Source of the DNA: Prevotella sp.
GTDB taxonomy: Bacteria; Bacteroidota; Bacteroidia; Bacteroidales; Bacteroidaceae
Assembly: GCA_017443345.1 (NCBI GenBank)
Contig: JAFSNR010000020.1
Span: 62,001 to 126,000, forward strand
DNA length: 64,000 nucleotides
Reading direction: 5' to 3'
Position 1 is the first letter of the stretch. Each line of letters starts with the position of its first letter. The translations under genes and the position numbers were made by a program. This document shows positions 1-64,000 of the stretch, one piece after another. The notes under the pieces are model-generated. The model had not been told where the DNA came from. It was given only the letters and a program-made list of their open reading frames with translations, and made no database searches.

Positions 1-1233
1 CGCCGTCAGCGTCTTCTCCTTCAGCTTCTTGTCGGCCACCTCGTAGTCGGTGCTCTCGAGCGTGATGTTCTTCGAGCGGATGAGGACGTCGCCCTCTACA
101 GGATGCTTGGCGGCGGTCAGCTGGCCCTGATCGTCGTACTTCATCTCCTTGTTGTCGGCCGTCGTGATCTCGACGTTCTTGGCGTTGACGCTGAGCTTGC
201 CTTCCTTCTTCAGCGAGCCGTCGGCCTCGAGGGCTGCTACGCTGACGGCATTGGCCTTCAGGGAGATGCCCGAAGCCTCGTTGTCGCGCAGATTGCCTTC
301 GCCGTCGACAGAAGTCAATGAGATATATTCACCGTCGATCGAGACGTGGGCGCCCGTGTAGTTCTTCTTGTAGGCATCGCCCTTCTTGATCTTGCCCTTC
401 TCGGCGTCGAGGCACTTCAGCTGGCGGCTGGTCTCGGCCAGCAGCGAGAGCACGTCGGCATAGCTGCGCACCTCTTCCGTCATCTGGAGTGACATCAGTT
501 CGATCTGGCCGTTGATATCTTCAAGAATGTCGAAACTACTGCGTACCATCTGGTCATCCACCACCAGTAGTTTTCTTTTTGCCAATAGCTTTTCCATTTG
601 GCCAATCATCAGTCCGAACGACAACTTATGCTTTGTAGCCTGCTTCTCGAGTTCTTGGCTGCGCTCCTTCAGTTTGCCGAGAAGCTTTGCCAGTTGTTCC
701 TCCTTACTCTCGCTCGATACGGAAGCGTCAATTTTTACGTGTTTGTCTGCGTGGATAAATATGCCGCTGCCGCCCGTAGAGCCAGGAATATCGGAGAACA
801 GTCCCTCGGCATCGCTGCTCTGCAGCGTGATGTTTCGCGCCTGACTCACTACCTCCGAACGTGGGTATACAACACGCTCGTGACCATCGCTACCAGGATC
901 TTCGGCAATCTGACGGATGCTGGGGGCACGCATATCAACCTGTCCACCCTCACCGATACCGTGAACGTCGACCTGAGTTCCACGAACGATAACATGCGAG
1001 GCGCAACCTTCCTTGAGCAATCCTCCCTCGTCAACATGGCCGATGATTATCTCTGGAGCAGAGAGAATCAGACGCTCGTTATCGCTGATATAACGACCTT
1101 TCTTCATACTGGCCATCTCCAGCTTCATCTGCTGCATCTCGGCCTTGCACTTACGGATTTCGTCTAAATCCTTCTTGACACTGCTCTCGAACTCCAACAG
1201 CTTATCTTGCCAATCTTTGAATATATAGCCCAT
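1..1233 (-). CDS. Coiled-coil/beta-repeat spike-associated protein, cassette D (3' end outside window)
   Basis: This is an open frame of 411 codons with no stop, starting at an ATG at 1233 and running off the left edge, so the C-terminus is missing. It begins MGYIFKDWQDKLLEFE, a short helical N-terminus (about residues 1-45) ending in KCKAEMQQMKLE. A beta-rich block follows (LILSAPEIIIGHVD, VIVRGTQVDV, then IRQIAEDPGSDGHERVV), then a central coiled coil at about residues 175-290, then repeated short beta strands of the type GKLSVNAKNVEITTAD. It is the same family as the products at 28875-30797 and 59321-61312. It starts 12 bp after the spike gene stop, so the two are surely co-transcribed. 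The beta repeats resemble the gp5/VgrG needle; I infer a trimeric fibre or tip component, with no proven function. Confidence 0.85.
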   Translation of the reverse strand, partial: MGYIFKDWQDKLLEFESSVKKDLDEIRKCKAEMQQMKLEMASMKKGRYISDNERLILSAPEIIIGHVDEGGLLKEGCASHVIVRGTQVDVHGIGEGGQVDMRAPSIRQIAEDPGSDGHERVVYPRSEVVSQARNITLQSSDAEGLFSDIPGSTGGSGIFIHADKHVKIDASVSSESKEEQLAKLLGKLKERSQELEKQATKHKLSFGLMIGQMEKLLAKRKLLVVDDQMVRSSFDILEDINGQIELMSLQMTEEVRSYADVLSLLAETSRQLKCLDAEKGKIKKGDAYKKNYTGAHVSIDGEYISLTSVDGEGNLRDNEASGISLKANAVSVAALEADGSLKKEGKLSVNAKNVEITTADNKEMKYDDQGQLTAAKHPVEGDVLIRSKNITLESTDYEVADKKLKEKTLTA

Positions 1234-1245
1234 AGTCTTCTTCTT

Positions 1246-4200
1246 TTATTTAATTTTACTTAATAGTTCCTTTAGATAATCGGGATTTCCTTGATTAGCC
1301 TTTTCAACTTTATGCAGACCTCCACCTTCGAAATCGATAGTAATATCTTTACTATCCGACAACAATATTTGTCCATTCTTCTTGTCATTCCACATGTCTT
1401 TCTCCTTGAAAGTGTGCAACCATCCATCGACATCTATGGCTTTCAGCAAAGGATCCTTCACGTTTTTGACAAAAGATGTAACGAAGCCTGGAGTTGGTTC
1501 TAATCTGATGGTACTCACAAAATTACTCCATTCGTTATCCATTTCAAATATGTTATCATTCAGATCCGTCTCCTTATACCTAATCTTAAGTATATCCTTA
1601 TAAGAATTATTCGCTGCCAATCTAATCAGTAGCAAAGCAGAAAACCTACGTTTCAGTTTTGTAGGATTACTTACAGCATCAATAGGGGTATCTGTAGATA
1701 GGAAGGCATCATTAAATGTATCATTAGTTAAATATTTAGCATCGAAATCAGTTACACATGAATCTTCGATCTCTTCGTTGATATTTTTACCAACCTGCCA
1801 TATATCTTGCTCCACCGGTAAAGCATCGGGGCTTAGTACAGGCATTGAAACGAAATTGTTCAAATGACTAAATAGTGTTACAGCAGATTTTCCTAATGCA
1901 TTGGCAGAAGTAAGAAATTCGTCCCTTGCTTGAGCATCTTGCTTATTAGGGTCGAAAGTGAAATCTTTTAGTTCAAGATCTACCCATTGTGCCAAACCCA
2001 TACTATCCACGATAATATCCGGATTAGCTGCAGTGCCATCCAAGCAGCTTATACGATTGTCGTATTCTCTCTTCTTATTATAGGCATCCCGCCAATTCTT
2101 CTTATAGGTATCACAGAAAGAAGTAATTGTCTCATTAACAGATCGAATAATATATACAACGTAGGAATACAAATCTCGGTTTTCTGCCAGCTTGTCGCAA
2201 TTATAATTATTCAATGACGGTATTAATGCGGAAAGCTTAGGAGATACCTCGTTCGTATAACGGTCTTGTTGGATCATAGCCATTCCTGGGCCAGCCTCCA
2301 ACTTCATATAACGATGCGATTTAATCTGGGTGGTTCCCTCAACAGGTCTAAGAACTACCTCTAAGGCCGTGCGCACAAGACTGACGTCGACCCAAGGCAA
2401 TACGACTTCCTTGAGGAAATTGGTTACACTCATTCCCGCTAATGTACCTGCCAACTCAGAACCGCTATTGTATTTCTTTTTACGTTTTGATATTGTCTCT
2501 ATGTTTGCACCGGAGGTCAGCGACAGGTTGTTGCCTGCCTTGATGGACACATTCTTGCCCTCAATCTTAATGTCGCCGTTAGGTGCCGAGATAGTGATGC
2601 CCGTAAAGGCGTTAAGGCTCACGGTACCCAATGAAGAGCTAATTTTGACGCTTCGCTTATCGGACGACATGTCAATAGAATAAAGCCCGTATCGGTCGCC
2701 AATCTTGATGCCGCCCGCCAGATCCTTCGATTTAGGCCATTTGACGCCAACATTATCAAGAATTAAATTGTTTAACACCCCTATACCTGGATAGACGCTG
2801 GCGGCGAACCCCGCGTCGCTGGAGGGGTCCTTAAAGGTAATACCGTGACCATTGGGAGAGACGATGGCTATCGAGGCCCCTTTGTGAAGATTGGGACCCA
2901 CTTGACGGTTGATACGCTCGTCGGGCTCCAGCACGTTCTTAGAGAACAGACTGCCTACGACATAGGGACGCTCCACGTTACCGCACTCATAGTTGACGAG
3001 CACCTCGTCGCCCAACCTCGGTTTGAAAATGGTTCCACCGCCGTCGGTTGCCATCGGGGAGGTCATGCGGATCCAAGGCGATGCCATCGCCGAAACCACT
3101 TTCTGCAATTCTTTCGCCAATTTGTCGACAGCTTCCTCCTTTTTCTCCAGTTCTTTCTTTGCCTTTTCAGTGTCCTTCTTCGCGTCCTCAACTTCCTTCT
3201 TCTTACCGCCAGTCAGCGTACCATCTTTACCCTTCACTTCAATCTGGTTGTTGATAATCTCTTTCTTCGTAGATTCATTGAGTTCGTCAAAATAGTCCTC
3301 TATGCCCTTCTTTTGTTGGAGCAGAATGTATTTCTCGCGCTGTGCTTCCAACTTTTCTTTCTCTTTCTCGAGGAGATTCTCCGCATACAGGATGCTTTCT
3401 TCATTATCATTACCATCCAGCTTTTCAAGCTCCAGTTTATCTATTTTATCCTGTATAGTTTTGATCGTTGCTTTTAAGCCACCCTTATCATCTGCACCGG
3501 AAATCTGCTTTTTCAGTGAGTCGATCTTATCTTTGTTATCCCCGATTTTAGTATTCAGATCAGTCTTATTATTACCCGTCTCAACATTATACTTCAATTG
3601 CAACAGTTCGTTCTCTTTCTCTAGCTCTTCCTTCTTGCGCTCCAGCTCTTCAAGTTCCTTGTCGAGTGCCGCTTTTTCTGATTTCAGACTCTTGAGCTCA
3701 GCCTGTCGCTTGACAACATCTGCCTCCTTTTTATTCACTTCGGCCTCCAACGGAGCGATCTTCTCCTGCGCTTCATCTAATTCAGCTTCTGTGACGTTAT
3801 TCTTCAGGTTATCGTCCTCCGTCGAAGCATCCAGTGTTTTATTCAGCTCCGAGAGTCTATCGATAATCTCCTTCAGAGCTTTCTCTTTGTCGACCTTATT
3901 ATCGTCCAAAATCAGCTTCTCCTTCTTCAGCACGTCGAGATCCTTTTCCAACTGCTCCTGCTTCTGTTTCTTTTCCAGATAGGTTTTCTGAGCTGCTTCG
4001 TATTCCTCCTCAGCCTGCTTCAGTTTTACCATAACTCCACAGTTATCCGTCTGCCAGGGGTACACGATGCGCACACGGCCTTGATATTTGGGGTCGTTGC
4101 TGGCGGTGACGAAAGCCGTCTGCGGCTCTGCCTTCCTGACTACCGGCACATTCAGCACGGGTGGATAAGGCTTGTAGACCTCCTGCTCATCCTCTTTAGT

Positions 4201-5760
4201 CTTCAGATATGGGATAGCAAATATTTTCTGGTTCTGGGTTTTCTCCATCTTCGGGCTATCAGTACCATCATAGTCCGTATAAACATGAGGTGTTTGAGTC
4301 GTTTGATCCGTATCAACACCTCTAACCATCAGGATCTGAATCACGACATAGGGGTCGCCTGTCTCGCTGAGTTTGATCTTGTCACCCAACTTCACGTCGG
4401 TATAATTCGTACCCATATCGATACAGATAATGTCGCGCTGCAACTGTTCCTCGTATTTCCTGACATCGCGGTAATAGTCGAGCGTAGTCCACCCTTCTTT
4501 GGAGAGAGAGCCGAAGGGCACGACGCAGGTTTCACCGTCGCCTTTCTCCAACATCTTGGCTGTCTCTTTTCCCTGCTCAAACGTAATATAGTCTGTTTTT
4601 CCAGTACTATTCTTCTTGGCATTCGATATACCAGCCTCAATGAGTGCTTTTGTTTCATCAGCCACCACTTTAAATGAACAGTCGATGAAATCGGCTGAAT
4701 TGGCAGTGATGTCGTAAAGTATGGGGAAGATCTGAGTAGCGGCTTTTTCACCGTCAGTCCCCACGCCACCCATCTCTCTCTCGAAGGTGGTAAACTTGTC
4801 GGCATAGAGCGGAAAGAAGAACTCATCGGAAGTCAGCTCGGTATTATAGACCATATTTCGTGGGAAAGCATCGTGAGGATAGCCTGCCGCGTTCTTCTTT
4901 GCCACATCATAATTAGTTTTCTCCATCACGCCCCACTTGTCCTTCATGGTGTCGCGGGTATAGCGATCGATGGCGAGTTTGCTGGAAGAGATGCTCTTGT
5001 AAGTGATAGAGTCATACCCCTCAATCAAAATCGGATCCAGCTCTCTTGTCTTCTCTATTTCTATTTCATTTTCATCTTTTTCTTTGTACTTTTCAATACG
5101 GGTTTTCAGACCCAGATTCAGATTTCCGTCCTCGAAGTAGAGAAACTCACCGCAGCGGTTGGCCGTTCGCGACAGGAAGTCGTAGAACGATTCATTATAC
5201 TGCACTAGGTAGGGATGTATAAACTCCGAGGCGAACTTAACAACGACCTTTTTCCCCGTCTGTTCGCGGTCAGTGTTCATCGTTGTTGAATACATGTACT
5301 TCAGCATGCGCATCCCTTCGAAATCTACTTTTACCGCCGTTTCTCCAAACTTGAAGTTAAGGCGCTCTTTGTTCAGAATCTCCGATCCCAACTTCAAGCC
5401 AGCATACACCTTACTATATTTGTCGAGCGTCATCAACTTGTCCATGCTGTAAATAACAAGCTTCACAAAGATACTGACATCATTCTTTTTCTCCTGCGGA
5501 AGAACCTCGTGGACATAATAGTTTTGCGCAATGACCGTATCACCGTTCTTCAGACTGACTTCCTTCATAAGAAACATTTCGGTAAGTTGAGAGATTGTCT
5601 TTTTGGGCCTGAGGCTGATTTCTGCCACAATCTCTCCCGGCTGATAGACCCTACGGTTAAACCAGAGATTATGCAGGTTATATTCTATGCTTAATTTTCC
5701 TATCGTAGCTTGCACAGGGAAAAAATAGCCACCAATTTCAAGTTTAAAGTTGTATGCCAT
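1246..5760 (-). CDS. Giant VgrG-like spike protein with coiled coil inserted in the OB fold, cassette D
   Basis: The 1504-residue protein is two to three times the usual VgrG length. The N-terminal part (about 1-555) is gp27-like: RRVYQPGEIVAEI, then PYLVQYNESFYDFLSR at about 183, matching the VgrG segment where the partner receptor domain folds. The OB fold starts at GRVRIVYPWQ (to about 570), is interrupted by 323 residues of Glu/Lys-rich heptads, and resumes at SPWIRMTSPMATDGGG and GDEVLVNYECGNVERPYVVG (about 916). Needle-like repeats (NAFTGITISAPNGDIKIEGK) occupy about 1050-1085, followed by about 400 residues of unrecognised sequence ending near GQILLSDSKD. It sits 29 bp behind a STAS gene and 12 bp ahead of the beta-repeat gene. 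Known for the family: VgrG trimers tip contractile injection systems. The inserted coiled coil is not part of any VgrG I know. Confidence 0.85.
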   Translation of the reverse strand: MAYNFKLEIGGYFFPVQATIGKLSIEYNLHNLWFNRRVYQPGEIVAEISLRPKKTISQLTEMFLMKEVSLKNGDTVIAQNYYVHEVLPQEKKNDVSIFVKLVIYSMDKLMTLDKYSKVYAGLKLGSEILNKERLNFKFGETAVKVDFEGMRMLKYMYSTTMNTDREQTGKKVVVKFASEFIHPYLVQYNESFYDFLSRTANRCGEFLYFEDGNLNLGLKTRIEKYKEKDENEIEIEKTRELDPILIEGYDSITYKSISSSKLAIDRYTRDTMKDKWGVMEKTNYDVAKKNAAGYPHDAFPRNMVYNTELTSDEFFFPLYADKFTTFEREMGGVGTDGEKAATQIFPILYDITANSADFIDCSFKVVADETKALIEAGISNAKKNSTGKTDYITFEQGKETAKMLEKGDGETCVVPFGSLSKEGWTTLDYYRDVRKYEEQLQRDIICIDMGTNYTDVKLGDKIKLSETGDPYVVIQILMVRGVDTDQTTQTPHVYTDYDGTDSPKMEKTQNQKIFAIPYLKTKEDEQEVYKPYPPVLNVPVVRKAEPQTAFVTASNDPKYQGRVRIVYPWQTDNCGVMVKLKQAEEEYEAAQKTYLEKKQKQEQLEKDLDVLKKEKLILDDNKVDKEKALKEIIDRLSELNKTLDASTEDDNLKNNVTEAELDEAQEKIAPLEAEVNKKEADVVKRQAELKSLKSEKAALDKELEELERKKEELEKENELLQLKYNVETGNNKTDLNTKIGDNKDKIDSLKKQISGADDKGGLKATIKTIQDKIDKLELEKLDGNDNEESILYAENLLEKEKEKLEAQREKYILLQQKKGIEDYFDELNESTKKEIINNQIEVKGKDGTLTGGKKKEVEDAKKDTEKAKKELEKKEEAVDKLAKELQKVVSAMASPWIRMTSPMATDGGGTIFKPRLGDEVLVNYECGNVERPYVVGSLFSKNVLEPDERINRQVGPNLHKGASIAIVSPNGHGITFKDPSSDAGFAASVYPGIGVLNNLILDNVGVKWPKSKDLAGGIKIGDRYGLYSIDMSSDKRSVKISSSLGTVSLNAFTGITISAPNGDIKIEGKNVSIKAGNNLSLTSGANIETISKRKKKYNSGSELAGTLAGMSVTNFLKEVVLPWVDVSLVRTALEVVLRPVEGTTQIKSHRYMKLEAGPGMAMIQQDRYTNEVSPKLSALIPSLNNYNCDKLAENRDLYSYVVYIIRSVNETITSFCDTYKKNWRDAYNKKREYDNRISCLDGTAANPDIIVDSMGLAQWVDLELKDFTFDPNKQDAQARDEFLTSANALGKSAVTLFSHLNNFVSMPVLSPDALPVEQDIWQVGKNINEEIEDSCVTDFDAKYLTNDTFNDAFLSTDTPIDAVSNPTKLKRRFSALLLIRLAANNSYKDILKIRYKETDLNDNIFEMDNEWSNFVSTIRLEPTPGFVTSFVKNVKDPLLKAIDVDGWLHTFKEKDMWNDKKNGQILLSDSKDITIDFEGGGLHKVEKANQGNPDYLKELLSKIK

Positions 5761-5789
5761 AGTTGATCGTTTTTAGTTTCTGAAAATCC

Positions 5790-6092
5790 TTATTTAAATT
5801 CGAACACGTTTGCGAGGCCTGTTGTTGCAAACACGTTCCAAACGAAATCGCTCATACCTGTAATGCAGACATGCTTGCCAGCCGACTGGGTATCGAGGGC
5901 GATACAGAGGAATACACGGAGACCGCTCGATGAAACATACTCCAGACGGGAGCAGTCGATGAGAATCTCCTTGGTCTCACTTGTGAAGATGGGCTGGATC
6001 GCTGTCTCCACTTCAGGTACAGAGAGCGTGTCCATGACTCCTTCAAATACGACGGTGATCAGACCGTCCTTGTCTTCGATTGTAGTATTCAT
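5790..6092 (-). CDS. STAS-domain protein (anti-sigma-factor antagonist type), cassette D
   Basis: The 100-residue single-domain protein has the SpoIIAA/RsbV pattern: a strand (DGLITVVFEGVMDTLS), a helix, then IDCSRLEYVSSSGLRVFL, where the Ser of SSG is the residue normally phosphorylated by an RsbW/SpoIIAB-type kinase. It is followed after 29 bp by the spike gene and has its own promoter facing left. The phosphatase gene at 6244 starts 151 bp away on the other strand. In partner switching, the unphosphorylated STAS protein binds the kinase or another target. Here it is probably the switch for the spike cassette. Which kinase phosphorylates it cannot be seen; the only kinase of this type in the window is at 57732. 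Confidence 0.9.
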   Translation of the reverse strand: MNTTIEDKDGLITVVFEGVMDTLSVPEVETAIQPIFTSETKEILIDCSRLEYVSSSGLRVFLCIALDTQSAGKHVCITGMSDFVWNVFATTGLANVFEFK

Positions 6093-6139
6093 TATCTTAA
6101 TGATTTGGGTTATGATTTTTATTCTCTAGTTTTCGTTCG

Positions 6140-6171
6140 CAAATATAAGAAGATTTTCGTAAATATCCAAA
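6140..6171 (-). promoter_or_regulatory. Promoter for the cassette D STAS-spike operon
   Basis: On the minus strand a TTTG (6168-6171) is followed after exactly 20 bp by TATATTTG (6140-6147), the Bacteroidetes TTTG/TAnnTTTG promoter. The start codon at 6092 lies about 45 bp downstream. It is back to back with the promoter of the phosphatase gene at 6244. Confidence 0.7.
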
Positions 6172-6186
6172 TAATTTGGAAGAATA

Positions 6187-6218
6187 TTTGTGCGTTTCGA
6201 AAAATAATAGTATTTTTG
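6187..6218 (+). promoter_or_regulatory. Promoter for dCache-PP2C phosphatase gene
   Basis: TTTG (6187-6190), 20 bp, TATTTTTG (6211-6218), then a leader of about 22 nt to the ATG at 6244. The stretch from the -7 box to the start codon is clearly related to that in front of the paralogous gene at 22327 (both have GCAGC, then AAAC and AAAACC). Confidence 0.7.
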
Positions 6219-6243
6219 CAGCGAAACCAAAACCAGACAACCT

Positions 6244-8037
6244 ATGGTGCAGACAAAAACTGATACGTCAAAGACAAAGACTAAAGCCAATCTCAAATCC
6301 CAGAACCTCTGGGAGCGGCTGAAGAGTGTCATCAAGCGGAACCTCGGACTGGCGGCCATCCTGGCAGCAGCTTTTATCTTGGGAATAGCCTCAGCCGTAA
6401 TGGGCTACTATAACCGTTCCATCCTCCAAGACACGATGGAGCGTCTGGTAGAACAGGAGATGGACGCCATCTTCTACCGCATCCATAACCAGCTGTCGAA
6501 GGTGGAGGTGACCCTCAACAATATGGCGTGGGTGGTGAGCGACGACCTCGCTGAAGCCGACTCGATGTACGTCATCACGCGACGCATGGTGGAGAATAAT
6601 CCTGCCATCCTGGGCGGCACCATCTCCTTCGTCCCGAACTATTACCCCGAGAAAGGATACTGGTTTGAACCCTACGCAGTCAGAAGGACAAAGGCCGACG
6701 GCAGAGAGACCATCGAGACCATCCAGCTGGGGTCGGAATCGCACGACTATACGAAAAGCGAATTCTTCACCGCACCCATCGCCAAGAACGACGGGCACTG
6801 GTGTGAACCTTATCTGGACGCCGAAGGTGCAAAGGCGATGGTGACCACCTACGGCACACCCGTGCATGACCGCAAGGGGAAAACGGTGGCTGTGGTCGAT
6901 GCCGACCTGTCGCTCGACTGGCTCAACCAGGTGATCGCTGAGGAAAAGACCTACCCGAGTACCCAGCGTTACCTCGTGACTGGCAGTCACCAGCTGCTGG
7001 CCGGCGAAGAAGGACCGGAGCTGCAGGCAGCACTCAGACTGCTGACCGAAGCCCACAACAAGGAGAGCAACCACAGAGTGAAAAACGAGGAGGGCAAGGA
7101 GCAGCACGTCTTCTTCCACCCCGTAGGCGGTATGACGGACTGGGTGCTCATCACCGTCCTCGACGACAATGACGTCTTCGGCAGGATGCTCAGGAGCCGA
7201 CGGATCGTGCTCTTCTTGTCGCTTATCGGACTGACAGCACTGGGGTTCATCGTCTACCGCACCTCGAGGAACCTGGAGAACCTGCGCAAGGTGAATGCCG
7301 CCAAAGAGCGGATTGACTCAGACTTGCGCGTGGCCAACAAGATCCAGATGAGCATGTTGCCCGAACAGCATCTGAAGAACGACCAAGTGGACGTCTTCGG
7401 ATCGCTGGTGCCTGCACGCGAGGTAGGAGGCGACCTGTTCGACTACTTCATACGCGACGGGAAGCTGTTCTTCTGTATCGGTGATGTCAGCGGCAAGGGT
7501 ATGCCTTCGGCCATGCTGATGTCGAGCACCTGCTCGCTGTTCCGATCGTACGCAGCCCACGATGACAATCCTGCCCGCATCATGCAAGCCATCAACGAGG
7601 CAGCCTGTCAGAAGAACCCCACCCACATGTTCGTAACGGTCTTCATCGGTGTGCTCGACCTGCAGACGGGACATCTGTGCTATTGTAATGCGGGGCACGA
7701 CGCACCTATCATCCTGAGTCCGGAGTTCTCGTCGCTGACCATACTGCCTCATATCGCCATCGGTCTGTTCAGCACCATGAAGTATAGTCTGCAGGAGACT
7801 GACCTGCCGGCTGGTACTACCTTCTTCCTCTATACCGACGGACTGACGGAGGCGATGGACAAGGAGGATCATCCGTTCGGACTGGAGCGCGCGAAGGCCG
7901 TACTACAGCGATGCGCGGAGCAACGACAGAGTCCCGAAGAGATCATCAGCACCATCAGTGAGGAGGTGCACCACTTTGTAAAGGCAGCCGAACAGAGCGA
8001 TGACCTGACGCTGCTGGCTATCAGTTATCAGCCTTAA
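6244..8037 (+). CDS. Membrane SpoIIE/PP2C-type phosphatase with extracytoplasmic dCache-like sensor
   Basis: 597 residues: a cytoplasmic start, a membrane segment at about 33-55, a periplasmic region of about 260 residues that reads as a dCache/PDC sensor (NNPAILGGTISFVPNYYPEKG, KSEFFTAPIA, TVAVVDADLSLDWL), a second membrane segment at about 320-340, a short helical linker, and a PP2C domain from about 365. The metal-binding motifs are present: GGDLFDYF, IGDVSGKGMPSAML, YTDGLTEAMD and SDDLTLLAI. Family members remove phosphate from a STAS-domain partner in response to a signal, here presumably an external small molecule. It is divergent from the STAS gene at 5790-6092 and converges on cassette C. 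It is a close paralogue of 22327-24144, which lies in an operon with a STAS and a spike gene. Confidence 0.92.
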   Translation: MVQTKTDTSKTKTKANLKSQNLWERLKSVIKRNLGLAAILAAAFILGIASAVMGYYNRSILQDTMERLVEQEMDAIFYRIHNQLSKVEVTLNNMAWVVSDDLAEADSMYVITRRMVENNPAILGGTISFVPNYYPEKGYWFEPYAVRRTKADGRETIETIQLGSESHDYTKSEFFTAPIAKNDGHWCEPYLDAEGAKAMVTTYGTPVHDRKGKTVAVVDADLSLDWLNQVIAEEKTYPSTQRYLVTGSHQLLAGEEGPELQAALRLLTEAHNKESNHRVKNEEGKEQHVFFHPVGGMTDWVLITVLDDNDVFGRMLRSRRIVLFLSLIGLTALGFIVYRTSRNLENLRKVNAAKERIDSDLRVANKIQMSMLPEQHLKNDQVDVFGSLVPAREVGGDLFDYFIRDGKLFFCIGDVSGKGMPSAMLMSSTCSLFRSYAAHDDNPARIMQAINEAACQKNPTHMFVTVFIGVLDLQTGHLCYCNAGHDAPIILSPEFSSLTILPHIAIGLFSTMKYSLQETDLPAGTTFFLYTDGLTEAMDKEDHPFGLERAKAVLQRCAEQRQSPEEIISTISEEVHHFVKAAEQSDDLTLLAISYQP

Positions 8038-8040
8038 ATC

Positions 8041-8068
8041 ATCATCCCCGCCGATTGGCGGGGATGAT
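8041..8068. terminator. Bidirectional hairpin terminator
   Basis: A perfect 12-bp stem (8041-8052 with 8057-8068) closes a GATT loop. It lies between the converging phosphatase gene (ends 8037) and the cassette C tail gene (ends 8075). The core is the same as the hairpin at 31511-31540, which follows the homologous gene in cassette B. Confidence 0.75.
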
Positions 8069-8074
8069 TGCTGA

Positions 8075-8743
8075 TTATTCATCCTGACCCAGTCGCATAC
8101 CTTGACTGTAATCGAAGTTGTTGGCCTCTCCCAACTTCTGATTTTCCTTTTCTTCCAGATAGCGCTGATAAGCCTCATCGATTTCAGTCTGCTTCTGCTC
8201 GAGTTGGTTATCGGCCATCTTCTGAGTCCGTTCATGAAGCTCATCGAGGGCTTGCAGGGCCTCGTCGGTCTCGTCTTTGGAGACGCCGACCTTCGTCAGG
8301 TTCTCCAGCAGACTCTCCTTGAACTCGACACGGATGGCCTCAAGACGAGCGCCGCATTCCTCATGGAGTCCCTTGATGGCATTCTGCAGGAAGTCGTGAC
8401 GGTTCTCATCGACCTCAGGCATCGTGTAAAGGATGTATGACCCACCACCAGAGGTCTTGAGCTCCATCTTAAACTCGGGATGGGCCTCGTAGATGCCCTG
8501 AATGATGTCCTGCTGATTGTTCTCGTTCTTGGGATAGACACTGAACTGGAACTCATCGGGACTATAGACATTGGCCACATCCTCGATATTGTAGACCTGA
8601 TCACCAAGATAGACATTGACAGGCATCAGTGCTCCCAACTCAGCTTTGACACAGAGGTTCATATACCTGTAGCTGAGCAGGGAGACGTAGGCACTCATCT
8701 TCTTCTGGGCACTGTCGATTTCTGTTATGACGTAGTTATTCAT
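8075..8743 (-). CDS. Third cassette protein (222 aa, helical tail ending SQGMRLGQDE), cassette C
   Basis: This intact 222-residue protein has no signal peptide and I do not recognise the family. The N-terminal half (about 1-110) is mixed alpha/beta: YRYMNLCVKAELGALMPV, VYNIEDVANVYSPDEF, IIQGIYEAHPEFKMEL. The C-terminal half (about 120-210) is charged and helical, probably a coiled coil (DEALQALDELHERTQK), and ends NNFDYSQGMRLGQDE. The paralogues are at 30830-31507 and 58589-59281; the first shares the same C-terminal tail. It starts only 6 bp after the truncated beta-repeat gene. Constant position as last gene of the set suggests a chaperone, adaptor or structural partner of the spike. The role is unknown. 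It remains open although the two genes before it are broken. Confidence 0.85.
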   Translation of the reverse strand: MNNYVITEIDSAQKKMSAYVSLLSYRYMNLCVKAELGALMPVNVYLGDQVYNIEDVANVYSPDEFQFSVYPKNENNQQDIIQGIYEAHPEFKMELKTSGGGSYILYTMPEVDENRHDFLQNAIKGLHEECGARLEAIRVEFKESLLENLTKVGVSKDETDEALQALDELHERTQKMADNQLEQKQTEIDEAYQRYLEEKENQKLGEANNFDYSQGMRLGQDE

Positions 8744-8749
8744 ATCCGT

Positions 8750-9901
8750 TTATGCATTATCTTTTAATTCATCTGTATCCGGCTTCAGCGTACTCTTGGG
8801 CGACGGACCGGCCGTCACACCGCCACTGAGGTAGTTGGACTTGAGCTCGCCCTTGACCTCGACGTCGTCGATCTTGGTCTTGTGAAGCGTGGTGTCACCG
8901 ACAACCTCAGTCAGTCCGTGCAGTTCGGCTTTCTTGCCTTTGAGTTTCGCCTCCTGATTCTGGAGCAACAGGAAGGCATTATCCTCACTCTTCTTGTCGC
9001 CCTGAATGGCCTGCATCACCTTACTGCCCAACAGCGTGATCTTCTCGGCCCAAGCCTGTACCTTGTGCGACATGAGACTCTCGTCCTTCGACTCACCGAG
9101 ATAGATTCTCTCGGCTGTGGCCTGTATCTTACCCTTTTCGGCGAGCGACTGGCTGTTGTCACCGAAGTCCATACTCAGGAGGTTGACGTTCTTCGCATTG
9201 AGGTTCACGATGCCGGTCGCCTTTCCGTCGGTAGTGGAGGCATCCAAGGTCATGCACTCCGAACGCAGCTTGATGCTTGCGCCCTCAGTGAGTGCCTTCT
9301 CCTTCCGCAGATGGGGATCATTGGCATCATAATCGCCATCGACAGCTCCCATCGTGATCGTCTTCGAGTTGATGGTTACCTCGCCGTCGGCCAGATACTC
9401 GCCCTTGGTCTGATGGCCATCTTTGTCATAGTCCGTATTCTGGACCTTCGACGTGTCGACGCCGATATGTTGTGCCAGAAGTGTGATGAAGCTGTCTTTA
9501 CCCTGCGCCTTGTCGCGGATGACGCCGTCTTTCAGTTCCTGGTCGATGGCTCCCAAGTAGATATTCTTCGATTTGACGGCGAATGTGCCTTCGACGGGAT
9601 ATTCCGCCGATTCCAGTTTCCCGTTATCGTCGTACTTCGCATTTTTGAAATCCTGCTGATCCACCACGACGGTCTTTGCCGCGAGGGTGACCTGTCCGTC
9701 GTCCATCTGCGTATGGTCGTCCTTGAGTGCCAGCAGCTCCATCATACGTCCCATGACTTGTATCTTGGCCTCCGGGTTCTCGCGCAGACGACCATCACCG
9801 TCGCGCGACTCGATATTGATCACCTCACCAGTGACCGCTACCGACGCACCTGTTGCCTCCTTCTTGAACTTCTCGGCATCCTTGACCTTCTTCTGCTTCA
9901 C
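8750..9901 (-). pseudogene. Truncated coiled-coil/beta-repeat protein, cassette C (N-terminal ~275 residues deleted)
   Basis: The remaining 383 codons match the C-terminal part of the family seen at 28875 and 59321. They start at the motif DAEKFKKEATGASVAV (compare GEDFKKNATGAAVAI at about residue 285 of the intact cassette B protein) and continue through repeated strands such as GTFAVKSKNIYLGAID and GKIQATAERIYLGES. The N-terminal helix, the first beta block and most of the central coiled coil are missing. In frame, a TGA lies just upstream and only a GTG at 9901 could start translation. The break abuts the end of the spike gene, so one deletion removed both. Some repeats here are longer than in the other copies, for example a block with LLAQHIGVDTSKV, so this copy was already divergent. 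Confidence 0.75.
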
Positions 9902-12900
9902 GGTCGCCGATCATCTCCTTCCACTGATTCAGACTGAGCGATTTGCTGGCATTCTCCATAATATGATCGGCCATACTCTTCAGAAGCGGATTCATGGCGG
10001 CATCGCCAATCTCCGACACGAGATTTCCCCACAGGTAGTTGTCCTTCGCCTTGTCGTCGGTCACGTCGTCTGCCTTATAGTTGACCTTGAACAGCTGAAC
10101 CGTCTTATGGTCGGGATGACCAGCCACTTTGGCTACGAACAGGGCAGCCAGCTTACGTTTGTTGATCATCTTGTCCTTGACCATCGAGTCACTGGGGATA
10201 GCCGACTTCAGGAATTCCTTCATGTCGGTGCCGTAGTCGGTCTTCACCTTCTTGATCACATCGTCCTTCAGATCCTGGAAGGCCTCTTTCAGCGACTTGT
10301 CGATGTAGTTGTGGCCTACTTCTCCCATATCGTCAAAGAGTGTGGCAAAGCTTTCAAGATGGGTACGCAGGACATGAATCGCCTCACCCATCGAGTTAGC
10401 CAGCGGGAGGACATCCGACTTACGGTCCTCGTCGCTCCTCAGCTTGATGATAGTACCCTTCTCGATCTTGATCTTCTTCAGTTTGGCATCCTTGAGGGCA
10501 TCTACCTTGAATTCGTTGCCCTTCCACTCTTCATCGGGAGCCAGGTCGAAGGCCTTCTTGATGAGGTCTTTCGCGACGGGACTCTTGAACAGTTCGGTCT
10601 CTGCCTTCACATAAGCCTCCTTCTTGCTGAAGGCATCCATCCACATGGCGCGATAGTGGATGACGAACTCGTTGAGACGGGCGTCGAGCAGCGATACCCG
10701 TTCGTTCATCCGCTTGTAGAAATCCTGCGACTTTGCCAGTTTCTCCTTCTTCGACGCATCCCAGTCCTTGTAGCGGTTCTGGTTGATGACGGTCTTGCCT
10801 TCGCCAGCCTCCAGTTTCATATAACGCTTCGACTTCACGAGCATCGTGCCCTCGATGGGCTTGAGGAAGGTCTCCAGCACCGTACGGAACAAAGCGACGT
10901 CAAGAGGTGATGACAACAGTTTTTCGGTCGCCTTTCCGCTCGCCTTATCGACGGCACTATCGGCCGCTGATGCCAGTTTACCTTTCATCGTCGTCGTGTC
11001 GATCTTCTTCTTGATGTTCTTGCCCGATATCAGCGACAGGTTGTTACCAGCCTCGATGGTAACGTTCTTACCCGCAATCTTCACTTCGCCGTTGGGTGCA
11101 GTGATGGTGATACCCGAATAGGCATCGAGTTTCACGTCACCGAGAGTAGAACTGATCTTGATGCTCCGTTTGTCTGCCGACATATCGATGGAATCTAGTC
11201 CGAAGCGGTCACCGATACGGATACCACCCGCGAGATCCTTCGACTTGGGCAGATTCATCGGCACCAGACTCGTTGCGACATTCAGAGCCGGGAAAACACT
11301 CGACACGAAGCCATCCGCCGACGAAGGATCGTTGAAGGTGATGGCGTGTCCGTTAGGCGAGACAATGGCAATCGAGGCATCCTTGTGCAGATTGGGTCCC
11401 ACCGTACGGTTGATACGCTCATCGGGGGCCAGCGTGTTCTTCGAGAACAGGCTGCCCACCACGTAGGGACGTTCCACATTGCCGCCTTCGAAGTTCACCA
11501 GCACCTCGTCGCCTATCATCGGCTTGAAGAAGGTACCGCCACCATCGGTCGCCATCGGTGTTGCCACACGGACCCACGGGGTGGAGATATCTACCAGCTT
11601 CTTCTTATAGACGCCAATTGCTTTGACAAGTGCCGTTTTCTTCGCCTCCATCTGTTTCTGGGCCTCTTCAATATCGGCCTTGAGTTTCTCGACGAGTGCC
11701 TTCTGTGCCTTGAGGGCTGCCTCAACTTTCTTGGTGTAATCCTCGAATTCCTCGCTGCTCATGTCCTTGAGCTGTTTCGCCTGAGCCTCGAGCTGTGCCT
11801 TCGCCAACGTGAGCGCCTTCACCTCATCCTCTTTCTTGGGATCGTCCTTTTCCTCGTCGATTTTCTTCTGAAGAGCCAGGATGGCCGCACCCTTCGTCAG
11901 CAAAGTCATGATCTGCCCCTTCTTCAGCGTCTCCAATTCACTCTCCATCGGCTTGATCTTGGCCTGTTCCTCACTCAGCTTCTTCATTATTTCCGCGAGG
12001 TTCATGACCGATTTGGCATACTCGATTTCAGAAAGGGTCATCGCCCTTGCCTCTTCGAACTCAGGCTGCCAAGGGAAGACGATACGCACACGCCCCTGAT
12101 ACTTGGGATCCTGATTGTCGGTGACGAAGGCCGTCTGAGGTTCGGAATGGCGGACGAGCGGCACGTGGTACAACGGCGGGAAAGCCTTCTTCACCACTTG
12201 TTCTCCCACCTGCAACGTCGCCAGAGGGACGGCGAAGATCTTCTGCGACAGTTTGCCCACACTCTTCGCATCGATGGCATCTGCCTCATAGGTCTCGTAT
12301 TCATTGCTCCATTTGTCCTCACCCGACATCACGATCTGAATCACGATATAGATATTCCCGGAAAGACTGATCATCTGACCCAGCTTCACATCCTCGACGT
12401 TGCTGCTCATATCGATGCAGACGATGTGCTTCTGCAACGCTTCCTCGTATTTGTGGATCGCATTGTAGAAGCTCAGCGTGGTCCAGCCTTCGACATCGTA
12501 GGAACTGAAAGGTACCGTCTGCTTCCCGTCACCGAACTCCGTCTTGTCGTATTTATCGATATATTTCTCCTTACCGGCTTTATTGACCGATTCCACCTTA
12601 GCCTTACTCGACGTCTCCTTCTCGACCTTATCGGCTGCGATGGCTTTGGCGAAGTCGTCGGCACCATCAGCCTTCTCCATCGCCTTCACCATTGTCGGAA
12701 ACGCCTGCGAGGTGACCATATCGTCGCTACCGCCCTCATAGCCCATCTCACGGGTCTGCGAGGTAAACTTATCGGCGGTCAAGGGGAAGAAATACTCGTC
12801 GGCCGACAGTTCGGAGTGGTAGGCTCCCTCTTGGGGGAAGAGATCCCTCGGGAACCCGGCTGGGTTTTTCCCCACACGGTTATAGTTCGTGTCGGCCGTC

Positions 12901-13773
12901 TGTCCCGCACCGTCCTTCATGCTGTCGCGGGAATAGAACGAGCCGGTCTCCCCGTTGCTGGATACACGCTGGTAGGTCACCGACGCGTAGCCATCGATCA
13001 CCTTTGGTGCCCCCGTTGACGGGCAGACCCAGTATCAACTTGCCATCCTCATAAAAGAGGAACTCGCCACAGCGGTTGGCTGTTCTCACCATGAAGTCAT
13101 AGAAGCTTTCGTTATACTGCACGAGGTAAGGCTGTATCATCTCCGAAGGGATACCGAGCGTATCACCATTCGGAGCCGTTACCTTCTGGTTGTACCTCAG
13201 GAACTGACGGAAGTCGTGATTCTCCGCCAGCACCTGTTCACCCACCTTGTATTTCAAGGCCTCCTTAGCCAGGATGCCCGAGCCCAACTTCTTGGCCACG
13301 AAGGTCTTGGAACTCTTCTCAAGCGTCATCAACTTGTCCATGCTGTAGATCAACAGACGTACGAACAGCCGATAGCTCTTGTCGGCCTGTTTCACCAGAT
13401 GAGGATCCAGCTCATAGACATAGTAGTTCTTGGCTATCTGAAGTTTTTCGCCCTCCTTGCCGTCCGTGTCTCTCTTCACCAGATAGAGATCCACAACGGT
13501 GTTCAACAGCAGTTTCGAAACGGCGGCAACGGTGTTATCGGGCGTTTCCGCCTCGTCGTCCTCATTTTGCCAGATAAACATCTCCGCCTCGATCTCACCC
13601 GGCTGGTAGATCTTACGGTTGAAGCTGATGCCGCCAATGGTCACCGTATAGATATGGTTGTCTATAGCGTACTCACTGTCAACCTTGTTCTCCATCGTCA
13701 GGAGTGTATCAGTGCCCTCTCTGTTCTTGACCTTGGTGCCAAAACAGAGTCTGTAACCGAGATGATCAGCCAT
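9902..13773 (-). pseudogene. VgrG-like spike gene, cassette C, broken by a frameshift and a 3' deletion
   Basis: The gene starts 3 bp after the STAS gene and reads in one frame to about 13015 (RKIYQPGEIEAEMF, PYLVQYNESFYDFMVR, FLFYEDGKLILGLPVN). It continues in another frame (VIDGYASVTYQR onward) to the break near 9902. Removing one base from the run of five C at 13010-13014 joins the frames with good homology. The OB fold (GRVRIVFPWQ ... TPWVRVATPMATDGGG) is split by a 161-residue coiled-coil insert, the shortest of the four copies. The needle repeats (APNGEVKIAGKNVTIEAG) are present. The last 40 or so residues, found in other copies as GQILFSD..., are absent; instead the frame reads into the truncated neighbour and stops at 9825. 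Without an assembly error this copy cannot make a normal spike. Confidence 0.8.
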
Positions 13774-13776
13774 AAC

Positions 13777-14079
13777 TTAAATAAATTCAAACAGATTAGA
13801 AAAGCCCGTCACATTAAACACGTCGCGCAACGGCTGGGACATATTTTTGATGATGATATGCTTGCCCTGCGGCTGAGTATCGATCAGCATACTCAGGAAC
13901 AGGCGCAGTCCGCTCGAGGCGATATACTCAAGCAAGGTGCAGTCGATGATAATCTCCTTACACTCAGTCTCATAGACAGGTTTCAGGTCTTCCCCTGTCG
14001 CTTCCGATACGGAAGTATCCAGCCTTCCTTCCAGGTAGACGGTCATAACGCCGTCGTTTTCTTCAATTTTCGTTATCAT
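13777..14079 (-). CDS. STAS-domain protein, cassette C
   Basis: The 100-residue SpoIIAA/RsbV-like domain has the conserved site IIDCTLLEYIASSGLRLFLS, with the phosphorylatable Ser in SSG. It lies between the TPR-type phosphatase gene (30 bp upstream) and the broken spike gene (3 bp downstream), all on the minus strand, so the three form one operon. Likely role: substrate of the adjacent phosphatase and switch for the cassette. It is intact although the spike gene downstream is broken. Confidence 0.9.
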   Translation of the reverse strand: MITKIEENDGVMTVYLEGRLDTSVSEATGEDLKPVYETECKEIIIDCTLLEYIASSGLRLFLSMLIDTQPQGKHIIIKNMSQPLRDVFNVTGFSNLFEFI

Positions 14080-14109
14080 AGACGTTCATATTTATTAAGT
14101 TGTTTACTT

Positions 14110-16200
14110 TTATTTTAACCGCACGCACATCAGCGTCAGGTCGTCGTTGGGTTCTACTCCGGCGCGATGCTGCTCTACGGCCTCCTTCAGTCTGTCGATC
14201 ACCTCACGCGAAGAGAGGTCCTGCATGTCGGCGATCAGCTCCAACAGGTGGTCGTCACCGAACTGCTCCTTCTGTCCGTTCTCGGCCTCGTTCAGACCGT
14301 CGGTATAGATGAGCAGCTGACGTCCTCGAATGTCATCGATGGTCTCCCCGTCGAAGGGGTCACCCTCCCAGAGACCGAGCGGATGGTTCTCATATTTCAT
14401 CTCCAGGAACTGACCGTCGAGAACAGGAGGGTTGTGTCCGCAGTTGCAGAAGTCGAGCCGGCCGGTGTCGAGGTGGAGCTGTCCGATAAACATCGTGACG
14501 AACATCATACGTTTGTTGTTCTCAGCCAGTCCCTTGTTCATACGGAAGGCGATATCGGCTGGCGAGAGCCCCTCGGCGGCGAGCGTACGGAACAGGCGGG
14601 CACTCTGCGACATAAACAGCGAGGCGGGCACGCCCTTGCCACTGACATCACCCAGACAGAAGTGCAGCATGTTGCCCTGCAGCACATAGTCGTAGAGGTC
14701 ACCGCCCACCTCCTTAGCCGCATTCATCACAGCATACATGTCGAGTCCTTCGTATAGCGGGAATTCCTGGGGCACCATCGACATCTGGATGTCGCGGGCG
14801 ATGCGGAGCTCACTCTCGATGCGCTCCTTAGCGGCAGTCGTCTCCTCCAGCTGGTCGTAGGCTGTCTTCAGCTCCGTGTGGGCCTTCTCCAGCGACTCAT
14901 GTGCAGCAGCCAGACGGTTCTCCGCGCGCCGGCGATACCATGTATATATGATAAAGAATGTGGTGAGCAACACCAGAACCACGAGTGTCCCTATCAACCG
15001 CTGGCGGGAGAGTGAAATCTGCTGCTGCGCTATCTCGGCATCCTTCTGATGCGTCTGGTAGATGGTGGCGAGTTCGGCAGCATTACTTTTCTGTTGTTCC
15101 GTGATGGCCTGGTCGAGGTCCTCGAAGACAAAATTGGCTACTGCCAGGGCCGTGTCGATCCGGCCAGCCTTGTAGTTGGCCCTGAACTTTTCTCCATAGT
15201 AATTCAAGTTGAACAGTGAGAGTTCCAACCCACGTTCGGCAAAGTCTTGGTCCAACACAGCGTATTCATCAGCAGCTTCAGCATAATGCTTTGCTCCTAA
15301 CAAGACAGATGCGAGATCCGACTTCCCCAGATTACTTTGAGCATATTTGGTGGTCCTAAAGGCAGCTACCGCACGGTTGAATTCCTCCGGCCTGTTCAAA
15401 AACGCTGCAACGTCTGCATGATGCAAATAAGATTGTCCCATCATCATATCAGAATCAGCGGGTGCAAGACCGCGTCCTTCCTTGATCAAAGCAAGCACAG
15501 AGTCCTGTCGGGCGAGCCATTCCTCGACAGAGGCCATGTCTTTAGCGTTATTGTAACTTGTTATAAAACCTTCGAGAGTCCTAAAACGTCTTTTATAATC
15601 TCCAGGCGTTTCCAAGGGTATTTTTAGCAGATAGCCGTAACACTCTTCAAACATCTTGTCAGCCTCCTCCTTCATACCAAGAGACATCTGTATCTTTCCC
15701 ACTAAAAACGTGAGAGACCTCAATCTTATTGTGACTTCCTTTGAAGGATGCTCCCTGTCCATCTTCCGCAAGCCTTCGAGGGATGGAAGAGCCAATTGTA
15801 GCGCTTCACCGTCATCTCCTGCAATCCAGAGAGCATCCGCCAATTGATATGTGATATTAAAATACGCCAAACTGTCCTCGGTATTCTTCGGTTTCTCGAG
15901 GAGTGCCTGTCTCAGTTCTTTTTGTTGGGCTTTAGGCTTACCTGAATAGTAGTATGCAAATCCGCGCTCATAAGCGGCTTTGTACAACGAGATGTCACCC
16001 CGCTGCTCCAGACTGTCGCACAGGGTCAGCACGCGTTCATAGTCACGGGCATCAGAGGCAGCATTGATCAGGCTGTCGGCTGCTGTCTGTTTCAACTCAT
16101 TCTGCCGCCTGTGACTGCACGCAGCGGCGAACATGAGGGCCAGTATCATCACTGTTATGACAACAAATGAACCCGTCAAAAAACGATAGATCTTCAACAT
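14110..16200 (-). CDS. Membrane SpoIIE/PP2C-type phosphatase with TPR-like sensor region
   Basis: 696 residues. The N-terminus has a hydrophobic segment ending ALMFAAACSHRR, which could be a membrane anchor or a lipoprotein signal. Then come about 350 residues of helical repeats of TPR type (ADALWIAGDDGEALQLALPS, GKIQMSLGMKEEADKMFEEC, LGAKHYAEAADEYAVLDQ), a membrane segment at about 400-422 (GTLVVLVLLTTFFIIYTWYR), a coiled coil, and a PP2C domain from about 455 with KEVGGDLYDYV, LGDVSGKGVPASL, YTDGLNEAEN and EPNDDLTLMCV. It heads the operon with the STAS gene and the cassette C spike. The sensor differs completely from the dCache type of the two other membrane phosphatases, so cassette C would answer a different signal. 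Confidence 0.9.
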   Translation of the reverse strand: MLKIYRFLTGSFVVITVMILALMFAAACSHRRQNELKQTAADSLINAASDARDYERVLTLCDSLEQRGDISLYKAAYERGFAYYYSGKPKAQQKELRQALLEKPKNTEDSLAYFNITYQLADALWIAGDDGEALQLALPSLEGLRKMDREHPSKEVTIRLRSLTFLVGKIQMSLGMKEEADKMFEECYGYLLKIPLETPGDYKRRFRTLEGFITSYNNAKDMASVEEWLARQDSVLALIKEGRGLAPADSDMMMGQSYLHHADVAAFLNRPEEFNRAVAAFRTTKYAQSNLGKSDLASVLLGAKHYAEAADEYAVLDQDFAERGLELSLFNLNYYGEKFRANYKAGRIDTALAVANFVFEDLDQAITEQQKSNAAELATIYQTHQKDAEIAQQQISLSRQRLIGTLVVLVLLTTFFIIYTWYRRRAENRLAAAHESLEKAHTELKTAYDQLEETTAAKERIESELRIARDIQMSMVPQEFPLYEGLDMYAVMNAAKEVGGDLYDYVLQGNMLHFCLGDVSGKGVPASLFMSQSARLFRTLAAEGLSPADIAFRMNKGLAENNKRMMFVTMFIGQLHLDTGRLDFCNCGHNPPVLDGQFLEMKYENHPLGLWEGDPFDGETIDDIRGRQLLIYTDGLNEAENGQKEQFGDDHLLELIADMQDLSSREVIDRLKEAVEQHRAGVEPNDDLTLMCVRLK

Positions 16201-16228
16201 AATGTCATTCTGTCTAGGTTTACGTCTG

Positions 16229-16260
16229 CAAAGATAGAGAAAAATCGGGGAAATAACAAA
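16229..16260 (-). promoter_or_regulatory. Promoter for cassette C operon
   Basis: Minus strand TTTG (16257-16260), 20 bp, TATCTTTG (16229-16236), then about 25 nt to the start codon at 16200. Confidence 0.7.
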
Positions 16261-16342
16261 AAAAATCTCAAAAGTTTTGTGGATTTCATAGAAAGTAGCA
16301 ATATTGGAATGTTAAATAGAACAAAATAAAAAACAAAGCGTT

Positions 16343-16648
16343 ATGGTAAAAATTACAATTAAAGAAGAGGCCGATCGCATGGTCGCCATCTTGGACGGAT
16401 ATCTGGATACACCGTCGTCGCCCAAAGCCGAAGAAGACATGCAGCCCTTGCTCGCTTGTAATGACAAGGACATCTTGCTCGACTGCAAGTTCCTGGACCA
16501 CATCGCATCGAGCGGACTGCGCATCATTCTCACCATCCTACAGAATTCCAAGGATCATGGCCACAAGGTTTACATCAAGGATCTGAGAGACAACATCAAG
16601 GAAGCCTTCAAGATAACAGGCTTCACAAAACTGTTTGAGTACGTCTGA
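16343..16648 (+). CDS. Stand-alone STAS-domain protein
   Basis: The 101-residue STAS domain carries LLDCKFLDHIASSGLRIIL, the same phosphorylation-site pattern as the cassette STAS proteins. It is transcribed away from the TPR-type phosphatase gene, with 142 bp between them, and is followed by a hairpin terminator rather than a spike gene. It may be a second substrate of the phosphatases or of the single RsbW-like kinase at 57732, or the remnant of a fifth cassette. I see no clear promoter of the usual type in front of it. Confidence 0.88.
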   Translation: MVKITIKEEADRMVAILDGYLDTPSSPKAEEDMQPLLACNDKDILLDCKFLDHIASSGLRIILTILQNSKDHGHKVYIKDLRDNIKEAFKITGFTKLFEYV

Positions 16649-16672
16649 GCCACTACCCGGATACAGAGCATC

Positions 16673-16702
16673 AGGGCCCGCAAATCATGCGAGCCCTTTT
16701 TA
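16673..16702 (+). terminator. Terminator after the stand-alone STAS gene
   Basis: A 10-bp stem with one mismatch (16673-16682 with 16688-16697) is followed by a T run (CCCTTTTTAA). Confidence 0.65.
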
Positions 16703-16727
16703 AGTTCTTCAACAAGCATTCTCCTTG

Positions 16728-16940
16728 TTAGTCATTATACAATTCACAAGGTGGTTTGAGGTCTGGACATTTTTCAACTGGTTTATAATGCCCTCCTCCC
16801 GTCGCCTGGTCAAGCTCATCCTCGTCGAGCTCCTGCGCCATCACAACCTGGTTATCATCGCCTAATCCGGTGATGGAAACCTTCTTCACCTCGTCGTCAA
16901 GCTCAATCGAGAGCACCCGCTTGTCTTTCTTCTCGCTCAT
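16728..16940 (-). CDS. Small double-glycine-leader peptide (RiPP/bacteriocin-like precursor)
   Basis: 70 residues. The first 50 are charged and acidic and end in ELDEDELDQATGGG, the pattern of double-glycine leaders cut by C39-type peptidases (ELxxxxGG). The remaining 20 or so residues begin GHYKPVEKC, contain CPDLKPPC with two Cys separated by six residues, and end CELYND. Similar small GG-leader precursors are common in Bacteroidetes. It has its own promoter on the minus strand. No modifying enzyme, C39 peptidase transporter or immunity gene is adjacent, so the product and its fate are open. Alternatively it is an ordinary small acidic protein with a chance GGG, but the spacing of the leader motif argues against that. 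Confidence 0.7.
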   Translation of the reverse strand: MSEKKDKRVLSIELDDEVKKVSITGLGDDNQVVMAQELDEDELDQATGGGHYKPVEKCPDLKPPCELYND

Positions 16941-16972
16941 AATCTTCTAGTTTTTGGTTTAAAATTTCGTTG

Positions 16973-17002
16973 CAAATTTACGAATTATTTTCGAATAAAC
17001 AA
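16973..17002 (-). promoter_or_regulatory. Promoter for GG-leader peptide gene
   Basis: Minus strand TTG (17000-17002), 19 bp, TAAATTTG (16973-16980), about 30 nt before the start at 16940. Confidence 0.6.
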
Positions 17003-17067
17003 GTCTATTAGCAAAAAAAGTGAAAATGAAAAATTCCCAGCTCAATGAAAAATTGGGCGGGGTTTTC

Positions 17068-17098
17068 TTGGTGGTTTCGAAATTTTGCCTTATCTTTG
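17068..17098 (+). promoter_or_regulatory. Promoter for secreted protein gene 17127
   Basis: TTG (17068-17070), 20 bp, TATCTTTG (17091-17098), then about 25 nt to the ATG at 17127. Confidence 0.65.
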
Positions 17099-17126
17099 CG
17101 ACCACAAACCCATAAACAAAGTCATT

Positions 17127-18008
17127 ATGAAAAAGATTCTGTTGACGCTGGCAGCCGTCATTTGCTGCACCATCTGTGTTTCAGCCCAGGAGACACAGGA
17201 GGCCAGGAACAAGACGTTCAATATCACGCTGGGCGATATAGAGTACGCCCATCACAACGATGAGCTCTCCGCAGGCGATGCCATCGGCAAAATCCTCACT
17301 GGTGCGGTGACCGGCAAGACATCGGTCGAAGCCACGAAGTATGAGGAAGATGTGAAAAGCGCCATCATCAAGGGACTCTCCGGTGCCCACCGTTTCCGCT
17401 ACAACGACGGACTGCTCCGTCTGAACGACGTCCTCGAGGAGGGCAACCTCGTGGTCAATGCCCTCATTACCAACATCACGTCCGAGTCGAGCAGTCGCAC
17501 GTGGAAGGACAAAGACGACAAGACGCATGTTGAAACCTCGTACACAGCAAACGCCCAGGTGACCCTCACGCTGAGGGACGCGAAGACGAAGGAGATACTG
17601 GCCAATCCGAAAGTCAATGGACGAGGCATGAGCAACTCTATGGTCGGTACGTCAGAAAAGGCCATCCAGGAAGCCATCGCACAACTCTCGGGACAAGTCA
17701 CCAACTGGCTCAACAAGTACCGACCGCTGAAGGCCAACATCATTGAGGCTGGTGCCGTCAAGAAGGACAAGCAGAAGCAGGTCTATATCGACCTGGGTAG
17801 CAGCGAGGGAGCCTACGAAGGGCTCCACATGGGTGTCTATCAGGTGAAGACCATTCGCGGCAAGGAGGCCCGCTCAGAAGTCGGCAAGCTGAAGATTGAA
17901 GCCGTTGAGGGCGACGAAATCAGCCGCTGCAAGGTGCAAAGTGGAGCCAAGGAAATCAAGACTCTCCTAGAAGCCGGTGAGAATCTGGTAGTGATCAGTA
18001 TCGACTAA
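17127..18008 (+). CDS. Secreted protein with CsgG/FlgT-like features
   Basis: The start at 17127 gives a clear signal peptide (MKKILLTLAAVICCTICVSA, cut before QET); an upstream in-frame codon at 17085 would lie inside the promoter. The mature protein has about 270 residues. The middle (VKSAIIKGLSGAHRFRYNDG, GNLVVNALITNITSES, YTANAQVTLTLRDAKTKEIL) resembles the CsgG/LpoB-type alpha/beta domain. The C-terminal 80 residues (VYIDLGSSEGAYEGLHMGVY, KLKIEAVEGDEISRCKVQSG) look like the small beta domain at the end of FlgT-type proteins. I infer a periplasmic or outer-membrane-associated role. It is a single gene with its own promoter and terminator. The function is unknown and the family assignment is by eye. 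Confidence 0.8.
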   Translation: MKKILLTLAAVICCTICVSAQETQEARNKTFNITLGDIEYAHHNDELSAGDAIGKILTGAVTGKTSVEATKYEEDVKSAIIKGLSGAHRFRYNDGLLRLNDVLEEGNLVVNALITNITSESSSRTWKDKDDKTHVETSYTANAQVTLTLRDAKTKEILANPKVNGRGMSNSMVGTSEKAIQEAIAQLSGQVTNWLNKYRPLKANIIEAGAVKKDKQKQVYIDLGSSEGAYEGLHMGVYQVKTIRGKEARSEVGKLKIEAVEGDEISRCKVQSGAKEIKTLLEAGENLVVISID

Positions 18009-18025
18009 ACATCTACCCTAACACT

Positions 18026-18060
18026 AAAGGTGCTTTAGTATGACACTAAAGCACCTTTTC
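18026..18060 (+). terminator. Terminator after gene 17127
   Basis: A perfect 14-bp stem (18026-18039 with 18045-18058) has a 5-nt loop and is followed by TTTTC. It lies 17 bp after the stop codon. Confidence 0.8.
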
Positions 18061-18082
18061 TATCGGAGTATCATTTCCGTGT

Positions 18083-18220
18083 ATGGTAGGGATCATTAGC
18101 AGGTCTCCGTACGTAATTTGTTTTTCTCCAAATTTTCTACCATACTGCCATTTTCTATATTTACTATATGATTATCAACTATTTAATCATTGTGGTAGAT
18201 AATAAAAGTATGGTAGTAAA
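18083..18220. repeat. TGGTAG repeat cluster, left flank of the VapE unit
   Basis: This AT-rich intergenic stretch (18061-18260) holds four copies of (A/G)TGGTAG: at 18083, 18137 (inverted, CTACCAT), 18192 and 18210. The last reads ATGGTAGTAAAT, and the same 12 bases recur at the right flank (20926). The arrangement resembles iterons or protein-binding sites. Apart from the terminator on its left and the promoter on its right, nothing else is seen in this gap. Confidence 0.6.
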
Positions 18221-18261
18221 TGATTAATTATTGGAAAAATCAGCAAATAATCGGGGAAATA

Positions 18262-18293
18262 TTTGGTTTTTCGATTAGATTTTTGTATCTTTG
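18262..18293 (+). promoter_or_regulatory. Promoter for the VapE unit
   Basis: TTTG (18262-18265), 20 bp, TATCTTTG (18286-18293), then about 27 nt to the ATG at 18326. Confidence 0.7.
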
Positions 18294-18325
18294 TGGTCGA
18301 TTTTTGAATACTAAACCGATAGAAT

Positions 18326-18802
18326 ATGGACATTGACGATAAAGTAACTCCTCTCAGTTCTGAGTTTGACTATTCTCAGGTGCCCTCGTGGTATGCCATT
18401 TGCCACAATGAGAGTTGCTCTCTCAGGCAGGACTGCCTGCGCTATCTGGCTGGTTCGAATGCACCTCATAATCTGGAGATGGCGCTCTGCGTCATGCCCA
18501 GTATGGCAAAGGATGGGCACTGCCGTCTGTACGACAAGAAGACTGTTGTCGTGATGGCTGCTGGGTTTACGACCCTCTACGATCAGGTGTTGAAATCCGA
18601 CTACACCCACATGCGCAAAGCCATCACCAAGTATTTACATGGTGCCAAAATGTACTATGAATACAAGGACGGCAGGAGGGCACTTAATCCAGAGCAGCAG
18701 AGATGGATCAGGGACTTTGTCGCCAAGATGGGTTACGACTTCGAAGTGAAGTTCGACAGATTCTTCGAGGCATACGTATTCCACCATCCCGTGGCTTTGT
18801 AG
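18326..18802 (+). CDS. Conserved hypothetical protein (DUF6078-like) upstream of VapE
   Basis: 158 residues, no signal peptide. The N-terminal half has six Cys in paired spacing (CHNESCSLRQDCLRYL, then ALCVMPSMAKDGHCRLY), suggesting a zinc site or iron-sulphur centre. The rest is helical and basic (MRKAITKYLHGAKMYYEY, PEQQRWIRDFVAKMGYDFEV) and could bind nucleic acid. I recall this type of protein as a common Bacteroidales family (DUF6078) found beside VapE genes, but this is from memory. It shares a promoter with the VapE gene 146 bp downstream. A regulator or replication accessory is possible. The function is unknown. Confidence 0.8.
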   Translation: MDIDDKVTPLSSEFDYSQVPSWYAICHNESCSLRQDCLRYLAGSNAPHNLEMALCVMPSMAKDGHCRLYDKKTVVVMAAGFTTLYDQVLKSDYTHMRKAITKYLHGAKMYYEYKDGRRALNPEQQRWIRDFVAKMGYDFEVKFDRFFEAYVFHHPVAL

Positions 18803-18817
18803 CTTTAAAAGCCGTGG

Positions 18818-18852
18818 AAAACACTGTTTTCTACGGCAGAAAACGGTGTTTT
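18818..18852 (+). other. Strong hairpin between the two VapE-unit genes
   Basis: A 15-bp stem with one G-T pair (18818-18832 with 18838-18852) closes a 5-nt loop, 16 bp after the stop codon of the first gene and about 100 bp before the VapE start. No T run follows, so it is unlikely to be a simple terminator. It may be an attenuator, an mRNA-stability element or a protein-binding site. Confidence 0.55.
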
Positions 18853-18948
18853 CGCAGTCAGGAAACACCATATCCTGCCTGAGGATCCGCTAGTATCAGC
18901 CAGCGATTACACCATTACCCAAGTGCAAAAAGAATTAAAGAAACCAAT

Positions 18949-20841
18949 ATGATGAAACTGTCACTCGTATTAAGGAACAAGAAAAACGCCCTCAAGCTCT
19001 CGACGAAGAGCCTTGAGAGTTTTATCGAACGCATCAAGACTGACACCAAGGATGGAGCCGTTGCCCGTCGTCGAAGGCAACTTGGTTATGGAGACCATAT
19101 AATAGGCTACGACAGCCAGTATCCCTCGCATCTCATCTATCCCTCTGCCGTGTTCGAGAAAGACGACAACGACAACCTCCGCATGAAGACCTTCAACGGA
19201 GTGGTGGCCCTGACGATAGAGGGATTGGAGAACCAGACAGATATCGACGCCGTGAAACGTACGGCACAGATCCTGCATTACACCCTCGCTGCCTTCGTCG
19301 GACCTTCTGGTCGCGAGGTGATTATACTCGTCAGGATTGCCAAAGCGGAAGGCGTCTCTCCGGCAATAACCCAGCCTTATTCAGAAATAACCCACGCTTA
19401 TTCTCAAATAAGCGGCACTTATCTGACAGAGGAGGAAGCCGATGCACTTTGTCAGGAAGGGCATCGTATGGCTGCCGCCATTTATCAGGCCATCATGCCG
19501 AAGCCCATCCTCAAAGAGCTTGTTTCCGTGAGAAGCTGTTTCCGCATGCCATTAGACCCTGAGCCTTATTACAATCCCAAGGCTTTAGCGCTGCCAGTGA
19601 GAGAATCAGGGGGACAAGTCCATGACTCGCTGACGAATCAGCAGAATTTCTCGACCAGTCCCCTTGATTCTCCCTCGGAGGATTCCGACATCAGCCAGCA
19701 GGCACAGCAACTGATAGACTTCCTGAACCAGCGCTATCAGTTCCGTTACAACACCATCATGGGCTACACGGAGTATAAGGATAACGACTATCGCTATATG
19801 GATTGGACACCCGTGGACGATCGCACGCTAAAAGGCATGACGATGAAGGTGCGCCTGGGTGGCATTGATGCCAGGGACAACGATGTGCGCCGCTATGTGC
19901 AGTCGAACATGATTCGCCCCTTCAATCCCATCGGTGACTATCTTTGGGCGCAATACTATAAATGGGATGGCAAGGATCATATCCGAAAGCTCGCCAGGAC
20001 GGTGCCCAACAGGAATCCCCATTGGGAGGACTGGTTCTACACTTGGTTCCTGGGCATGGTTCGCCAGTGGCAGGTGAACAATCTTGCCAAGTATGGCAAC
20101 CAGGCCGTGCCGCTGCTCATCTCGACACAGGGCTGGAACAAGACCACCTTCTGCGAACAGCTCCTGCCGCCGGAACTGAGATTTGGCTACACAGGCAATC
20201 TGCAGATGGAAGATAAGAAACAGGTGCTCCAGCAGATGGCGCAGATGCTGCTCATCAACCTCGACGAGTTCAACCAGATCTCGCCTCGCACACAGCAGGG
20301 ATTTCTGAAGAACATCATCACGCTGTCGTCAGTCAAGATCAAGAGGCCATACGGCAGACATGTGGAGGATTTCCCTCGACGCGCTTCATTCATCGCCACC
20401 ACCAATCAGGCAGACGTACTGGCTGATCCCTCTGGCAATCGACGCTTCTTGGGAGTGGAACTGACTGGCCCTATTGATGTGAGTACCCCTCCCAACTACG
20501 AACAGCTGTATGCTCAGGCCATGCGAGCCCTCCATCAGCACGAGCCTTACTACTTCGGCCCTGCAGAAACTCAGGAGATTATGGAATGGAATCGCAAATT
20601 CAGCCTGAAAACAGCAGCCGAGCAGTTCTTCCTGGACTATTTCGAGCCTGCCAGGAACGAACAGGAGGGAGAGTGGATGAGTGCCTCGGCTATACTGGCC
20701 TACTTGAAGAATGAGGTAGGAGTAAGTCTGCTGAAATCGCCCAGCGTACCTGCATTTGGTCGAAAACTGTCTGCCATTCCTGGCATGCAAAAGCGCGTAA
20801 CCAGCATCAATACATTCTATTTGGTTCGAAAAATTCGATAA
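18949..20841 (+). CDS. VapE-type primase/helicase-like protein with BT4734-like N-terminus
   Basis: 630 residues. The N-terminal 220 residues match my memory of the BT4734/BF3469-type domain that precedes VapE domains in Bacteroidetes (KRTAQILHYTLAAFVGPSGR, VRSCFRMPLDPEPYYNP). The VapE domain follows, with P-loop-like STQGWNKTTF at about 393-402, Walker B LLINLDEF at about 435, and GNRRFLGVEL at about 492 in the position of an arginine finger. VapE proteins are related to phage and satellite replication ATPases and act in the cytoplasm on DNA. The unit lacks an integrase or transposase. TGGTAG repeats flank it on both sides, which suggests a replicon-derived or selfish origin. Confidence 0.85.
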   Translation: MMKLSLVLRNKKNALKLSTKSLESFIERIKTDTKDGAVARRRRQLGYGDHIIGYDSQYPSHLIYPSAVFEKDDNDNLRMKTFNGVVALTIEGLENQTDIDAVKRTAQILHYTLAAFVGPSGREVIILVRIAKAEGVSPAITQPYSEITHAYSQISGTYLTEEEADALCQEGHRMAAAIYQAIMPKPILKELVSVRSCFRMPLDPEPYYNPKALALPVRESGGQVHDSLTNQQNFSTSPLDSPSEDSDISQQAQQLIDFLNQRYQFRYNTIMGYTEYKDNDYRYMDWTPVDDRTLKGMTMKVRLGGIDARDNDVRRYVQSNMIRPFNPIGDYLWAQYYKWDGKDHIRKLARTVPNRNPHWEDWFYTWFLGMVRQWQVNNLAKYGNQAVPLLISTQGWNKTTFCEQLLPPELRFGYTGNLQMEDKKQVLQQMAQMLLINLDEFNQISPRTQQGFLKNIITLSSVKIKRPYGRHVEDFPRRASFIATTNQADVLADPSGNRRFLGVELTGPIDVSTPPNYEQLYAQAMRALHQHEPYYFGPAETQEIMEWNRKFSLKTAAEQFFLDYFEPARNEQEGEWMSASAILAYLKNEVGVSLLKSPSVPAFGRKLSAIPGMQKRVTSINTFYLVRKIR

Positions 20842-20852
20842 ATTCCTATTTG

Positions 20853-20932
20853 CTACCATTATTATGAATGCTACCACAATTCGCAATTGCCTTATAATAA
20901 GTGTATTACTGCAATTAGTGGTAGCATGGTAG
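20853..20932. repeat. TGGTAG repeat cluster, right flank of the VapE unit
   Basis: Four copies of the motif: CTACCAT at 20853, CTACCA at 20871, TGGTAG at 20919 and ATGGTAG at 20926. The pairs face each other, and 20871-20880 pairs with 20915-20924 to form an inverted repeat around a 34-bp spacer. The final ATGGTAGTAAAT is identical to the left-flank copy at 18209-18220. Confidence 0.6.
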
Positions 20933-21021
20933 TAAATTCTCCCAAAAACTTTTTATGCGACACCTTCGCCCCAGCACGTCATCATGCCGAAGTCGCAGTA
21001 CCCCTAGGCCGTTGTTTACTC

Positions 21022-22158
21022 TTACCAGAAGCCGAAGAAGAAGAATACAGCGGCTTTCTTCAAATCCGATACAGGCTCTACGCGGCCAATGATGCTACCG
21101 TTCTTACGGACATCGCCTGTCCTCTCGTCGATACCACCAACAATAGAACCGTTGATGCGCACTGTCCCATCGCTGTCGACTGTGCCAACCACGTGTCCGT
21201 TCTTCAAAATCTCGTTGCCTCGAATCGTGCCCTCGATATGACCACCCACGTAGATGTTGTTGCTGCCGTCAATCTTTCCCTTGATGGAACCACCTACGTA
21301 AACTGTGCCGTCGGCCAGCATGCTGCCAACGATGCTTCCGCCCCTGCGGAACGACATGTCGCCACCGCCTTTGCCGCCTGACGACGAGCTGCCGTGGCGC
21401 TTCTCGATTTCCTTGTTGGCCTCGGCATAGAACTCCTCGTCGGTCGGGTTATACGTCATCGTTGCCTTCTCATATCCGTCCTTGATGTTGACCAGCTGCT
21501 TGTTCGAGTGCAGCACGCCGAAGATAAAGTAAGCCAGCACCACGCCGTTCATCTTATCTGATGCGTCGATGAACGTGCCGTCGCCCAGGATAGCCAACTT
21601 TTGGTTCTGCACCGAGCCCACGTTCTTCTTGTCGACGAACATGATACCGATCTCGTCGCAGCGAATCTGCTCGCCACGGGGTGTTGTCAGCATCTGGCCG
21701 TCAATGCTGCCCACCTTCGTGCCGTTGCCGTCGGTCACCGTGCCGTCCGTCTGGAACACCAGCGTCCGTCCGCCCGTTATATTCAGTTCGCATGCAGCAC
21801 GGTCGTATGTTGCCAGGACTTTGCCGGTCTTCCTGTTCTTAATGGTCACTATACCAGGCTCATCAGGACCCATTGTGGCCAGTACTTTCTCCTGCGGCTT
21901 TGCAGGACTGTTGTTGCTGCTTCTGTTAGTCCTTATTGTGCTGGTTGTTACCGTCTGACTCGCATCCTGTCCGGTCTTCTCTGTTGTACTTTCAGCAGTG
22001 CTCTCCGAACTGCTGTCATCCGACTTTGTCACCTTTTTTTCCACAGCGCCCTTGGCCTTCTTCAGCAGTCCACCGAACTGGGCCTGAGCCGTAGTCTCAA
22101 CACCGAATGCAATGACTATCGCCATCGTCATTCTTACAATTACCTGGTTTGATTTCAT
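21022..22158 (-). CDS. Secreted repeat protein, beta-flower-like
   Basis: 378 residues with a signal peptide (AIVIAFGVETTAQAQ). A low-complexity Ser/Thr-rich linker (about 40-95) is followed by a region rich in short polar strands with G-x-V/I turns: GTVTDGNGTKVGSID, and in the C-terminal 110 residues a tandem repeat of 15-17 residues (GTVYVGGSIKGKIDG, NIYVGGHIEGTIRG, VRINGSIVGGIDE, VRKNGSIIGRVE). This pattern matches the beta-flower domains known from Bacteroidetes exported proteins. A Gly/Ser loop (SSSGGKGGGD) separates the halves. The end, AAVFFFFGFW, is an unusual aromatic tail that may be a membrane or outer-surface signal. It is a single gene, and the function is unknown. Confidence 0.78.
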   Translation of the reverse strand: MKSNQVIVRMTMAIVIAFGVETTAQAQFGGLLKKAKGAVEKKVTKSDDSSSESTAESTTEKTGQDASQTVTTSTIRTNRSSNNSPAKPQEKVLATMGPDEPGIVTIKNRKTGKVLATYDRAACELNITGGRTLVFQTDGTVTDGNGTKVGSIDGQMLTTPRGEQIRCDEIGIMFVDKKNVGSVQNQKLAILGDGTFIDASDKMNGVVLAYFIFGVLHSNKQLVNIKDGYEKATMTYNPTDEEFYAEANKEIEKRHGSSSSGGKGGGDMSFRRGGSIVGSMLADGTVYVGGSIKGKIDGSNNIYVGGHIEGTIRGNEILKNGHVVGTVDSDGTVRINGSIVGGIDERTGDVRKNGSIIGRVEPVSDLKKAAVFFFFGFW

Positions 22159-22212
22159 ATTGACTTAAATATTTGGTTGAATAATTAGTAACTGGGATAT
22201 TCATCTTGTGTG

Positions 22213-22243
22213 CAAAGATAGCACATTTTTCCCAAAGTGCCAA
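22213..22243 (-). promoter_or_regulatory. Promoter for the beta-flower-like protein gene
   Basis: Minus strand TTG (22241-22243), 20 bp, TATCTTTG (22213-22220), about 50 nt before the start at 22158. Confidence 0.6.
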
Positions 22244-22272
22244 GGGTTTCTCGCAAAAAAGCGATAAAAACA

Positions 22273-22302
22273 TTGTCGATTCAAAAAATTATCGTATCTT
22301 TG
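22273..22302 (+). promoter_or_regulatory. Promoter for the cassette B operon
   Basis: TTG (22273-22275), 19 bp, TATCTTTG (22295-22302), then about 22 nt to the ATG at 22327. No other good promoter or terminator is seen until 31511, so five genes probably share it. Confidence 0.68.
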
Positions 22303-22326
22303 CAGCAAAACTAAAACCTGCTACTC

Positions 22327-24144
22327 ATGGCGCAGACAAAAACCGAAACAACGAATCATAAAACCAACATCAACTATAAAGGCTCAGAAAGCCTAAGTTT
22401 CTGGGAAAAGCTGAAGAATGTCCTGAAGCGGAACATCGGCCTGACCGCCATCATCAATGCGGCCCTGCTGCTGGAAATCACGTCGGGACTGGCGCACTAC
22501 GCGCAACAGGACTTCGGCCGGGACACGATGGAAAGCCTCGTGGACCAGGAGATGGAAACCATCTTCTACCGCATCCATGACCACCTGTCGAAGGTGGAGG
22601 TGACCATCAACAACATGTCGTGGGTGGTGAGCGATGACATCGCCAAAGCGGACTCGATGTTCGCCATCACGCGGAGTATCGTGGAAAACAATCCCGCCAT
22701 CCTGGGTAGCGCCGTCGCCTTCATCCCGAACTATTACCCCGAGAAAGGATACTGGTTTGAGCCCTACGCGGCAAGGCGGGCAACGCCCTTCGGCACCGAG
22801 ACCGTCGAGACCGTCCAGCTGGGGTCGGAATCGCACGACTATACGAAAAGTGAGTTCTTCACCGTACCCCTTGCCACGAACAGCGGACACTGGTCCGAGC
22901 CTTACATGGACCCCGACGGGGCGAAGGCGATGGTGACCACCTATGGTGTGCCCGTGCATGACCGCTCGGGGAAGACGGTGGCCGTCGTCAATGCCGACAT
23001 CTCGCTCGAATGGCTCAACCAGGTGATCGCTGAGGAAAAGACCTACGCGAGCACCAAGCGCTACCTCGTGACCGGCAGCCACCAGTTGCTCTCGGGCGAA
23101 GACGGACCGGAGCTCCAAACGCTACTCGAGATGCTGAAGGCGGAGCCTGACAGGGACTGCTACCACAGAGTGAAAAACAAGCAGGGGGCGGAGCAGCACA
23201 TCTTCTTCCATGCCGTAGGCGGTAAGACGGACTGGGTGCTCATCACCGTCCTCGACGATGGCGACGTGTTCGACAAGATACGCAGAATCAGACGGATGTT
23301 GTTCCTCGTGAGGATCCTCGGACTGATCATTCTGGGATATATCGTCTACCGCACGTCGAGGAGTATGGAGAAGCTGCAGGAGGTGAACGCCGCCAAGGAA
23401 CGGCTGGATGCCGACCTGCGCGTGGCCTACAAGATCCAGCAGAGCATACTGCCCAAGCACCATCTGAAGCAGGAGGAGGTGGACATCTGCGGATCGCTGG
23501 TGCCTGCCCGAGAGGTGGGAGGCGACCTGTATGACTACTTCATCCGCGACGGAAAGCTGTTCTTCTGTATCGGCGATGTCAGCGGCAAGGGGGTTCCTTC
23601 GACCATGCTGATGTCGAGTACCTGCACGCTGTTCCGTACCTTCGCGGCTCACGAGGACAATCCCGCCAGCATCATGCAGTCGGTCAACGCAGCAATCTGT
23701 CTGAAGAACGCCACCCAAATGTTCGTGACGGTCTTCATCGGCGTGCTCGACCTGCAGACGGGACATCTGTGCTACTGCAATGCGGGGCACGAGGCGCCTG
23801 TCATCCTGAACCCGGCGCTCGCAACGCTGCCCGTTCAGCCCCATATCCCCATCGGCCTGTTCAACAACATGCAATACGGGCTGCAGGAGACCGACCTGCC
23901 GGCCGACAGTACCATCTTCCTCTTTACCGACGGACTGACGGAGGCGATGGACGAGGAGAAGCAGCTGTTCGGAATAGAGCGCGTGAAGACCGTGCTCCAG
24001 CGGTGCGCCGAGCAACAGCAGAGCCCGGAAGAGATGATCAGCGCGGTCAGCAAGAAGGTACACCACTTCGTGAAGGAGGCCGAGCAGAGCGACGACCTGA
24101 CGCTGGTGGCCATCCACTATAAGCCCAACGCTGAAAACAAATAA
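22327..24144 (+). CDS. Membrane SpoIIE/PP2C-type phosphatase with dCache-like sensor, cassette B
   Basis: The 605-residue protein is closely related to that at 6244 along its whole length. Membrane segments lie at about 35-55 and 325-345. Between them is a dCache-like region (NNPAILGSAVAFIPNYYPEKG, KSEFFTVPLATNSG, TVAVVNADISLEWL). The PP2C domain follows from about 368 with REVGGDLYDYF, IGDVSGKGVPSTML, FTDGLTEAMD and SDDLTLVAI. It is the first gene of the cassette B operon, 35 bp ahead of the STAS gene. Expected role: sense an external ligand and dephosphorylate the STAS protein. The shared dCache region with the 6244 product suggests both answer the same or a similar signal. Confidence 0.93.
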   Translation: MAQTKTETTNHKTNINYKGSESLSFWEKLKNVLKRNIGLTAIINAALLLEITSGLAHYAQQDFGRDTMESLVDQEMETIFYRIHDHLSKVEVTINNMSWVVSDDIAKADSMFAITRSIVENNPAILGSAVAFIPNYYPEKGYWFEPYAARRATPFGTETVETVQLGSESHDYTKSEFFTVPLATNSGHWSEPYMDPDGAKAMVTTYGVPVHDRSGKTVAVVNADISLEWLNQVIAEEKTYASTKRYLVTGSHQLLSGEDGPELQTLLEMLKAEPDRDCYHRVKNKQGAEQHIFFHAVGGKTDWVLITVLDDGDVFDKIRRIRRMLFLVRILGLIILGYIVYRTSRSMEKLQEVNAAKERLDADLRVAYKIQQSILPKHHLKQEEVDICGSLVPAREVGGDLYDYFIRDGKLFFCIGDVSGKGVPSTMLMSSTCTLFRTFAAHEDNPASIMQSVNAAICLKNATQMFVTVFIGVLDLQTGHLCYCNAGHEAPVILNPALATLPVQPHIPIGLFNNMQYGLQETDLPADSTIFLFTDGLTEAMDEEKQLFGIERVKTVLQRCAEQQQSPEEMISAVSKKVHHFVKEAEQSDDLTLVAIHYKPNAENK

Positions 24145-24179
24145 TTGAAAACATTAATAACTTTTAAAATCCCAAGATT

Positions 24180-24482
24180 ATGAATCTGAAAATTGAAGAA
24201 ACCGACGAAAGGTATTTAGTGACACTGGAGGGCAACATGGACTCACCAGCCGTCTTGGAAACCGAGGAACTGATTGAGCCAGTCTATAAGGGCGACAAGG
24301 ATGTCGTCATCGACTGTAGCCATCTGAATTATATCGCATCGAGCGGCCTACGCGTACTGCTGAGTATCCGGCAAGGAACCGGCGCCAACGGCAAAAGCGT
24401 CGTGATACGAGGGCTCAACGACGAGATCAAGAACGTGTTTAAGATGACAGGATTCATCAACCTCTTCACACTTGTGGATTAA
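24180..24482 (+). CDS. STAS-domain protein, cassette B
   Basis: The 100-residue STAS domain has VIDCSHLNYIASSGLRVLLS, the conserved phosphorylation-site loop. It lies 35 bp after the phosphatase gene and 30 bp before the spike gene in one operon. This is the most direct link in the window between partner switching and the spike cassette. No kinase gene of the RsbW type is present in this operon. Confidence 0.92.
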   Translation: MNLKIEETDERYLVTLEGNMDSPAVLETEELIEPVYKGDKDVVIDCSHLNYIASSGLRVLLSIRQGTGANGKSVVIRGLNDEIKNVFKMTGFINLFTLVD

Positions 24483-24512
24483 TAACTTGAATATGTAATC
24501 TTCTTTACTACT

Positions 24513-27500
24513 ATGGCAGAACAAGATACACTGAAGAGTTCGGACTACGGTCACAGGTACCGGATAGTCTTCGGGCCGAAGATTACGGCCCCGCAACAGA
24601 GCGTTACACCCATAGACATCATACAGTCGAAAGAACTGACACTGGAGGATAGCGCCAGGAGAATAGCCTTCAAACTGGCGCTGCACGGCATCAAGATCAA
24701 CAAGAGAATCTATCAGCCCAACGAGATAGAGGCAGAGCTCGACTTCATGAAGGCTGACAGCAACGGGGCCGTCACGCTGCCCGACTTCGACGACGTCAGC
24801 GGCCTGTTCGCTGAGCGCATGGTGACGGTGTCGGTCCAGATGATTGCGCCCGGAACGGGAGAGAAGGCGGGCGAGACCACCATCGCCAGCGCCTACTACG
24901 TCCACGAACTGAATTCGCATGTGGCGACCGACACAAACGGAACGAGGAAGATGTACGTGAAGCTGCACATCTTCAGTATGGACAAGCGGATGACGCTCAA
25001 CAAGTACAGCAAGGCCTACGTGGCCCGCAAGCTGGGTTCGGGCATCCTGCAGATAGAGGCGAAGAACTTCGGTATGCTCGACGAGGGCAACAAGCAGCCG
25101 CTGATCAGCACCAACATCAAGGGACTGCGCTTCCTGAGATACAACCAGGAGACAACCATCAAGATACTGGGAAAGGGCAACATCAGCGCCAAGATTCCTT
25201 CGGAGTTCATCCACCCCTACCTGGTGCAGTACAACGAGTCGTTCTATGATTTCCTCGTGCGCAGCGCCAACCGCTACGGTGAGTTCCTCTATTTCGAGGA
25301 CGGCAACCTGAACCTGGGTCTCGCGCAGAGCGGCGACACCGTAGAGATCAAGGACTATCAGTCGCTGACCACCCAGGAATGTGCCGACGAGCCGTTCAAC
25401 GTGGATTTCTACCGTCGTGACCCGATGAAGGATATGGTCGACGACAGCAAGGTCGATCTGAACTCGACCTACGTGGACAAGCGCGACGACGGATTCCCCA
25501 AAGACGCCTTCCCCGACAACAACAAGTTCCAATACAATGCGGAGGCCGTCAACGACGAGTATCTCTTCCCCTTGTTCAAGGACAAATTCACTGATTTCAC
25601 ACGCGAGAGGAAGTTTGACAAGCCCACCAATCAGGGCGTTCTGGCCCACCTCATGCCTTTCATCAGGAATTTCCTCGGAAGCGAGCTCACGACCTGGTAT
25701 GTCGGAATAATCGTCAGTGCGGTGCAGGCCATCATCGTCGAGGAGGGCGTGAAGGCCGGCACCACCCTGTTTGTCCTAGGAATGACGGGCGGGCGCAATG
25801 GAGAAGAGAACCCCAAGCACATCGAGGCGTTTAACAAGCTGAACGAGCAAAGCAACGGGAACAAGGTGGTACAATTCGGTGGACTCGACCCCAAGAGCTG
25901 GGTGACCCTCGATTACTACAACACCATCAAGAAGCACCAGTACGAGCAGCAGCGAAAGATGATCTGCATCGACATGGGCGTGAGCTATGCCCCCGTGAAG
26001 CTCGGACAGAAGATCAAGGTCGACGGACTGAAGCAGTCGTACGTCGTCGTGCAGATTGTGCAGAAGTCGGAACAGGCATGGGGTCGCGACTATGACCGCT
26101 ACGGAGAGGACAGCAAGGACAAGAGCGAAGGTCAGCGTTCACAGAAGATCTACGCCATTCCTGCCTACGAGGAAGACAACGAGGAGAAGTTCATCCCGCC
26201 GGTACAGCCCGTAGACATTATCCGCAGGACTGGTCCGCAGGCTGCCTTCGTGACCGACAACGACGACCCGAAGAATCAGGGACGCGTGCGCGTGATGTAT
26301 CCTTGGCAGACTTCATCGGAGCTGATCTCACTGAAGAAGGTCAGCGAGAACGTGGCTAACCGACTGAAAGAGGCCACCGCCGCAGAGAACGAAGCCAAGC
26401 AAAGGAAAATGGACACGATAGCTGCGATCGCCCTACTGCAGGAGCAGTTGTACACCTTCAAGGAGTTCCTGAAGCTTTCACCAGCAGAGCGTAAGGCAAA
26501 GCTCGAGAGCATGCAAACCGTCCTGGACGAGAAGGAGAAGGTCGTCAACAAGAAACAGAATGAGCTGACTGAGCTGAAGCGCCAAGAAGCCGAACTGACC
26601 GCCATCGCAGAGCCTACAGAGGAGCAGAAGGGACAACTGATCATCATCAGAACCAAGATTGACAGCAAAGAGAGTGAGTTTATCAAGGCTCGTGACAGGC
26701 GCGACAAGGCTGCCAGCGATTTGGCGCTCTATCAGGAGGCCCATAACCACAAGCTCGACGAGAAGGATCAGAGCAAAGACAAGACCGACTACAACGATGA
26801 CGAGAACCCCGTTGTGAAGAGACTGGCAGAGTCCTTCTATCAGAAGAAGCAGGAACTGGTAGAGTGCAACAAGGCCTGCGAAAAGGCAGAGGTGGAGAAG
26901 ACGGCTGCAGAGGCCAACGACAAGAAGATGAAGGAAGTGATGGACGTCGTCTACAAGACGCTCTCGTCGCCCTGGGTCCGCGTGGCAACACCGATGGCCA
27001 CCTTCCACGGAGGCACCTACTTCAAGCCCAGAATCGGCGACGAGGTGCTCGTGGACTACGACAACGGCAACATCGAGCGCCCTTACGTGACGGGCAGTCT
27101 CTACTCAAAGAACGTGCTGGATCCGCAGGAGCTCATCGAACGAAGATACAGTCCAGAGAGCCAGTGGAGCAACGTGTCGATGGCGATGGTATCGCCCAAC
27201 GGCCACCATATCACCTTCACCGATCCCCCTGGAGGACTGGGATTCGTCACCAATGCCATCTCGCCGGGATTGGGGATGTATGGCGCACTGATGGGTGTCA
27301 ACTCTTCGGTCGGAGAGAGTTTCAAGGACCTCAACGGCGGTATCCACATCGGCGACCGCTACGGTATCTATGAGATTGAGATGCTGACCCACAAACGCCA
27401 AATCGGCATCAGGTCGCCCTTCGGCACTGTTAACATCGATGCCTTTACGGGTATCAGCATCAATGCGCCCAACGGTGACGTCACCATCAGGGGCAAGAAC

Positions 27501-28859
27501 ATCAAGCTCGAGGCGGGCAACAAGATTACCATCAACTCGGGCACAAACCTCCCGGTGCCTGACTATGGCGACTCACCCTGCGGCAAAACCACAGCCGCCA
27601 ATATCGGCAAGGCTATCGTCGAAGGTGTTGCGGGAGCTGTCACCGACATGTTTGTCTCTTCGATCGTAGACCTCTCGCTGGTGCGTCACGTCATAGAGGT
27701 ATACATACGCCCCGTAGACGGAACGACGCTGATCAAGTCGAGGAAGTTCCTGAAGCTGGAGGCCGGACTGGGCAAGGCCACCGTGAAGCGCAAAGACTAC
27801 AAGCAAACGACGTACAACGCCCTGAACGGCTCGGAGGAATTCTACAAACTGGTGATCAATCATGTCATGACGATTAGTTCGGCTGTCGACGTATTCTTCG
27901 GGAACTACTATGTCAAGTACCTGACTGCCCATCATACCAAAAACGCCTATTTCCTGGCGGGCGACAATATCTTAGATAATCCTAATGTACCCAACCTGTA
28001 CGAAAAGGCCCACGCAGATCTGACCAACCTCCCCGAAAGACTGAAGGTTGACGACTTCAAGGATTGTTTCTTGGAGAGCGGTATAGACAAGGACAAAAAG
28101 AAGGTTGAAGGCAAGGAGAATATGTTCAAGGCCATTGAAACGGAGGCCAACAACTTCATGGATACTGTCTGGGACCTCTACCACTATATGCGTGTAGACA
28201 CCTTAAAGGAACTCATTGAGCTCAAAGAAGACGCTGTGCCCAACGAGTTCAAGTTTGTGGCAAAGGCCTCGAAGAGTGTGCTGGAGGCCGGTAAGGATAC
28301 AGACTGGCTTCTTGAACAGTTCAGTAAATGGGACGAACGGAATTGTGATGGACCCACCGACTTCCTGATAACTAAGGAACCCACACCGACAGACATCTTC
28401 AACAAGTCGAACAGGCTCTACTTCAAGCGTCTCCTGATCCTGTTCTTCCTCTATCGCGTCTTCAAGGAACAAGAAGAAGAGAACAAAACAAGTCTCAATC
28501 CGAAGATGTACATCCACATCACCTATGATCCCAAGGATCTTACTAACGAGAAAAATGTACCTCTGCGGCAGGCTTACTGGTGGAAGCGACAGGTGGACGT
28601 CATCGACCGCATCAGTCAGAACTCTTTGCTGCGCTCGCTCTACGAGAGTACTATCCAGAAACTCATAGACCGCTGGAAGGCCAACTACGAGGGACTGAAG
28701 GACAAGCAGGTATGGGACGCCAACTACGACGGCCAGATACTCTTCTCAGACAAGGAAGATTCGACGCTGAGCTTCGAGGGTGAGGGCGTACACCGCGAGA
28801 CTGATGCTAACCAAGGCACATTGGAGCATCTGAAATGGATTTTAAGAGACATTAAATAA
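24513..28859 (+). CDS. Giant VgrG-like spike protein with coiled coil in the OB fold, cassette B (intact)
   Basis: 1448 residues, no signal peptide. The gp27-like region (about 1-575) contains INKRIYQPNEIEAELDF, RMTLNKYSKAYVARKLGSG and PYLVQYNESFYDFLVRSANR. The OB fold begins RRTGPQAAFVTDNDDPKNQG, reaches PWQ at 597-599, is interrupted by 219 coiled-coil residues, and resumes at SPWVRVATPMATFHGG (819 on) and GDEVLVDYDNGNIERPYVTG (about 841). Then come NGHHITFTDPPGG, GGIHIGDRYGIYEIEM and needle-type repeats (NAPNGDVTIRGKNIKLEAG) to about 1005. The last 440 residues are mostly helical and unrecognised, with the shared end motif GQILFSDKED. In VgrG, the OB fold and needle form the trimeric membrane-piercing tip. 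Here the coiled coils would project sideways or form a bundle. The operon gives its partners: STAS before it, beta-repeat protein and third protein after it. Confidence 0.88.
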   Translation: MAEQDTLKSSDYGHRYRIVFGPKITAPQQSVTPIDIIQSKELTLEDSARRIAFKLALHGIKINKRIYQPNEIEAELDFMKADSNGAVTLPDFDDVSGLFAERMVTVSVQMIAPGTGEKAGETTIASAYYVHELNSHVATDTNGTRKMYVKLHIFSMDKRMTLNKYSKAYVARKLGSGILQIEAKNFGMLDEGNKQPLISTNIKGLRFLRYNQETTIKILGKGNISAKIPSEFIHPYLVQYNESFYDFLVRSANRYGEFLYFEDGNLNLGLAQSGDTVEIKDYQSLTTQECADEPFNVDFYRRDPMKDMVDDSKVDLNSTYVDKRDDGFPKDAFPDNNKFQYNAEAVNDEYLFPLFKDKFTDFTRERKFDKPTNQGVLAHLMPFIRNFLGSELTTWYVGIIVSAVQAIIVEEGVKAGTTLFVLGMTGGRNGEENPKHIEAFNKLNEQSNGNKVVQFGGLDPKSWVTLDYYNTIKKHQYEQQRKMICIDMGVSYAPVKLGQKIKVDGLKQSYVVVQIVQKSEQAWGRDYDRYGEDSKDKSEGQRSQKIYAIPAYEEDNEEKFIPPVQPVDIIRRTGPQAAFVTDNDDPKNQGRVRVMYPWQTSSELISLKKVSENVANRLKEATAAENEAKQRKMDTIAAIALLQEQLYTFKEFLKLSPAERKAKLESMQTVLDEKEKVVNKKQNELTELKRQEAELTAIAEPTEEQKGQLIIIRTKIDSKESEFIKARDRRDKAASDLALYQEAHNHKLDEKDQSKDKTDYNDDENPVVKRLAESFYQKKQELVECNKACEKAEVEKTAAEANDKKMKEVMDVVYKTLSSPWVRVATPMATFHGGTYFKPRIGDEVLVDYDNGNIERPYVTGSLYSKNVLDPQELIERRYSPESQWSNVSMAMVSPNGHHITFTDPPGGLGFVTNAISPGLGMYGALMGVNSSVGESFKDLNGGIHIGDRYGIYEIEMLTHKRQIGIRSPFGTVNIDAFTGISINAPNGDVTIRGKNIKLEAGNKITINSGTNLPVPDYGDSPCGKTTAANIGKAIVEGVAGAVTDMFVSSIVDLSLVRHVIEVYIRPVDGTTLIKSRKFLKLEAGLGKATVKRKDYKQTTYNALNGSEEFYKLVINHVMTISSAVDVFFGNYYVKYLTAHHTKNAYFLAGDNILDNPNVPNLYEKAHADLTNLPERLKVDDFKDCFLESGIDKDKKKVEGKENMFKAIETEANNFMDTVWDLYHYMRVDTLKELIELKEDAVPNEFKFVAKASKSVLEAGKDTDWLLEQFSKWDERNCDGPTDFLITKEPTPTDIFNKSNRLYFKRLLILFFLYRVFKEQEEENKTSLNPKMYIHITYDPKDLTNEKNVPLRQAYWWKRQVDVIDRISQNSLLRSLYESTIQKLIDRWKANYEGLKDKQVWDANYDGQILFSDKEDSTLSFEGEGVHRETDANQGTLEHLKWILRDIK

Positions 28860-28874
28860 ATAAAGCCGACAATT

Positions 28875-30797
28875 ATGGACTATATATTCAATGACTGGGA
28901 AAAGAAGCTATCGAACTTTGCCGACAGCGTTGAGAAAGACCTGAACGAAATCAGGCAGTGTAAGGCCGAAATCCAGCAGATGAAGCTTGAGATGGAGGTC
29001 GAGAGAAAGAGAGGCCGTTACGTGCGCGACGATCACAGACTGGTGCTCTCGGCACCGGAGATCGTCATCGGCAACGTGGACCGCAACGGGACCCTCTTCC
29101 CCGGTGGTTCGACCATCGTGGTCAGAGGTACCGATGTGGGTGTGCAGGCAGCCGGTGAGGGCGGACAGCTGGAGATGAGAGCCGCTGGCATCCGTCAGAT
29201 TGCCGAAGACCCGGGTGTAGACGGCTACGAGCACGTGGTGTATAACCATTCAGAGGTGGTCAGTCAGGCCCGCAACATCATCATCCAGAGCGACGAGACG
29301 ACCGGTGCCTTCTTCGCGCCCACCCTCCCCACCGGAGGTAGCGGTGTACGCATCCACGCCGACCAGAAAGTCGACATCGAGGCTGCGATGACGGCTGAGA
29401 GTCGCGAAAAGCAACTCGACGATATCACCAAGGATGCGGAGGACATGAAGAAGGTACTGAAGGAGCAGGCCGACCAGCAGAAGAGCGGACTCAAGAAATC
29501 AATCGAGGAGATCATCAAACTCATTGAGAAGAAAGAGAAGCTGGCCGAGGACTATACGGCCGTACGCACGAATGCTGCCGACATTCAGGGGCTCGACCGT
29601 CAGTTACGCGAACTGTCGTCGAGCATCGCCAACTGCATCTACGACTATTCGGAGGTGCTCTCACAACTGGCAGAGGCCAACCGACAGGCGAAGAGCTTCA
29701 AGGCGCAGAAGGAGACCATCGTCAAGGGTGAAGACTTCAAGAAAAACGCGACGGGTGCTGCTGTCGCCATCACCGGTGAGCGCATCTCGCTCGTTTCTGC
29801 CGACGGCGAGGGTAACCTGCGCGACAACGAAGGCTCGGGCATCGCGATGAAGGCCAACAAGGTCGACATCGCCTCAGTCGAGGAAGACGGCAAGCTGAAG
29901 GAGAAGGGACAGGTCAGCATCACTGCGAAGAACATCGATATGACCACAGCCGGCGAAACCGGTCAGGAGTACGAGGAAGGCGAGCTGAAGACTGCTGCCT
30001 ATACGGCAGAAGGCGACTTCACCCTGCGCTCGAAGAACATCACCATCGAAGCTGTCGACTACGAGATGGCCGAGAAGAAACGGAAAGAGAAGCAACTCAC
30101 CGCCGAGAGCACCATCAAGCTCAGGGCGAAGACCATCGAGGTATCGACCGAAGGCTCGAAGGATATCGAAGTCGACGAGGAGGGCAAGCTCACGAAGGCC
30201 AGCTACACGGCCGAAGGCGATATCATCGTGCGCTCGAAGACCCTCAGTGTCGAGAGTATCGATCACGATGTGGAGAACGGACAGGCAACGGAGAAAGCCC
30301 TCACAGCAGGGAGCACCGTCAGCATCAGAGCCGAGAAGACCGACCTTGCTGCCACCGACACCGAAGGCAAGGCTACGGGCAGCGTGAACATCAACGCGAA
30401 GGACGTCAGCGTGAAGTCGATGGACGTAGACAAGGAGAAGCGTACCGACAGCAACCTCGCCGAAGGCAGCACGATGACGCTCGTCTCGGAGACACTCTAC
30501 ATCGGTGCCCAGTCGGACGACGTGAAGAGCAAGCTGGTTCAGGCCCAGAGCGAGGAAATCACGCTCGCAGCCGACAAGACCCTCAAGGCCCAGCAGGACA
30601 AGGAGAAAGCCTTACTGCAACTGGCCGATGGCAAGTCGACGCTGAAGAGCGACGCCAACACCATCAACGGCAACACCACCCTCAGCGACAATGCCGAAGT
30701 CAAGGGCGAAATCAAGTCGCCTAAGGCTACCATCGACCACATCAAGGCCAACAGCTCACTCAATTCACCTAACATCAGCGACGGTATGGCCGTTTAA
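28875..30797 (+). CDS. Coiled-coil/beta-repeat spike-associated protein, cassette B (intact)
   Basis: 640 residues, no signal peptide. In order: an N-terminal helix (MDYIFNDWEKKLSNFADSVE ... KCKAEIQQMKLE, 1-45), a beta block (LVLSAPEIVIGNVDRNG, IRQIAEDPGVDGYEHVV) to about 165, a central coiled coil at about 175-290, and then about 320 residues of repeated strands of the form ASIxxRAKTxxVxSxD, for example GSVNINAKDVSVKSMDVDKE. The end is PNISDGMAV. It starts 15 bp after the spike gene. The repeats resemble the intertwined needle of gp5/VgrG, so a trimeric fibre that extends or caps the spike is my best inference. An effector or receptor-binding fibre is the alternative. No PAAR motif and no toxin domain are visible. 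Confidence 0.87.
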   Translation: MDYIFNDWEKKLSNFADSVEKDLNEIRQCKAEIQQMKLEMEVERKRGRYVRDDHRLVLSAPEIVIGNVDRNGTLFPGGSTIVVRGTDVGVQAAGEGGQLEMRAAGIRQIAEDPGVDGYEHVVYNHSEVVSQARNIIIQSDETTGAFFAPTLPTGGSGVRIHADQKVDIEAAMTAESREKQLDDITKDAEDMKKVLKEQADQQKSGLKKSIEEIIKLIEKKEKLAEDYTAVRTNAADIQGLDRQLRELSSSIANCIYDYSEVLSQLAEANRQAKSFKAQKETIVKGEDFKKNATGAAVAITGERISLVSADGEGNLRDNEGSGIAMKANKVDIASVEEDGKLKEKGQVSITAKNIDMTTAGETGQEYEEGELKTAAYTAEGDFTLRSKNITIEAVDYEMAEKKRKEKQLTAESTIKLRAKTIEVSTEGSKDIEVDEEGKLTKASYTAEGDIIVRSKTLSVESIDHDVENGQATEKALTAGSTVSIRAEKTDLAATDTEGKATGSVNINAKDVSVKSMDVDKEKRTDSNLAEGSTMTLVSETLYIGAQSDDVKSKLVQAQSEEITLAADKTLKAQQDKEKALLQLADGKSTLKSDANTINGNTTLSDNAEVKGEIKSPKATIDHIKANSSLNSPNISDGMAV

Positions 30798-30829
30798 TAG
30801 AAACATCAAAAGAAAACGAATACATCATT

Positions 30830-31507
30830 ATGAACAGTTACTATTACGCACAGCTCAAGGATTTCACAGAGAAAGCCAGAGGCTATAATATGATGTTTAA
30901 CTACCGGATGATGAACCTCTGCGTCAAAGCAGAACCCGGTGCACTGGTGCCGGTGATCGTCACCGTCGGTGGCAAGGACTACAACCTCGAAGAGGTGGCC
31001 CAGATACGCAGACCCGACGACTATATCTTTGAAATCAGGGCGAACAACAGCGACTACCTGCAGAATATCATCGATGGTATCATGGACGTACATCCGGAGT
31101 TCGTGTTCGAGATGAAGACCGAGAAGGACATCGAGGAAAAGGACGTGAACTATGCCCAATACACGATGCCGGAAGTGGACAAAGATCGTTACGACCTGTT
31201 GTCAGAGACCACCAAGGCTTTCTACAACGAGTGTCTGGTCAGCATCGATGCCGTCTACGCCCAGAAGGAGGCCAAGTTGGCCGAGGTGGCCGTCCACGCG
31301 CCCGCTGAGGATGTCCAGCAGATCAAGGACGAGCTCGACGAGTATTATCACAACGCCAAGGACGAGGCTCAGAAGATGCGCGACATGAAGTTGCAGGAGA
31401 TCGAGGAAGCTTATCTGCACTACCAAGAGAAAGAGCAGGATCGGGAAATCGGTAAGATCAACAGTTTCGATTACAGTCAAGGCATGCGACTGGATCAGGA
31501 CGAATAA
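30830..31507 (+). CDS. Third cassette protein (225 aa, tail SQGMRLDQDE), cassette B
   Basis: This 225-residue paralogue of 8075-8743 and 58589-59281 is of unknown family. The N-terminal half is alpha/beta (YNMMFNYRMMNLCVKAEPGA, KDYNLEEVAQIRRPDDYIFE, IIDGIMDVHPEFVFEM). The C-terminal half is a charged coiled coil (EVAVHAPAEDVQQIKDELDE) and ends NSFDYSQGMRLDQDE. It is the last gene of the cassette B operon, 32 bp behind the beta-repeat gene and followed by a terminator. The constant place and the N-terminal similarity between cassettes suggest binding to a shared part of the spike or beta-repeat protein. Confidence 0.87.
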   Translation: MNSYYYAQLKDFTEKARGYNMMFNYRMMNLCVKAEPGALVPVIVTVGGKDYNLEEVAQIRRPDDYIFEIRANNSDYLQNIIDGIMDVHPEFVFEMKTEKDIEEKDVNYAQYTMPEVDKDRYDLLSETTKAFYNECLVSIDAVYAQKEAKLAEVAVHAPAEDVQQIKDELDEYYHNAKDEAQKMRDMKLQEIEEAYLHYQEKEQDREIGKINSFDYSQGMRLDQDE

Positions 31508-31510
31508 ATC

Positions 31511-31540
31511 AATCATCCCCGCCGATTGGCGGGGATGATT
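31511..31540. terminator. Bidirectional hairpin terminator
   Basis: A perfect 13-bp stem (31511-31523 with 31528-31540) has a GATT loop. It lies between the converging cassette B operon and the GH43 gene. The core is identical to the hairpin at 8041-8068. Confidence 0.78.
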
Positions 31541-31545
31541 GTTAT

Positions 31546-32997
31546 TTATTGATGGCGGAAATTCCACTTGGAATTATCGCTCTTGAAATCGTACTCGGCA
31601 AGGGTCGGCGTGGAGTCGCCTGCGGAGTAAAGGCAATACTTTGTATTGGTGCCTTCGATACCCGGGATGGCCTTCGGCATGATGCGATAGGTGCCATCGG
31701 TCAGCTGTTCGATGCGCCAGAGCTGTTCGTCGGCTCCTGTGTAGACGGGAACGGTCGTCACCTCCTTATCGGCTGTTGCAGCGAGGGCGCGCTCAGTTCC
31801 CTCGATGGTGATCTTGAAGTAGGGATTGCTGAGATAGCCGCCAGCCTCGTTGACGGGTGTGATGGTCCAGCGCTGGTGAGGACGATACATATAGTCGCCG
31901 ATGCGGGCAGGGATGTCGCCCTCAGGCCAAGTGCCCTTCACTTCTGCGAGTGTCTGGTTGGCGATGGGTTTGACGGGCTGCTTCATCTGTTCGCGATTGA
32001 ACCATCCCTGACGCTCCTGCGCCATACGGACGAAGTCGACAGCGAGTTCGAGGGCATAGCCGCGACGCTCACTCAGGATGGCGAGGTTGCCTCCCTTGAA
32101 GTTGTCGCCAACCACAGGCCAGCCATTCTTCCAGACGAGTGGACGGACGGCTAGCGTGGAACGACCGCTCAGTTCGAAGTCGGCCTCCCAGTGGAACGAC
32201 ATCACCTCGACACCCTCGTCGACGATGAAGCGTCCGAAGTGTCCGGCTCCACAGGCGCGCTCTTCGGCAGCAACGACCATCTTTCCACCTCCGTGGAACA
32301 TATCACGGCCTACGTTGTCGAGATAGGGGCCCTCCACACTGCGCGAACGGCCTACGACAATGTTATAGGTAGAGTTGACCCCGTCGCAGCAGGTGCCGTG
32401 AGTGCCGAGCAGATAATACCAGCCGTCGCGATACATCAGGTCGGAGGCCTCGCAGTCGATGGCGATATCTTTCTCCACGTTACCCTTCACACGGAAGCCG
32501 GTCTTGGGATCGAGTTCGATGAGACGGATGGTACCGAAATAGGTACCGTAGCTGACCCACAGGCGACCGGTCGTCGGATCGAGCAGCAGTCCCGGGTCGA
32601 TGGCGTCCTGATCCTCCATTCCGTCGGAGTAGCACACCTCGACGGCCTCACTCCACTTGAAGTCGGGCGACTTTGGATCGAGGGTCTTGTTCCACATCGT
32701 AAGGATACGGCCAGCATGACCGCCACCGAGTCCACCACCTGTGGCACCGTAGATACAGAGATAACGGTCGCCGATCTTCAGGACATCGGGTGCAGCACCG
32801 CCACCGGGACGATCGGCACCACTGAACCAGCTCCAGCCATCAGCAGAGATCAGACCGCCTCCGCCTGTACCGAAGGTATAGTACTTACCATCGCACTCGG
32901 CCAGCGTCGAGGGGTCGTGGATATAGGGTTCGCCGATTTGTGCGTTTGCTGCTGTGGCAAGCGTCAGAGCCGCCAGAATTGTATGTAGTCTTTTCAT
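31546..32997 (-). CDS. Secreted GH43-family glycosidase (arabinosidase/xylosidase type) with C-terminal lectin-like domain
   Basis: 483 residues with a signal peptide (MKRLHTILAALTLATAANAQ). The five-bladed GH43 propeller covers about 22-310. The three expected acidic residues can be placed: Asp in YIHDPSTL, Asp in DAIDPGLLLD, and Glu in DCEASDLMYRDGWYYLLG. The C-terminal 150 residues (DYMYRPHQRWTITPV, TDGTYRIMPKAIPG, STPTLAEYD) look like a ricin-type beta-trefoil carbohydrate-binding domain. GH43 enzymes cut arabinan, arabinoxylan or related side chains; the exact substrate cannot be told. It follows the second GH43 gene after 2 bp, as the last gene of the polysaccharide locus. Confidence 0.88.
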   Translation of the reverse strand: MKRLHTILAALTLATAANAQIGEPYIHDPSTLAECDGKYYTFGTGGGGLISADGWSWFSGADRPGGGAAPDVLKIGDRYLCIYGATGGGLGGGHAGRILTMWNKTLDPKSPDFKWSEAVEVCYSDGMEDQDAIDPGLLLDPTTGRLWVSYGTYFGTIRLIELDPKTGFRVKGNVEKDIAIDCEASDLMYRDGWYYLLGTHGTCCDGVNSTYNIVVGRSRSVEGPYLDNVGRDMFHGGGKMVVAAEERACGAGHFGRFIVDEGVEVMSFHWEADFELSGRSTLAVRPLVWKNGWPVVGDNFKGGNLAILSERRGYALELAVDFVRMAQERQGWFNREQMKQPVKPIANQTLAEVKGTWPEGDIPARIGDYMYRPHQRWTITPVNEAGGYLSNPYFKITIEGTERALAATADKEVTTVPVYTGADEQLWRIEQLTDGTYRIMPKAIPGIEGTNTKYCLYSAGDSTPTLAEYDFKSDNSKWNFRHQ

Positions 32998-32999
32998 CT

Positions 33000-35129
33000 T
33001 TATTGAGCTTTGATTGAATAGTTAGTTACAGGATTACCTTTCTCGTCGAGGAAACGGACACAGAAGTCGCTCATGCCCGGACCGTTGATGATGGCACCAC
33101 GCAGGATGTTACGGCCCTTCTTCAGCGAGAGACGGGGCGACATCGCATCGTCCTTCACCATTCGACGGTCGCCGGAGAGCAGCAATGCCTCCTTACCGTT
33201 AAGCCACCACATAGAGGCAGAGTTGGAACCGACGGCCAGTCGGACGTTCTCGATATCCTCATCGCAGTCGATGATCGTGACGGCCCAGAAGAGGACGCCA
33301 TAGACCTGCTGGCCCCACTTCTCGGCAAAGCGGAAGAGCTTCACGTTGAAGTTCTCGCTGTCGAGTGCGTGCCAAGTCAGGTTCTGGGTAACGGTCTTCA
33401 CCTCGGGCTGAGCGGGCTCTTCCTGACCGAAACTGCGTCCGAATCCAGCAGGGGCCTGTTCCTGTTTGAAGACAGCCTTCACCTTCTGACCATCCTTCGG
33501 TACGATGGTCTGCTGACCCTTGAAGTACTCTCTGTTGAAGTGCTCACGCAGATAGGTATCGGTGAAGACGGTATTGCCCGGATTGGGTTTGTTGATGGGC
33601 TCGAGAAGCAACCAACGACGGATGAAGCCTTCCTCGTCGGGCTGTGCTACAGCACTCGTCGCTGGCGTAAAGTACTTCGGACGGTTCTTGAACTGGATCC
33701 AGTCGACACTGACGCCAGCATTGCCCTCACAGGTGATCACGAGGTCGCTGACACCCTTCGGTGTGTTTTCGAGCGAAGCGGTCATCGGGAGCCACTGGTT
33801 GCTGAAGTCGCGACGGAACATCGCAGGCATCCCTGCTGGCACCTCAGGCTTGACAGTCATATCGATCTTGGCGATAATCTTACCGTCGGCACTCTTCTCG
33901 CGAATATAGAAAGAGGTATTGTCGGAAGCCTTAGCGGAAATCACCAGATAGCCATCGGTGAGACAACCGAAGTCCACATCGTCGTATTTGATCCAGCTAC
34001 CCTTCACCGGAAGTGTGGCCTGGAAACTGCGGAAGGTATTGACGGTATCGATGAGTTGGGTGGTGACATCGCTGCTGGCAGCACTGTAGCGGTCGATCTC
34101 GATCTTCTCGGTAGCCTGGTTGATACCCACACCACGCAAGGTCTGCTTCACCTCCTGAATCGTACCGTCGGCATTGAAGGCGACCTTCTCGATGCAGACA
34201 CTACGACGCTTGTCATCGCGGGGTGAGAAATGGTTGCGGTGGTAGAAGAGATACCACTGGCCCTTATACTCCACCAGACTGTGGTGGTTGGTCCAACAGG
34301 TGTTATCGTGCTCGGCCATGATGATTCCCTTGAAATCCCAAGGGCCCAGAGGCGACTTCGACATCGCGTAGGCCAACGTCTCGGTGGGGTTCTTTCCCTC
34401 GCCGGTCTCGCCACGCACCCAGGGGAAGGAGAGATAGTACCAGTCGCCACGCTTGAAGGCGAAAGGACCCTCCTTGAAACCGTCGGGCAGACCTTCCATC
34501 AGCTGACCGCCAACCATCATCGGAGGCATGTCGGGCATACCCTCACGCTTGGGGAACTTCATCTCCTGCAGCTCTCCGTCGAGCTCCAGCATGTTCGCCT
34601 TCAGCTTGCCTCCCCTGATACCCATACCACTCCAATAGATATAGGCCTGATCGTCATCGTCGATGAGCACACAGGGATCGATGCCCGATACGCCCTTGAT
34701 GGGCTGAGTCTCACACTTGAACGGTCCCTCGGGACTATCGGCCGTTGCCACACCGATGCCGAACCCGCGTCCGTCCTTAGGTCCATTGGGGAAGTAGAAA
34801 TAGTACTTGCCGTTCTTATAGACACAATCGGGAGCCCACATGGAGTAGCCTTCAGGATTGCCCCAGGGCACATTCTCCTGCGAGACGATGACCCCATGAT
34901 CCTTCCAATCGGTCAGATTCTCTGAAGAGAACACATGATAGTCGGCCATACAGAACCAATCCTGTCGCTGCCCGGCAGGAGGAACGATGTCGTGAGAGGG
35001 ATAGACATACACCTGGTCATTAAATACGCGCGCAGTAGGATCGGCTGCAAACTGATCGCGGATCACAGGGTTCTGCGCCACCATCACCAGCGGCACCCCC
35101 ATGAAAATCATACTTAGCAATTTCTTCAT
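33000..35129 (-). CDS. Secreted multidomain GH43-family glycosidase with CBM6-like domain
   Basis: 709 residues with a signal peptide (MKKLLSMIFMGVPLVMVAQ). The GH43 domain (about 20-330) shows Asp in QFAADPTARVFN, Asp in SGIDPCVLIDDDDQAYIYW, and Glu in GFKEGPFAFKRGDWYYL. A CBM6-like beta sandwich follows (about 350-480: GSWIKYDDVDFG, SDNTSFYIREKSADGK, GNAGVSVDWIQFK). A C-terminal region of about 220 residues (NLTWHALDSENFNVKLF, GSNSASMWWLNGKEALLLSG) looks like a galactose-binding-type sandwich. It has its own upstream promoter after a terminator, so it and the downstream GH43 gene may form a separate unit within the polysaccharide locus. Likely substrates are arabinose- or xylose-containing plant polysaccharides. 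Confidence 0.88.
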   Translation of the reverse strand: MKKLLSMIFMGVPLVMVAQNPVIRDQFAADPTARVFNDQVYVYPSHDIVPPAGQRQDWFCMADYHVFSSENLTDWKDHGVIVSQENVPWGNPEGYSMWAPDCVYKNGKYYFYFPNGPKDGRGFGIGVATADSPEGPFKCETQPIKGVSGIDPCVLIDDDDQAYIYWSGMGIRGGKLKANMLELDGELQEMKFPKREGMPDMPPMMVGGQLMEGLPDGFKEGPFAFKRGDWYYLSFPWVRGETGEGKNPTETLAYAMSKSPLGPWDFKGIIMAEHDNTCWTNHHSLVEYKGQWYLFYHRNHFSPRDDKRRSVCIEKVAFNADGTIQEVKQTLRGVGINQATEKIEIDRYSAASSDVTTQLIDTVNTFRSFQATLPVKGSWIKYDDVDFGCLTDGYLVISAKASDNTSFYIREKSADGKIIAKIDMTVKPEVPAGMPAMFRRDFSNQWLPMTASLENTPKGVSDLVITCEGNAGVSVDWIQFKNRPKYFTPATSAVAQPDEEGFIRRWLLLEPINKPNPGNTVFTDTYLREHFNREYFKGQQTIVPKDGQKVKAVFKQEQAPAGFGRSFGQEEPAQPEVKTVTQNLTWHALDSENFNVKLFRFAEKWGQQVYGVLFWAVTIIDCDEDIENVRLAVGSNSASMWWLNGKEALLLSGDRRMVKDDAMSPRLSLKKGRNILRGAIINGPGMSDFCVRFLDEKGNPVTNYSIKAQ

Positions 35130-35167
35130 TAGCGTTATTGTATAAGAATAGTTGAACTTTATGGTTG

Positions 35168-35175
35168 CAAAGATA
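35168..35175 (-). promoter_or_regulatory. -7 promoter element for the GH43 pair
   Basis: TATCTTTG on the minus strand, 38 bp upstream of the start at 35129. No convincing TTTG lies 20 bp further up. Confidence 0.5.
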
Positions 35176-35230
35176 CAAAAATTTCATTATATTTGATGTA
35201 TTTTCCCAGCAAAGGTTTAATCGATTCATC

Positions 35231-35271
35231 TTTTTTATAAAAAAGATGCCGCATCATCACGACGCAGCATC
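35231..35271 (-). terminator. Terminator after the beta-propeller lipoprotein gene
   Basis: An 11-bp stem with one mismatch (35245-35255 with 35261-35271) is followed, on the minus strand, by TTTTTT. It separates the gene ending at 35317 from the GH43 pair. Confidence 0.7.
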
Positions 35272-35316
35272 CCGGAAAAACCAATTTAATCTATAGCAAA
35301 TACTACAGATTTTTCT

Positions 35317-36804
35317 TCAAATATCTTTGCGCACGCCGAACGGCTTGCGGGAATCATCGTTAATAAGTCGGCTGGCCTTCTGACCATCGAAGCGTGTGGG
35401 GGCGATGATGAAATCGGGCACGTTGAAGGACAGGAAACGGTCGCGATAGAAACGACGGGGATTACGCTGGGGCAACATAAAAGCCTTGCTGACAACGCCT
35501 TGAGCATCAACGTGACAGAAATAGGGTCGCGTAAAGAGTCCATCGTCACGACGGGAACTCAACATGAGCCATCGCGAGTTGGTGCTCCAGTTGTGGAACG
35601 ACTCCGTATCGTCAGAGTTTGCTCCCGTCATCGGACGGCTCTCGCCCGTTGAGAGATCGAGCAGATAAAGGTCGGCCTCATGGTGCCAGATGCTGAACTG
35701 TCCGTAGTCGGAGAGCGTATAGCAGAGGAACCGTCCGTCGTAAGAGGGACGAGGGAATGACACCGACTGGTGCTGGGAAGCAGCATCGATGATGGTTTCT
35801 ATCTCGTTGCCGAAACGGCCCGTCGCTGGATCGAAATCGACGCGACAGAGGTTATAGTGGATGGAGTCGAGCTCATGACTGCCCTCCGAAATGGCCCGTG
35901 CTGCACAGAAATAGAGCGAACGACCATCAGCCGAGAAGACGGGATAGGTCTCGTAGATGGAATCTTGCTTAAGCAGGGACGACAGCAGAAGCTCGTTCTT
36001 CTCGACGTCGTAGACCTGCAGGTCGGAGGCGGTATCGAAGACCTCGATGCGGTTATGATCTGCGTTGTGGAACAGCTGACTCGTAGCGTTGGTGGAATAG
36101 GCGATATAACGGCCCGACGGATGCCAATAGGGATAGACACAGAAACCGAGCGTCTGGTCGGTCTTGGTGTTGTAGGCATCGAGAGAACCACCGTTATGAC
36201 GCAGCAACGTAGCACCATGCGGGCCACGAATATGCAGGCTCATATCAGCAGGATTGCCGCGATTGAAACTGTGACAGTTGACACAACCCTCGAACTGGGT
36301 ATTCTCGATCAACGGACGCTCGTCGAACGAAAAGAGGTCGCGCTCGTAGATGCCCATCTTGCTCCACACCTCATAGCCTGGGGCGATGAGACGGTAGCAG
36401 ATGCCATAGTCGATGCTGTCGGGACTCACATAGATGGAGAAAGGACGATAGGTGTGCCAACCATCGTCGTATTTGGCAGAAACGGTCACGCTGAGCGAGT
36501 CGCCTGCATTCTGTGCGAGTAGTGTGCGCCAATCGTCCAGATCGAAATCGACTGATTCTTCGCCCTGACTATGCAGGTTGTTTCCGTTCTTATCGGTAAT
36601 GAAGGCATCGATGCGCAATGCCTGCTCGTCAGTCATATTAAAGTTGAGAGGGGCGATATTCACGGGTATGGTGACACCGATGTAGTCGGGATAAATGGCA
36701 GGCTGAGCTGTCTCCTGACGAGAATCGGAAACCGCTTCGCTGCAGGCAGCGAGGAAAAGTAAAAGGGTCAACAGGTAAAAAGATAAAAAGCCGTTCTTTC
36801 CCAT
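35317..36804 (-). CDS. TolB-like beta-propeller lipoprotein with CxxCH motif (copy 2)
   Basis: 495 residues. The signal ends LLLFLAAC, a lipobox, so a membrane-anchored lipoprotein. An N-terminal sandwich-like region (IGVTIPVNIAPLNFNM) is followed at about 172 by FEGCVNCHSFNRG, a CxxCH motif that in other proteins binds haem c. PD40/TolB-type propeller blades come next (YPYWHPSGRYIAYSTNATSQ, YPVFSADGRSLYFCAA, SFPRPSYDGRFLCYTLSD). It is a paralogue of 38202-39719 with the same domain order, and follows a membrane-protein gene after 12 bp. Role unknown. The setting suggests a periplasmic or surface function in glycan uptake or processing. Confidence 0.82.
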   Translation of the reverse strand: MGKNGFLSFYLLTLLLFLAACSEAVSDSRQETAQPAIYPDYIGVTIPVNIAPLNFNMTDEQALRIDAFITDKNGNNLHSQGEESVDFDLDDWRTLLAQNAGDSLSVTVSAKYDDGWHTYRPFSIYVSPDSIDYGICYRLIAPGYEVWSKMGIYERDLFSFDERPLIENTQFEGCVNCHSFNRGNPADMSLHIRGPHGATLLRHNGGSLDAYNTKTDQTLGFCVYPYWHPSGRYIAYSTNATSQLFHNADHNRIEVFDTASDLQVYDVEKNELLLSSLLKQDSIYETYPVFSADGRSLYFCAARAISEGSHELDSIHYNLCRVDFDPATGRFGNEIETIIDAASQHQSVSFPRPSYDGRFLCYTLSDYGQFSIWHHEADLYLLDLSTGESRPMTGANSDDTESFHNWSTNSRWLMLSSRRDDGLFTRPYFCHVDAQGVVSKAFMLPQRNPRRFYRDRFLSFNVPDFIIAPTRFDGQKASRLINDDSRKPFGVRKDI

Positions 36805-36816
36805 TTTTCTTAACTC

Positions 36817-38205
36817 TTAATTAGTTGCTCCTTGAAGTTGACGTAGTAACTTGCCAAAATTCTCACGGTCGCCCGTCAGCACATAGAAGGCCTTCAGATA
36901 TTCCAAAGCCAGCAGATTGTCCGTATTGGACTCGTAGAGGGTCTCAAGCATCTCGGGTGTCACCTGATCGCTGAAGTAATAGTCCTTCTTACAGATCATC
37001 TGTCTCAGGCGTCCGTATTCGGGATGCTTGTCTATCGCTGCTTCATTGTCCAACAACGGTAGCGTCTCGTTCGCCCAGTCACGATAGAAGAGCGTCTTTT
37101 GCAACGCCAGCAGGTATTTACGAGCCACTTCGTAACTGCCGAGAATCAGATTGGTCTGAGCCAGTCGTTTGTAGCATCGGCCACTTTTCTGGAAGTCGAG
37201 AATCGCTTCCTGTGCCTCGAACACCGTTCGCTGGGCGACAGAGATCATGCCCAACTGATAGTGTACCTCAGCTGTAGGCAGCGGACTGGTCGCATCGCTC
37301 TGTACAACGGGCAACAGACCAGCAATACCGTTCTGGTTATAGTCGAAGATATGATTGACGAGCTGTCCGTGCATCGCCAAAGCCAGATTCTGTACCGTTA
37401 CCCCGATCTGGTTGTTCGGTTTCTCGACATTGATGGCTTCCAGGATGCGGTTCCATTGCTGATGTCGCGCCATAAAGTCGTACTGCATCACCTTCTCTGC
37501 TTTGAAATTGGCGTTTTTCCAGACGTATGTCCCCATGATAACAGCCACCAATGCAAAAATGATAAGTGATAAGTGAAAAGTGAAAAGTTTGCCATCAGTC
37601 GAAGCAGAGACCCACTTCTGACAAACACGTACGATAAGCGGGAGGACGATGGCAGAGAGCCAGGCAGCATACAACAACGCAGGGAATACTTTCGGGTAGC
37701 GATAGTAGTGACTACCGTTCCAGTCGGGCCCCACCAGCCAATAGAGCACAGGAAGGGAGACCAGTATGACGATGCGTTGCGTCCAACCTTTCGGTAACAG
37801 GGTATAGCTCCAAAGGGCGAGCAACGTGAGCAGGACAGCCCAGACGCCACCCAAGAGTGCATGTTCGTCGAGCAAGAAGATCCAAAGCAGGAACGCAGGC
37901 ACAAAACTCAGACCGAAGAAACTTTGAACTTTGAATAGTCGGAGGGTCAGCAGTTGCACCAGCGAGAGCAGCAGGGCAATGATAGCAGCTCCCATCCAGG
38001 CAAACAAGAAGAACTGCGTGCAGAAACGTCCCAGCAGATCGGCTACGCCTCCTGGCCGACGGACAATCTCCCACACGTAGGTATGATCGAAGAGAAACAA
38101 CTGGTACTGCTCCTGGTAATGCAGATGATGCGGATAGGCCCCTCCGAAAAAGAGAAGGACCATCACCCCAAACAGGAGCGTACAGACATATTGTATCTTC
38201 TTCAT
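36817..38205 (-). CDS. Multi-pass membrane protein (DUF6057-like), copy 2
   Basis: 462 residues. The first 230 hold at least six membrane segments (LLFGVMVLLFFGGAYPHHLH, FAWMGAAIIALLLSLVQLL, SFVPAFLLWIFLLDEHALLG, LVAVIMGTYVWKNANFKAE). The last 220 are soluble and helical with TPR-like character (QLGMISVAQRTVFEAQEAIL, RLAQTNLILGSYEVARKYLL). I recall this arrangement as a Bacteroidetes family named DUF6057, not verified. It overlaps the upstream propeller gene by 4 bp (ATGA) and so is translationally coupled to it. It is a paralogue of 39724-41499. It contains a run of short repeats (GTGATAAGTGAAAAGTGAAA type) at about 37560-37590, just at the membrane-to-soluble boundary. Confidence 0.8.
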   Translation of the reverse strand: MKKIQYVCTLLFGVMVLLFFGGAYPHHLHYQEQYQLFLFDHTYVWEIVRRPGGVADLLGRFCTQFFLFAWMGAAIIALLLSLVQLLTLRLFKVQSFFGLSFVPAFLLWIFLLDEHALLGGVWAVLLTLLALWSYTLLPKGWTQRIVILVSLPVLYWLVGPDWNGSHYYRYPKVFPALLYAAWLSAIVLPLIVRVCQKWVSASTDGKLFTFHLSLIIFALVAVIMGTYVWKNANFKAEKVMQYDFMARHQQWNRILEAINVEKPNNQIGVTVQNLALAMHGQLVNHIFDYNQNGIAGLLPVVQSDATSPLPTAEVHYQLGMISVAQRTVFEAQEAILDFQKSGRCYKRLAQTNLILGSYEVARKYLLALQKTLFYRDWANETLPLLDNEAAIDKHPEYGRLRQMICKKDYYFSDQVTPEMLETLYESNTDNLLALEYLKAFYVLTGDRENFGKLLRQLQGATN

Positions 38206-39719
38206 TCGAATACCTTTGCAAACTCGGCTACGCTGATCTTGACAGGTTCAATCATAAACTCCGGACGGTTATAGCTCTTCAGGAGGCTGATATGCAGTTC
38301 GGGATCTTCCTGTGGCAAGAGGAAGGCCTTTCCCACCTTTCCGTCGTTGAAATAGGCAAAATAGACACGACTGTAGTTGTCGTCGTCACGACGGCTGGCC
38401 AACATCATCCAATGACCGTTGCTCGACCACGAGGGGTAGCTGTCGGAATAGCCTGCGCTGTTGACAAGCGTGAGATCAACGGGCGACGTGTTTTCTGCAT
38501 TGAGAGGACTACCTTGATACTGATCCATCGGGATACAAACGATGTCGCCATCATGGTGACGGCTATGGAAACAGCCATACTGTCCGATAGCAAACAGCAG
38601 ATAGCGCCCGTCGGGACTGATGCGGGGCAACGTGACACTCTTATCGTCAGATGCGGCATCATAGACCAGCTCCTCATCACCGAACTGGTGCGTGTCGAGG
38701 TCGAACGAACGGCGATAGAGGTTGTATTGTATTTTCGGGTAGGTCGTTCTGATATCCTTGTCGTTCATCTCCTCTGGAAGGGGAACAGACTTTCCGTAAT
38801 AGAGATATTTGCCATCGGGCGACCAGGTGGGATAAATCTCCAGAAGGGTGGAATCGTTGCTGACCACGCTCACGGAGTCTTTCTCCACATCGTAGAGAAT
38901 CAGGTCGCTGGCCAGATCGTAGACCTCAATCTTATTGGGATTGGCTGTATGGAACGCCTGTCGTGTCAGGTTGGTTGAGAAGGCCACCAGTTTGGCAGTG
39001 GGGTGCCACGAGGGGTAGACGCCCGACGAAATGGTGTAGTCGCGCTTCAGGTTAACCTTCTTGGGCTTACCGTCATTCACGATAACGGTAGCAGCATTCG
39101 AGAGACGCACATGGAAGAGCATATTGTCGGTCTTGTAGTTCTGATAGCTGTGACAGTTGATGCACTGACCGATCTTATTGTTATTCATGGTAATCTCGTT
39201 GTTGAAGATCTGCGACTCCTCGAACGAGGTGAGATGGCGCTGGGCGATCTCCATATAGGTCCATGCGACATAAGACGGTTCGATGAGACGATACGACAGA
39301 TACTCGTCGATAGGCTCTTCGGCCACATGTATCTCAAATGGGCTATATGAGAGCCATTCGCCCTCTTTCTGTCCCCAGACCTCCACCTTGATGCTCTTGC
39401 CCTTCGAGCCATCGAGCATCGTGTGCCATTCCTCCTCAGGAATCTGCACCTTCACACCATTCCCATAAATCCGCTGCTGGCCATCGGGTGTCGTGATACG
39501 TGCCACACACTCCGAAAACTCATCAGCAGGGAGCATGAAGTTGAGTGGCGCAATGTTGCAAGGCACAGTGACGTCGCAATAATCGGGGAAGATGGCAGGC
39601 AGGCTCTTAATCTCTTTGGCCGAAGAAGGCACATCGGGATGACCTCCACACGATGACAAAACCATCAACGCGACCACAGCCCAAAGCTGGAAACAGGTGT
39701 ATATCTCTTTTTTCATCAT
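38202..39719 (-). CDS. TolB-like beta-propeller lipoprotein with CxxCH motif (copy 1)
   Basis: The start at 39719 (MMKKEIYTC) is chosen because it follows the stop of the upstream gene; longer in-frame starts lie inside that gene. The signal ends ALMVLSSC, a lipobox. The domain order is the same as in 35317-36804: VTVPCNIAPLNFML near the N-terminus, IGQCINCHSYQNY with CxxCH at about 184, and PD40-type blades (YPSWHPTAKLVAFSTNLTRQ, YPTWSPDGKYLYYGK, LPRISPDGRYLLFAIGQYG). It overlaps the following membrane-protein gene by 4 bp. Whether the CxxCH binds haem is untested. No cytochrome c maturation genes are nearby. Confidence 0.82.
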   Translation of the reverse strand: MMKKEIYTCFQLWAVVALMVLSSCGGHPDVPSSAKEIKSLPAIFPDYCDVTVPCNIAPLNFMLPADEFSECVARITTPDGQQRIYGNGVKVQIPEEEWHTMLDGSKGKSIKVEVWGQKEGEWLSYSPFEIHVAEEPIDEYLSYRLIEPSYVAWTYMEIAQRHLTSFEESQIFNNEITMNNNKIGQCINCHSYQNYKTDNMLFHVRLSNAATVIVNDGKPKKVNLKRDYTISSGVYPSWHPTAKLVAFSTNLTRQAFHTANPNKIEVYDLASDLILYDVEKDSVSVVSNDSTLLEIYPTWSPDGKYLYYGKSVPLPEEMNDKDIRTTYPKIQYNLYRRSFDLDTHQFGDEELVYDAASDDKSVTLPRISPDGRYLLFAIGQYGCFHSRHHDGDIVCIPMDQYQGSPLNAENTSPVDLTLVNSAGYSDSYPSWSSNGHWMMLASRRDDDNYSRVYFAYFNDGKVGKAFLLPQEDPELHISLLKSYNRPEFMIEPVKISVAEFAKVFE

Positions 39720-39723
39720 TTTC

Positions 39724-41499
39724 TTACGAATGAATATCAGTACCAATCTTGCCATGTAAATTCAGAGGCTTTCTTCCGAAGATGTTGTACCACCAATAGG
39801 TATCTCCATACTCCTCAAGCATGTCGTTGCCAACCTTTTCAAGTGTCACACCAGGCTTAGCGACCTTCTCCAAATCCGTCCAGAACTTCTTATATCGCTC
39901 GTAGACGGATTGCTTGACGGGGAGCATGATACGCTTGTCTTCAGGCGCCTTATCCATAAACAGGATATAAGCCTCCTGCGCATGCAACGGGAACTGCTCG
40001 TCGAGGTGCAACTTCACATACTGGCGCACCGCCATCCAGAAACGACGCGAGTCGCAACGCAGCATCGCATAGAGCAAGGTCTGTTCGGAAGCCACCTTAC
40101 TGTCGGTTTCAAACCAGAGGCTAATGCCGTTGACCAGATAGCTCTCGCTGTCCTCGACACCTGTGAGTTCATCGTGATAGCATGTCATCATTTGCTTGAT
40201 CTTGTCTGTCACCGGAGCCGGTTGCCAGTTGCTATAGAACGGGAGATGATGCAAGATGGTGGTATAGCGGTCTACCAGTTTCTGGTCGCCGACAGCCAAC
40301 GCACAACGCGCCAGCATCTTCAGATAGAAAGGCGAGAAACCTGCCTGTATGGCATTTTCGAAATCTAGTCGGATGGCCTCATTCATCATGCCGTAGTGGT
40401 AATATACCAATGGTGAGGCGATGTCGAGCAGACTGACGTGCAGCGTATCGCGGGTGTTGATATTTACACTGTTGTTACCCAGTTTGAATGCACGATTGAG
40501 CAATCCTCCCTCGTTCATCAGGGCAATGTTCTGGAGAAATACCATCGTGCTGGTTGGCCTCTTGTTCTCTTCAGCCAATTGAATGACTCCCTTCCAGTTG
40601 TCGTCGGAAGCCAAGCGCACCATGCGCATCTCGTCGATATAGTTCTGGTCGTAATACATCAGCGACGAAGTAAAGCCGATACCCGCAACGGCACACAATA
40701 CCGGCACAAACCAACGGACCAGATAACGGCTACACAACGGAATGAGCACAGAGACAGCACCCAGCACCCCGAACGGGATCGAGAGACGCTCGCTGCTGTC
40801 AATGGGCGTAATGAAACGAGGGAAGCCTGCGAGGACGACATCGTCGGCCTTCAGGTTCGAATAGACCTGTGTATGCCAGATGCTGGACATGAAGATCAGC
40901 AGGATCACACCCAACGCTTCGCGCCAGGAGAGTTTTTCCGAAAGTATCAGACAAAGTACGAAAAGCAAAGCGAACCATCCCAGTATCGGATAGACGCAAA
41001 CGCCCAGCAGATACCAGGCGAGATGCCATTTTCGCGGGGTGCAGCTTGCTGCCCACAAGAGCAGCAGCATGAGAAGGTAACCAACCGACTGCGAGAACCA
41101 ATAGCCTCTGACCGGGTAGATATATACCCAATAGCCAAGATCGACAATCGATGTGAGCAGGCAGGCTACAGGCAAGAGCATCAATGCAGAGGCACTTCCC
41201 TGTAACCGGAATGCTTTGGCACCCACACAGAAGATGAGCGTCCAGATGACCATCATTACACTTGCACCAAGCGAGGGTCTGTAGCACAACTGCGTCAACC
41301 AGGCTCCCACATACTGCATCAGACCGAAGGGCTTCGACATGAGCGTATGGAAGAAAGGTGCTCCGAAGATGAATTCAGAACGGTCGTGTGCCGTATAGAG
41401 TACCTCTAAGTTGATATACAGGATGTATACGACAAAGGCGATGAAAGCCAACAGGTTTACATAGAGGACGGCACCGGATGCTTTACTTTTTTGATTCAT
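39724..41499 (-). CDS. Multi-pass membrane protein (DUF6057-like), copy 1
   Basis: 591 residues with about nine to ten membrane segments in the first 310 (LYVNLLAFIAFVVYILYI, MMVIWTLIFCVGAKAF, LMLLPVACLLTSIVDLGYWV, WFALLFVLCLILSEKLSW) and a soluble helical C-terminal half (SPFYLKMLARCALAVGDQKL, HAQEAYILFMDKAPEDKRI). It is a longer relative of 36817-38205. It begins 12 bp after a terminator hairpin that follows the surface lipoprotein gene, and its stop is 4 bp before the next gene. Membrane protein plus propeller lipoprotein occur here twice in tandem, which suggests that the two products act together. Confidence 0.8.
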   Translation of the reverse strand: MNQKSKASGAVLYVNLLAFIAFVVYILYINLEVLYTAHDRSEFIFGAPFFHTLMSKPFGLMQYVGAWLTQLCYRPSLGASVMMVIWTLIFCVGAKAFRLQGSASALMLLPVACLLTSIVDLGYWVYIYPVRGYWFSQSVGYLLMLLLLWAASCTPRKWHLAWYLLGVCVYPILGWFALLFVLCLILSEKLSWREALGVILLIFMSSIWHTQVYSNLKADDVVLAGFPRFITPIDSSERLSIPFGVLGAVSVLIPLCSRYLVRWFVPVLCAVAGIGFTSSLMYYDQNYIDEMRMVRLASDDNWKGVIQLAEENKRPTSTMVFLQNIALMNEGGLLNRAFKLGNNSVNINTRDTLHVSLLDIASPLVYYHYGMMNEAIRLDFENAIQAGFSPFYLKMLARCALAVGDQKLVDRYTTILHHLPFYSNWQPAPVTDKIKQMMTCYHDELTGVEDSESYLVNGISLWFETDSKVASEQTLLYAMLRCDSRRFWMAVRQYVKLHLDEQFPLHAQEAYILFMDKAPEDKRIMLPVKQSVYERYKKFWTDLEKVAKPGVTLEKVGNDMLEEYGDTYWWYNIFGRKPLNLHGKIGTDIHS

Positions 41500-41510
41500 T
41501 CTAAATTTTG

Positions 41511-41545
41511 GTTGTAAAAGGCTGACTCAATGAATGAGTCAGCCT
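41511..41545 (-). terminator. Intra-locus terminator after SusC/SusD/lipoprotein genes
   Basis: A perfect 11-bp stem (41519-41529 with 41535-41545) is followed on the minus strand by TTTTAC. It lies 28 bp after the lipoprotein stop and 20 bp before the next start. Partial read-through would give lower expression of the downstream genes. Confidence 0.68.
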
Positions 41546-41572
41546 ATTATTAATTATACTATATCGGAATGA

Positions 41573-42301
41573 TTATTCCTCATAGTAAACAGAGTTCAGT
41601 GTCATAGAACCGCTGTAGAGCATGAGGTCGAGGTCACGGCCTTCACCACCCTTAGCGCACTCAGTAGCCATAACATCAGTGATCTGGAGTTCGTTCAAAC
41701 CAGACACCCACTTCACGTGATCGTAGTAAGTGTTACTCCACCAACCGTTCATAACCTTCAGGTCGAAATCCTCAGTAACGTCTGCTACGTCGAAGATCAA
41801 AGTCTTCAGACCGAAGTAAACATCATCGGGAATCGTGGGCAGGTGAGCACCCTCAGTAGAGCTGAAACGCATAGCAGCAGCATCCCATGCACCGGGAACA
41901 AATGGGGGCTCAGCAGCAGGATCTTCACCATAAATATAGTACTTAACGAGCGGATCAGTGATTTCCTCACAAGTTACAGGGTATTCAGCAGTCAGCTCAG
42001 TACCATCAGGACAAAGAGCTGTCAGGATAACGGTATGCGTACCTTTCTTCATTTTCTTCCAGGCATAGTTGCCGATGAAATCCTTACCACCAATGCTCCA
42101 CTTCGCATTGACAGGTGCTAAAGTCTGACAGGTAATGACATTACCATTTAGGCCACTGGGAGCCTTGTCGACAGAGACAGTGGTCTTGGCCTTGAGCTCG
42201 TCAACAGTAATGTGGCCACGATTGCTTATATCCTCATGACCAGGATCACAAGCAGCGAATCCGCATACTGCAATTACAAGCAAAAATAATATCTTTTTCA
42301 T
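41573..42301 (-). CDS. Surface lipoprotein of the polysaccharide locus (SusE/F-position)
   Basis: 242 residues. The signal ends LVIAVCGFAACDPG, with a lipobox Cys followed by acidic residues (CDPGHED), the pattern that marks export to the cell surface in Bacteroidetes. The middle (about 35-120) reads as a PKD-like beta sandwich (APVNAKWSIGGKDFIGNYAW, GTHTVILTALCPDG). The C-terminal half (FDVADVTEDFDLKVMNGWWS, YYDHVKWVSGLNELQITD) reads as a carbohydrate-binding sandwich with exposed Trp. It follows SusD after 20 bp, the usual place of a glycan-binding SusE/F-type protein. The ligand is unknown. Confidence 0.8.
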   Translation of the reverse strand: MKKILFLLVIAVCGFAACDPGHEDISNRGHITVDELKAKTTVSVDKAPSGLNGNVITCQTLAPVNAKWSIGGKDFIGNYAWKKMKKGTHTVILTALCPDGTELTAEYPVTCEEITDPLVKYYIYGEDPAAEPPFVPGAWDAAAMRFSSTEGAHLPTIPDDVYFGLKTLIFDVADVTEDFDLKVMNGWWSNTYYDHVKWVSGLNELQITDVMATECAKGGEGRDLDLMLYSGSMTLNSVYYEE

Positions 42302-42321
42302 ATTGTTTACCTAATTAATTA

Positions 42322-44247
42322 TTAATAAATAACTACATATGTCCACTCTTTTGCAGGAGTATTCTCATCCCAACCGGGGTTCTGCACAAGCTTACCACTC
42401 ATCAGATTGATCTGAGTCTGAGGCTTCGGCAAGAAACCGTTGGTATCAGCATAGCGCTTAGACCAAGAACATGTCATGTGTTCCAAAGAACGCTTGTTAG
42501 CCTTCTGACCCAAGCAGACAATCTGCTTACCGCGCTGAGCCTGCAGAGCCTTAGCTGCCTCGCAGTTCTCACCGCCATCAATACCTGACCAACGACGCAA
42601 ATCGTTGAAACGAAGACCCTCCAATGCGAACTCCCAACGACGCTCATTCTTAAGGTTAGTCCATGTATAAGGTGTCTGAGGAACACCGGCACGTGCCTGA
42701 ACCTGGTTCATGTACTGAGCATCACCAGTGAGCTCGGTGAGCATCAGCAGGACGTCAGCATAACGCATCAGATAGAAGTCCTCGAAGTGGTCACCCTGCT
42801 GCTTATTATCAAGCGAGCTAGAGCTATAACCTGGGCACTGAGACCACCATGAATCGTTGTCAGCAGCGCAAGCGTCGAGGTTTACATCAGCATACTTCTT
42901 ACAAGCATAGCCAGACTCCTCGTTGTCATCCTTCTCGTAGGTATAAGATTCAAGCTCATTATCGAGGTCGATCAGAGTACCAAGCTTACGGATGTCAGTG
43001 TAGTTACCAGTTCTCTCAGCATCTGTCCAGTCGTCCCAGAGGTTGCATGAAGGAGTACCCTGACCCCAACCCTGGTTGAACGGATAGGTCTTGCTGCGCT
43101 TACCATTGTCGTTGGTAGCACCATTACGCAGACCCCAGAAACAAGAGAGGTAGTTAGAATACATACGCGGGTTGTTGTATGTACCACTGATAGCCCACTT
43201 AGAGGCATTCAGGAACTGAATCTGGAAGATCTCCTCAGTGTTACCGTTACCCATACCAGGCTTGTCGAAGCAGTTCTCTTCCTTCATATCAGCGATGAAA
43301 GCGTATGCATGGGTGCCTTCAGCATTGCCGCCGTCCTCACCATCGTGTGCCTCTTTCCAGAGCAGACTGTTAGAGTACTGCCAGAGTGAACGGAAATCCT
43401 CACAAAGTTTGTAACCACCAGTGGCAACGATATCCTGAAGACCACTGATCACATCAGACTGAGTAAGAGTACCACCAGTGCATCCCTCCTGCTCTACCAG
43501 ATTAATGGCAGGACCTCCACCAGTAGCGAGCTCACCAGCCTTCTTATAGAAGCCTGCCCAGAACATATAGGCACGGGCAATGAAAGCCTCAGCACTGAAC
43601 TTGTCAGCATGACCAGAACCGTTAGCTCTTTCGGGCTTCATCAGATTCTTGGCAGAAACGAAGTCAGACAGAATCTGCGGATAGATAAACTCTTCAGCAC
43701 TTACCTGCTGCTTCATCTCATCAGTGATGGTAGTAGAGGTAATCAGAGGAACATCGCCATACATCTGAGTCAACCACATGGTATAGAGACCACGCATGAA
43801 GAAAGCCTCACCAAGAAGCTGATCGCGCTGAGCCTTCTGAGCATCGGTCCAAGTTACATTGTCGATGGTTTCAATCTGGTTATTAGCACGTGAGATACCA
43901 CCATAGAGAAGGATGAAATCCTGCTCATACTGGTTGGCACTTGCAGTTGTGAAGTGATGCAGTGACTTATTCACATTGTCCTGAAGACCACCACTTCCGT
44001 AGCATTCGTCAGACATCATACACCACCAGTAGAAAGGATTGTTACATATACCACTTTGATCACCGCCACCCAGCGTATTCATAATACTGTAGGTAGCTGC
44101 ATTCAACGCCTCAACATCTGCTGGCTTTCCAGGGAAAGTTGCTGAGGTCATCTCTGTAACACGCGGCTCTGTGTCGAGCATATCGTTACAGGATGTAAAC
44201 ACCGTTGCTGCTGAAACAACTAATGCTGATAAAATATATTTTTTCAT
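42322..44247 (-). CDS. SusD/RagB-family glycan-binding outer-membrane lipoprotein
   Basis: 641 residues from the ATG at 44247; an in-frame TTG further up lies next to the SusC stop and is less likely. The signal ends ATVFTSCNDMLDTEP, a lipobox. SusD features: TPR-like helices near the N-terminus (LLGEAFFMRGLYTMWLTQMY), PLITSTTITDEM, and a C-terminal EFALEGLRFNDLRRWSG motif. Length is in the upper range for SusD. SusD sits as a lid on the SusC barrel and captures oligosaccharide. It is 36 bp downstream of SusC and probably in the same transcript. Confidence 0.93.
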   Translation of the reverse strand: MKKYILSALVVSAATVFTSCNDMLDTEPRVTEMTSATFPGKPADVEALNAATYSIMNTLGGGDQSGICNNPFYWWCMMSDECYGSGGLQDNVNKSLHHFTTASANQYEQDFILLYGGISRANNQIETIDNVTWTDAQKAQRDQLLGEAFFMRGLYTMWLTQMYGDVPLITSTTITDEMKQQVSAEEFIYPQILSDFVSAKNLMKPERANGSGHADKFSAEAFIARAYMFWAGFYKKAGELATGGGPAINLVEQEGCTGGTLTQSDVISGLQDIVATGGYKLCEDFRSLWQYSNSLLWKEAHDGEDGGNAEGTHAYAFIADMKEENCFDKPGMGNGNTEEIFQIQFLNASKWAISGTYNNPRMYSNYLSCFWGLRNGATNDNGKRSKTYPFNQGWGQGTPSCNLWDDWTDAERTGNYTDIRKLGTLIDLDNELESYTYEKDDNEESGYACKKYADVNLDACAADNDSWWSQCPGYSSSSLDNKQQGDHFEDFYLMRYADVLLMLTELTGDAQYMNQVQARAGVPQTPYTWTNLKNERRWEFALEGLRFNDLRRWSGIDGGENCEAAKALQAQRGKQIVCLGQKANKRSLEHMTCSWSKRYADTNGFLPKPQTQINLMSGKLVQNPGWDENTPAKEWTYVVIY

Positions 44248-44283
44248 AACTTTTATTTTCAATTTTCAATTGTCAGTTATCAA

Positions 44284-47200
44284 TTAGAACTTGATACTTG
44301 CACCTACGAGATAAGTACGAGATGGCGGGTAAAGACCCAGGTCGATACCAGATGCCCAACCGCTACCACCAGCAGAGTTACCAACCTCAGGATCGAGACC
44401 AGTGTACTTGGTGAAAGTATAGAGGTTCTGAGCCTGAACATAGAGGCGAAGCTGCTGGAATGGACAAGACTTCCAGATGCTCTTGAAGTCGTAACCGAGG
44501 GTTACGGTCTTGATCTTGAAGTAGTCCGCATTCTCCATGTAACGGGTAGATACCCAGTTGGTATTTGAGTGACCAGTACTTGAAATACGTGGCTGATCGT
44601 TTGAAGTACCCTCACCAGTCCAACGGTTAAAGATCGTGGTATCGTAGTTCTGGTAAGGAGCGTCACTGAATGAACGGTAAGAACGCATGATCTGCTGACC
44701 GAAGGCACCGGCACCGTTTACTGAGAAGTCAAGACCCTTCCAATTCAGACCGAGGTTCACACCAAGCATAACGTCTGGGTTCGGATTACCAATCTCATGA
44801 CGATCGCAGGCATCACCTTCTGCATAGGTAATCACACCATCACCATTCCAGTCATCCCAGATGCAGTCACCAGGCTGTGCGTCGTCAAGAACGGCCTTGC
44901 CTGCCTGACGGGCAGCATCGATCTGCTCCTGATTCTGCCAGATACCACTGTATGACATACCGAAGAAGTAACCGATAGGCTTGCCTTCCTCAGCACGGTA
45001 GCAGTACTCTGTACCCTGAGAGAGCACACCGCTTGGACCGTTGATATAGTGGTTGTCGTTCTGAATACGGGTTACCTTATTCTTATTAGTAGCAAAGTTC
45101 ACACCTACGTTGTAGCTGAAGTCCTTACCGATGCGGTCGTTCCAAGAGAGAGCGATCTCAATACCGGTATTCTGTACGTCACCACCATTGATGGCTGCAG
45201 GGTTAGTACCGTTGATTGCTATCTGCTGACCACCAATCAGCCAGTCCTTAGTTGTCTTCTTATACCAGTCGAAGTTCAGTCCCAGACGGCTGTCGAGGAA
45301 GCGAGCGTCAAAACCGAGGTCAAGCTGCTCAGAGGTCTCCCAAGTCAGGTCAGGGTTAGGAACGATGTTTGCATAAGCACCTGTGTTAGGAGTACCAGCG
45401 ACAGATGTTGCCATATCAGAAGCGAACTTATAGCCGCTGTCACCTGCGTCACCAGAGAGAGCGATCGTTGCCAGATACTGATACTTAGAGATAGAGCAGT
45501 TACCATTCTGACCCCAAGATGCACGGATCTTGAAGAAATCCAACCAGCTCTTGGTGCCTTCCATGAAGCTTTCGTTGGTCATTACCCAACCAGCAGATAC
45601 AGAGGGGAAGAAGCCCCAACGCTTACCATCGGTAAAGATACTTGAACCATCATAACGCATGGTTACGGTAGCCATATACTTCTCGTTGTAGTCCCAAGTG
45701 ACACGACCGAACCAAGAAGCGAGATACTCCTCATCGTTAACGCCACCAGTCAGAGTAGCATCAGGAGCATTTACGAGCTTGACATTTGACAGATAAGCAG
45801 AATCCCAACCCTTCAGTGTTGCGAGCTGGTCGCCATAGTTAACCTTATTAGATCCACCCATGTTCTGACTCCAGGCTGTGCTCTGGAAGCTCTGACCAAC
45901 CATAGCGCTGATCTTGTGACCTCCAAGCATTGGAAGATCATAGGTCAAGGTGTTTTCAATAGAGAAGTTGGTGTTTACAGAAGCACTCTGGTTAACGCTG
46001 TAAACAGGTGATGTGGCATTACCGTAACCAGATGAACGTGGCTCGTTGTAGTTGCGATAAGTACCTGTGTACCAATTGTAGTTGAACTGAGAACGGAATC
46101 TCAGACCCTTGATGGGCTGAATGGTCAGGAAGCCAGTAGCGCTAGTATTGATACTGCGGCTCTCGGCCATAGAATTGAAACCACCCTTCTTCAGGTTCTC
46201 CCATGGGTTGCTGAACAAAGAAGCGTTCCATCCCTGACCGTACTTAACAGTACCGTCAAAATCCTGATAGTAATAGATATCGCCATTACCAGCGAACTGC
46301 GGTACGAGCGGACAAGTCTGGAGCAGACTGTGGATATAGCTCCAATACATACCGTCCTCAGCCAGGTCGTGGTTCTTATTGTAACCGATAGAGATGTTTT
46401 CACCAATGGTGATGACATCAAAGTCCTTGGCCTTCAGCAGCACGTGGTCGCTGTTGATACGGATGGTGTGACGCTTGTAGTAAGAAGCCATCTCAGCACC
46501 CATGATACCTTCGTTACCGGTATAGGTGTAAGACATAGCGAACTTAGAGCGGTCAGTACCACCAGTCAGAGTTACAGAATGGTTCTGCTGTACGGCATTC
46601 TTGTTCTCGAATGCGCCCCACCAGTCAGTTCCTTCCCAGCCGCTGTTCACTCTGCTGAGAACGTCTGCAGGAACATAGCCAGCCCAATCCATCTTGGTAC
46701 CAGAGGTATTAAAGGTGTACTCGTCGATGATGGTCATATACTGCTGAGCATTGAGCAGCTGTGGACGCTTATAGGCGTTTGACCAACCCATAGCACCATT
46801 GTAGCTGAGCTCGATCTTACCAGCCTTACCCTGCTTCGTCGTAACCAGGATAACGCCGTTGGCAGCACGTGCACCGTAGATGGCTGCTGATGCAGCATCC
46901 TTCAATACGTCAATGCTCTCGATATCGTTGGGGTTGATACCATCGAGGTTACCACCTGCAACACCGTCAATTACATAAAGAGGTGTAGAGTTACCTGTGG
47001 TACCGATACCACGGATATAAACCTTGTATCCCTTACCAGGCTGTGAAGAACTCTGTGTAATCTGTACACCAGGAGTACTTGACTGCATGGCCTCGAGAGC
47101 GTTGGTGGTGTTCAGCTTGGCGATATCCTCACCCTTGACCTGAACGGTAGCACCAGTCACCAGCTTTTTCTTCATCGTACCATAACCGATAACGACTACG

Positions 47201-47520
47201 TCGTTCAACGTCGTGTTGTCCTCCTTCAGGGTGATCACGATGTCGTTCTTACCAGCAACCTTCACAGTTTGGGTCTGGTAACCCACATAAGAGATAACGA
47301 GGGTGGCATTAGAACCTGCCTCAACAGAGAACTTACCGTCGAAATCGGTAATAGAACCTGCCTGAGAACCCTGCACTTTCACAGTCGCACCGATAACTGG
47401 TTCGCCTGCTTCATCATTCACCGTTCCCTTTACGATGCCCTGAGCCATAGCTCCCAAGGGGAACAAACAGAGCAAGAACAGTGCCATTAATGGCTTTTGC
47501 AGTGATTTTAAATTCCACAT
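44284..47520 (-). CDS. SusC/RagA-family TonB-dependent outer-membrane transporter
   Basis: 1078 residues. A signal peptide (ALFLLCLFPLGAMA) is followed by a carboxypeptidase-like beta domain (VKGTVNDEAGEPVIGATVKV, about 28-105), the TonB plug (VVVIGYGTMKKKLVTGATVQ, YVIDGVAGGNLDGINPNDIE), and a large beta barrel that ends LYPPSRTYLVGASIKF with a C-terminal aromatic residue, as expected for outer-membrane assembly. It imports the oligosaccharide captured by SusD using energy from TonB. It is the first gene of the locus. A -7 box lies about 95 bp upstream, leaving a long 5' leader. Confidence 0.95.
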   Translation of the reverse strand: MWNLKSLQKPLMALFLLCLFPLGAMAQGIVKGTVNDEAGEPVIGATVKVQGSQAGSITDFDGKFSVEAGSNATLVISYVGYQTQTVKVAGKNDIVITLKEDNTTLNDVVVIGYGTMKKKLVTGATVQVKGEDIAKLNTTNALEAMQSSTPGVQITQSSSQPGKGYKVYIRGIGTTGNSTPLYVIDGVAGGNLDGINPNDIESIDVLKDAASAAIYGARAANGVILVTTKQGKAGKIELSYNGAMGWSNAYKRPQLLNAQQYMTIIDEYTFNTSGTKMDWAGYVPADVLSRVNSGWEGTDWWGAFENKNAVQQNHSVTLTGGTDRSKFAMSYTYTGNEGIMGAEMASYYKRHTIRINSDHVLLKAKDFDVITIGENISIGYNKNHDLAEDGMYWSYIHSLLQTCPLVPQFAGNGDIYYYQDFDGTVKYGQGWNASLFSNPWENLKKGGFNSMAESRSINTSATGFLTIQPIKGLRFRSQFNYNWYTGTYRNYNEPRSSGYGNATSPVYSVNQSASVNTNFSIENTLTYDLPMLGGHKISAMVGQSFQSTAWSQNMGGSNKVNYGDQLATLKGWDSAYLSNVKLVNAPDATLTGGVNDEEYLASWFGRVTWDYNEKYMATVTMRYDGSSIFTDGKRWGFFPSVSAGWVMTNESFMEGTKSWLDFFKIRASWGQNGNCSISKYQYLATIALSGDAGDSGYKFASDMATSVAGTPNTGAYANIVPNPDLTWETSEQLDLGFDARFLDSRLGLNFDWYKKTTKDWLIGGQQIAINGTNPAAINGGDVQNTGIEIALSWNDRIGKDFSYNVGVNFATNKNKVTRIQNDNHYINGPSGVLSQGTEYCYRAEEGKPIGYFFGMSYSGIWQNQEQIDAARQAGKAVLDDAQPGDCIWDDWNGDGVITYAEGDACDRHEIGNPNPDVMLGVNLGLNWKGLDFSVNGAGAFGQQIMRSYRSFSDAPYQNYDTTIFNRWTGEGTSNDQPRISSTGHSNTNWVSTRYMENADYFKIKTVTLGYDFKSIWKSCPFQQLRLYVQAQNLYTFTKYTGLDPEVGNSAGGSGWASGIDLGLYPPSRTYLVGASIKF

Positions 47521-47613
47521 AATTAATAAAATAGTTAGATAAATGTAATAATATAAAGTTGATAAAACATCTCAAGAAGTGTCAATCCCATCACGGTGAC
47601 CACTAAACGAGTG

Positions 47614-47621
47614 CAAAGATA
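47614..47621 (-). promoter_or_regulatory. -7 promoter element for the SusC operon
   Basis: TATCTTTG on the minus strand, 94 bp upstream of the SusC start. No TTTG lies at the usual distance, as is common for activator-dependent promoters. The TGTTACA repeats begin about 30 bp further upstream. Confidence 0.55.
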
Positions 47622-47650
47622 TTATAAATTTAACTTAAATACTTTGTAAT

Positions 47651-47883
47651 ATGTAACGAGGACTTTCCAATATTCACATACACACACAAAATGTTACATT
47701 CGGCAAAACATCTGTTACATTTGAAAAAGAATTTGCACAAAGGCCGGCTATTTGATAAAATTAGGGGTGTTTTTCATTTGCCCAGGAATCGTGAATCCTA
47801 AAATTATTTTGTATTTGTATCAAACACTTTACAATTTGTAACATTTTGGCAGTAAATGGCATTTTTGCAAAATCCGTGTTACA
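47651..47883. promoter_or_regulatory. TGTTACA repeat cluster upstream of SusC (candidate operator)
   Basis: Exact TGTTACA at 47692, 47713 and 47877, its complement TGTAACA at 47837, and the near match TGTAACG at 47652. The two at 47692 and 47713 extend to TGTTACATT and lie 21 bp apart, two turns of the helix. TTACAA and TTGTAA form a perfect inverted repeat at 47829-47841. The cluster lies between the SusC promoter and the small transcript on the other strand, so a regulator bound here could act on both. Confidence 0.45.
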
Positions 47884-47913
47884 GCACAAAAAGTACATAC
47901 TTTAAAAAAATGT

Positions 47914-48089
47914 TATCTTTGCAATCAAAAGCGGACCGCCTCAGGCAGAATCCAGCTTATGCAAGTAACTAATAATAAAAACGACCAAATACTTCAAGCT
48001 TTAGTTAGTTTTTTAAATATTAGTTAGTAATTAGACACATTGTTTTGGTATTTTAAAAGGTGTCGCGTCGTGATGACGCGGCACCTTTT
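47914..48089 (+). ncRNA. Probable small transcript with terminator and a possible 22-codon peptide
   Basis: A -7 box TATCTTTG (47914-47921) is followed about 135 bp later by a strong hairpin: a 15-bp stem (48055-48069 with 48075-48089) with a GTGAT loop and TTTTG on its right side. No large gene lies between them. A transcript of roughly 165 nt is expected. It contains an ATG frame of 22 codons (47959-48027, starting MQVTNNKND and ending VSFLNIS), which could be a small peptide or chance. No TTTG lies 20 bp before the -7 box. Confidence 0.45.
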
Positions 48090-48176
48090 GTTTGCTAGGA
48101 AGGGGAAAATGTCCAATCTGCACCATCATTCAAACAGCGTCATAAGACGCGGCTTGAAAACTTTCTAAAAAAACGC

Positions 48177-48207
48177 TTGGCTGTTTCGAGAAAAAGTCGT
48201 ATCTTTG
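48177..48207 (+). promoter_or_regulatory. Promoter for the sensor kinase pair
   Basis: TTG (48177-48179), 20 bp, TATCTTTG (48200-48207). Transcription should start near 48212. This would make an ATG at 48213 leaderless and favours the ATG at 48234, whose leader of about 22 nt matches other genes here. Confidence 0.65.
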
Positions 48208-48233
48208 CAGCGATGAATCGCAAGATTTTCTAT

Positions 48234-51053
48234 ATGATTCGGATCATAGTCCTGCTGACCAGCCTCTGCCCAGCCTGGCTGACTGCGACGGCGCAGAAGG
48301 GACAGGCGAGGGTGTACACGGACGAGAGTCCGCTGGTGTATGAGGACGCGTGGGACCTCTGGCCCTACTCGTTCCTGAACGACAAGGGAGAGCCCGATGG
48401 TTTCAACATCGACCTGATCAAGATGATGATGAAGGAGCTGGGCATCCCCTACGTCATCAAGCTGAAGCCCCAGCAGGAGGCGTTCCAGGATCTGAAGGCC
48501 GGGAAGTCGGACCTGACACTGGGATTGGCAGTAGGCTTCCACGACGAGTTCGGACTCTACGGGCGCAACGCCATCACGCTGTTCACACAGAGTGTCGTAA
48601 CCCCGAAGAGCAAGCCCGTGGAGATCAAGACCTTCCGCGACCTGAACAAGCCCGGTCTGAAGGTCATCGTCAACGACTCCAGTCTGTGTCACCACCTGAT
48701 GCTCGACTACGGCTGGACGGAGCACGCCATCGTGAGTCGTGACCTGCGCGAGGTCATCCAGCAGGTAAGCGCCAAGGAGGAAGGACAGATCGTGTGGAAC
48801 ACGCTCTCGCTGAAATGGCTCATCCACCGCTATCATATCGACAACGTCGTGCTGACACCCGTGAACATGCCTCACGGCGAATATAAGTTCATGTCGAACA
48901 ACCAGCAGTTGCTCGACAAACTCGACGAGATGTATTCGAAGCTATACACAGCCGACAAGCTGACACCCCTGCAGAACAAGTGGTTCTATCCCGAGCGCGA
49001 GAAGCCCGGCACACCCGACTGGATCTGGTATCTCTCAGGCATCGCCCTGCTGCTGCTCATCATCGGCGTGGTGTATTACACGAGCTACCGACTGCAGAAC
49101 GGACGCATCATGCGCGCCAACAGCAAGCTGAACCGAAGACTGGCACTGATCCTACAGACCAGTCAGGTGCGCATCTGGACTTACGACGTGAAGACCCATG
49201 CCTTTGCCTGGCGCAACGAGAACGGACAGATAGCCTATACTTACACGATGGACGAGTTCTCGCAGCGCTACAGCCCGGAGGACTTCCACCGACTGAAGGA
49301 CGCCCTCGACCGACTGGCCAACCAGAAGAAGGACCTGAAGGGGAAGGGAGAGGAAGAGATCACGCTGGAACTGAAGGCGAAGGACGTGGAAGGAGGCGAT
49401 CAGGAATTGCACGACTTCGTGATATCCCTCTCGATCCTGAGTCGCGACAAGCACGGCAAACCTGCCATCATCGTCGGCACGAAGAAAGACGTGACGGAGC
49501 AACGAAGGGTGCAGCGCCAGGACGACGAGCGCACACTGCGCTACTGGTCGATCTTCTACACCTCGGTGGTGGGCATCATCCTCTTCGACAAGGACGGCTA
49601 CCTCTGTAACATCAACCCGAAGGCCTGTGAGATCTACGACTGCGACTGCGAAGAGATCATCGACGAGCACGTACACCTGAACGAGTGCTTCCACACGGGA
49701 CTGACGGACCTGCGCGATGCCGACGGCTTCTATGCCACGCAGATCTTCGACCTGAACAAGATTCCGTTCGAGAAACGTCATGTCAAGAGCGTGAGGCGTA
49801 AGGGCAGACTCTGCAACGAGTTCCGCATGATGACCGTCTACGACGATGACCACGAACTGCTCGGTATCTTCGTCTTCTGTCGTGACATCTCCGAAAGCGT
49901 CAACGGCATTGAGCAGTATGCCGTCGAAGAGACCCGTCTGAAAGCCATGAAGGCGGTGCTCGAGGAATATGACACCGACATCGACAACCTGCTCCATGAG
50001 AGCGACCTGCGACTGGCCACCTACTCGCCCGGATCGCACACGCTGACCATCCTCAGAAGTACCAACGAGGTGCAGCATGCCCTGACACAGACGCGTTGTA
50101 TGACACTCGTCGACGACCAGTCGAAGAAACTGGCCATGCGCGTGCTGAACGAGATGGACGACCGCGTGGACAAGCCTTTCAAGATCAATATCCGTACCAC
50201 CCTGCGCGTCAAAGGCGGCAAACGGCTGGATCTGCGATTCTGTCTGACACCGATGCACGACAAGGAGGGACGCGTGACGGAATACATGGGACTGCTGCGC
50301 GACTTCAGCGAACTGCGAGACACCGAGCAGCAGCTGGCAGAGAAGACCGCGAAGGTGCAGGAGGTGGAGAACACGAAGAACAATTTCGTGAAGAACATGG
50401 TACAGGAGATCCGCACACCACTGAACACGGTGGTGGACTACGTGAACCAGCTCAGCGACACGAAGCCATCGCCCAACGAGGAAGCACTGCGAAAAGGTAT
50501 CCTCGACAATGCCGACTGCCTGATTCACCTCATCGACAACATCCTCTACCTCTCGCGCCTCGAAGCCAGGATGGTGGAGATCAACAAACAGCCCTGTAAC
50601 CTGGCCGACCGTTTTGAGTCGCTGTGCATGGCTGGCTGGATGAAGTACCAGAACCCCGATACGAAATACGTGGTGGAGAATCCGTATGAGCAGCTGATCG
50701 TGAACATCGATGCCGATAACCTGGCACAAGCCGTCGCACAGTTGACCGCCAATGCCGCCCAGCATACTTTCAGCGGCACCGTTCGCGCACGTTATGACTA
50801 TATCGGACGCGTACTGATCATCACCGTCGATGATACAGGCGAAGGCATCCCCAGAAAGGAGTTGGCACTTCTGAAAGAGAAGAACTCGAACGGCACCAAC
50901 AACACCAAAGGACTGGGACTGGCCATCACGAAGGAACTCGTCAGCCAGATGGGTGGACGCGTGGATATCAGTTCGGAGGAAGGATCGGGCACCACGGTCT
51001 ATATCGTCATCCCCTGTCATGCCTCCAGCATTAAACGCAAGAAAATCGTATAG
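48234..51053 (+). CDS. Sensor kinase with periplasmic solute-binding domain, lacking the phospho-accepting His
   Basis: 939 residues from the ATG at 48234 (alternative 48213 adds seven). A signal peptide (MIRIIVLLTSLCPAWLTATA) is followed by an SBP_bac_3-type ligand domain (about 25-255: WPYSFLNDKGEPDGFNIDLI, LQNKWFYPER), a membrane segment at about 267-287 (YLSGIALLLLIIGVVYYTSY), two PAS-like domains, and a kinase core. The H-box reads MVQEIRTPLN: Gln at residue 724 stands where His is required (compare THELRTPLN in the next gene). The ATP-binding motifs are present (NAAQH, DDTGEGI, KGLGLAI). So it can probably bind ATP but not take phosphate on a His in cis. No receiver or DNA-binding domain is attached. 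The gene ends 4 bp before the second kinase. Confidence 0.87.
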   Translation: MIRIIVLLTSLCPAWLTATAQKGQARVYTDESPLVYEDAWDLWPYSFLNDKGEPDGFNIDLIKMMMKELGIPYVIKLKPQQEAFQDLKAGKSDLTLGLAVGFHDEFGLYGRNAITLFTQSVVTPKSKPVEIKTFRDLNKPGLKVIVNDSSLCHHLMLDYGWTEHAIVSRDLREVIQQVSAKEEGQIVWNTLSLKWLIHRYHIDNVVLTPVNMPHGEYKFMSNNQQLLDKLDEMYSKLYTADKLTPLQNKWFYPEREKPGTPDWIWYLSGIALLLLIIGVVYYTSYRLQNGRIMRANSKLNRRLALILQTSQVRIWTYDVKTHAFAWRNENGQIAYTYTMDEFSQRYSPEDFHRLKDALDRLANQKKDLKGKGEEEITLELKAKDVEGGDQELHDFVISLSILSRDKHGKPAIIVGTKKDVTEQRRVQRQDDERTLRYWSIFYTSVVGIILFDKDGYLCNINPKACEIYDCDCEEIIDEHVHLNECFHTGLTDLRDADGFYATQIFDLNKIPFEKRHVKSVRRKGRLCNEFRMMTVYDDDHELLGIFVFCRDISESVNGIEQYAVEETRLKAMKAVLEEYDTDIDNLLHESDLRLATYSPGSHTLTILRSTNEVQHALTQTRCMTLVDDQSKKLAMRVLNEMDDRVDKPFKINIRTTLRVKGGKRLDLRFCLTPMHDKEGRVTEYMGLLRDFSELRDTEQQLAEKTAKVQEVENTKNNFVKNMVQEIRTPLNTVVDYVNQLSDTKPSPNEEALRKGILDNADCLIHLIDNILYLSRLEARMVEINKQPCNLADRFESLCMAGWMKYQNPDTKYVVENPYEQLIVNIDADNLAQAVAQLTANAAQHTFSGTVRARYDYIGRVLIITVDDTGEGIPRKELALLKEKNSNGTNNTKGLGLAITKELVSQMGGRVDISSEEGSGTTVYIVIPCHASSIKRKKIV

Positions 51054-51057
51054 GTCC

Positions 51058-53817
51058 ATGAGATACAGAAGGATTATTGTCAGCATCGCCCTCTTGACCG
51101 TCACCACGGTTACAGGACTGGCACAGGCACTCTCGGAGAAATACAACCGACAGCGCCCGGTCATCGTGGTCTGCGACTGGGACAAGCCTCCTTATGAGTT
51201 CCTCAACGACCAGGGCGATCCGGCCGGGTCGAACATCGATGTCATGGAAGCCGTGATGCGCGAGCTGGGACTGCCCGTCAAGTTCATCATGAAGGACTGG
51301 AGCACGGCCCTGAAGACCTTCCAGCGCAACGAAGCCGATATCATCCTGGCCAATGGCCGTCGATACCATAAGCCCGAATACGCTGTATCGGAGAACATCG
51401 TGAACTACAACCGCATCCGTGTGGCGATGAGAACCGACACCACGGGCATGATCACGATGAAGACCCTGGAGAGAGAGGGTGCCGTCTTCAAACCAGGTGA
51501 CTACACGGCCTATTACTTCATGGATGGCGACACCGTCGACTACACGAAGATGGAGTTCCAGACGCCGAAGGTGGCCCTGATGGGACTGATCCACGGTGAC
51601 TACAAATACTACGTCTGGGGCGAGGAACCGCTGAAATGGAAGATCAAGGAACTCAACCTGGAAGGCATCACGCTCAACGACGTGGGCATCCCCATCTCGG
51701 AAATCCATTTCGTAGGCCGTGACCGTCAGTTGATAGAAGAGATCGACGACCAATATTCTCGTCTGAAGCAAAGTGGAGAGATCGCGCTGATACAAGACAA
51801 ATGGTTCCACCCTGAGCGCATCAATAACGAGAGCACCCCCATCTACCTCTATATCGCCATCGCAGCCCTGTTGCTGGCCGTACTGCTCTACTTCCTCAGC
51901 CGACTGGCAAAGGCACACGTGAAGAAGTCGACAAGGGCCTCAACGGAACTGAATGAGATGATGTACAAGGCCCTCCACATGGGTAATTTCAATGTCATGC
52001 AATACGACATCGCCCATGACCGTATGACCAACCATTATGGCAACATCCTGCCCGAGGAAGGCCTGACCCTCGAGAAATTTACGCAGCGCATCCATCCAGA
52101 CCAGCGCGAGGAGTTCTCGAAGAAGATGCGTAGTCTGATGGAAGGGCGCGAGCGCCAGTTCGAACTCAATAAACGCTGGAACCAGGGCAGTGACGAAGAC
52201 CCCCACTGGCTGCACTTCCAGGGACACGCCATCTCTGAGCTCGACAAGAACGGACAGCCAGCCTACGTGATCAACGCCATCCACGACCTGACACACGAGA
52301 TGGAGGAGGACAAGGCTGCACGCGATCTCGTCCACAAATACGAGACACTGTCGAACGTGCCCTTTGTCGCCATGTCGTTCTACGATAGCAAGGGATTCCT
52401 CCTCGACCTCAATGACACGATGAAGCGACTCTGTGGCATTACTGAAGAGAACACCGAGCTGACACGTTTCTGGGAGAATGTCTGCATGTTCGACGTTCCC
52501 CTCTTCCGTGGTATCGTCGACCCCAGCGAACGAGATGACAGTCTCTTCTGCCAGCACATGTACTATCCGGAATTCGGCATCAACGAATACATCGAATGTC
52601 AGATACGACCGCTGTTCAATGCCGAGGGTGAGATCGTGAACTACTTCATCAACACCTTCAACCTGACAGATGAGCGCAACCGCGACAGGGATCTCCACCT
52701 GCTGGAGCGCGAACGGCGCGACATTCAGAAACGCATCGCCCAGCGACATGAACAGCTGTACTACCTGCTTGAGAACAGCGAGCGCTTCATCATGCGCAGC
52801 AACATCGCCGAGGAGACCATCTCGCTATTCCGCTCGCCAGAGACGCCGGAATACGTTCACAGCTACACCCGTTTCCTGCAGATCCTGACGGAAGCCGACC
52901 GTGAGTCTGTGCGCCGTATCCTCAACGACACGACGACCACCACGCCTCAGCATGAGGTGATCCACCTGATACTCCCCTTCGAAGGTCAGGTCGGCACAAC
53001 GTTCAGCATCACCTTCAACCCCATCACCGACGACGACGGACACATCATCGGCCATGAGGGTCTCGCTACCGACATCTCGCTTCAGCAGGCCGTTGGCCAC
53101 CAGCTAGAGGAACAGACGAAGCTGGCCAACGAGAGCATGCGCATGAAGAGTGGTTTCATGGCATCGATGACCCACGAGTTGCGCACCCCGTTGAACGCCA
53201 TCGTAGGCTTCACCGGCGTACTCGAAGCTCTCGACGATGGTGACGACCGCAGCGAATACTTGCGTATCATCCGGAACTCCAGCGATATGCTCCTGCGCCT
53301 CATCAACGATATCATCGACGCCTCGAGCATCTCCGACGGCTCTTTGGCCATCAAACCCGAGAACGTGAACTTCGTCAAGTCGTTCGATGACATCTGCCTC
53401 ACCCTCGAACAGCGCATCCAGAACCCCGAGGTTGAGTTTATCAAGCAGAACCCCTACGAGACCTTCTACAGCAGCCTCGACATCGAGCGACTGCAACAGG
53501 TACTGACCAACTTCGTGACCAATGCCGTGAAATTTACCCAGAAGGGACATATCAAAGTGGGCTACCGCTATGAGAACCACGGGCTTTACCTCTACTGCGA
53601 GGACACGGGTACAGGTATTCCCAAGAACAAGCAGGACATCGTGTTCGACCGTTTCGTCAAACTCGATGAGTTCGTACAGGGAACAGGCATGGGACTGGCC
53701 ATCTGCAAATCGATCGCAGAAGGATGCGGTGGCAAGATCGGTGTAATCAGCGAGGGCAAGGACAAAGGCTCCACATTCTGGGTATGGATTCCTTGCGAAC
53801 GCCGGTTGTCGGAATAA
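51058..53817 (+). CDS. Sensor histidine kinase with periplasmic solute-binding domain
   Basis: 919 residues from the ATG at 51058, just after the first kinase. A signal or anchor (IIVSIALLTVTTVTGLAQ) is followed by an SBP_bac_3-type domain (about 22-262: DKPPYEFLNDQGDPAGSNID, NGRRYHKPEYAVS), a membrane segment at about 262-282 (YLYIAIAALLLAVLLYFLSR), PAS-like domains (LSNVPFVAMSFYDSKGFLLD), and HisKA with MTHELRTPLNAIVGF (His at 706). The HATPase has NAVKFT, EDTGTGIPK and GTGMGLAICKS. All residues needed for autophosphorylation are seen. It lacks a receiver domain and no response regulator gene is adjacent. The related but His-less kinase upstream could form a heterodimer with it. Confidence 0.9.
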   Translation: MRYRRIIVSIALLTVTTVTGLAQALSEKYNRQRPVIVVCDWDKPPYEFLNDQGDPAGSNIDVMEAVMRELGLPVKFIMKDWSTALKTFQRNEADIILANGRRYHKPEYAVSENIVNYNRIRVAMRTDTTGMITMKTLEREGAVFKPGDYTAYYFMDGDTVDYTKMEFQTPKVALMGLIHGDYKYYVWGEEPLKWKIKELNLEGITLNDVGIPISEIHFVGRDRQLIEEIDDQYSRLKQSGEIALIQDKWFHPERINNESTPIYLYIAIAALLLAVLLYFLSRLAKAHVKKSTRASTELNEMMYKALHMGNFNVMQYDIAHDRMTNHYGNILPEEGLTLEKFTQRIHPDQREEFSKKMRSLMEGRERQFELNKRWNQGSDEDPHWLHFQGHAISELDKNGQPAYVINAIHDLTHEMEEDKAARDLVHKYETLSNVPFVAMSFYDSKGFLLDLNDTMKRLCGITEENTELTRFWENVCMFDVPLFRGIVDPSERDDSLFCQHMYYPEFGINEYIECQIRPLFNAEGEIVNYFINTFNLTDERNRDRDLHLLERERRDIQKRIAQRHEQLYYLLENSERFIMRSNIAEETISLFRSPETPEYVHSYTRFLQILTEADRESVRRILNDTTTTTPQHEVIHLILPFEGQVGTTFSITFNPITDDDGHIIGHEGLATDISLQQAVGHQLEEQTKLANESMRMKSGFMASMTHELRTPLNAIVGFTGVLEALDDGDDRSEYLRIIRNSSDMLLRLINDIIDASSISDGSLAIKPENVNFVKSFDDICLTLEQRIQNPEVEFIKQNPYETFYSSLDIERLQQVLTNFVTNAVKFTQKGHIKVGYRYENHGLYLYCEDTGTGIPKNKQDIVFDRFVKLDEFVQGTGMGLAICKSIAEGCGGKIGVISEGKDKGSTFWVWIPCERRLSE

Positions 53818-53831
53818 TCTGTGATGTTTTT

Positions 53832-54284
53832 CTAGCTCTTACGCTTGCGGTCGAACTTATGGAGGAAGTAGTTGAACGCCTCCAGGCCGAAAAGCACCAT
53901 CACCGTCGAAGCGATGCTCAAGACATACATGCCACCTCCGCAAGCCAGTCCGATGGCAGCTGTCACCCACACACCAGCGGCAGTGGTCAGACCGCGAACC
54001 ACGTTCTCGCTCTTATGGAAGATAATGGTACCTGCACCAATGAAACCGATGCCAGATACCACCTGAGCAGCTACGCGCGACACGTCGAGACGATGACCGG
54101 GTTGCGAAACGATATCTTCGAAGCCATAGGCCGATACAATCATAAACAGGGCAGAGCCCAAGGCCACGAGGAAGTGAGTACGGAATCCCGCCTCCTTCGC
54201 ACGATACTCACGCTCCAGTCCGATAACGCCTCCCAACAAGGCCGCTACGAAGATTCGCAGAACAAATTCCCAAGTCAAGTCCAT
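53832..54284 (-). CDS. MgtC/SapB-family membrane protein
   Basis: 150 residues with four or five membrane segments: FVLRIFVAALLGGVIGLERE, FLVALGSALFMIVSAYGF, VVSGIGFIGAGTIIF, GLTTAAGVWVTAAIGLACGG, SIASTVMVLFGLEAFNYFL. The GxxxGLERE and GIGFIGAGTI motifs are typical of MgtC. Family members are linked to growth in low magnesium and acid stress; some inhibit or modulate ATP synthase. It lacks the C-terminal soluble domain of longer MgtC forms. It follows the GNAT-like gene by 2 bp, in one operon, and converges with the kinase gene. Confidence 0.92.
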   Translation of the reverse strand: MDLTWEFVLRIFVAALLGGVIGLEREYRAKEAGFRTHFLVALGSALFMIVSAYGFEDIVSQPGHRLDVSRVAAQVVSGIGFIGAGTIIFHKSENVVRGLTTAAGVWVTAAIGLACGGGMYVLSIASTVMVLFGLEAFNYFLHKFDRKRKS

Positions 54285-54286
54285 CC

Positions 54287-55417
54287 TTATAACATTTTAC
54301 GGTAACAACGATGACGACGGTGATTCGTCGCCTCCAGATACTGCCATTGTGAGAGCACGCCCTCGTTGGTCTCCATCTGAGGACCCGTCTCGGCCCACTC
54401 AAAGCCATAGGCCTGGAACTGACGGATGAGGTCGTCGAAGATCAGCGCATTGGCGCCCTTGCTACGATACTCAGGCAACACACCGATGAGCAACAGGTCG
54501 ACGATAGGCGTCTTGTGCCACTTCAGGATCTTCAGCATGTGCCACCAGCCGAAAGGCAGGAAACGTCCGTCGCGCGTCTTCTGCATGGCCCTCGAGAACG
54601 AGGGGAAAGTAATACCGAAGCCCACCATCTTGTCGCCGTCCATGATGGCAGTCACAAGATTCAGGTCGGCTATCTTGATATAGTCGTTTACAAGCTTATC
54701 CACTTGTTTCTCTGAGAGTTCCGAGAAACCGTAGAGATCCTTATAGGTGGCGTTCAACAGATGGAACACCCGATGGCCATAGCCCTCCTCGATCAGTTCG
54801 TGACGGGTAAACTTATGCACCCTCAGTCCATAGCGCTTCCTGACCATCTCCGTCAGTTTCGCAAATTTATCAGGCACCTTCTCCGGCACCTTCACCTTCA
54901 TCTCCAGATAGTCGTTATCCTTCTTGAAGCCACCCATGCGCTCCATGTGCTGCGGATAATAAGGATAGTTATAGTTGATGTACATCGTCGAGAGCTGATC
55001 GAAGCCCTCCACGAGCATGCCCTCACGGTCGGTGTCGATGAATCCCAAGGGACCTGCTATCTCCGACATGCCCTTTTCACGTCCCCAGTCCTCGACCGCC
55101 TTCAGCAAGGCTGTGCTGACCTCCAGGTCGTCGATGAAATCGAACCACCCGAAGCGCACCTGATGACAGTTCCATCGCTCATTGGCACGACGATTGATAA
55201 TCGCTGCCACACGGCCAACCACCTTCCCCTCCTTGAAAGCCAGGAAATACTGAGCCTCGCAACACTCGAACGAAGGATTCTTGTCGCTACGCAAGGTCAC
55301 CATTTCCTCGGAATATAAAAATGGCACGGCACAATTGTTACCGCGATAGAGGTCGTAATAGAACTGAACGAACTGTTTCAGCTCACTTCTCGTTTCAACT
55401 TTTTTAATCTCAACCAT
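54287..55417 (-). CDS. GNAT-like acyltransferase-fold protein
   Basis: 376 residues from the ATG at 55417 (a GTG one codon earlier is less likely). Tandem GNAT-like regions: the N-terminal one has FLAFKEGKVVGRVAAIINRR; the C-terminal one has VTAIMDGDKMVGFGITFPSF and GVLPEYRSKGANALIFDDL, in which YRSKGAN corresponds to the pyrophosphate-binding loop for acyl-CoA. It ends with ETNEGVLSQWQYLEATNHRR. Similar large GNAT-like proteins are widespread in Bacteroidetes with no assigned substrate. A promoter lies upstream at 55462-55491. The MgtC-like gene follows after 2 bp. Confidence 0.82.
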   Translation of the reverse strand: MVEIKKVETRSELKQFVQFYYDLYRGNNCAVPFLYSEEMVTLRSDKNPSFECCEAQYFLAFKEGKVVGRVAAIINRRANERWNCHQVRFGWFDFIDDLEVSTALLKAVEDWGREKGMSEIAGPLGFIDTDREGMLVEGFDQLSTMYINYNYPYYPQHMERMGGFKKDNDYLEMKVKVPEKVPDKFAKLTEMVRKRYGLRVHKFTRHELIEEGYGHRVFHLLNATYKDLYGFSELSEKQVDKLVNDYIKIADLNLVTAIMDGDKMVGFGITFPSFSRAMQKTRDGRFLPFGWWHMLKILKWHKTPIVDLLLIGVLPEYRSKGANALIFDDLIRQFQAYGFEWAETGPQMETNEGVLSQWQYLEATNHRRHRCYRKML

Positions 55418-55461
55418 CACTTTATCTTAAGCGTCATACCCAAAACAATAGTTCGACGATG

Positions 55462-55491
55462 CAAAGGTACAAAGAATAATTTAAAAACAAA
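55462..55491 (-). promoter_or_regulatory. Promoter for the GNAT-MgtC operon
   Basis: Minus strand TTTG (55488-55491), 18 bp, TACCTTTG (55462-55469), about 45 bp before the start codon. Confidence 0.55.
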
Positions 55492-55540
55492 CCATTTTAT
55501 TGTTTTTATGTGTTATTTTTTGCACCTTTGCTTTTGAGAT

Positions 55541-56887
55541 TTATTCTGGTTTTTCATCATGAGCACTCATGTTCTTGATAAACAGATTGACAAGATGCTT
55601 CAAGATGAAGGTATTCCTGACAGCATGGCGGGCCTTGTCGGCAAGCGACGGGCCGTCGGATACAGTAGCCGCCGACTCTGCTTCTGCCACTTGCTTCTCA
55701 CGCTGGTCGATCTTGGCGCGCAGGCTCGCTGAAGCATGATTATAAAGGAAGTTATAGCACGGCAACGCAGCCTTCATGATATAAGGCGTGAGGAAGGTGG
55801 TCACCACACTGGATGCCACGATGATCGGATAGATCATAGGATTGAGAACGCCCAGGCTGGTACCCAGTCCGGCGATGATGAACGAGAACTCGCCAATCTG
55901 CACGAACGAGAAGCTGGTCAGCATGGCGTCGCGCATGGTAGCACCACCCCACCAGCAACCTAAGGTGGCGAAAAGAATCATGCCGATGACAATGACCAGG
56001 CTGACATAGATGATGCTTATCCAATACTCGGCCAATGAAGCCGGGTTGATCAGCATGCCCACGGAGATGAAGAAGATGGCTGCAAAGACGTTCTTCAGCG
56101 GTGTCATCAGTTTCTCGATACGATGCGACTCCACCGTCTCGGCAAGGATAGAACCCATCACGAAAGCACCGAGCGCACTACTGAATCCGGCTTCCTCGGC
56201 CGTCAACACCATGCCCAAGCACAGACCCAGGGCGAGGATGATCAGCGTCTCGTCGTTCAAATGCTTCTCCAATTTGCGTATCAGCGTCGGGATGATCAGG
56301 ATACCGCAGATGAACCATGCCGCCAACGTGATGGCCAGATCGACGACCTTGCCGGCCAGTTCGCCACCTTCGAACTGATGGCGAATGGCGATACTGGAGA
56401 GTAACACCATCAGCACCACAGCCACCACATCCTCGACGATGAGAATGCTGGTTGCGCCCTTGACGAAGCGCTCATTTTTCATGCCTGCCTCGTCGATGGC
56501 CTTCATCACGATAGTGGTGCTCGACATACAAAGCATGCCCGCCAGGAACAGCGAGTTGACCATATCAAATCCGGCATCCCAGCCCACTAAGTAGCCCAGC
56601 AACATCATGCCAAGGATGATGGTCAGCGCACCTACAGCCGCAATCTTGCCGCTGCTGATGAGGTTCTTCAGACGGAACTCCAGTCCGATGCAGAACAACA
56701 CGAACAGCACGCCGATGTCGCCCCAAGCCTTCACGTTGTCACCGTTCACAAGGGTCTCGCCAAACAAATGCGGGCCTACCAAGATACCAGCAACAATATA
56801 ACCCAGCACTACTGGCTGCTTTAAAAACTTAAACAGAATACTGACCACAGCGGCCGTAATCATCAAAATGTATAGATCTTGTACCAT
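55541..56887 (-). CDS. Cation/proton antiporter (CPA2, Na_H_Exchanger type)
   Basis: 448 residues with about 12 membrane segments through residue 390 (LYILMITAAVVSILFKFL, VLGYIVAGILVGPHLFG, ISVGMLINPASLAEYWISII, SFSFVQIGEFSFIIAGLGTS). GYIVAGILVGP and the QIGEFSFI segment are characteristic of KefB/YbaL-type exchangers. The C-terminal tail of about 60 residues is charged and holds no TrkA-N nucleotide-binding domain, so the usual gating domain is missing. It exchanges K+ or Na+ for protons across the inner membrane. It follows the phosphatase gene of cassette A after 65 bp of AT-rich sequence. I see no clear promoter there, so read-through from cassette A is possible. Confidence 0.92.
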   Translation of the reverse strand: MVQDLYILMITAAVVSILFKFLKQPVVLGYIVAGILVGPHLFGETLVNGDNVKAWGDIGVLFVLFCIGLEFRLKNLISSGKIAAVGALTIILGMMLLGYLVGWDAGFDMVNSLFLAGMLCMSSTTIVMKAIDEAGMKNERFVKGATSILIVEDVVAVVLMVLLSSIAIRHQFEGGELAGKVVDLAITLAAWFICGILIIPTLIRKLEKHLNDETLIILALGLCLGMVLTAEEAGFSSALGAFVMGSILAETVESHRIEKLMTPLKNVFAAIFFISVGMLINPASLAEYWISIIYVSLVIVIGMILFATLGCWWGGATMRDAMLTSFSFVQIGEFSFIIAGLGTSLGVLNPMIYPIIVASSVVTTFLTPYIMKAALPCYNFLYNHASASLRAKIDQREKQVAEAESAATVSDGPSLADKARHAVRNTFILKHLVNLFIKNMSAHDEKPE

Positions 56888-56952
56888 ACTGATAAATTTT
56901 TATTTAAATAATTATAAGTTTATTCTTTACTCAAATGCCGTCACAGACGAAT

Positions 56953-57729
56953 TTAACCGCAAAAACGCACAGCCAGCATCGTCAGGTCGTCGCTTTGCGG
57001 GGCATTATTCGTTAAGCGATGCACCGCTTCTATGACCGTGTTGACCATCTCCTCGGGGTTCAACTTCCGCTCAATGCATTCTTTCAGCACCGCTTCAGCG
57101 CGTTCTGGGCCGATCTCCTCCTCGTCTTTGATTTTTGCCTCTGTCAGTCCGTCGGTATAGAGGAAGATGGTGTCGCCAGGACTAAGCGTGGTCTCCTGCA
57201 GGCTGAACTCTGCATCTTCCAACGGACCGACAGGCTGGTTCGAGTCACAATCAAGCATCTTGACCTCATTACTTAATATATAAGGAGGATTGTGACCTGC
57301 ATTACAATACTGCAGATGGCCAGTCTTCAGGTCGAGCACACCGTAGAAGAGGGTTAAAAACGTACACGACACATTTTCATAACTGGCGGCCTTGTTAAGG
57401 TAATATACGATGCGGACAGGATTGCTTTCCTGGAAGGTAAATGCGCCAAGGTACGCGTGAGCATAGGCCATCAGCATGGCGGCAGGGGTTCCCTTGCCAC
57501 AGACATCACCGATACAGAAGTACAGCTTTCCGTTCAGGATAGCGTAGTCGTACAGATCGCCTCCCATCTCACGGGCAGGTATCAGCTTACCGAATACTTC
57601 TACGTTGTCGCGGGTGAAGTAACCTTGAGGCATCATGCTCTGCTGTAAATCACTTGCCATACGCAACTCCTTATCCATGCGTTCTTTTTCGGCTTTCAGT
57701 TTAAGAAATTCTTCCTCTGTAAATGACAT
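56953..57729 (-). CDS. Soluble SpoIIE/PP2C-type phosphatase, cassette A
   Basis: 258 residues, no membrane segment. A short N-terminal helix (EEEFLKLKAEKERMDKELRM) leads into the PP2C domain with REMGGDLYDYAI, IGDVCGKGTPAAML, YTDGLTEAKI and SDDLTMLAV. GDVCGKG has Cys where the other three phosphatases have Ser. It follows the RsbW-like kinase gene by 2 bp, and the STAS gene comes just before that, so kinase, antagonist and phosphatase form a complete partner-switching set here. With no sensor domain of its own, it is probably controlled by a partner protein. Confidence 0.92.
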   Translation of the reverse strand: MSFTEEEFLKLKAEKERMDKELRMASDLQQSMMPQGYFTRDNVEVFGKLIPAREMGGDLYDYAILNGKLYFCIGDVCGKGTPAAMLMAYAHAYLGAFTFQESNPVRIVYYLNKAASYENVSCTFLTLFYGVLDLKTGHLQYCNAGHNPPYILSNEVKMLDCDSNQPVGPLEDAEFSLQETTLSPGDTIFLYTDGLTEAKIKDEEEIGPERAEAVLKECIERKLNPEEMVNTVIEAVHRLTNNAPQSDDLTMLAVRFCG

Positions 57730-57731
57730 AG

Positions 57732-58130
57732 TTATAAGTTTTTTAGTTCTTTTCTGACTGTCAGTATATTCTCTCCTCCTGTATGTTCGTAGGCTACTTC
57801 ATCCATATACTGGATAACCATGAAGATGCCAAGACCACCGATCTTGCGATCCTCCATCGGTATGGAGAAATCGGGGAACTTCCTTTCAAGCGGGTTGAAC
57901 GGCACGCCTCCATCGCGAAAGCGCAGCGTGAGATTCTTGTCATCGCGCATCAGCTCCACATCGAGATAGTCGGAATGGGAATAGTCCACAATATTCAGCA
58001 CCAGTTCCTCGACCACCACGCTGAGTTGGTTCCAGGCATCAGCCACCGGCGCCACCTCCTCTGTCTGGAGGATGGCGTCAATGATGTCGATCGACTTGCC
58101 TTGGATGGGTTGAAAACGCAATAGGGTCAT
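57732..58130 (-). CDS. RsbW/SpoIIAB-like serine kinase (GHKL ATPase), cassette A
   Basis: 132 residues from the ATG at 58130 (a GTG at 58148 would add six). GHKL fold: the N-box reads LSVVVEELVLNIVDYSHSD with the Mg-binding Asn, then LRFRDGGVPFNP (G1) and GGLGIFMVIQYMDEVAYEH (G2). Kinases of this type phosphorylate the Ser of a STAS antagonist and bind a sigma factor or other target. It is the only such gene in the window, and it sits between a STAS gene and a phosphatase gene. It may serve all five STAS proteins, or the other cassettes use a kinase elsewhere in the genome. Confidence 0.9.
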   Translation of the reverse strand: MTLLRFQPIQGKSIDIIDAILQTEEVAPVADAWNQLSVVVEELVLNIVDYSHSDYLDVELMRDDKNLTLRFRDGGVPFNPLERKFPDFSIPMEDRKIGGLGIFMVIQYMDEVAYEHTGGENILTVRKELKNL

Positions 58131-58155
58131 AGCCTTGCCACCGAACACTCGTCGG

Positions 58156-58566
58156 CTAATCGTCGCATTGTCCTAACTTCATGGAGTAGCACACCACATC
58201 GTTGTTAGCCGAGAATTCTTCCAATTCCTCCTGTTTACGCACTACCCTCTTGCTTTCAACCTTCAAGAACTTGATGGATGAAGCCAGGCCGATCATCTTG
58301 AGTGTGTTGTAAATCTCCTTGGCACAATTCACGAATACGATTTCCGGTTTGTTGCCCAATCGTTGCTTTGAAAAGTAAACCACCCTGAGGCCACTACTGG
58401 AAAGTGTCAGCAACTCCGAGGCGTCGAAAACGACTTTCTCGATATCCTGTCCCACATAGGTGGCGAGTTCGTCCTGTAACTCCGGTGCATTGGCTGTATT
58501 GAGACTACGGCCAAGTTCGATAACCAGTGCGGTTCCTTTCTTGGCTACTTTAAAATCATTGTCCAT
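58156..58566 (-). CDS. STAS-domain protein with C-terminal extension, cassette A
   Basis: 136 residues from the ATG at 58566. The frame is open further up, but that part lies over the end of the previous gene and is not protein-like. The STAS domain (1-100) has VVFDASELLTLSSSGLRVVY; the Ser site is kept, while the start of the loop is DAS instead of DCS/DCT. Unlike the other four STAS proteins it carries about 35 extra residues (SKRVVRKQEELEEFSANNDV ending LGQCDD). It lies downstream of the third cassette protein rather than upstream of the spike gene, so gene order in cassette A differs from B, C and D. Confidence 0.88.
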   Translation of the reverse strand: MDNDFKVAKKGTALVIELGRSLNTANAPELQDELATYVGQDIEKVVFDASELLTLSSSGLRVVYFSKQRLGNKPEIVFVNCAKEIYNTLKMIGLASSIKFLKVESKRVVRKQEELEEFSANNDVVCYSMKLGQCDD

Positions 58567-58588
58567 ATTGATGTAGTATGATTGATTA

Positions 58589-59281
58589 TTAATTGAATAG
58601 CGATTCAACTTCTGCGTCGTGCGAGATTTCCATGTCGTCGTCGGTATCAGGAGCATTGATTTGATCGTTATCGCCCGAAAGGTAGCGCTGGTAACCTTCC
58701 TCGATCTCGTTAAGTTTCTGCTCCAGCATCTTGTCGCACTGATCCTTCGAAATATCATATACTTTCTTGAAGGCTTTCTTCGCCTCGTCGATTTCCTGAA
58801 GAGACATCTTGGTGTATGGCTCCACGAGTTTCGCCTGTAGTTCTGCGTATGTGACATCCAGATTAGCCTGGCACTCCTTGTGGAAAAGCTTGGTGGTATC
58901 ATTCAGCAGATTGCGGCGGTCCTTGTCCACTGGTGGCATCGTATAGAGGATATGTTGTTTTTCCTCTCCTCCCTCATGCTCTGGCTTATCGGTCTTCATT
59001 TCCATCTTGAACTCCGGATGCATGTCGAAGATACCAGTGATGATATTCTGCAGGTTGTTCGGGTTCTTAGGATAGACATCGAAGGAAAAATCATCGGGCC
59101 TCATAATATTGGCCACCTCTTCCAGATTGTATTCCGAGTCGGCCACAAGAACCGTTACGGGCATCAGTGCAGTAGGTTCTGCCTTGACACAGAGGTTGGT
59201 CATACGATAGTTGAACAGCATGTTATAGCCCTTCATCTTATTCGCAAGATCACTTATCTCAAATGTAATATAATTATTCAT
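58589..59281 (-). CDS. Third cassette protein (230 aa), cassette A
   Basis: 230 residues, same family as 8075-8743 and 30830-31507: YNMLFNYRMTNLCVKAEPTA, EYNLEEVANIMRPDDFSFD, IITGIFDMHPEFKMEM, then a charged helical region (SLQEIDEAKKAFKKVYDISK). Its tail differs: the last 20 residues are acidic (DTDDDMEISHD, ending VESLFN) and lack the SQGMRL motif of the other two. The N-terminal half is the better conserved part and is probably the common binding surface. It starts 39 bp after the beta-repeat gene, across a T-rich repeat. Confidence 0.86.
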   Translation of the reverse strand: MNNYITFEISDLANKMKGYNMLFNYRMTNLCVKAEPTALMPVTVLVADSEYNLEEVANIMRPDDFSFDVYPKNPNNLQNIITGIFDMHPEFKMEMKTDKPEHEGGEEKQHILYTMPPVDKDRRNLLNDTTKLFHKECQANLDVTYAELQAKLVEPYTKMSLQEIDEAKKAFKKVYDISKDQCDKMLEQKLNEIEEGYQRYLSGDNDQINAPDTDDDMEISHDAEVESLFN

Positions 59282-59288
59282 AACTCTA

Positions 59289-59328
59289 TTACTTTTTTAC
59301 CTTTTTACTTTTTTACCTTTTTACTTTT
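59289..59328 (-). repeat. Short tandem repeat between beta-repeat gene and third gene, cassette A
   Basis: Plus-strand ACTTTTTTACCTTTTT units repeated about two and a half times. The stop codon of the beta-repeat gene (59321-59323) lies inside it. The same repeat occurs at 61321-61350, between the spike and beta-repeat genes. Confidence 0.65.
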
Positions 59329-61312
59329 CCTCCGGTGCATCTTCCGTTTTCAGTTTTGCACTCAGGCTGCCACCGCCACCAGGAGCGCCGGCTGCCATAC
59401 CGTCCTCGATGTTGGGCGTCTTGAAGTGCATGCCGGCATTGAGGTCGTCGGCTGTAATCTTCGGGGCTTTCACCTCGCCCTTCACCTCTGTCTTGCCGTT
59501 GATGGCCGTCTCGCCGTAGATCTCCGTCTTGCTGCCGCCCAACGATGCATTGCCGCCTTCGAGCTGTACCAGGGCCTTGCCCTCGTCCTGCTGAATCTCC
59601 AGCGTCTTGTCGGCAAAGGCACCGATCTCTTCCGAAACGACCTGCACCTTCTTCGACTTCACATCCTTCGACTTTGCTCCCACGAACATCTTCTCCGACA
59701 CGATGGTCATCGTACTGCCCTCTGCCAACTTGTCGTCGGTACGCTTTTCCTTCTCCACATCCATCGACTTCACGCTGACAGCCTTGGCATTGATGCTCAC
59801 GCTGCCCGTAGCCTTGCCTTCGGTATCGGTGGCAGAGAGGTCCATCTTCTCTGCACGGACAGAGACTTTGCCTTCCGCAGTGAGAGCTTTCTCCTTGGGC
59901 TCACCGTTCTCGATGTCGGTATCGACACTCTCAAAGGTGAACGTCTTCGAGTGTACGATGATGTCGCCCTCCGAGGTGTAGTTGGCCTTGGTGACCTTCC
60001 CTTTCTCATCCACCTCCACGTTGGCGGAGCCTTCGGTAGATACCTCGATGGTCTTGGCGCGCAGGCGGATCTTGCTGTCGTCGGTGAGCTGCTTTTCCTT
60101 GTATTTCTTGTCGGCTACCTCGTAATCGACGCTCTCGATGGTGATGTTCTTTGACTTCAGCGTGAAGTCGCCCTCAGCGGTAAAGGTGCCCTTCTCCAGT
60201 TCACCCTCGTCATTAGATTTCACATCGGCAGCGCCTGCTGTAGCCATCTCAATATTCTTGGCCGTAACACTTACCTTGCCTTCCTTGTTCAGCGCACCAT
60301 CCTTGTCAACAGATCTGATACTCACCGCGTTGGCACCGATTGCAATGCCGGAACCTTCGTTGTCGCGCAGGTTGTTCTCCCCGTCGGCAGACGTCAGGTT
60401 GATGTTCTCACCCGTAATGTTGACAGCGGCTCCCGTCGGCTTCTTCTTGAAGTCGTCGCCCTTCTTGATCTTCGACTTCTCGTCCTTGAAACACTTCAGC
60501 CTGCGGTTGGCCTCGGCCAGCATAGCCAGTATCTCTGAGTAGGCGTAGGTCTCCTCGGTAATCGACATGGAGAGGGCCTCTATCTCTTCAGACACATTCC
60601 TGATTTCCCTATAGTTCGTACGAACCTTATCGTAGTCTTCCGACAGTTTGTCTCTTTTCTCTATCAGTTCCTCTATCTCCTTCTTCAGATCGGTGAACGA
60701 CTTCTTATGAGCATTAGCCTGCTCCTTCAGGTAGTCTTTCTGCTTCTCGGTCTCACTGATGAGGGTCTTCAGACGCTCTTCGCGGCTCTCGGCCGTCATG
60801 GCGGCATGCACGTCGATGGTCTTGTCGGCATGTATGCGCACACCGCTGCCGCCAGTAGGGACGGTTGGGGCAGAGAAGGCTCCTTCCACATCGTCGCTCT
60901 GGATGATGATGTTACGCGCCTGACTGACCACCTCCGACAGCGATCCCACCACATGTTCGCGGCCGTCGGTGCCCGGATCCTCTGCAATCTCACGGATGCT
61001 GGGTGCCCGGAGGTCCAGGCGTCCGCCCTCACCGGCTCCTTCGACACCCACCTGGGTGCCGCGTACGATGACCTTCGAGCCTCCGGCAAAGAGCGTACCG
61101 CTGCGATCCACGTTGCCGATGATGATCTCCGGAGCCGACAGCACCAGCCGCTGAGTATCACGCACATAGCGGCCTTTCTGCAGCTCTGCCACTACGTCGA
61201 GTTTCATCTGCTGCATCTCCGCCTTACACTTCCGGATCTCAGCCAGGTCTTTCTCGACGCTGCTCTCGAAGTTGGAGAGTTTTTCCTCCCAATCCTTGAA
61301 TATATAGTCCAT
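59321..61312 (-). CDS. Coiled-coil/beta-repeat spike-associated protein, cassette A (intact)
   Basis: 663 residues. It has the same plan as the cassette B copy: MDYIFKDWEEKLSNFESSVE with an N-terminal helix, LVLSAPEIIIGNVDRSG, IREIAEDPGTDGREHVV, a central coiled coil at about 170-290 (KDYLKEQANAHKKSFTDLKK), then repeated strands (GKVSVTAKNIEMATAG, GSVSINAKAVSVKSMDVE). The C-terminus has a longer Gly-rich tail (GMAAGAPGGGGSLSAKLKTE). It starts 33 bp after the spike gene. Similarity to the cassette B and D copies is high over the beta repeats and N-terminal region and lower in the coiled coil. Confidence 0.87.
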   Translation of the reverse strand: MDYIFKDWEEKLSNFESSVEKDLAEIRKCKAEMQQMKLDVVAELQKGRYVRDTQRLVLSAPEIIIGNVDRSGTLFAGGSKVIVRGTQVGVEGAGEGGRLDLRAPSIREIAEDPGTDGREHVVGSLSEVVSQARNIIIQSDDVEGAFSAPTVPTGGSGVRIHADKTIDVHAAMTAESREERLKTLISETEKQKDYLKEQANAHKKSFTDLKKEIEELIEKRDKLSEDYDKVRTNYREIRNVSEEIEALSMSITEETYAYSEILAMLAEANRRLKCFKDEKSKIKKGDDFKKKPTGAAVNITGENINLTSADGENNLRDNEGSGIAIGANAVSIRSVDKDGALNKEGKVSVTAKNIEMATAGAADVKSNDEGELEKGTFTAEGDFTLKSKNITIESVDYEVADKKYKEKQLTDDSKIRLRAKTIEVSTEGSANVEVDEKGKVTKANYTSEGDIIVHSKTFTFESVDTDIENGEPKEKALTAEGKVSVRAEKMDLSATDTEGKATGSVSINAKAVSVKSMDVEKEKRTDDKLAEGSTMTIVSEKMFVGAKSKDVKSKKVQVVSEEIGAFADKTLEIQQDEGKALVQLEGGNASLGGSKTEIYGETAINGKTEVKGEVKAPKITADDLNAGMHFKTPNIEDGMAAGAPGGGGSLSAKLKTEDAPEEK

Positions 61313-61320
61313 ATTCTGCC

Positions 61321-61350
61321 TTTTTACTTTTTTACCTTTTTACTTTTACT
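61321..61350 (-). repeat. Short tandem repeat between spike and beta-repeat genes, cassette A
   Basis: Plus-strand TTTTTACTTTTTTACC type units, including the spike gene stop codon at 61346-61348. It is related to 59289-59328. Confidence 0.6.
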
Positions 61351-64000
61351 TAATGGCCATGAGCTCTTTCTTCAGATGATCCATCGTGCCGATGTTCGAG
61401 CTGCTCTCCTCGTGCAGACCTTCGCCCTGGAAGTTCAGCGTCTTGTCCTCCTGGTCGGAGAAGAGTATCTGACCTTCCACCTTGTCATTCCATATACTTC
61501 GGTCCTCGGGTATTAAGGTGCTCTTGAATGTCTTTCCGATCAAGCCGAGCGTGCTGTCCCACAGCTTACGCCCGTAATTGGTGAAATTCATCTTCTTCGA
61601 CCTGTCTAAGAAGAACACCGTGCGGTTCCAATAGAATTCCTGCCGTATCCACTCCTTCGCCAATATCTCGTCTATACGGAGGCCACACCTGAAGTACTTA
61701 TTATTCGCATTCTGGGGTGCTTCGCCCACTTTGGAGATGAAATAGAGCAGCAGCTTGCGCTTGAAGATCTTCTTGTGAGCCATTGCAAACTTGTCGTCCG
61801 CCGGCACAGGATCCGGGCTATAGAAGAGCATCCCTTCATCGCCATCACCGAATAGCCGGTTCCAAGAATTTAACCAGTCCAGCTTATTACTCAACTCGGT
61901 AATCGCCTGATAGACACACGTTCCCACCCAGTCAAATTCGCCAAGTTCGAGACCATCTGTGTCACTTATTTGTTTTAAAAAACTCGCGACATGATAGTAC
62001 ATCTTGAAAGCGGCTTCACAGTAGGCCTTTGCTTCGTCCTCCACATAGACATACTTGCCAATGGGCTTTTTGCCAATCCACTTTCCATTGTAGAATTCCA
62101 ATTTTTCATCGAAGTAACCGTCAAAGGTGTCAATCGAGATGCTGTCATCTTTCCATTCACGGAGTTTTGATGCAACTTCTGCCAGATTCGGTTTCCTGGG
62201 ATCCTTCAGGAAATATCTTGAGGTCTGTTTGTATTCGACCTGCTTCTTGTGGCCGTCTATCCACAACGCCTCATAGGTGTCGTAGAAGCCGTCCACCTTC
62301 TCATTGATGTGCTTCACGCAGGCAAGCATAGCCTTGAAGAACTCCTCCTGCGACTCCTTCTGCTCTGCCGTCTTCGTGGCATAGCGGTCGCGGCGGATGG
62401 TGGCATTGCCCTTACCGGCCTCCAACATCAGATAGCGCTTCGACTTCAGTTTCAGTGTACCATCCACCGGGCGCACTATCACCTCCATCACGTGGCGGAT
62501 ATACGACAGGTCAACAACGGAGCTAAAGAAATAATCCGTAATTCCCTCCGGGAGATACTCGGCAAAAATGTCTGTCATGGCTTTCCCGAATTGGTATCCA
62601 CCGCCATCAGGGTCACCGAAGCCTGGGTCTTCGATGTTCAGTCCCGATTTGATGTTGATCTTGTTGCCTGCCTCCAGGTTGATGTTCTTACCCCTGATAG
62701 TGACATCGCCGTTGGGGGCACTGATGGTAATGCCCGAGAAGGCATTGATCGACACCGTACCGAAAGGCGAGTTGATTTCGATGGAGCGTTTGTGGCTCTT
62801 CATGTCAATCTCGTACAGCCCGTAGCGGTCGCCGATATGGATACCGCCAGTCAGATCCTTGGCTTGTGGCAGGAGATTGGTGAACGAGGCTCCTACGATC
62901 GTTCCCCACAGTCCTAATCCCGGTGATACCAGATTGGTCAGGAAGTTGGTGCCTCCTACGGGGTCGGTAAACGTGATATGATGGCCGTTGGGCGACATCA
63001 TAGCTATGGAGACATCTTTTCCTTGCAACTCCACGCCACGCTGGCGGTACATCTTTTCGTCGGGGGTGAGGTTGTTCTTTGAGAACACACTTCCCATCAC
63101 ATACGGACGCTCCACATTGCCGTTCTCAAAGTTCACCAGCACCTCGTCGCCTACTCGGGGCCGGAAGAAGGTACCACCACCAGGCGTGGCCATCGGCGAA
63201 ACGACGCGCACCCAGGGTGTAGCCATGTCATTCACCTCTTTAGTAATATATTCTACCAGTTTCTGGCATTTCCCTTTCTTCTTCTCTTTGTCTTTCTCCA
63301 CTCGGACTATATCAGCCTTGGCGGCCAGGTAATGACGGTTAGCCTCCTTATAGGCTGTATGATACCGGCAAATGACAGAATTATCCTTCTCCAGGTTCTT
63401 ATAGTCTTCGTTGCCCTGCTTCTGGTCGTGCTCCTGAGCAGCAGCCTCCAGGTCGGCGATCTCTTCTCTAAGCTGTTTCCGCTGGTCGCTCTTGTCTTCT
63501 TCCAGTCCGTCAAGCCTGGTCTGTTTTTTCGCCAGCAGTTTCTCTCGCTCCTCCTTCGTAGCCTTTACATATCCCTTCAGCTCTTCTACAAAAGCAGAGA
63601 GTCTGGTCGACTGCGACAGGGTTTTCTTCTCCTTTTCTTTCAGCTCATTCAGGGTGTTTTCTACCAATACAAGACTTTGGGTCACCTCCGCCAGCTCATT
63701 ACGCTGCGCACCGCCTAGCGACTGCCAGGGGAAGGCAACGCGCACACGTCCCTGGAACTTCGGGTCTTCATTGTCGGTAACGAAGGCGGTCTGAGGCCCT
63801 GCCTTGCGGATGATGGGTACAGGGTGAACGGGCGGTATGAACTGGTCTTTATTATCTCCGTAAGCGGGAATGGCGTAGATCTTCTGCGAGCGACTGCCTG
63901 CATATTTGTCGTCAGCCTCCTCGCCGTATCTGTCGTAGTCGAGATTCCAGGCCTCCTCGGAAAGCTGCTGTATCTGGATGACGACATACACATCGTCGAG
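61346..64000 (-). CDS. Giant VgrG-like spike protein, cassette A (5' end outside window)
   Basis: 885 codons are open to the right edge; a GTG at 63991 is internal, because the frame and the homology continue past it (VKLG-type segment of the other copies). The OB fold starts at GRVRVAFPWQ, is interrupted by about 166 coiled-coil residues, and resumes at TPWVRVVSPMATPGGG and GDEVLVNFENGNVERPYVMG. NGHHITFTDPVGG, GGIHIGDRYGLYEIDM and needle repeats (SAPNGDVTIRGKNINLEAG) follow, then a C-terminal region of about 400 residues with the shared end motif GQILFSDQEDKTLNFQGEG. It is closest by eye to the cassette B spike. The missing part is the gp27-like region, and the STAS gene expected upstream may or may not exist. 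Confidence 0.87.
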   Translation of the reverse strand, partial: LDDVYVVIQIQQLSEEAWNLDYDRYGEEADDKYAGSRSQKIYAIPAYGDNKDQFIPPVHPVPIIRKAGPQTAFVTDNEDPKFQGRVRVAFPWQSLGGAQRNELAEVTQSLVLVENTLNELKEKEKKTLSQSTRLSAFVEELKGYVKATKEEREKLLAKKQTRLDGLEEDKSDQRKQLREEIADLEAAAQEHDQKQGNEDYKNLEKDNSVICRYHTAYKEANRHYLAAKADIVRVEKDKEKKKGKCQKLVEYITKEVNDMATPWVRVVSPMATPGGGTFFRPRVGDEVLVNFENGNVERPYVMGSVFSKNNLTPDEKMYRQRGVELQGKDVSIAMMSPNGHHITFTDPVGGTNFLTNLVSPGLGLWGTIVGASFTNLLPQAKDLTGGIHIGDRYGLYEIDMKSHKRSIEINSPFGTVSINAFSGITISAPNGDVTIRGKNINLEAGNKINIKSGLNIEDPGFGDPDGGGYQFGKAMTDIFAEYLPEGITDYFFSSVVDLSYIRHVMEVIVRPVDGTLKLKSKRYLMLEAGKGNATIRRDRYATKTAEQKESQEEFFKAMLACVKHINEKVDGFYDTYEALWIDGHKKQVEYKQTSRYFLKDPRKPNLAEVASKLREWKDDSISIDTFDGYFDEKLEFYNGKWIGKKPIGKYVYVEDEAKAYCEAAFKMYYHVASFLKQISDTDGLELGEFDWVGTCVYQAITELSNKLDWLNSWNRLFGDGDEGMLFYSPDPVPADDKFAMAHKKIFKRKLLLYFISKVGEAPQNANNKYFRCGLRIDEILAKEWIRQEFYWNRTVFFLDRSKKMNFTNYGRKLWDSTLGLIGKTFKSTLIPEDRSIWNDKVEGQILFSDQEDKTLNFQGEGLHEESSSNIGTMDHLKKELMAIK

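Follow-up and report, generated by a model that had tools for sequence, protein, structure and literature searches.

On balance, we favour the view that the giant spike cassettes in the window, a stretch of 64,000 nucleotides of contig C77 of a draft genome, are alternative spikes of one Type VI secretion system of subtype iii (T6SSiii), that they are equipped with adaptors of the fold of ribosome recycling factor (RRF), and that those spikes which lack an Hcp of their own are licensed by a STAS switch. The four cassettes of the window would then be four of ten alternative spike modules for the single T6SSiii found in the genome. The draft is 92% complete and its nearest named relatives are Prevotella; the source is a gut-type bacterium, kin of the rumen Prevotella.

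Four giant spikes and the T6SSiii of the same genome

Each cassette combines a STAS gene, a giant VgrG-like spike gene, a gene for a coiled-coil/beta protein (BETA) and a gene for a protein of 222-230 amino acids. The four recurrences described in the original prediction are borne out by alignments and by a Pfam scan of the window, which covered 39 of 41 ORFs picked from 158 listed; copy 2 is damaged, and copies 1 and 4 are cut by the window and extend beyond its ends. Copy 3, on the forward strand, encodes a spike of 1448 amino acids (24513..28859; PF04717 2e-17, matched in two stretches) and a BETA protein of 640 amino acids (28875..30797), which has no Pfam family and was aligned with seven other copies in the same genome. 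The spike and BETA genes of the other copies are on the reverse strand. Copy 1 comprises a BETA gene that is cut by the window end and continues on C77 (1..1233) and a spike of 1504 amino acids (1246..5760; PF04717 9e-14), and copy 4 a BETA protein of 663 amino acids (59321..61312) and a spike cut by the other window end (61346..64000; PF04717 1e-20). In copy 2 the spike is split over two frames, with an N-terminal piece (12880..13773) and a C-terminal piece (9825..13001; PF04717 1e-17), and BETA (8750..9901) has lost its first ~280 residues.

The Phage_base_V/VgrG OB domain exceeds its cut-off in all four window spikes, and the match to the GPD (gp27-like) domain lies below its own. Within the OB domain of the copy 3 spike there is a charged insertion of ~220 residues; such insertions measure 199-326 residues in 12 of the 13 spike ORFs that the strict motif recovered, and 64 residues in the remaining one. 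The copy 3 spike shares 33-43% identity with the rest of the spikes in the window. Ten giant spikes of ~1200-1500 amino acids are encoded in the source genome, each with an RRF-like gene, and one of them, on contig C114, carries a stop codon. The PDB matches of BETA are coiled coils, designed or adhesin helices, at about residues 180-290, and a profile comparison, made to see whether BETA is a copy of the VgrG tail, gave 50% probability over 99 columns. The products of each module may be a trimer of the giant VgrG, a partner rich in beta structure and coiled coil that is probably an extension of the spike, and a protein of the RRF fold.

The claim that sheath, tube and ATPase genes are absent holds for the window, where no T6SS sheath, tube or ClpV-type family matched among the 39 ORFs scanned, and fails for the genome, since a search for a T6SS elsewhere located such genes on contig C72. 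This contig bears the single TssC match of the genome (PF17541, 9e-100; a second could be missing because the draft is incomplete), three TssD/Hcp matches (PF17642; 7e-26, 4e-14 and 5e-10, the third related to the first) and a ClpB/ClpV-type AAA protein (L032:783-3323, compared with models other than the ClpV-specific one). The cluster surrounds one of the ten spikes and also contains a DUF4280 protein, which we take to be PAAR-like, a gp25-like TssE over its cut-off and a TssK match below its cut-off. At the end of the cluster lie candidate genes for the membrane complex TssN-TssR. A sheath-less or non-T6SS injection device was dropped as an explanation after TssC, Hcp and the DUF4280 gene had been found around the same type of spike. 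With a T6SSiii elsewhere in the genome, whose TssC would account for the spikes without the sheath of an extracellular contractile injection system, the window cassettes most probably add spikes to a known machine and do not form a system that lacks a sheath.

With the T6SSiii of Bacteroidota, as described in PMC10781749 and PMC4714493, this machine shares TssC, TssD, a ClpB/ClpV-type ATPase, a VgrG OB domain and a DUF4280 protein in one cluster. It differs in its ~1200-1500-aa spikes with OB-domain insertion, in BETA, in the RRF-like gene and a ThiF-family gene, and in having ten spike units per one sheath gene found. BETA was found in none of 16 other T6SSiii genomes without an RRF-like gene, these being all but one of 17 other TssC-bearing genomes (G470, with a TssC fragment of 42 positions, was omitted). 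Spike matches were obtained in 14 of the 16, in ORFs of 558-785 amino acids except for one of 1028 amino acids and one 161-aa fragment; the other two had no spike match. Genome G006 has RRF-like and BETA genes, yet its spike frame has only 737 amino acids.

The RRF-like protein

The protein of 222-230 amino acids, left unnamed in the original prediction, is, judged by its Pfam and PDB matches, a paralogue of RRF in which the RRF core is kept. In the window it is encoded by copy 2 (8075..8743, reverse strand, 222 amino acids; PF01765 8e-15), copy 3 (30830..31507, forward strand, 225 amino acids; 6e-8) and copy 4 (58589..59281, reverse strand, 230 amino acids; 4e-10), all over the cut-off. The Pfam RRF model recovers nine of the ten RRF-like genes of the genome, eight over the cut-off and one below it, and one was not found. 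Conversely, a profile of the RRF-like proteins recovers ordinary RRFs (37 of 37 fetched loci checked, with at most seven candidates scored per genome). When a 74-row profile led by the copy 3 protein was compared with the PDB, 20 of 21 matches were RRFs, the best being 1eh1 (8e-13), and the homology spans both RRF domains (profile positions 9-195 against residues 7-183 of 1eh1). A coiled-coil artefact is ruled out by the coverage of both domains, by the recovery in both directions and by the predominance of RRFs among the PDB matches.

Unlike ordinary RRFs, the RRF-like proteins have lost conserved arginines: R30, R131 and R134 (numbering of the organism's own RRF) are invariant in 37 RRFs and retained in 0%, 0% and 8% of 92 RRF-like proteins, which have gained the motif HPEFK. 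The NCBIfam frr model was reached at E 0.01 by one of the three window copies, with 24.1 of 149.1 bits. By frr equivalog score and conserved arginines, the RRF-like proteins would not count as functional RRFs, and an ordinary RRF is encoded on contig C75 of the same genome.

In other genomes, 80 of 83 units have the RRF-like gene on the 3' side of BETA, and in 13 loci it stands beside TssK-, TssE- and TssF-like genes. T6SS spikes are served by adaptors or chaperones (Tap/DUF4123, Eag/DUF1795 and DUF2169), with one gene per spike close 3' of the spike gene. The RRF-like gene likewise occurs once per spike and close 3' of it; it differs in that its Pfam match is RRF, and no DUF4123, DUF1795 or DUF2169 match appeared in the window scans. 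We infer that the RRF-fold protein most likely serves its own spike alone, as an adaptor or as a factor in assembly. It is improbable that it is instead a delivered effector that disturbs the ribosomes of target cells. Many T6SS cargo genes are encoded next to the spike, and both this position and the derivation from a ribosome-binding factor would suit such an effector. However, the protein is present with all ten spikes of the genome and among core T6SS genes in the 13 loci, its RRF arginines are lost, and the gene that follows it varies between units. No effector/immunity pair was seen beside the window cassettes in an incidental look, and the three window copies of the RRF-like protein matched no PHROG at E 0.01 in a search for phage relatives. 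We know of no other non-ribosomal branch of the RRF family, so that the RRF-like protein would be the first, and judged from titles and the beginnings of abstracts we found no paper linking RRF to VgrG or T6SS.

Own Hcp or own STAS gene across Bacteroidales

As originally described, the STAS gene lies just upstream of the spike gene in three copies, with gaps of 29, 3 and 30 bp in copies 1-3 and in the same direction as the spike (5790..6092, reverse strand, 100 amino acids, PF01740 5e-12; 13777..14079, reverse strand, 3e-15; 24180..24482, forward strand, 1e-15). In copy 4 the gene order is RRF-like, STAS, RsbW-like HATPase and phosphatase, all on the reverse strand; this STAS has a C-terminal extension and was recognized by alignment and whole-genome search (58156..58566). 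A further STAS gene (16343..16648, forward strand; PF01740 1e-11) is not beside a spike and is divergent from the copy 2 phosphatase. The motif SSGLR is kept in all five window STAS proteins, including that of copy 3, and the strict pattern [ST][ST]G[LIV]R is present in 28 of 36 STAS matches in related loci and absent from the other eight.

A SpoIIE-type phosphatase over the cut-off (PF07228) is found in or next to every copy, and the sensors differ among copies, both as originally predicted. Those of copy 1 (6244..8037, forward strand, divergent from the STAS gene; 9e-50) and copy 3 (22327..24144, forward strand; 9e-51) carry a PDC/Cache sensor (PF22673, 2e-18 and 4e-20). That of copy 2 (14110..16200; 3e-42), 30 bp upstream of STAS on the same strand, has a weak TPR/DUF6377-like match and no Pfam sensor over the cut-off in its N-terminal half, and in that of copy 4 (56953..57729, 258 amino acids; 2e-48) no sensor domain was found. 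Among the window copies, an RsbW-like HATPase of the serine kinase type accompanies copy 4 only (57732..58148; PF13581 6e-16); the source genome has six PF13581 matches of at least 58 bits.

Across the source genome, STAS lies within 1 kb of six of the ten cassettes (expected 0.6% per unit) and SpoIIE within 5 kb of seven (expected 4.9%), in tests that are not fully independent because the four C77 copies adjoin one another. This enrichment, together with recurrence in other genomes, rules out a chance linkage to the spikes. The cassettes on C185 and C114 have neither STAS nor Hcp nearby.

For comparison we used 79 loci of a further 46 Bacteroidales genomes, drawn from the best 80 of 83 relatives and all located via their RRF-like gene. 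After removal of second gene pieces (L068, L127), 85 rows became 83 and 60 complete units became 58, where units with less than 3 kb of upstream sequence, or without a spike or beta gene, were excluded. With limits of 1.5 kb upstream for Hcp, 1 kb for STAS and 4 kb for SpoIIE, 26 units have Hcp, 27 have STAS, none has both and five have neither. SpoIIE is near 25 of the 27 STAS units versus five of the 26 Hcp units. The split is not a mere contrast between core clusters and orphan units, since it persists when loci that contain core T6SS genes are set aside and 46 units are left (Hcp 16, STAS 27, both 0, neither 3; SpoIIE near 25 of 27 STAS units versus two of 16 Hcp units). At a limit of 4 kb, three units have both Hcp and STAS (L051, L071, L094). 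The Fisher values take no account of how the units are related to one another. The STAS units also lack the pair of Hcp and its ~160-aa partner (P160), and all 27 occur in Prevotellaceae. The predicted linkage of STAS and phosphatase to the spike therefore recurs and is not universal. The case in which the linkage was to be regarded as chance, that homologous spikes normally lack these genes, does not apply as worded: 31 of the 58 units, about half, are without STAS, but 26 of these 31 have Hcp instead. The STAS-phosphatase link belongs to one kind of unit and not to the spike as such.

It is very doubtful that recombination and transfer maintain the additional cassettes as a stock of diverged spikes in which the STAS genes hitchhike and serve no spike-related purpose. 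The damage to copy 2, the stop codon in the C114 spike and the low identity of the window spikes would agree with this. On the other hand, a quick tree of the RRF-like proteins, made without bootstrap, requires at least six changes between Hcp and STAS, either main side of that tree contains members of both of two STAS families that are separated by a deep split, and the serine motif is kept in most STAS proteins.

A possible switch for spike choice

A switch is mostly absent from modules that bring an Hcp and a ~160-aa partner, and most modules lacking this pair carry STAS. In the cycle that we propose, the STAS serine would receive a phosphate from a kinase, which is encoded beside copy 4 and may be shared by other modules, and would lose it on a signal through the phosphatase, in many cases a membrane protein that has a sensor of its own. 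STAS might then swap partners and license the production or the loading of its own spike. A kinase gene is near only nine of the 27 STAS units in other genomes.

As in the RsbU-RsbV-RsbW (Rsb/Spo) systems, the modules contain STAS with the SSG motif, an RsbW-like HATPase (copy 4) and SpoIIE phosphatases, some with sensors. In contrast to these systems, they are embedded in spike cassettes, usually with one STAS per such cassette, the kinase is missing from most, and the 39 ORFs scanned in the window include neither a sigma factor nor any other output protein next to the modules. It is possible, though rather unlikely, that the modules are ordinary partner switches for cassette transcription, in which STAS releases a sigma factor or regulator bound by an RsbW-like protein and has no contact with the secretion machine. 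STAS, kinase and phosphatase all belong to families of the sigma-factor type, and the short gaps and common direction of STAS and spike in copies 1-3 resemble autoregulated operons. Further STAS-HATPase-SpoIIE sets lie away from spikes in the source genome (C136, C69, C165, C148), and the C69 STAS groups among the cassette STAS on an equally quick tree, whose non-cassette members from this genome were C69 and the window STAS at 16343 (C136 and C165 failed the picking rule). That no sigma factor was seen next to the window modules speaks against a transcription switch, and the absence of the Hcp/P160 pair from STAS units is not predicted by a plain one. We consider spike loading somewhat more likely as the output of STAS than transcription.

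The threonine phosphorylation control of proteobacterial T6SS by PpkA-PppA-Fha is likewise a phosphorylation control linked to T6SS; the control predicted here differs in using STAS/SpoIIE modules, several per genome, tied to spike units. Ten spikes, six of them with their own switch gene, suggest that the cell picks its weapon tip by sensing. We tentatively speculate that one T6SS selects among ten spikes by signal, in that every cassette with a switch has a sensor phosphatase and a STAS protein of its own, which clears no spike but that of its cassette for loading, and that an RRF-derived adaptor carries out the loading. To our knowledge, T6SS research has yet to explain how the spike to be loaded is chosen in a cell that has many VgrG proteins, and no paper linking STAS-SpoIIE or partner switching to type VI secretion was found, judged from titles and the beginnings of abstracts. 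If true, the cell would have a sensory system for selecting its weapons, and the RRF fold would have been put to a new use. As the two kinds of unit, with own Hcp or own STAS switch, occur in many genomes, spike choice is directly testable in rumen commensals.

The cassette on C114 is located in an S10 operon. We rejected this as a regular insertion site, as no S10, L3 or L4 gene was found in the 79 related loci, and the location may be a misassembly; a single EF-G-like match among these loci lies in L051.

Spike cassettes of the window and of the genome

Four cassettes were borne out in the window, positions 62001-126000 of contig C77 in a 4.16-Mb draft genome that is 92% complete, by ORF listing and Pfam scans (39 of 41 picked ORFs). 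As originally predicted, a STAS protein, a giant VgrG-like spike, a coiled-coil/beta-repeat protein (BETA) and a protein of 222-230 residues recur; every cassette also has a SpoIIE phosphatase, and the fourth gene of copy 1 lies just beyond the window edge. Immediately 3' of that gene is a sensor histidine kinase (locus L035:6581-8635). BETA matched no Pfam family above cut-off in the window scans. In copies 1-3 the STAS gene precedes the spike by 29, 3 and 30 bp, respectively, and copy 4 runs in a single direction through spike, BETA, the 230-residue gene, STAS, an RsbW-like HATPase and the phosphatase. In copy 2 the spike and BETA (window 8750-13773) are damaged, with frame changes and a BETA without its N-terminus; despite this, the frames of STAS, phosphatase and the fourth gene are open. 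The OB domain of the copy 3 spike is in two parts about 220 residues apart. Among the 13 spike ORFs measurable by a strict motif, this insertion has 199-326 residues rich in K, E, L and A in 12 and 64 residues in one, a composition that suggests a coiled coil.

Different sensors on the phosphatases, which the original prediction had noted, were also found: PDC/Cache in copies 1 and 3 and on contig C100, weak TPR/DUF6377-like matches in copy 2 and on contigs C195 and C185, and none in the Pfam scan of copy 4.

The genome encodes ten giant spikes, four on the contig of the window (C77), two on C72 and one each on C185, C114, C195 and C100. The proposed dedicated STAS-phosphatase module for each spike complex is supported in part, and extended: STAS lies within 1 kb in six of the ten cassettes and SpoIIE within 5 kb in seven, and both C72 cassettes carry Hcp in place of STAS. 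The C185 cassette has a phosphatase two genes off and neither STAS nor Hcp in the 20 kb taken; from the 16-kb contig of the C114 cassette, STAS, Hcp and phosphatase are all absent. The C114 cassette (L030:1-16163) sits between rpsJ and rplC and interrupts the S10 operon, which may reflect misassembly because the contig is only 16 kb long.

The one TssC found genome-wide is on C72, together with a ClpB/ClpV-type ATPase, a giant spike, BETA, the fourth gene, a DUF4280 gene, two genes that Pfam assigns to TssD/Hcp, another such gene with 48% identity to the first of these, and a protein of ~180 residues (P160). Further along, the cluster continues with a ThiF-family (E1-like) gene (L032:17068-18198), which has related ORFs in 13 loci, then a 279-residue gene and TssK, the latter matched below its cut-off. 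A gp25-like TssE and other genes also lie in this stretch. An 819-residue protein at the cluster end (L047:6398-8857) has weak RING-like matches below cut-off, an FHA-like C-terminus by eye and related ORFs in 14 loci. A stand-alone PDC/Cache sensor protein with no phosphatase domain (L031:18578-19447) lies 3' of one Hcp-type cassette on C72; related ORFs occur in 19 loci, many being phosphatase ORFs and three equally short (L103, L112, L115).

A relative of ribosome recycling factor beside each spike

Judged from sequence, the fourth gene is a paralogue of ribosome recycling factor (RRF). The Pfam RRF model is over cut-off for three window copies (best 8e-15), and across the genome it finds one ordinary RRF (222 bits, C75) and nine RRF-like genes, eight of them over cut-off and all with a giant spike nearby. 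Pfam misses the tenth (C100), which was seen beside its spike and aligned with the other nine. RRFs made up 20 of 21 PDB matches of 74 RRF-like sequences (best 8e-13, nearly full length). Beyond the RRF-like genes of this genome, an RRF-like profile gave only 48-56-bit matches in 15 of 393 same-order genomes (own included), and all nine of these that were fetched are ordinary RRFs. Comparison of 92 RRF-like proteins with 37 ordinary RRFs (numbering of the C75 RRF) showed that the scaffold residues P71, P105, R111, L115, K179 and I183 are kept, that R30, G32, Y47, R131 and R134 are almost wholly lost, and that near-invariant HPEFK and N-L-C-x-K-A motifs are gained. Some of the lost arginines presumably contact the ribosome in E. 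coli RRF. The presence of one RRF-like gene per spike, close 3' of it, fits a candidate spike adaptor or assembly factor.

A search of genome contigs with the ten RRF-like proteins, from which the best 80 of 83 relatives were kept, gave 79 loci from 46 genomes, the RRF-like gene being present by construction (Prevotellaceae 66, Bacteroidaceae 6, Tannerellaceae (Parabacteroides) 3, Muribaculaceae 1, no family 3). Among 83 RRF-like rows, counted after dropping two split pieces, BETA lies upstream in 80 and a spike in 73; the ten spike-less rows are at contig ends or nearby, or have the RRF-like gene inverted (L122), or show no spike in the stretch examined (L123, L125). The RRF-like gene adjoins TssK-, TssE- and TssF-like genes in 13 loci, on the opposite strand in one. 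Of 16 T6SSiii genomes that lack an RRF-like gene (E threshold 1e-12), none was found to have BETA, and the spike ORFs in the 14 with a spike match have 558-785 residues, except one of 1028 and a 161-residue fragment. Two genomes that also have RRF-like genes, G006 and G034, both have BETA, with spike frames of 737 and 1177 residues, respectively. Since the trio of giant spike, BETA and RRF-like protein occurs together in RRF-like loci, while the 16 genomes free of RRF-like genes gave no BETA and mostly shorter spikes, the trio appears to mark a T6SSiii subtype.

Hcp units and STAS units

The predicted linkage of STAS and phosphatase to the spike recurs elsewhere. STAS lies within 1 kb of 27 of the 58 complete units of spike, BETA and RRF-like gene (18 upstream, 10 downstream, 1 of these both), and TssD within 1.5 kb upstream of 26, always with P160. 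At those limits no unit has both and five have neither; at 4 kb three have both (L051, L071, L094). SpoIIE is present within 4 kb of 25/27 STAS units versus 5/26 Hcp units, and HATPase near 9/27 STAS units. Because TssC or ClpV shares the locus with ten of the 26 Hcp units and with none of the 27 STAS units, the count was repeated without core-T6SS loci, leaving 46 units: 16 with Hcp, 27 with STAS, none with both and three with neither, with SpoIIE near 25/27 STAS units versus 2/16 Hcp units. Fisher values come to 8e-12 and 4e-8 in the set of 58 units and to 1e-9 and 2e-7 in that of 46, with the caveat that related units are not independent.

A quick tree built from the 92 RRF-like proteins requires no fewer than six changes between the Hcp and STAS states. 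A very long branch (SH-aLRT 100) divides the cassette STAS proteins into two families, and comparison of the two trees places both families on each main side of the RRF-like tree. That STAS was recruited repeatedly speaks for a function linked to these spikes. The 27 STAS units all belong to Prevotellaceae (15 genomes), and six genomes contain both kinds of unit.

Possible choice among spikes

One sheath/tube set for ten spikes would require a choice. Hcp-bearing units could assemble by default, and those without their own Hcp, mostly provided with a STAS switch and a phosphatase, often with a sensor, would depend on dephosphorylated STAS licensing the spike of its own cassette, whether through transcription or by a contact made with spike, adaptor or kinase. 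Loading has a small edge over transcription because STAS units are without the Hcp/P160 pair. Such a system would be a new T6SSiii variant, set apart by a phospho-switch linked to its spikes and by a component family that is itself new.

The T6SSiii of gut Bacteroidales and its TssN-R proteins have been described (PMC4714493, PMC10781749), and the accessible parts of both papers mention neither an RRF-like protein nor a STAS switch. Literature searches, with most subscription papers and all preprints outside their coverage, found nothing on RRF with VgrG and no report of a role of RRF or STAS in T6SS. Judged by their listings, the hits for RRF with type VI secretion were secretomes, transcriptomes, proteomes and genomes only, and the one for STAS/SpoIIE with type VI secretion was a signalling survey. 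Partner switching with VgrG returned only a Pseudomonas review, whose accessible passage on partner switching deals with the control of FliA.

Between copies 3 and 4, the window also contains a polysaccharide utilisation locus (31546-47520) with SusC/SusD, two GH43 and paired DUF6057/PD40 genes, and a tandem pair of large sensor kinases with solute-binding domains is located at 48177-53817.
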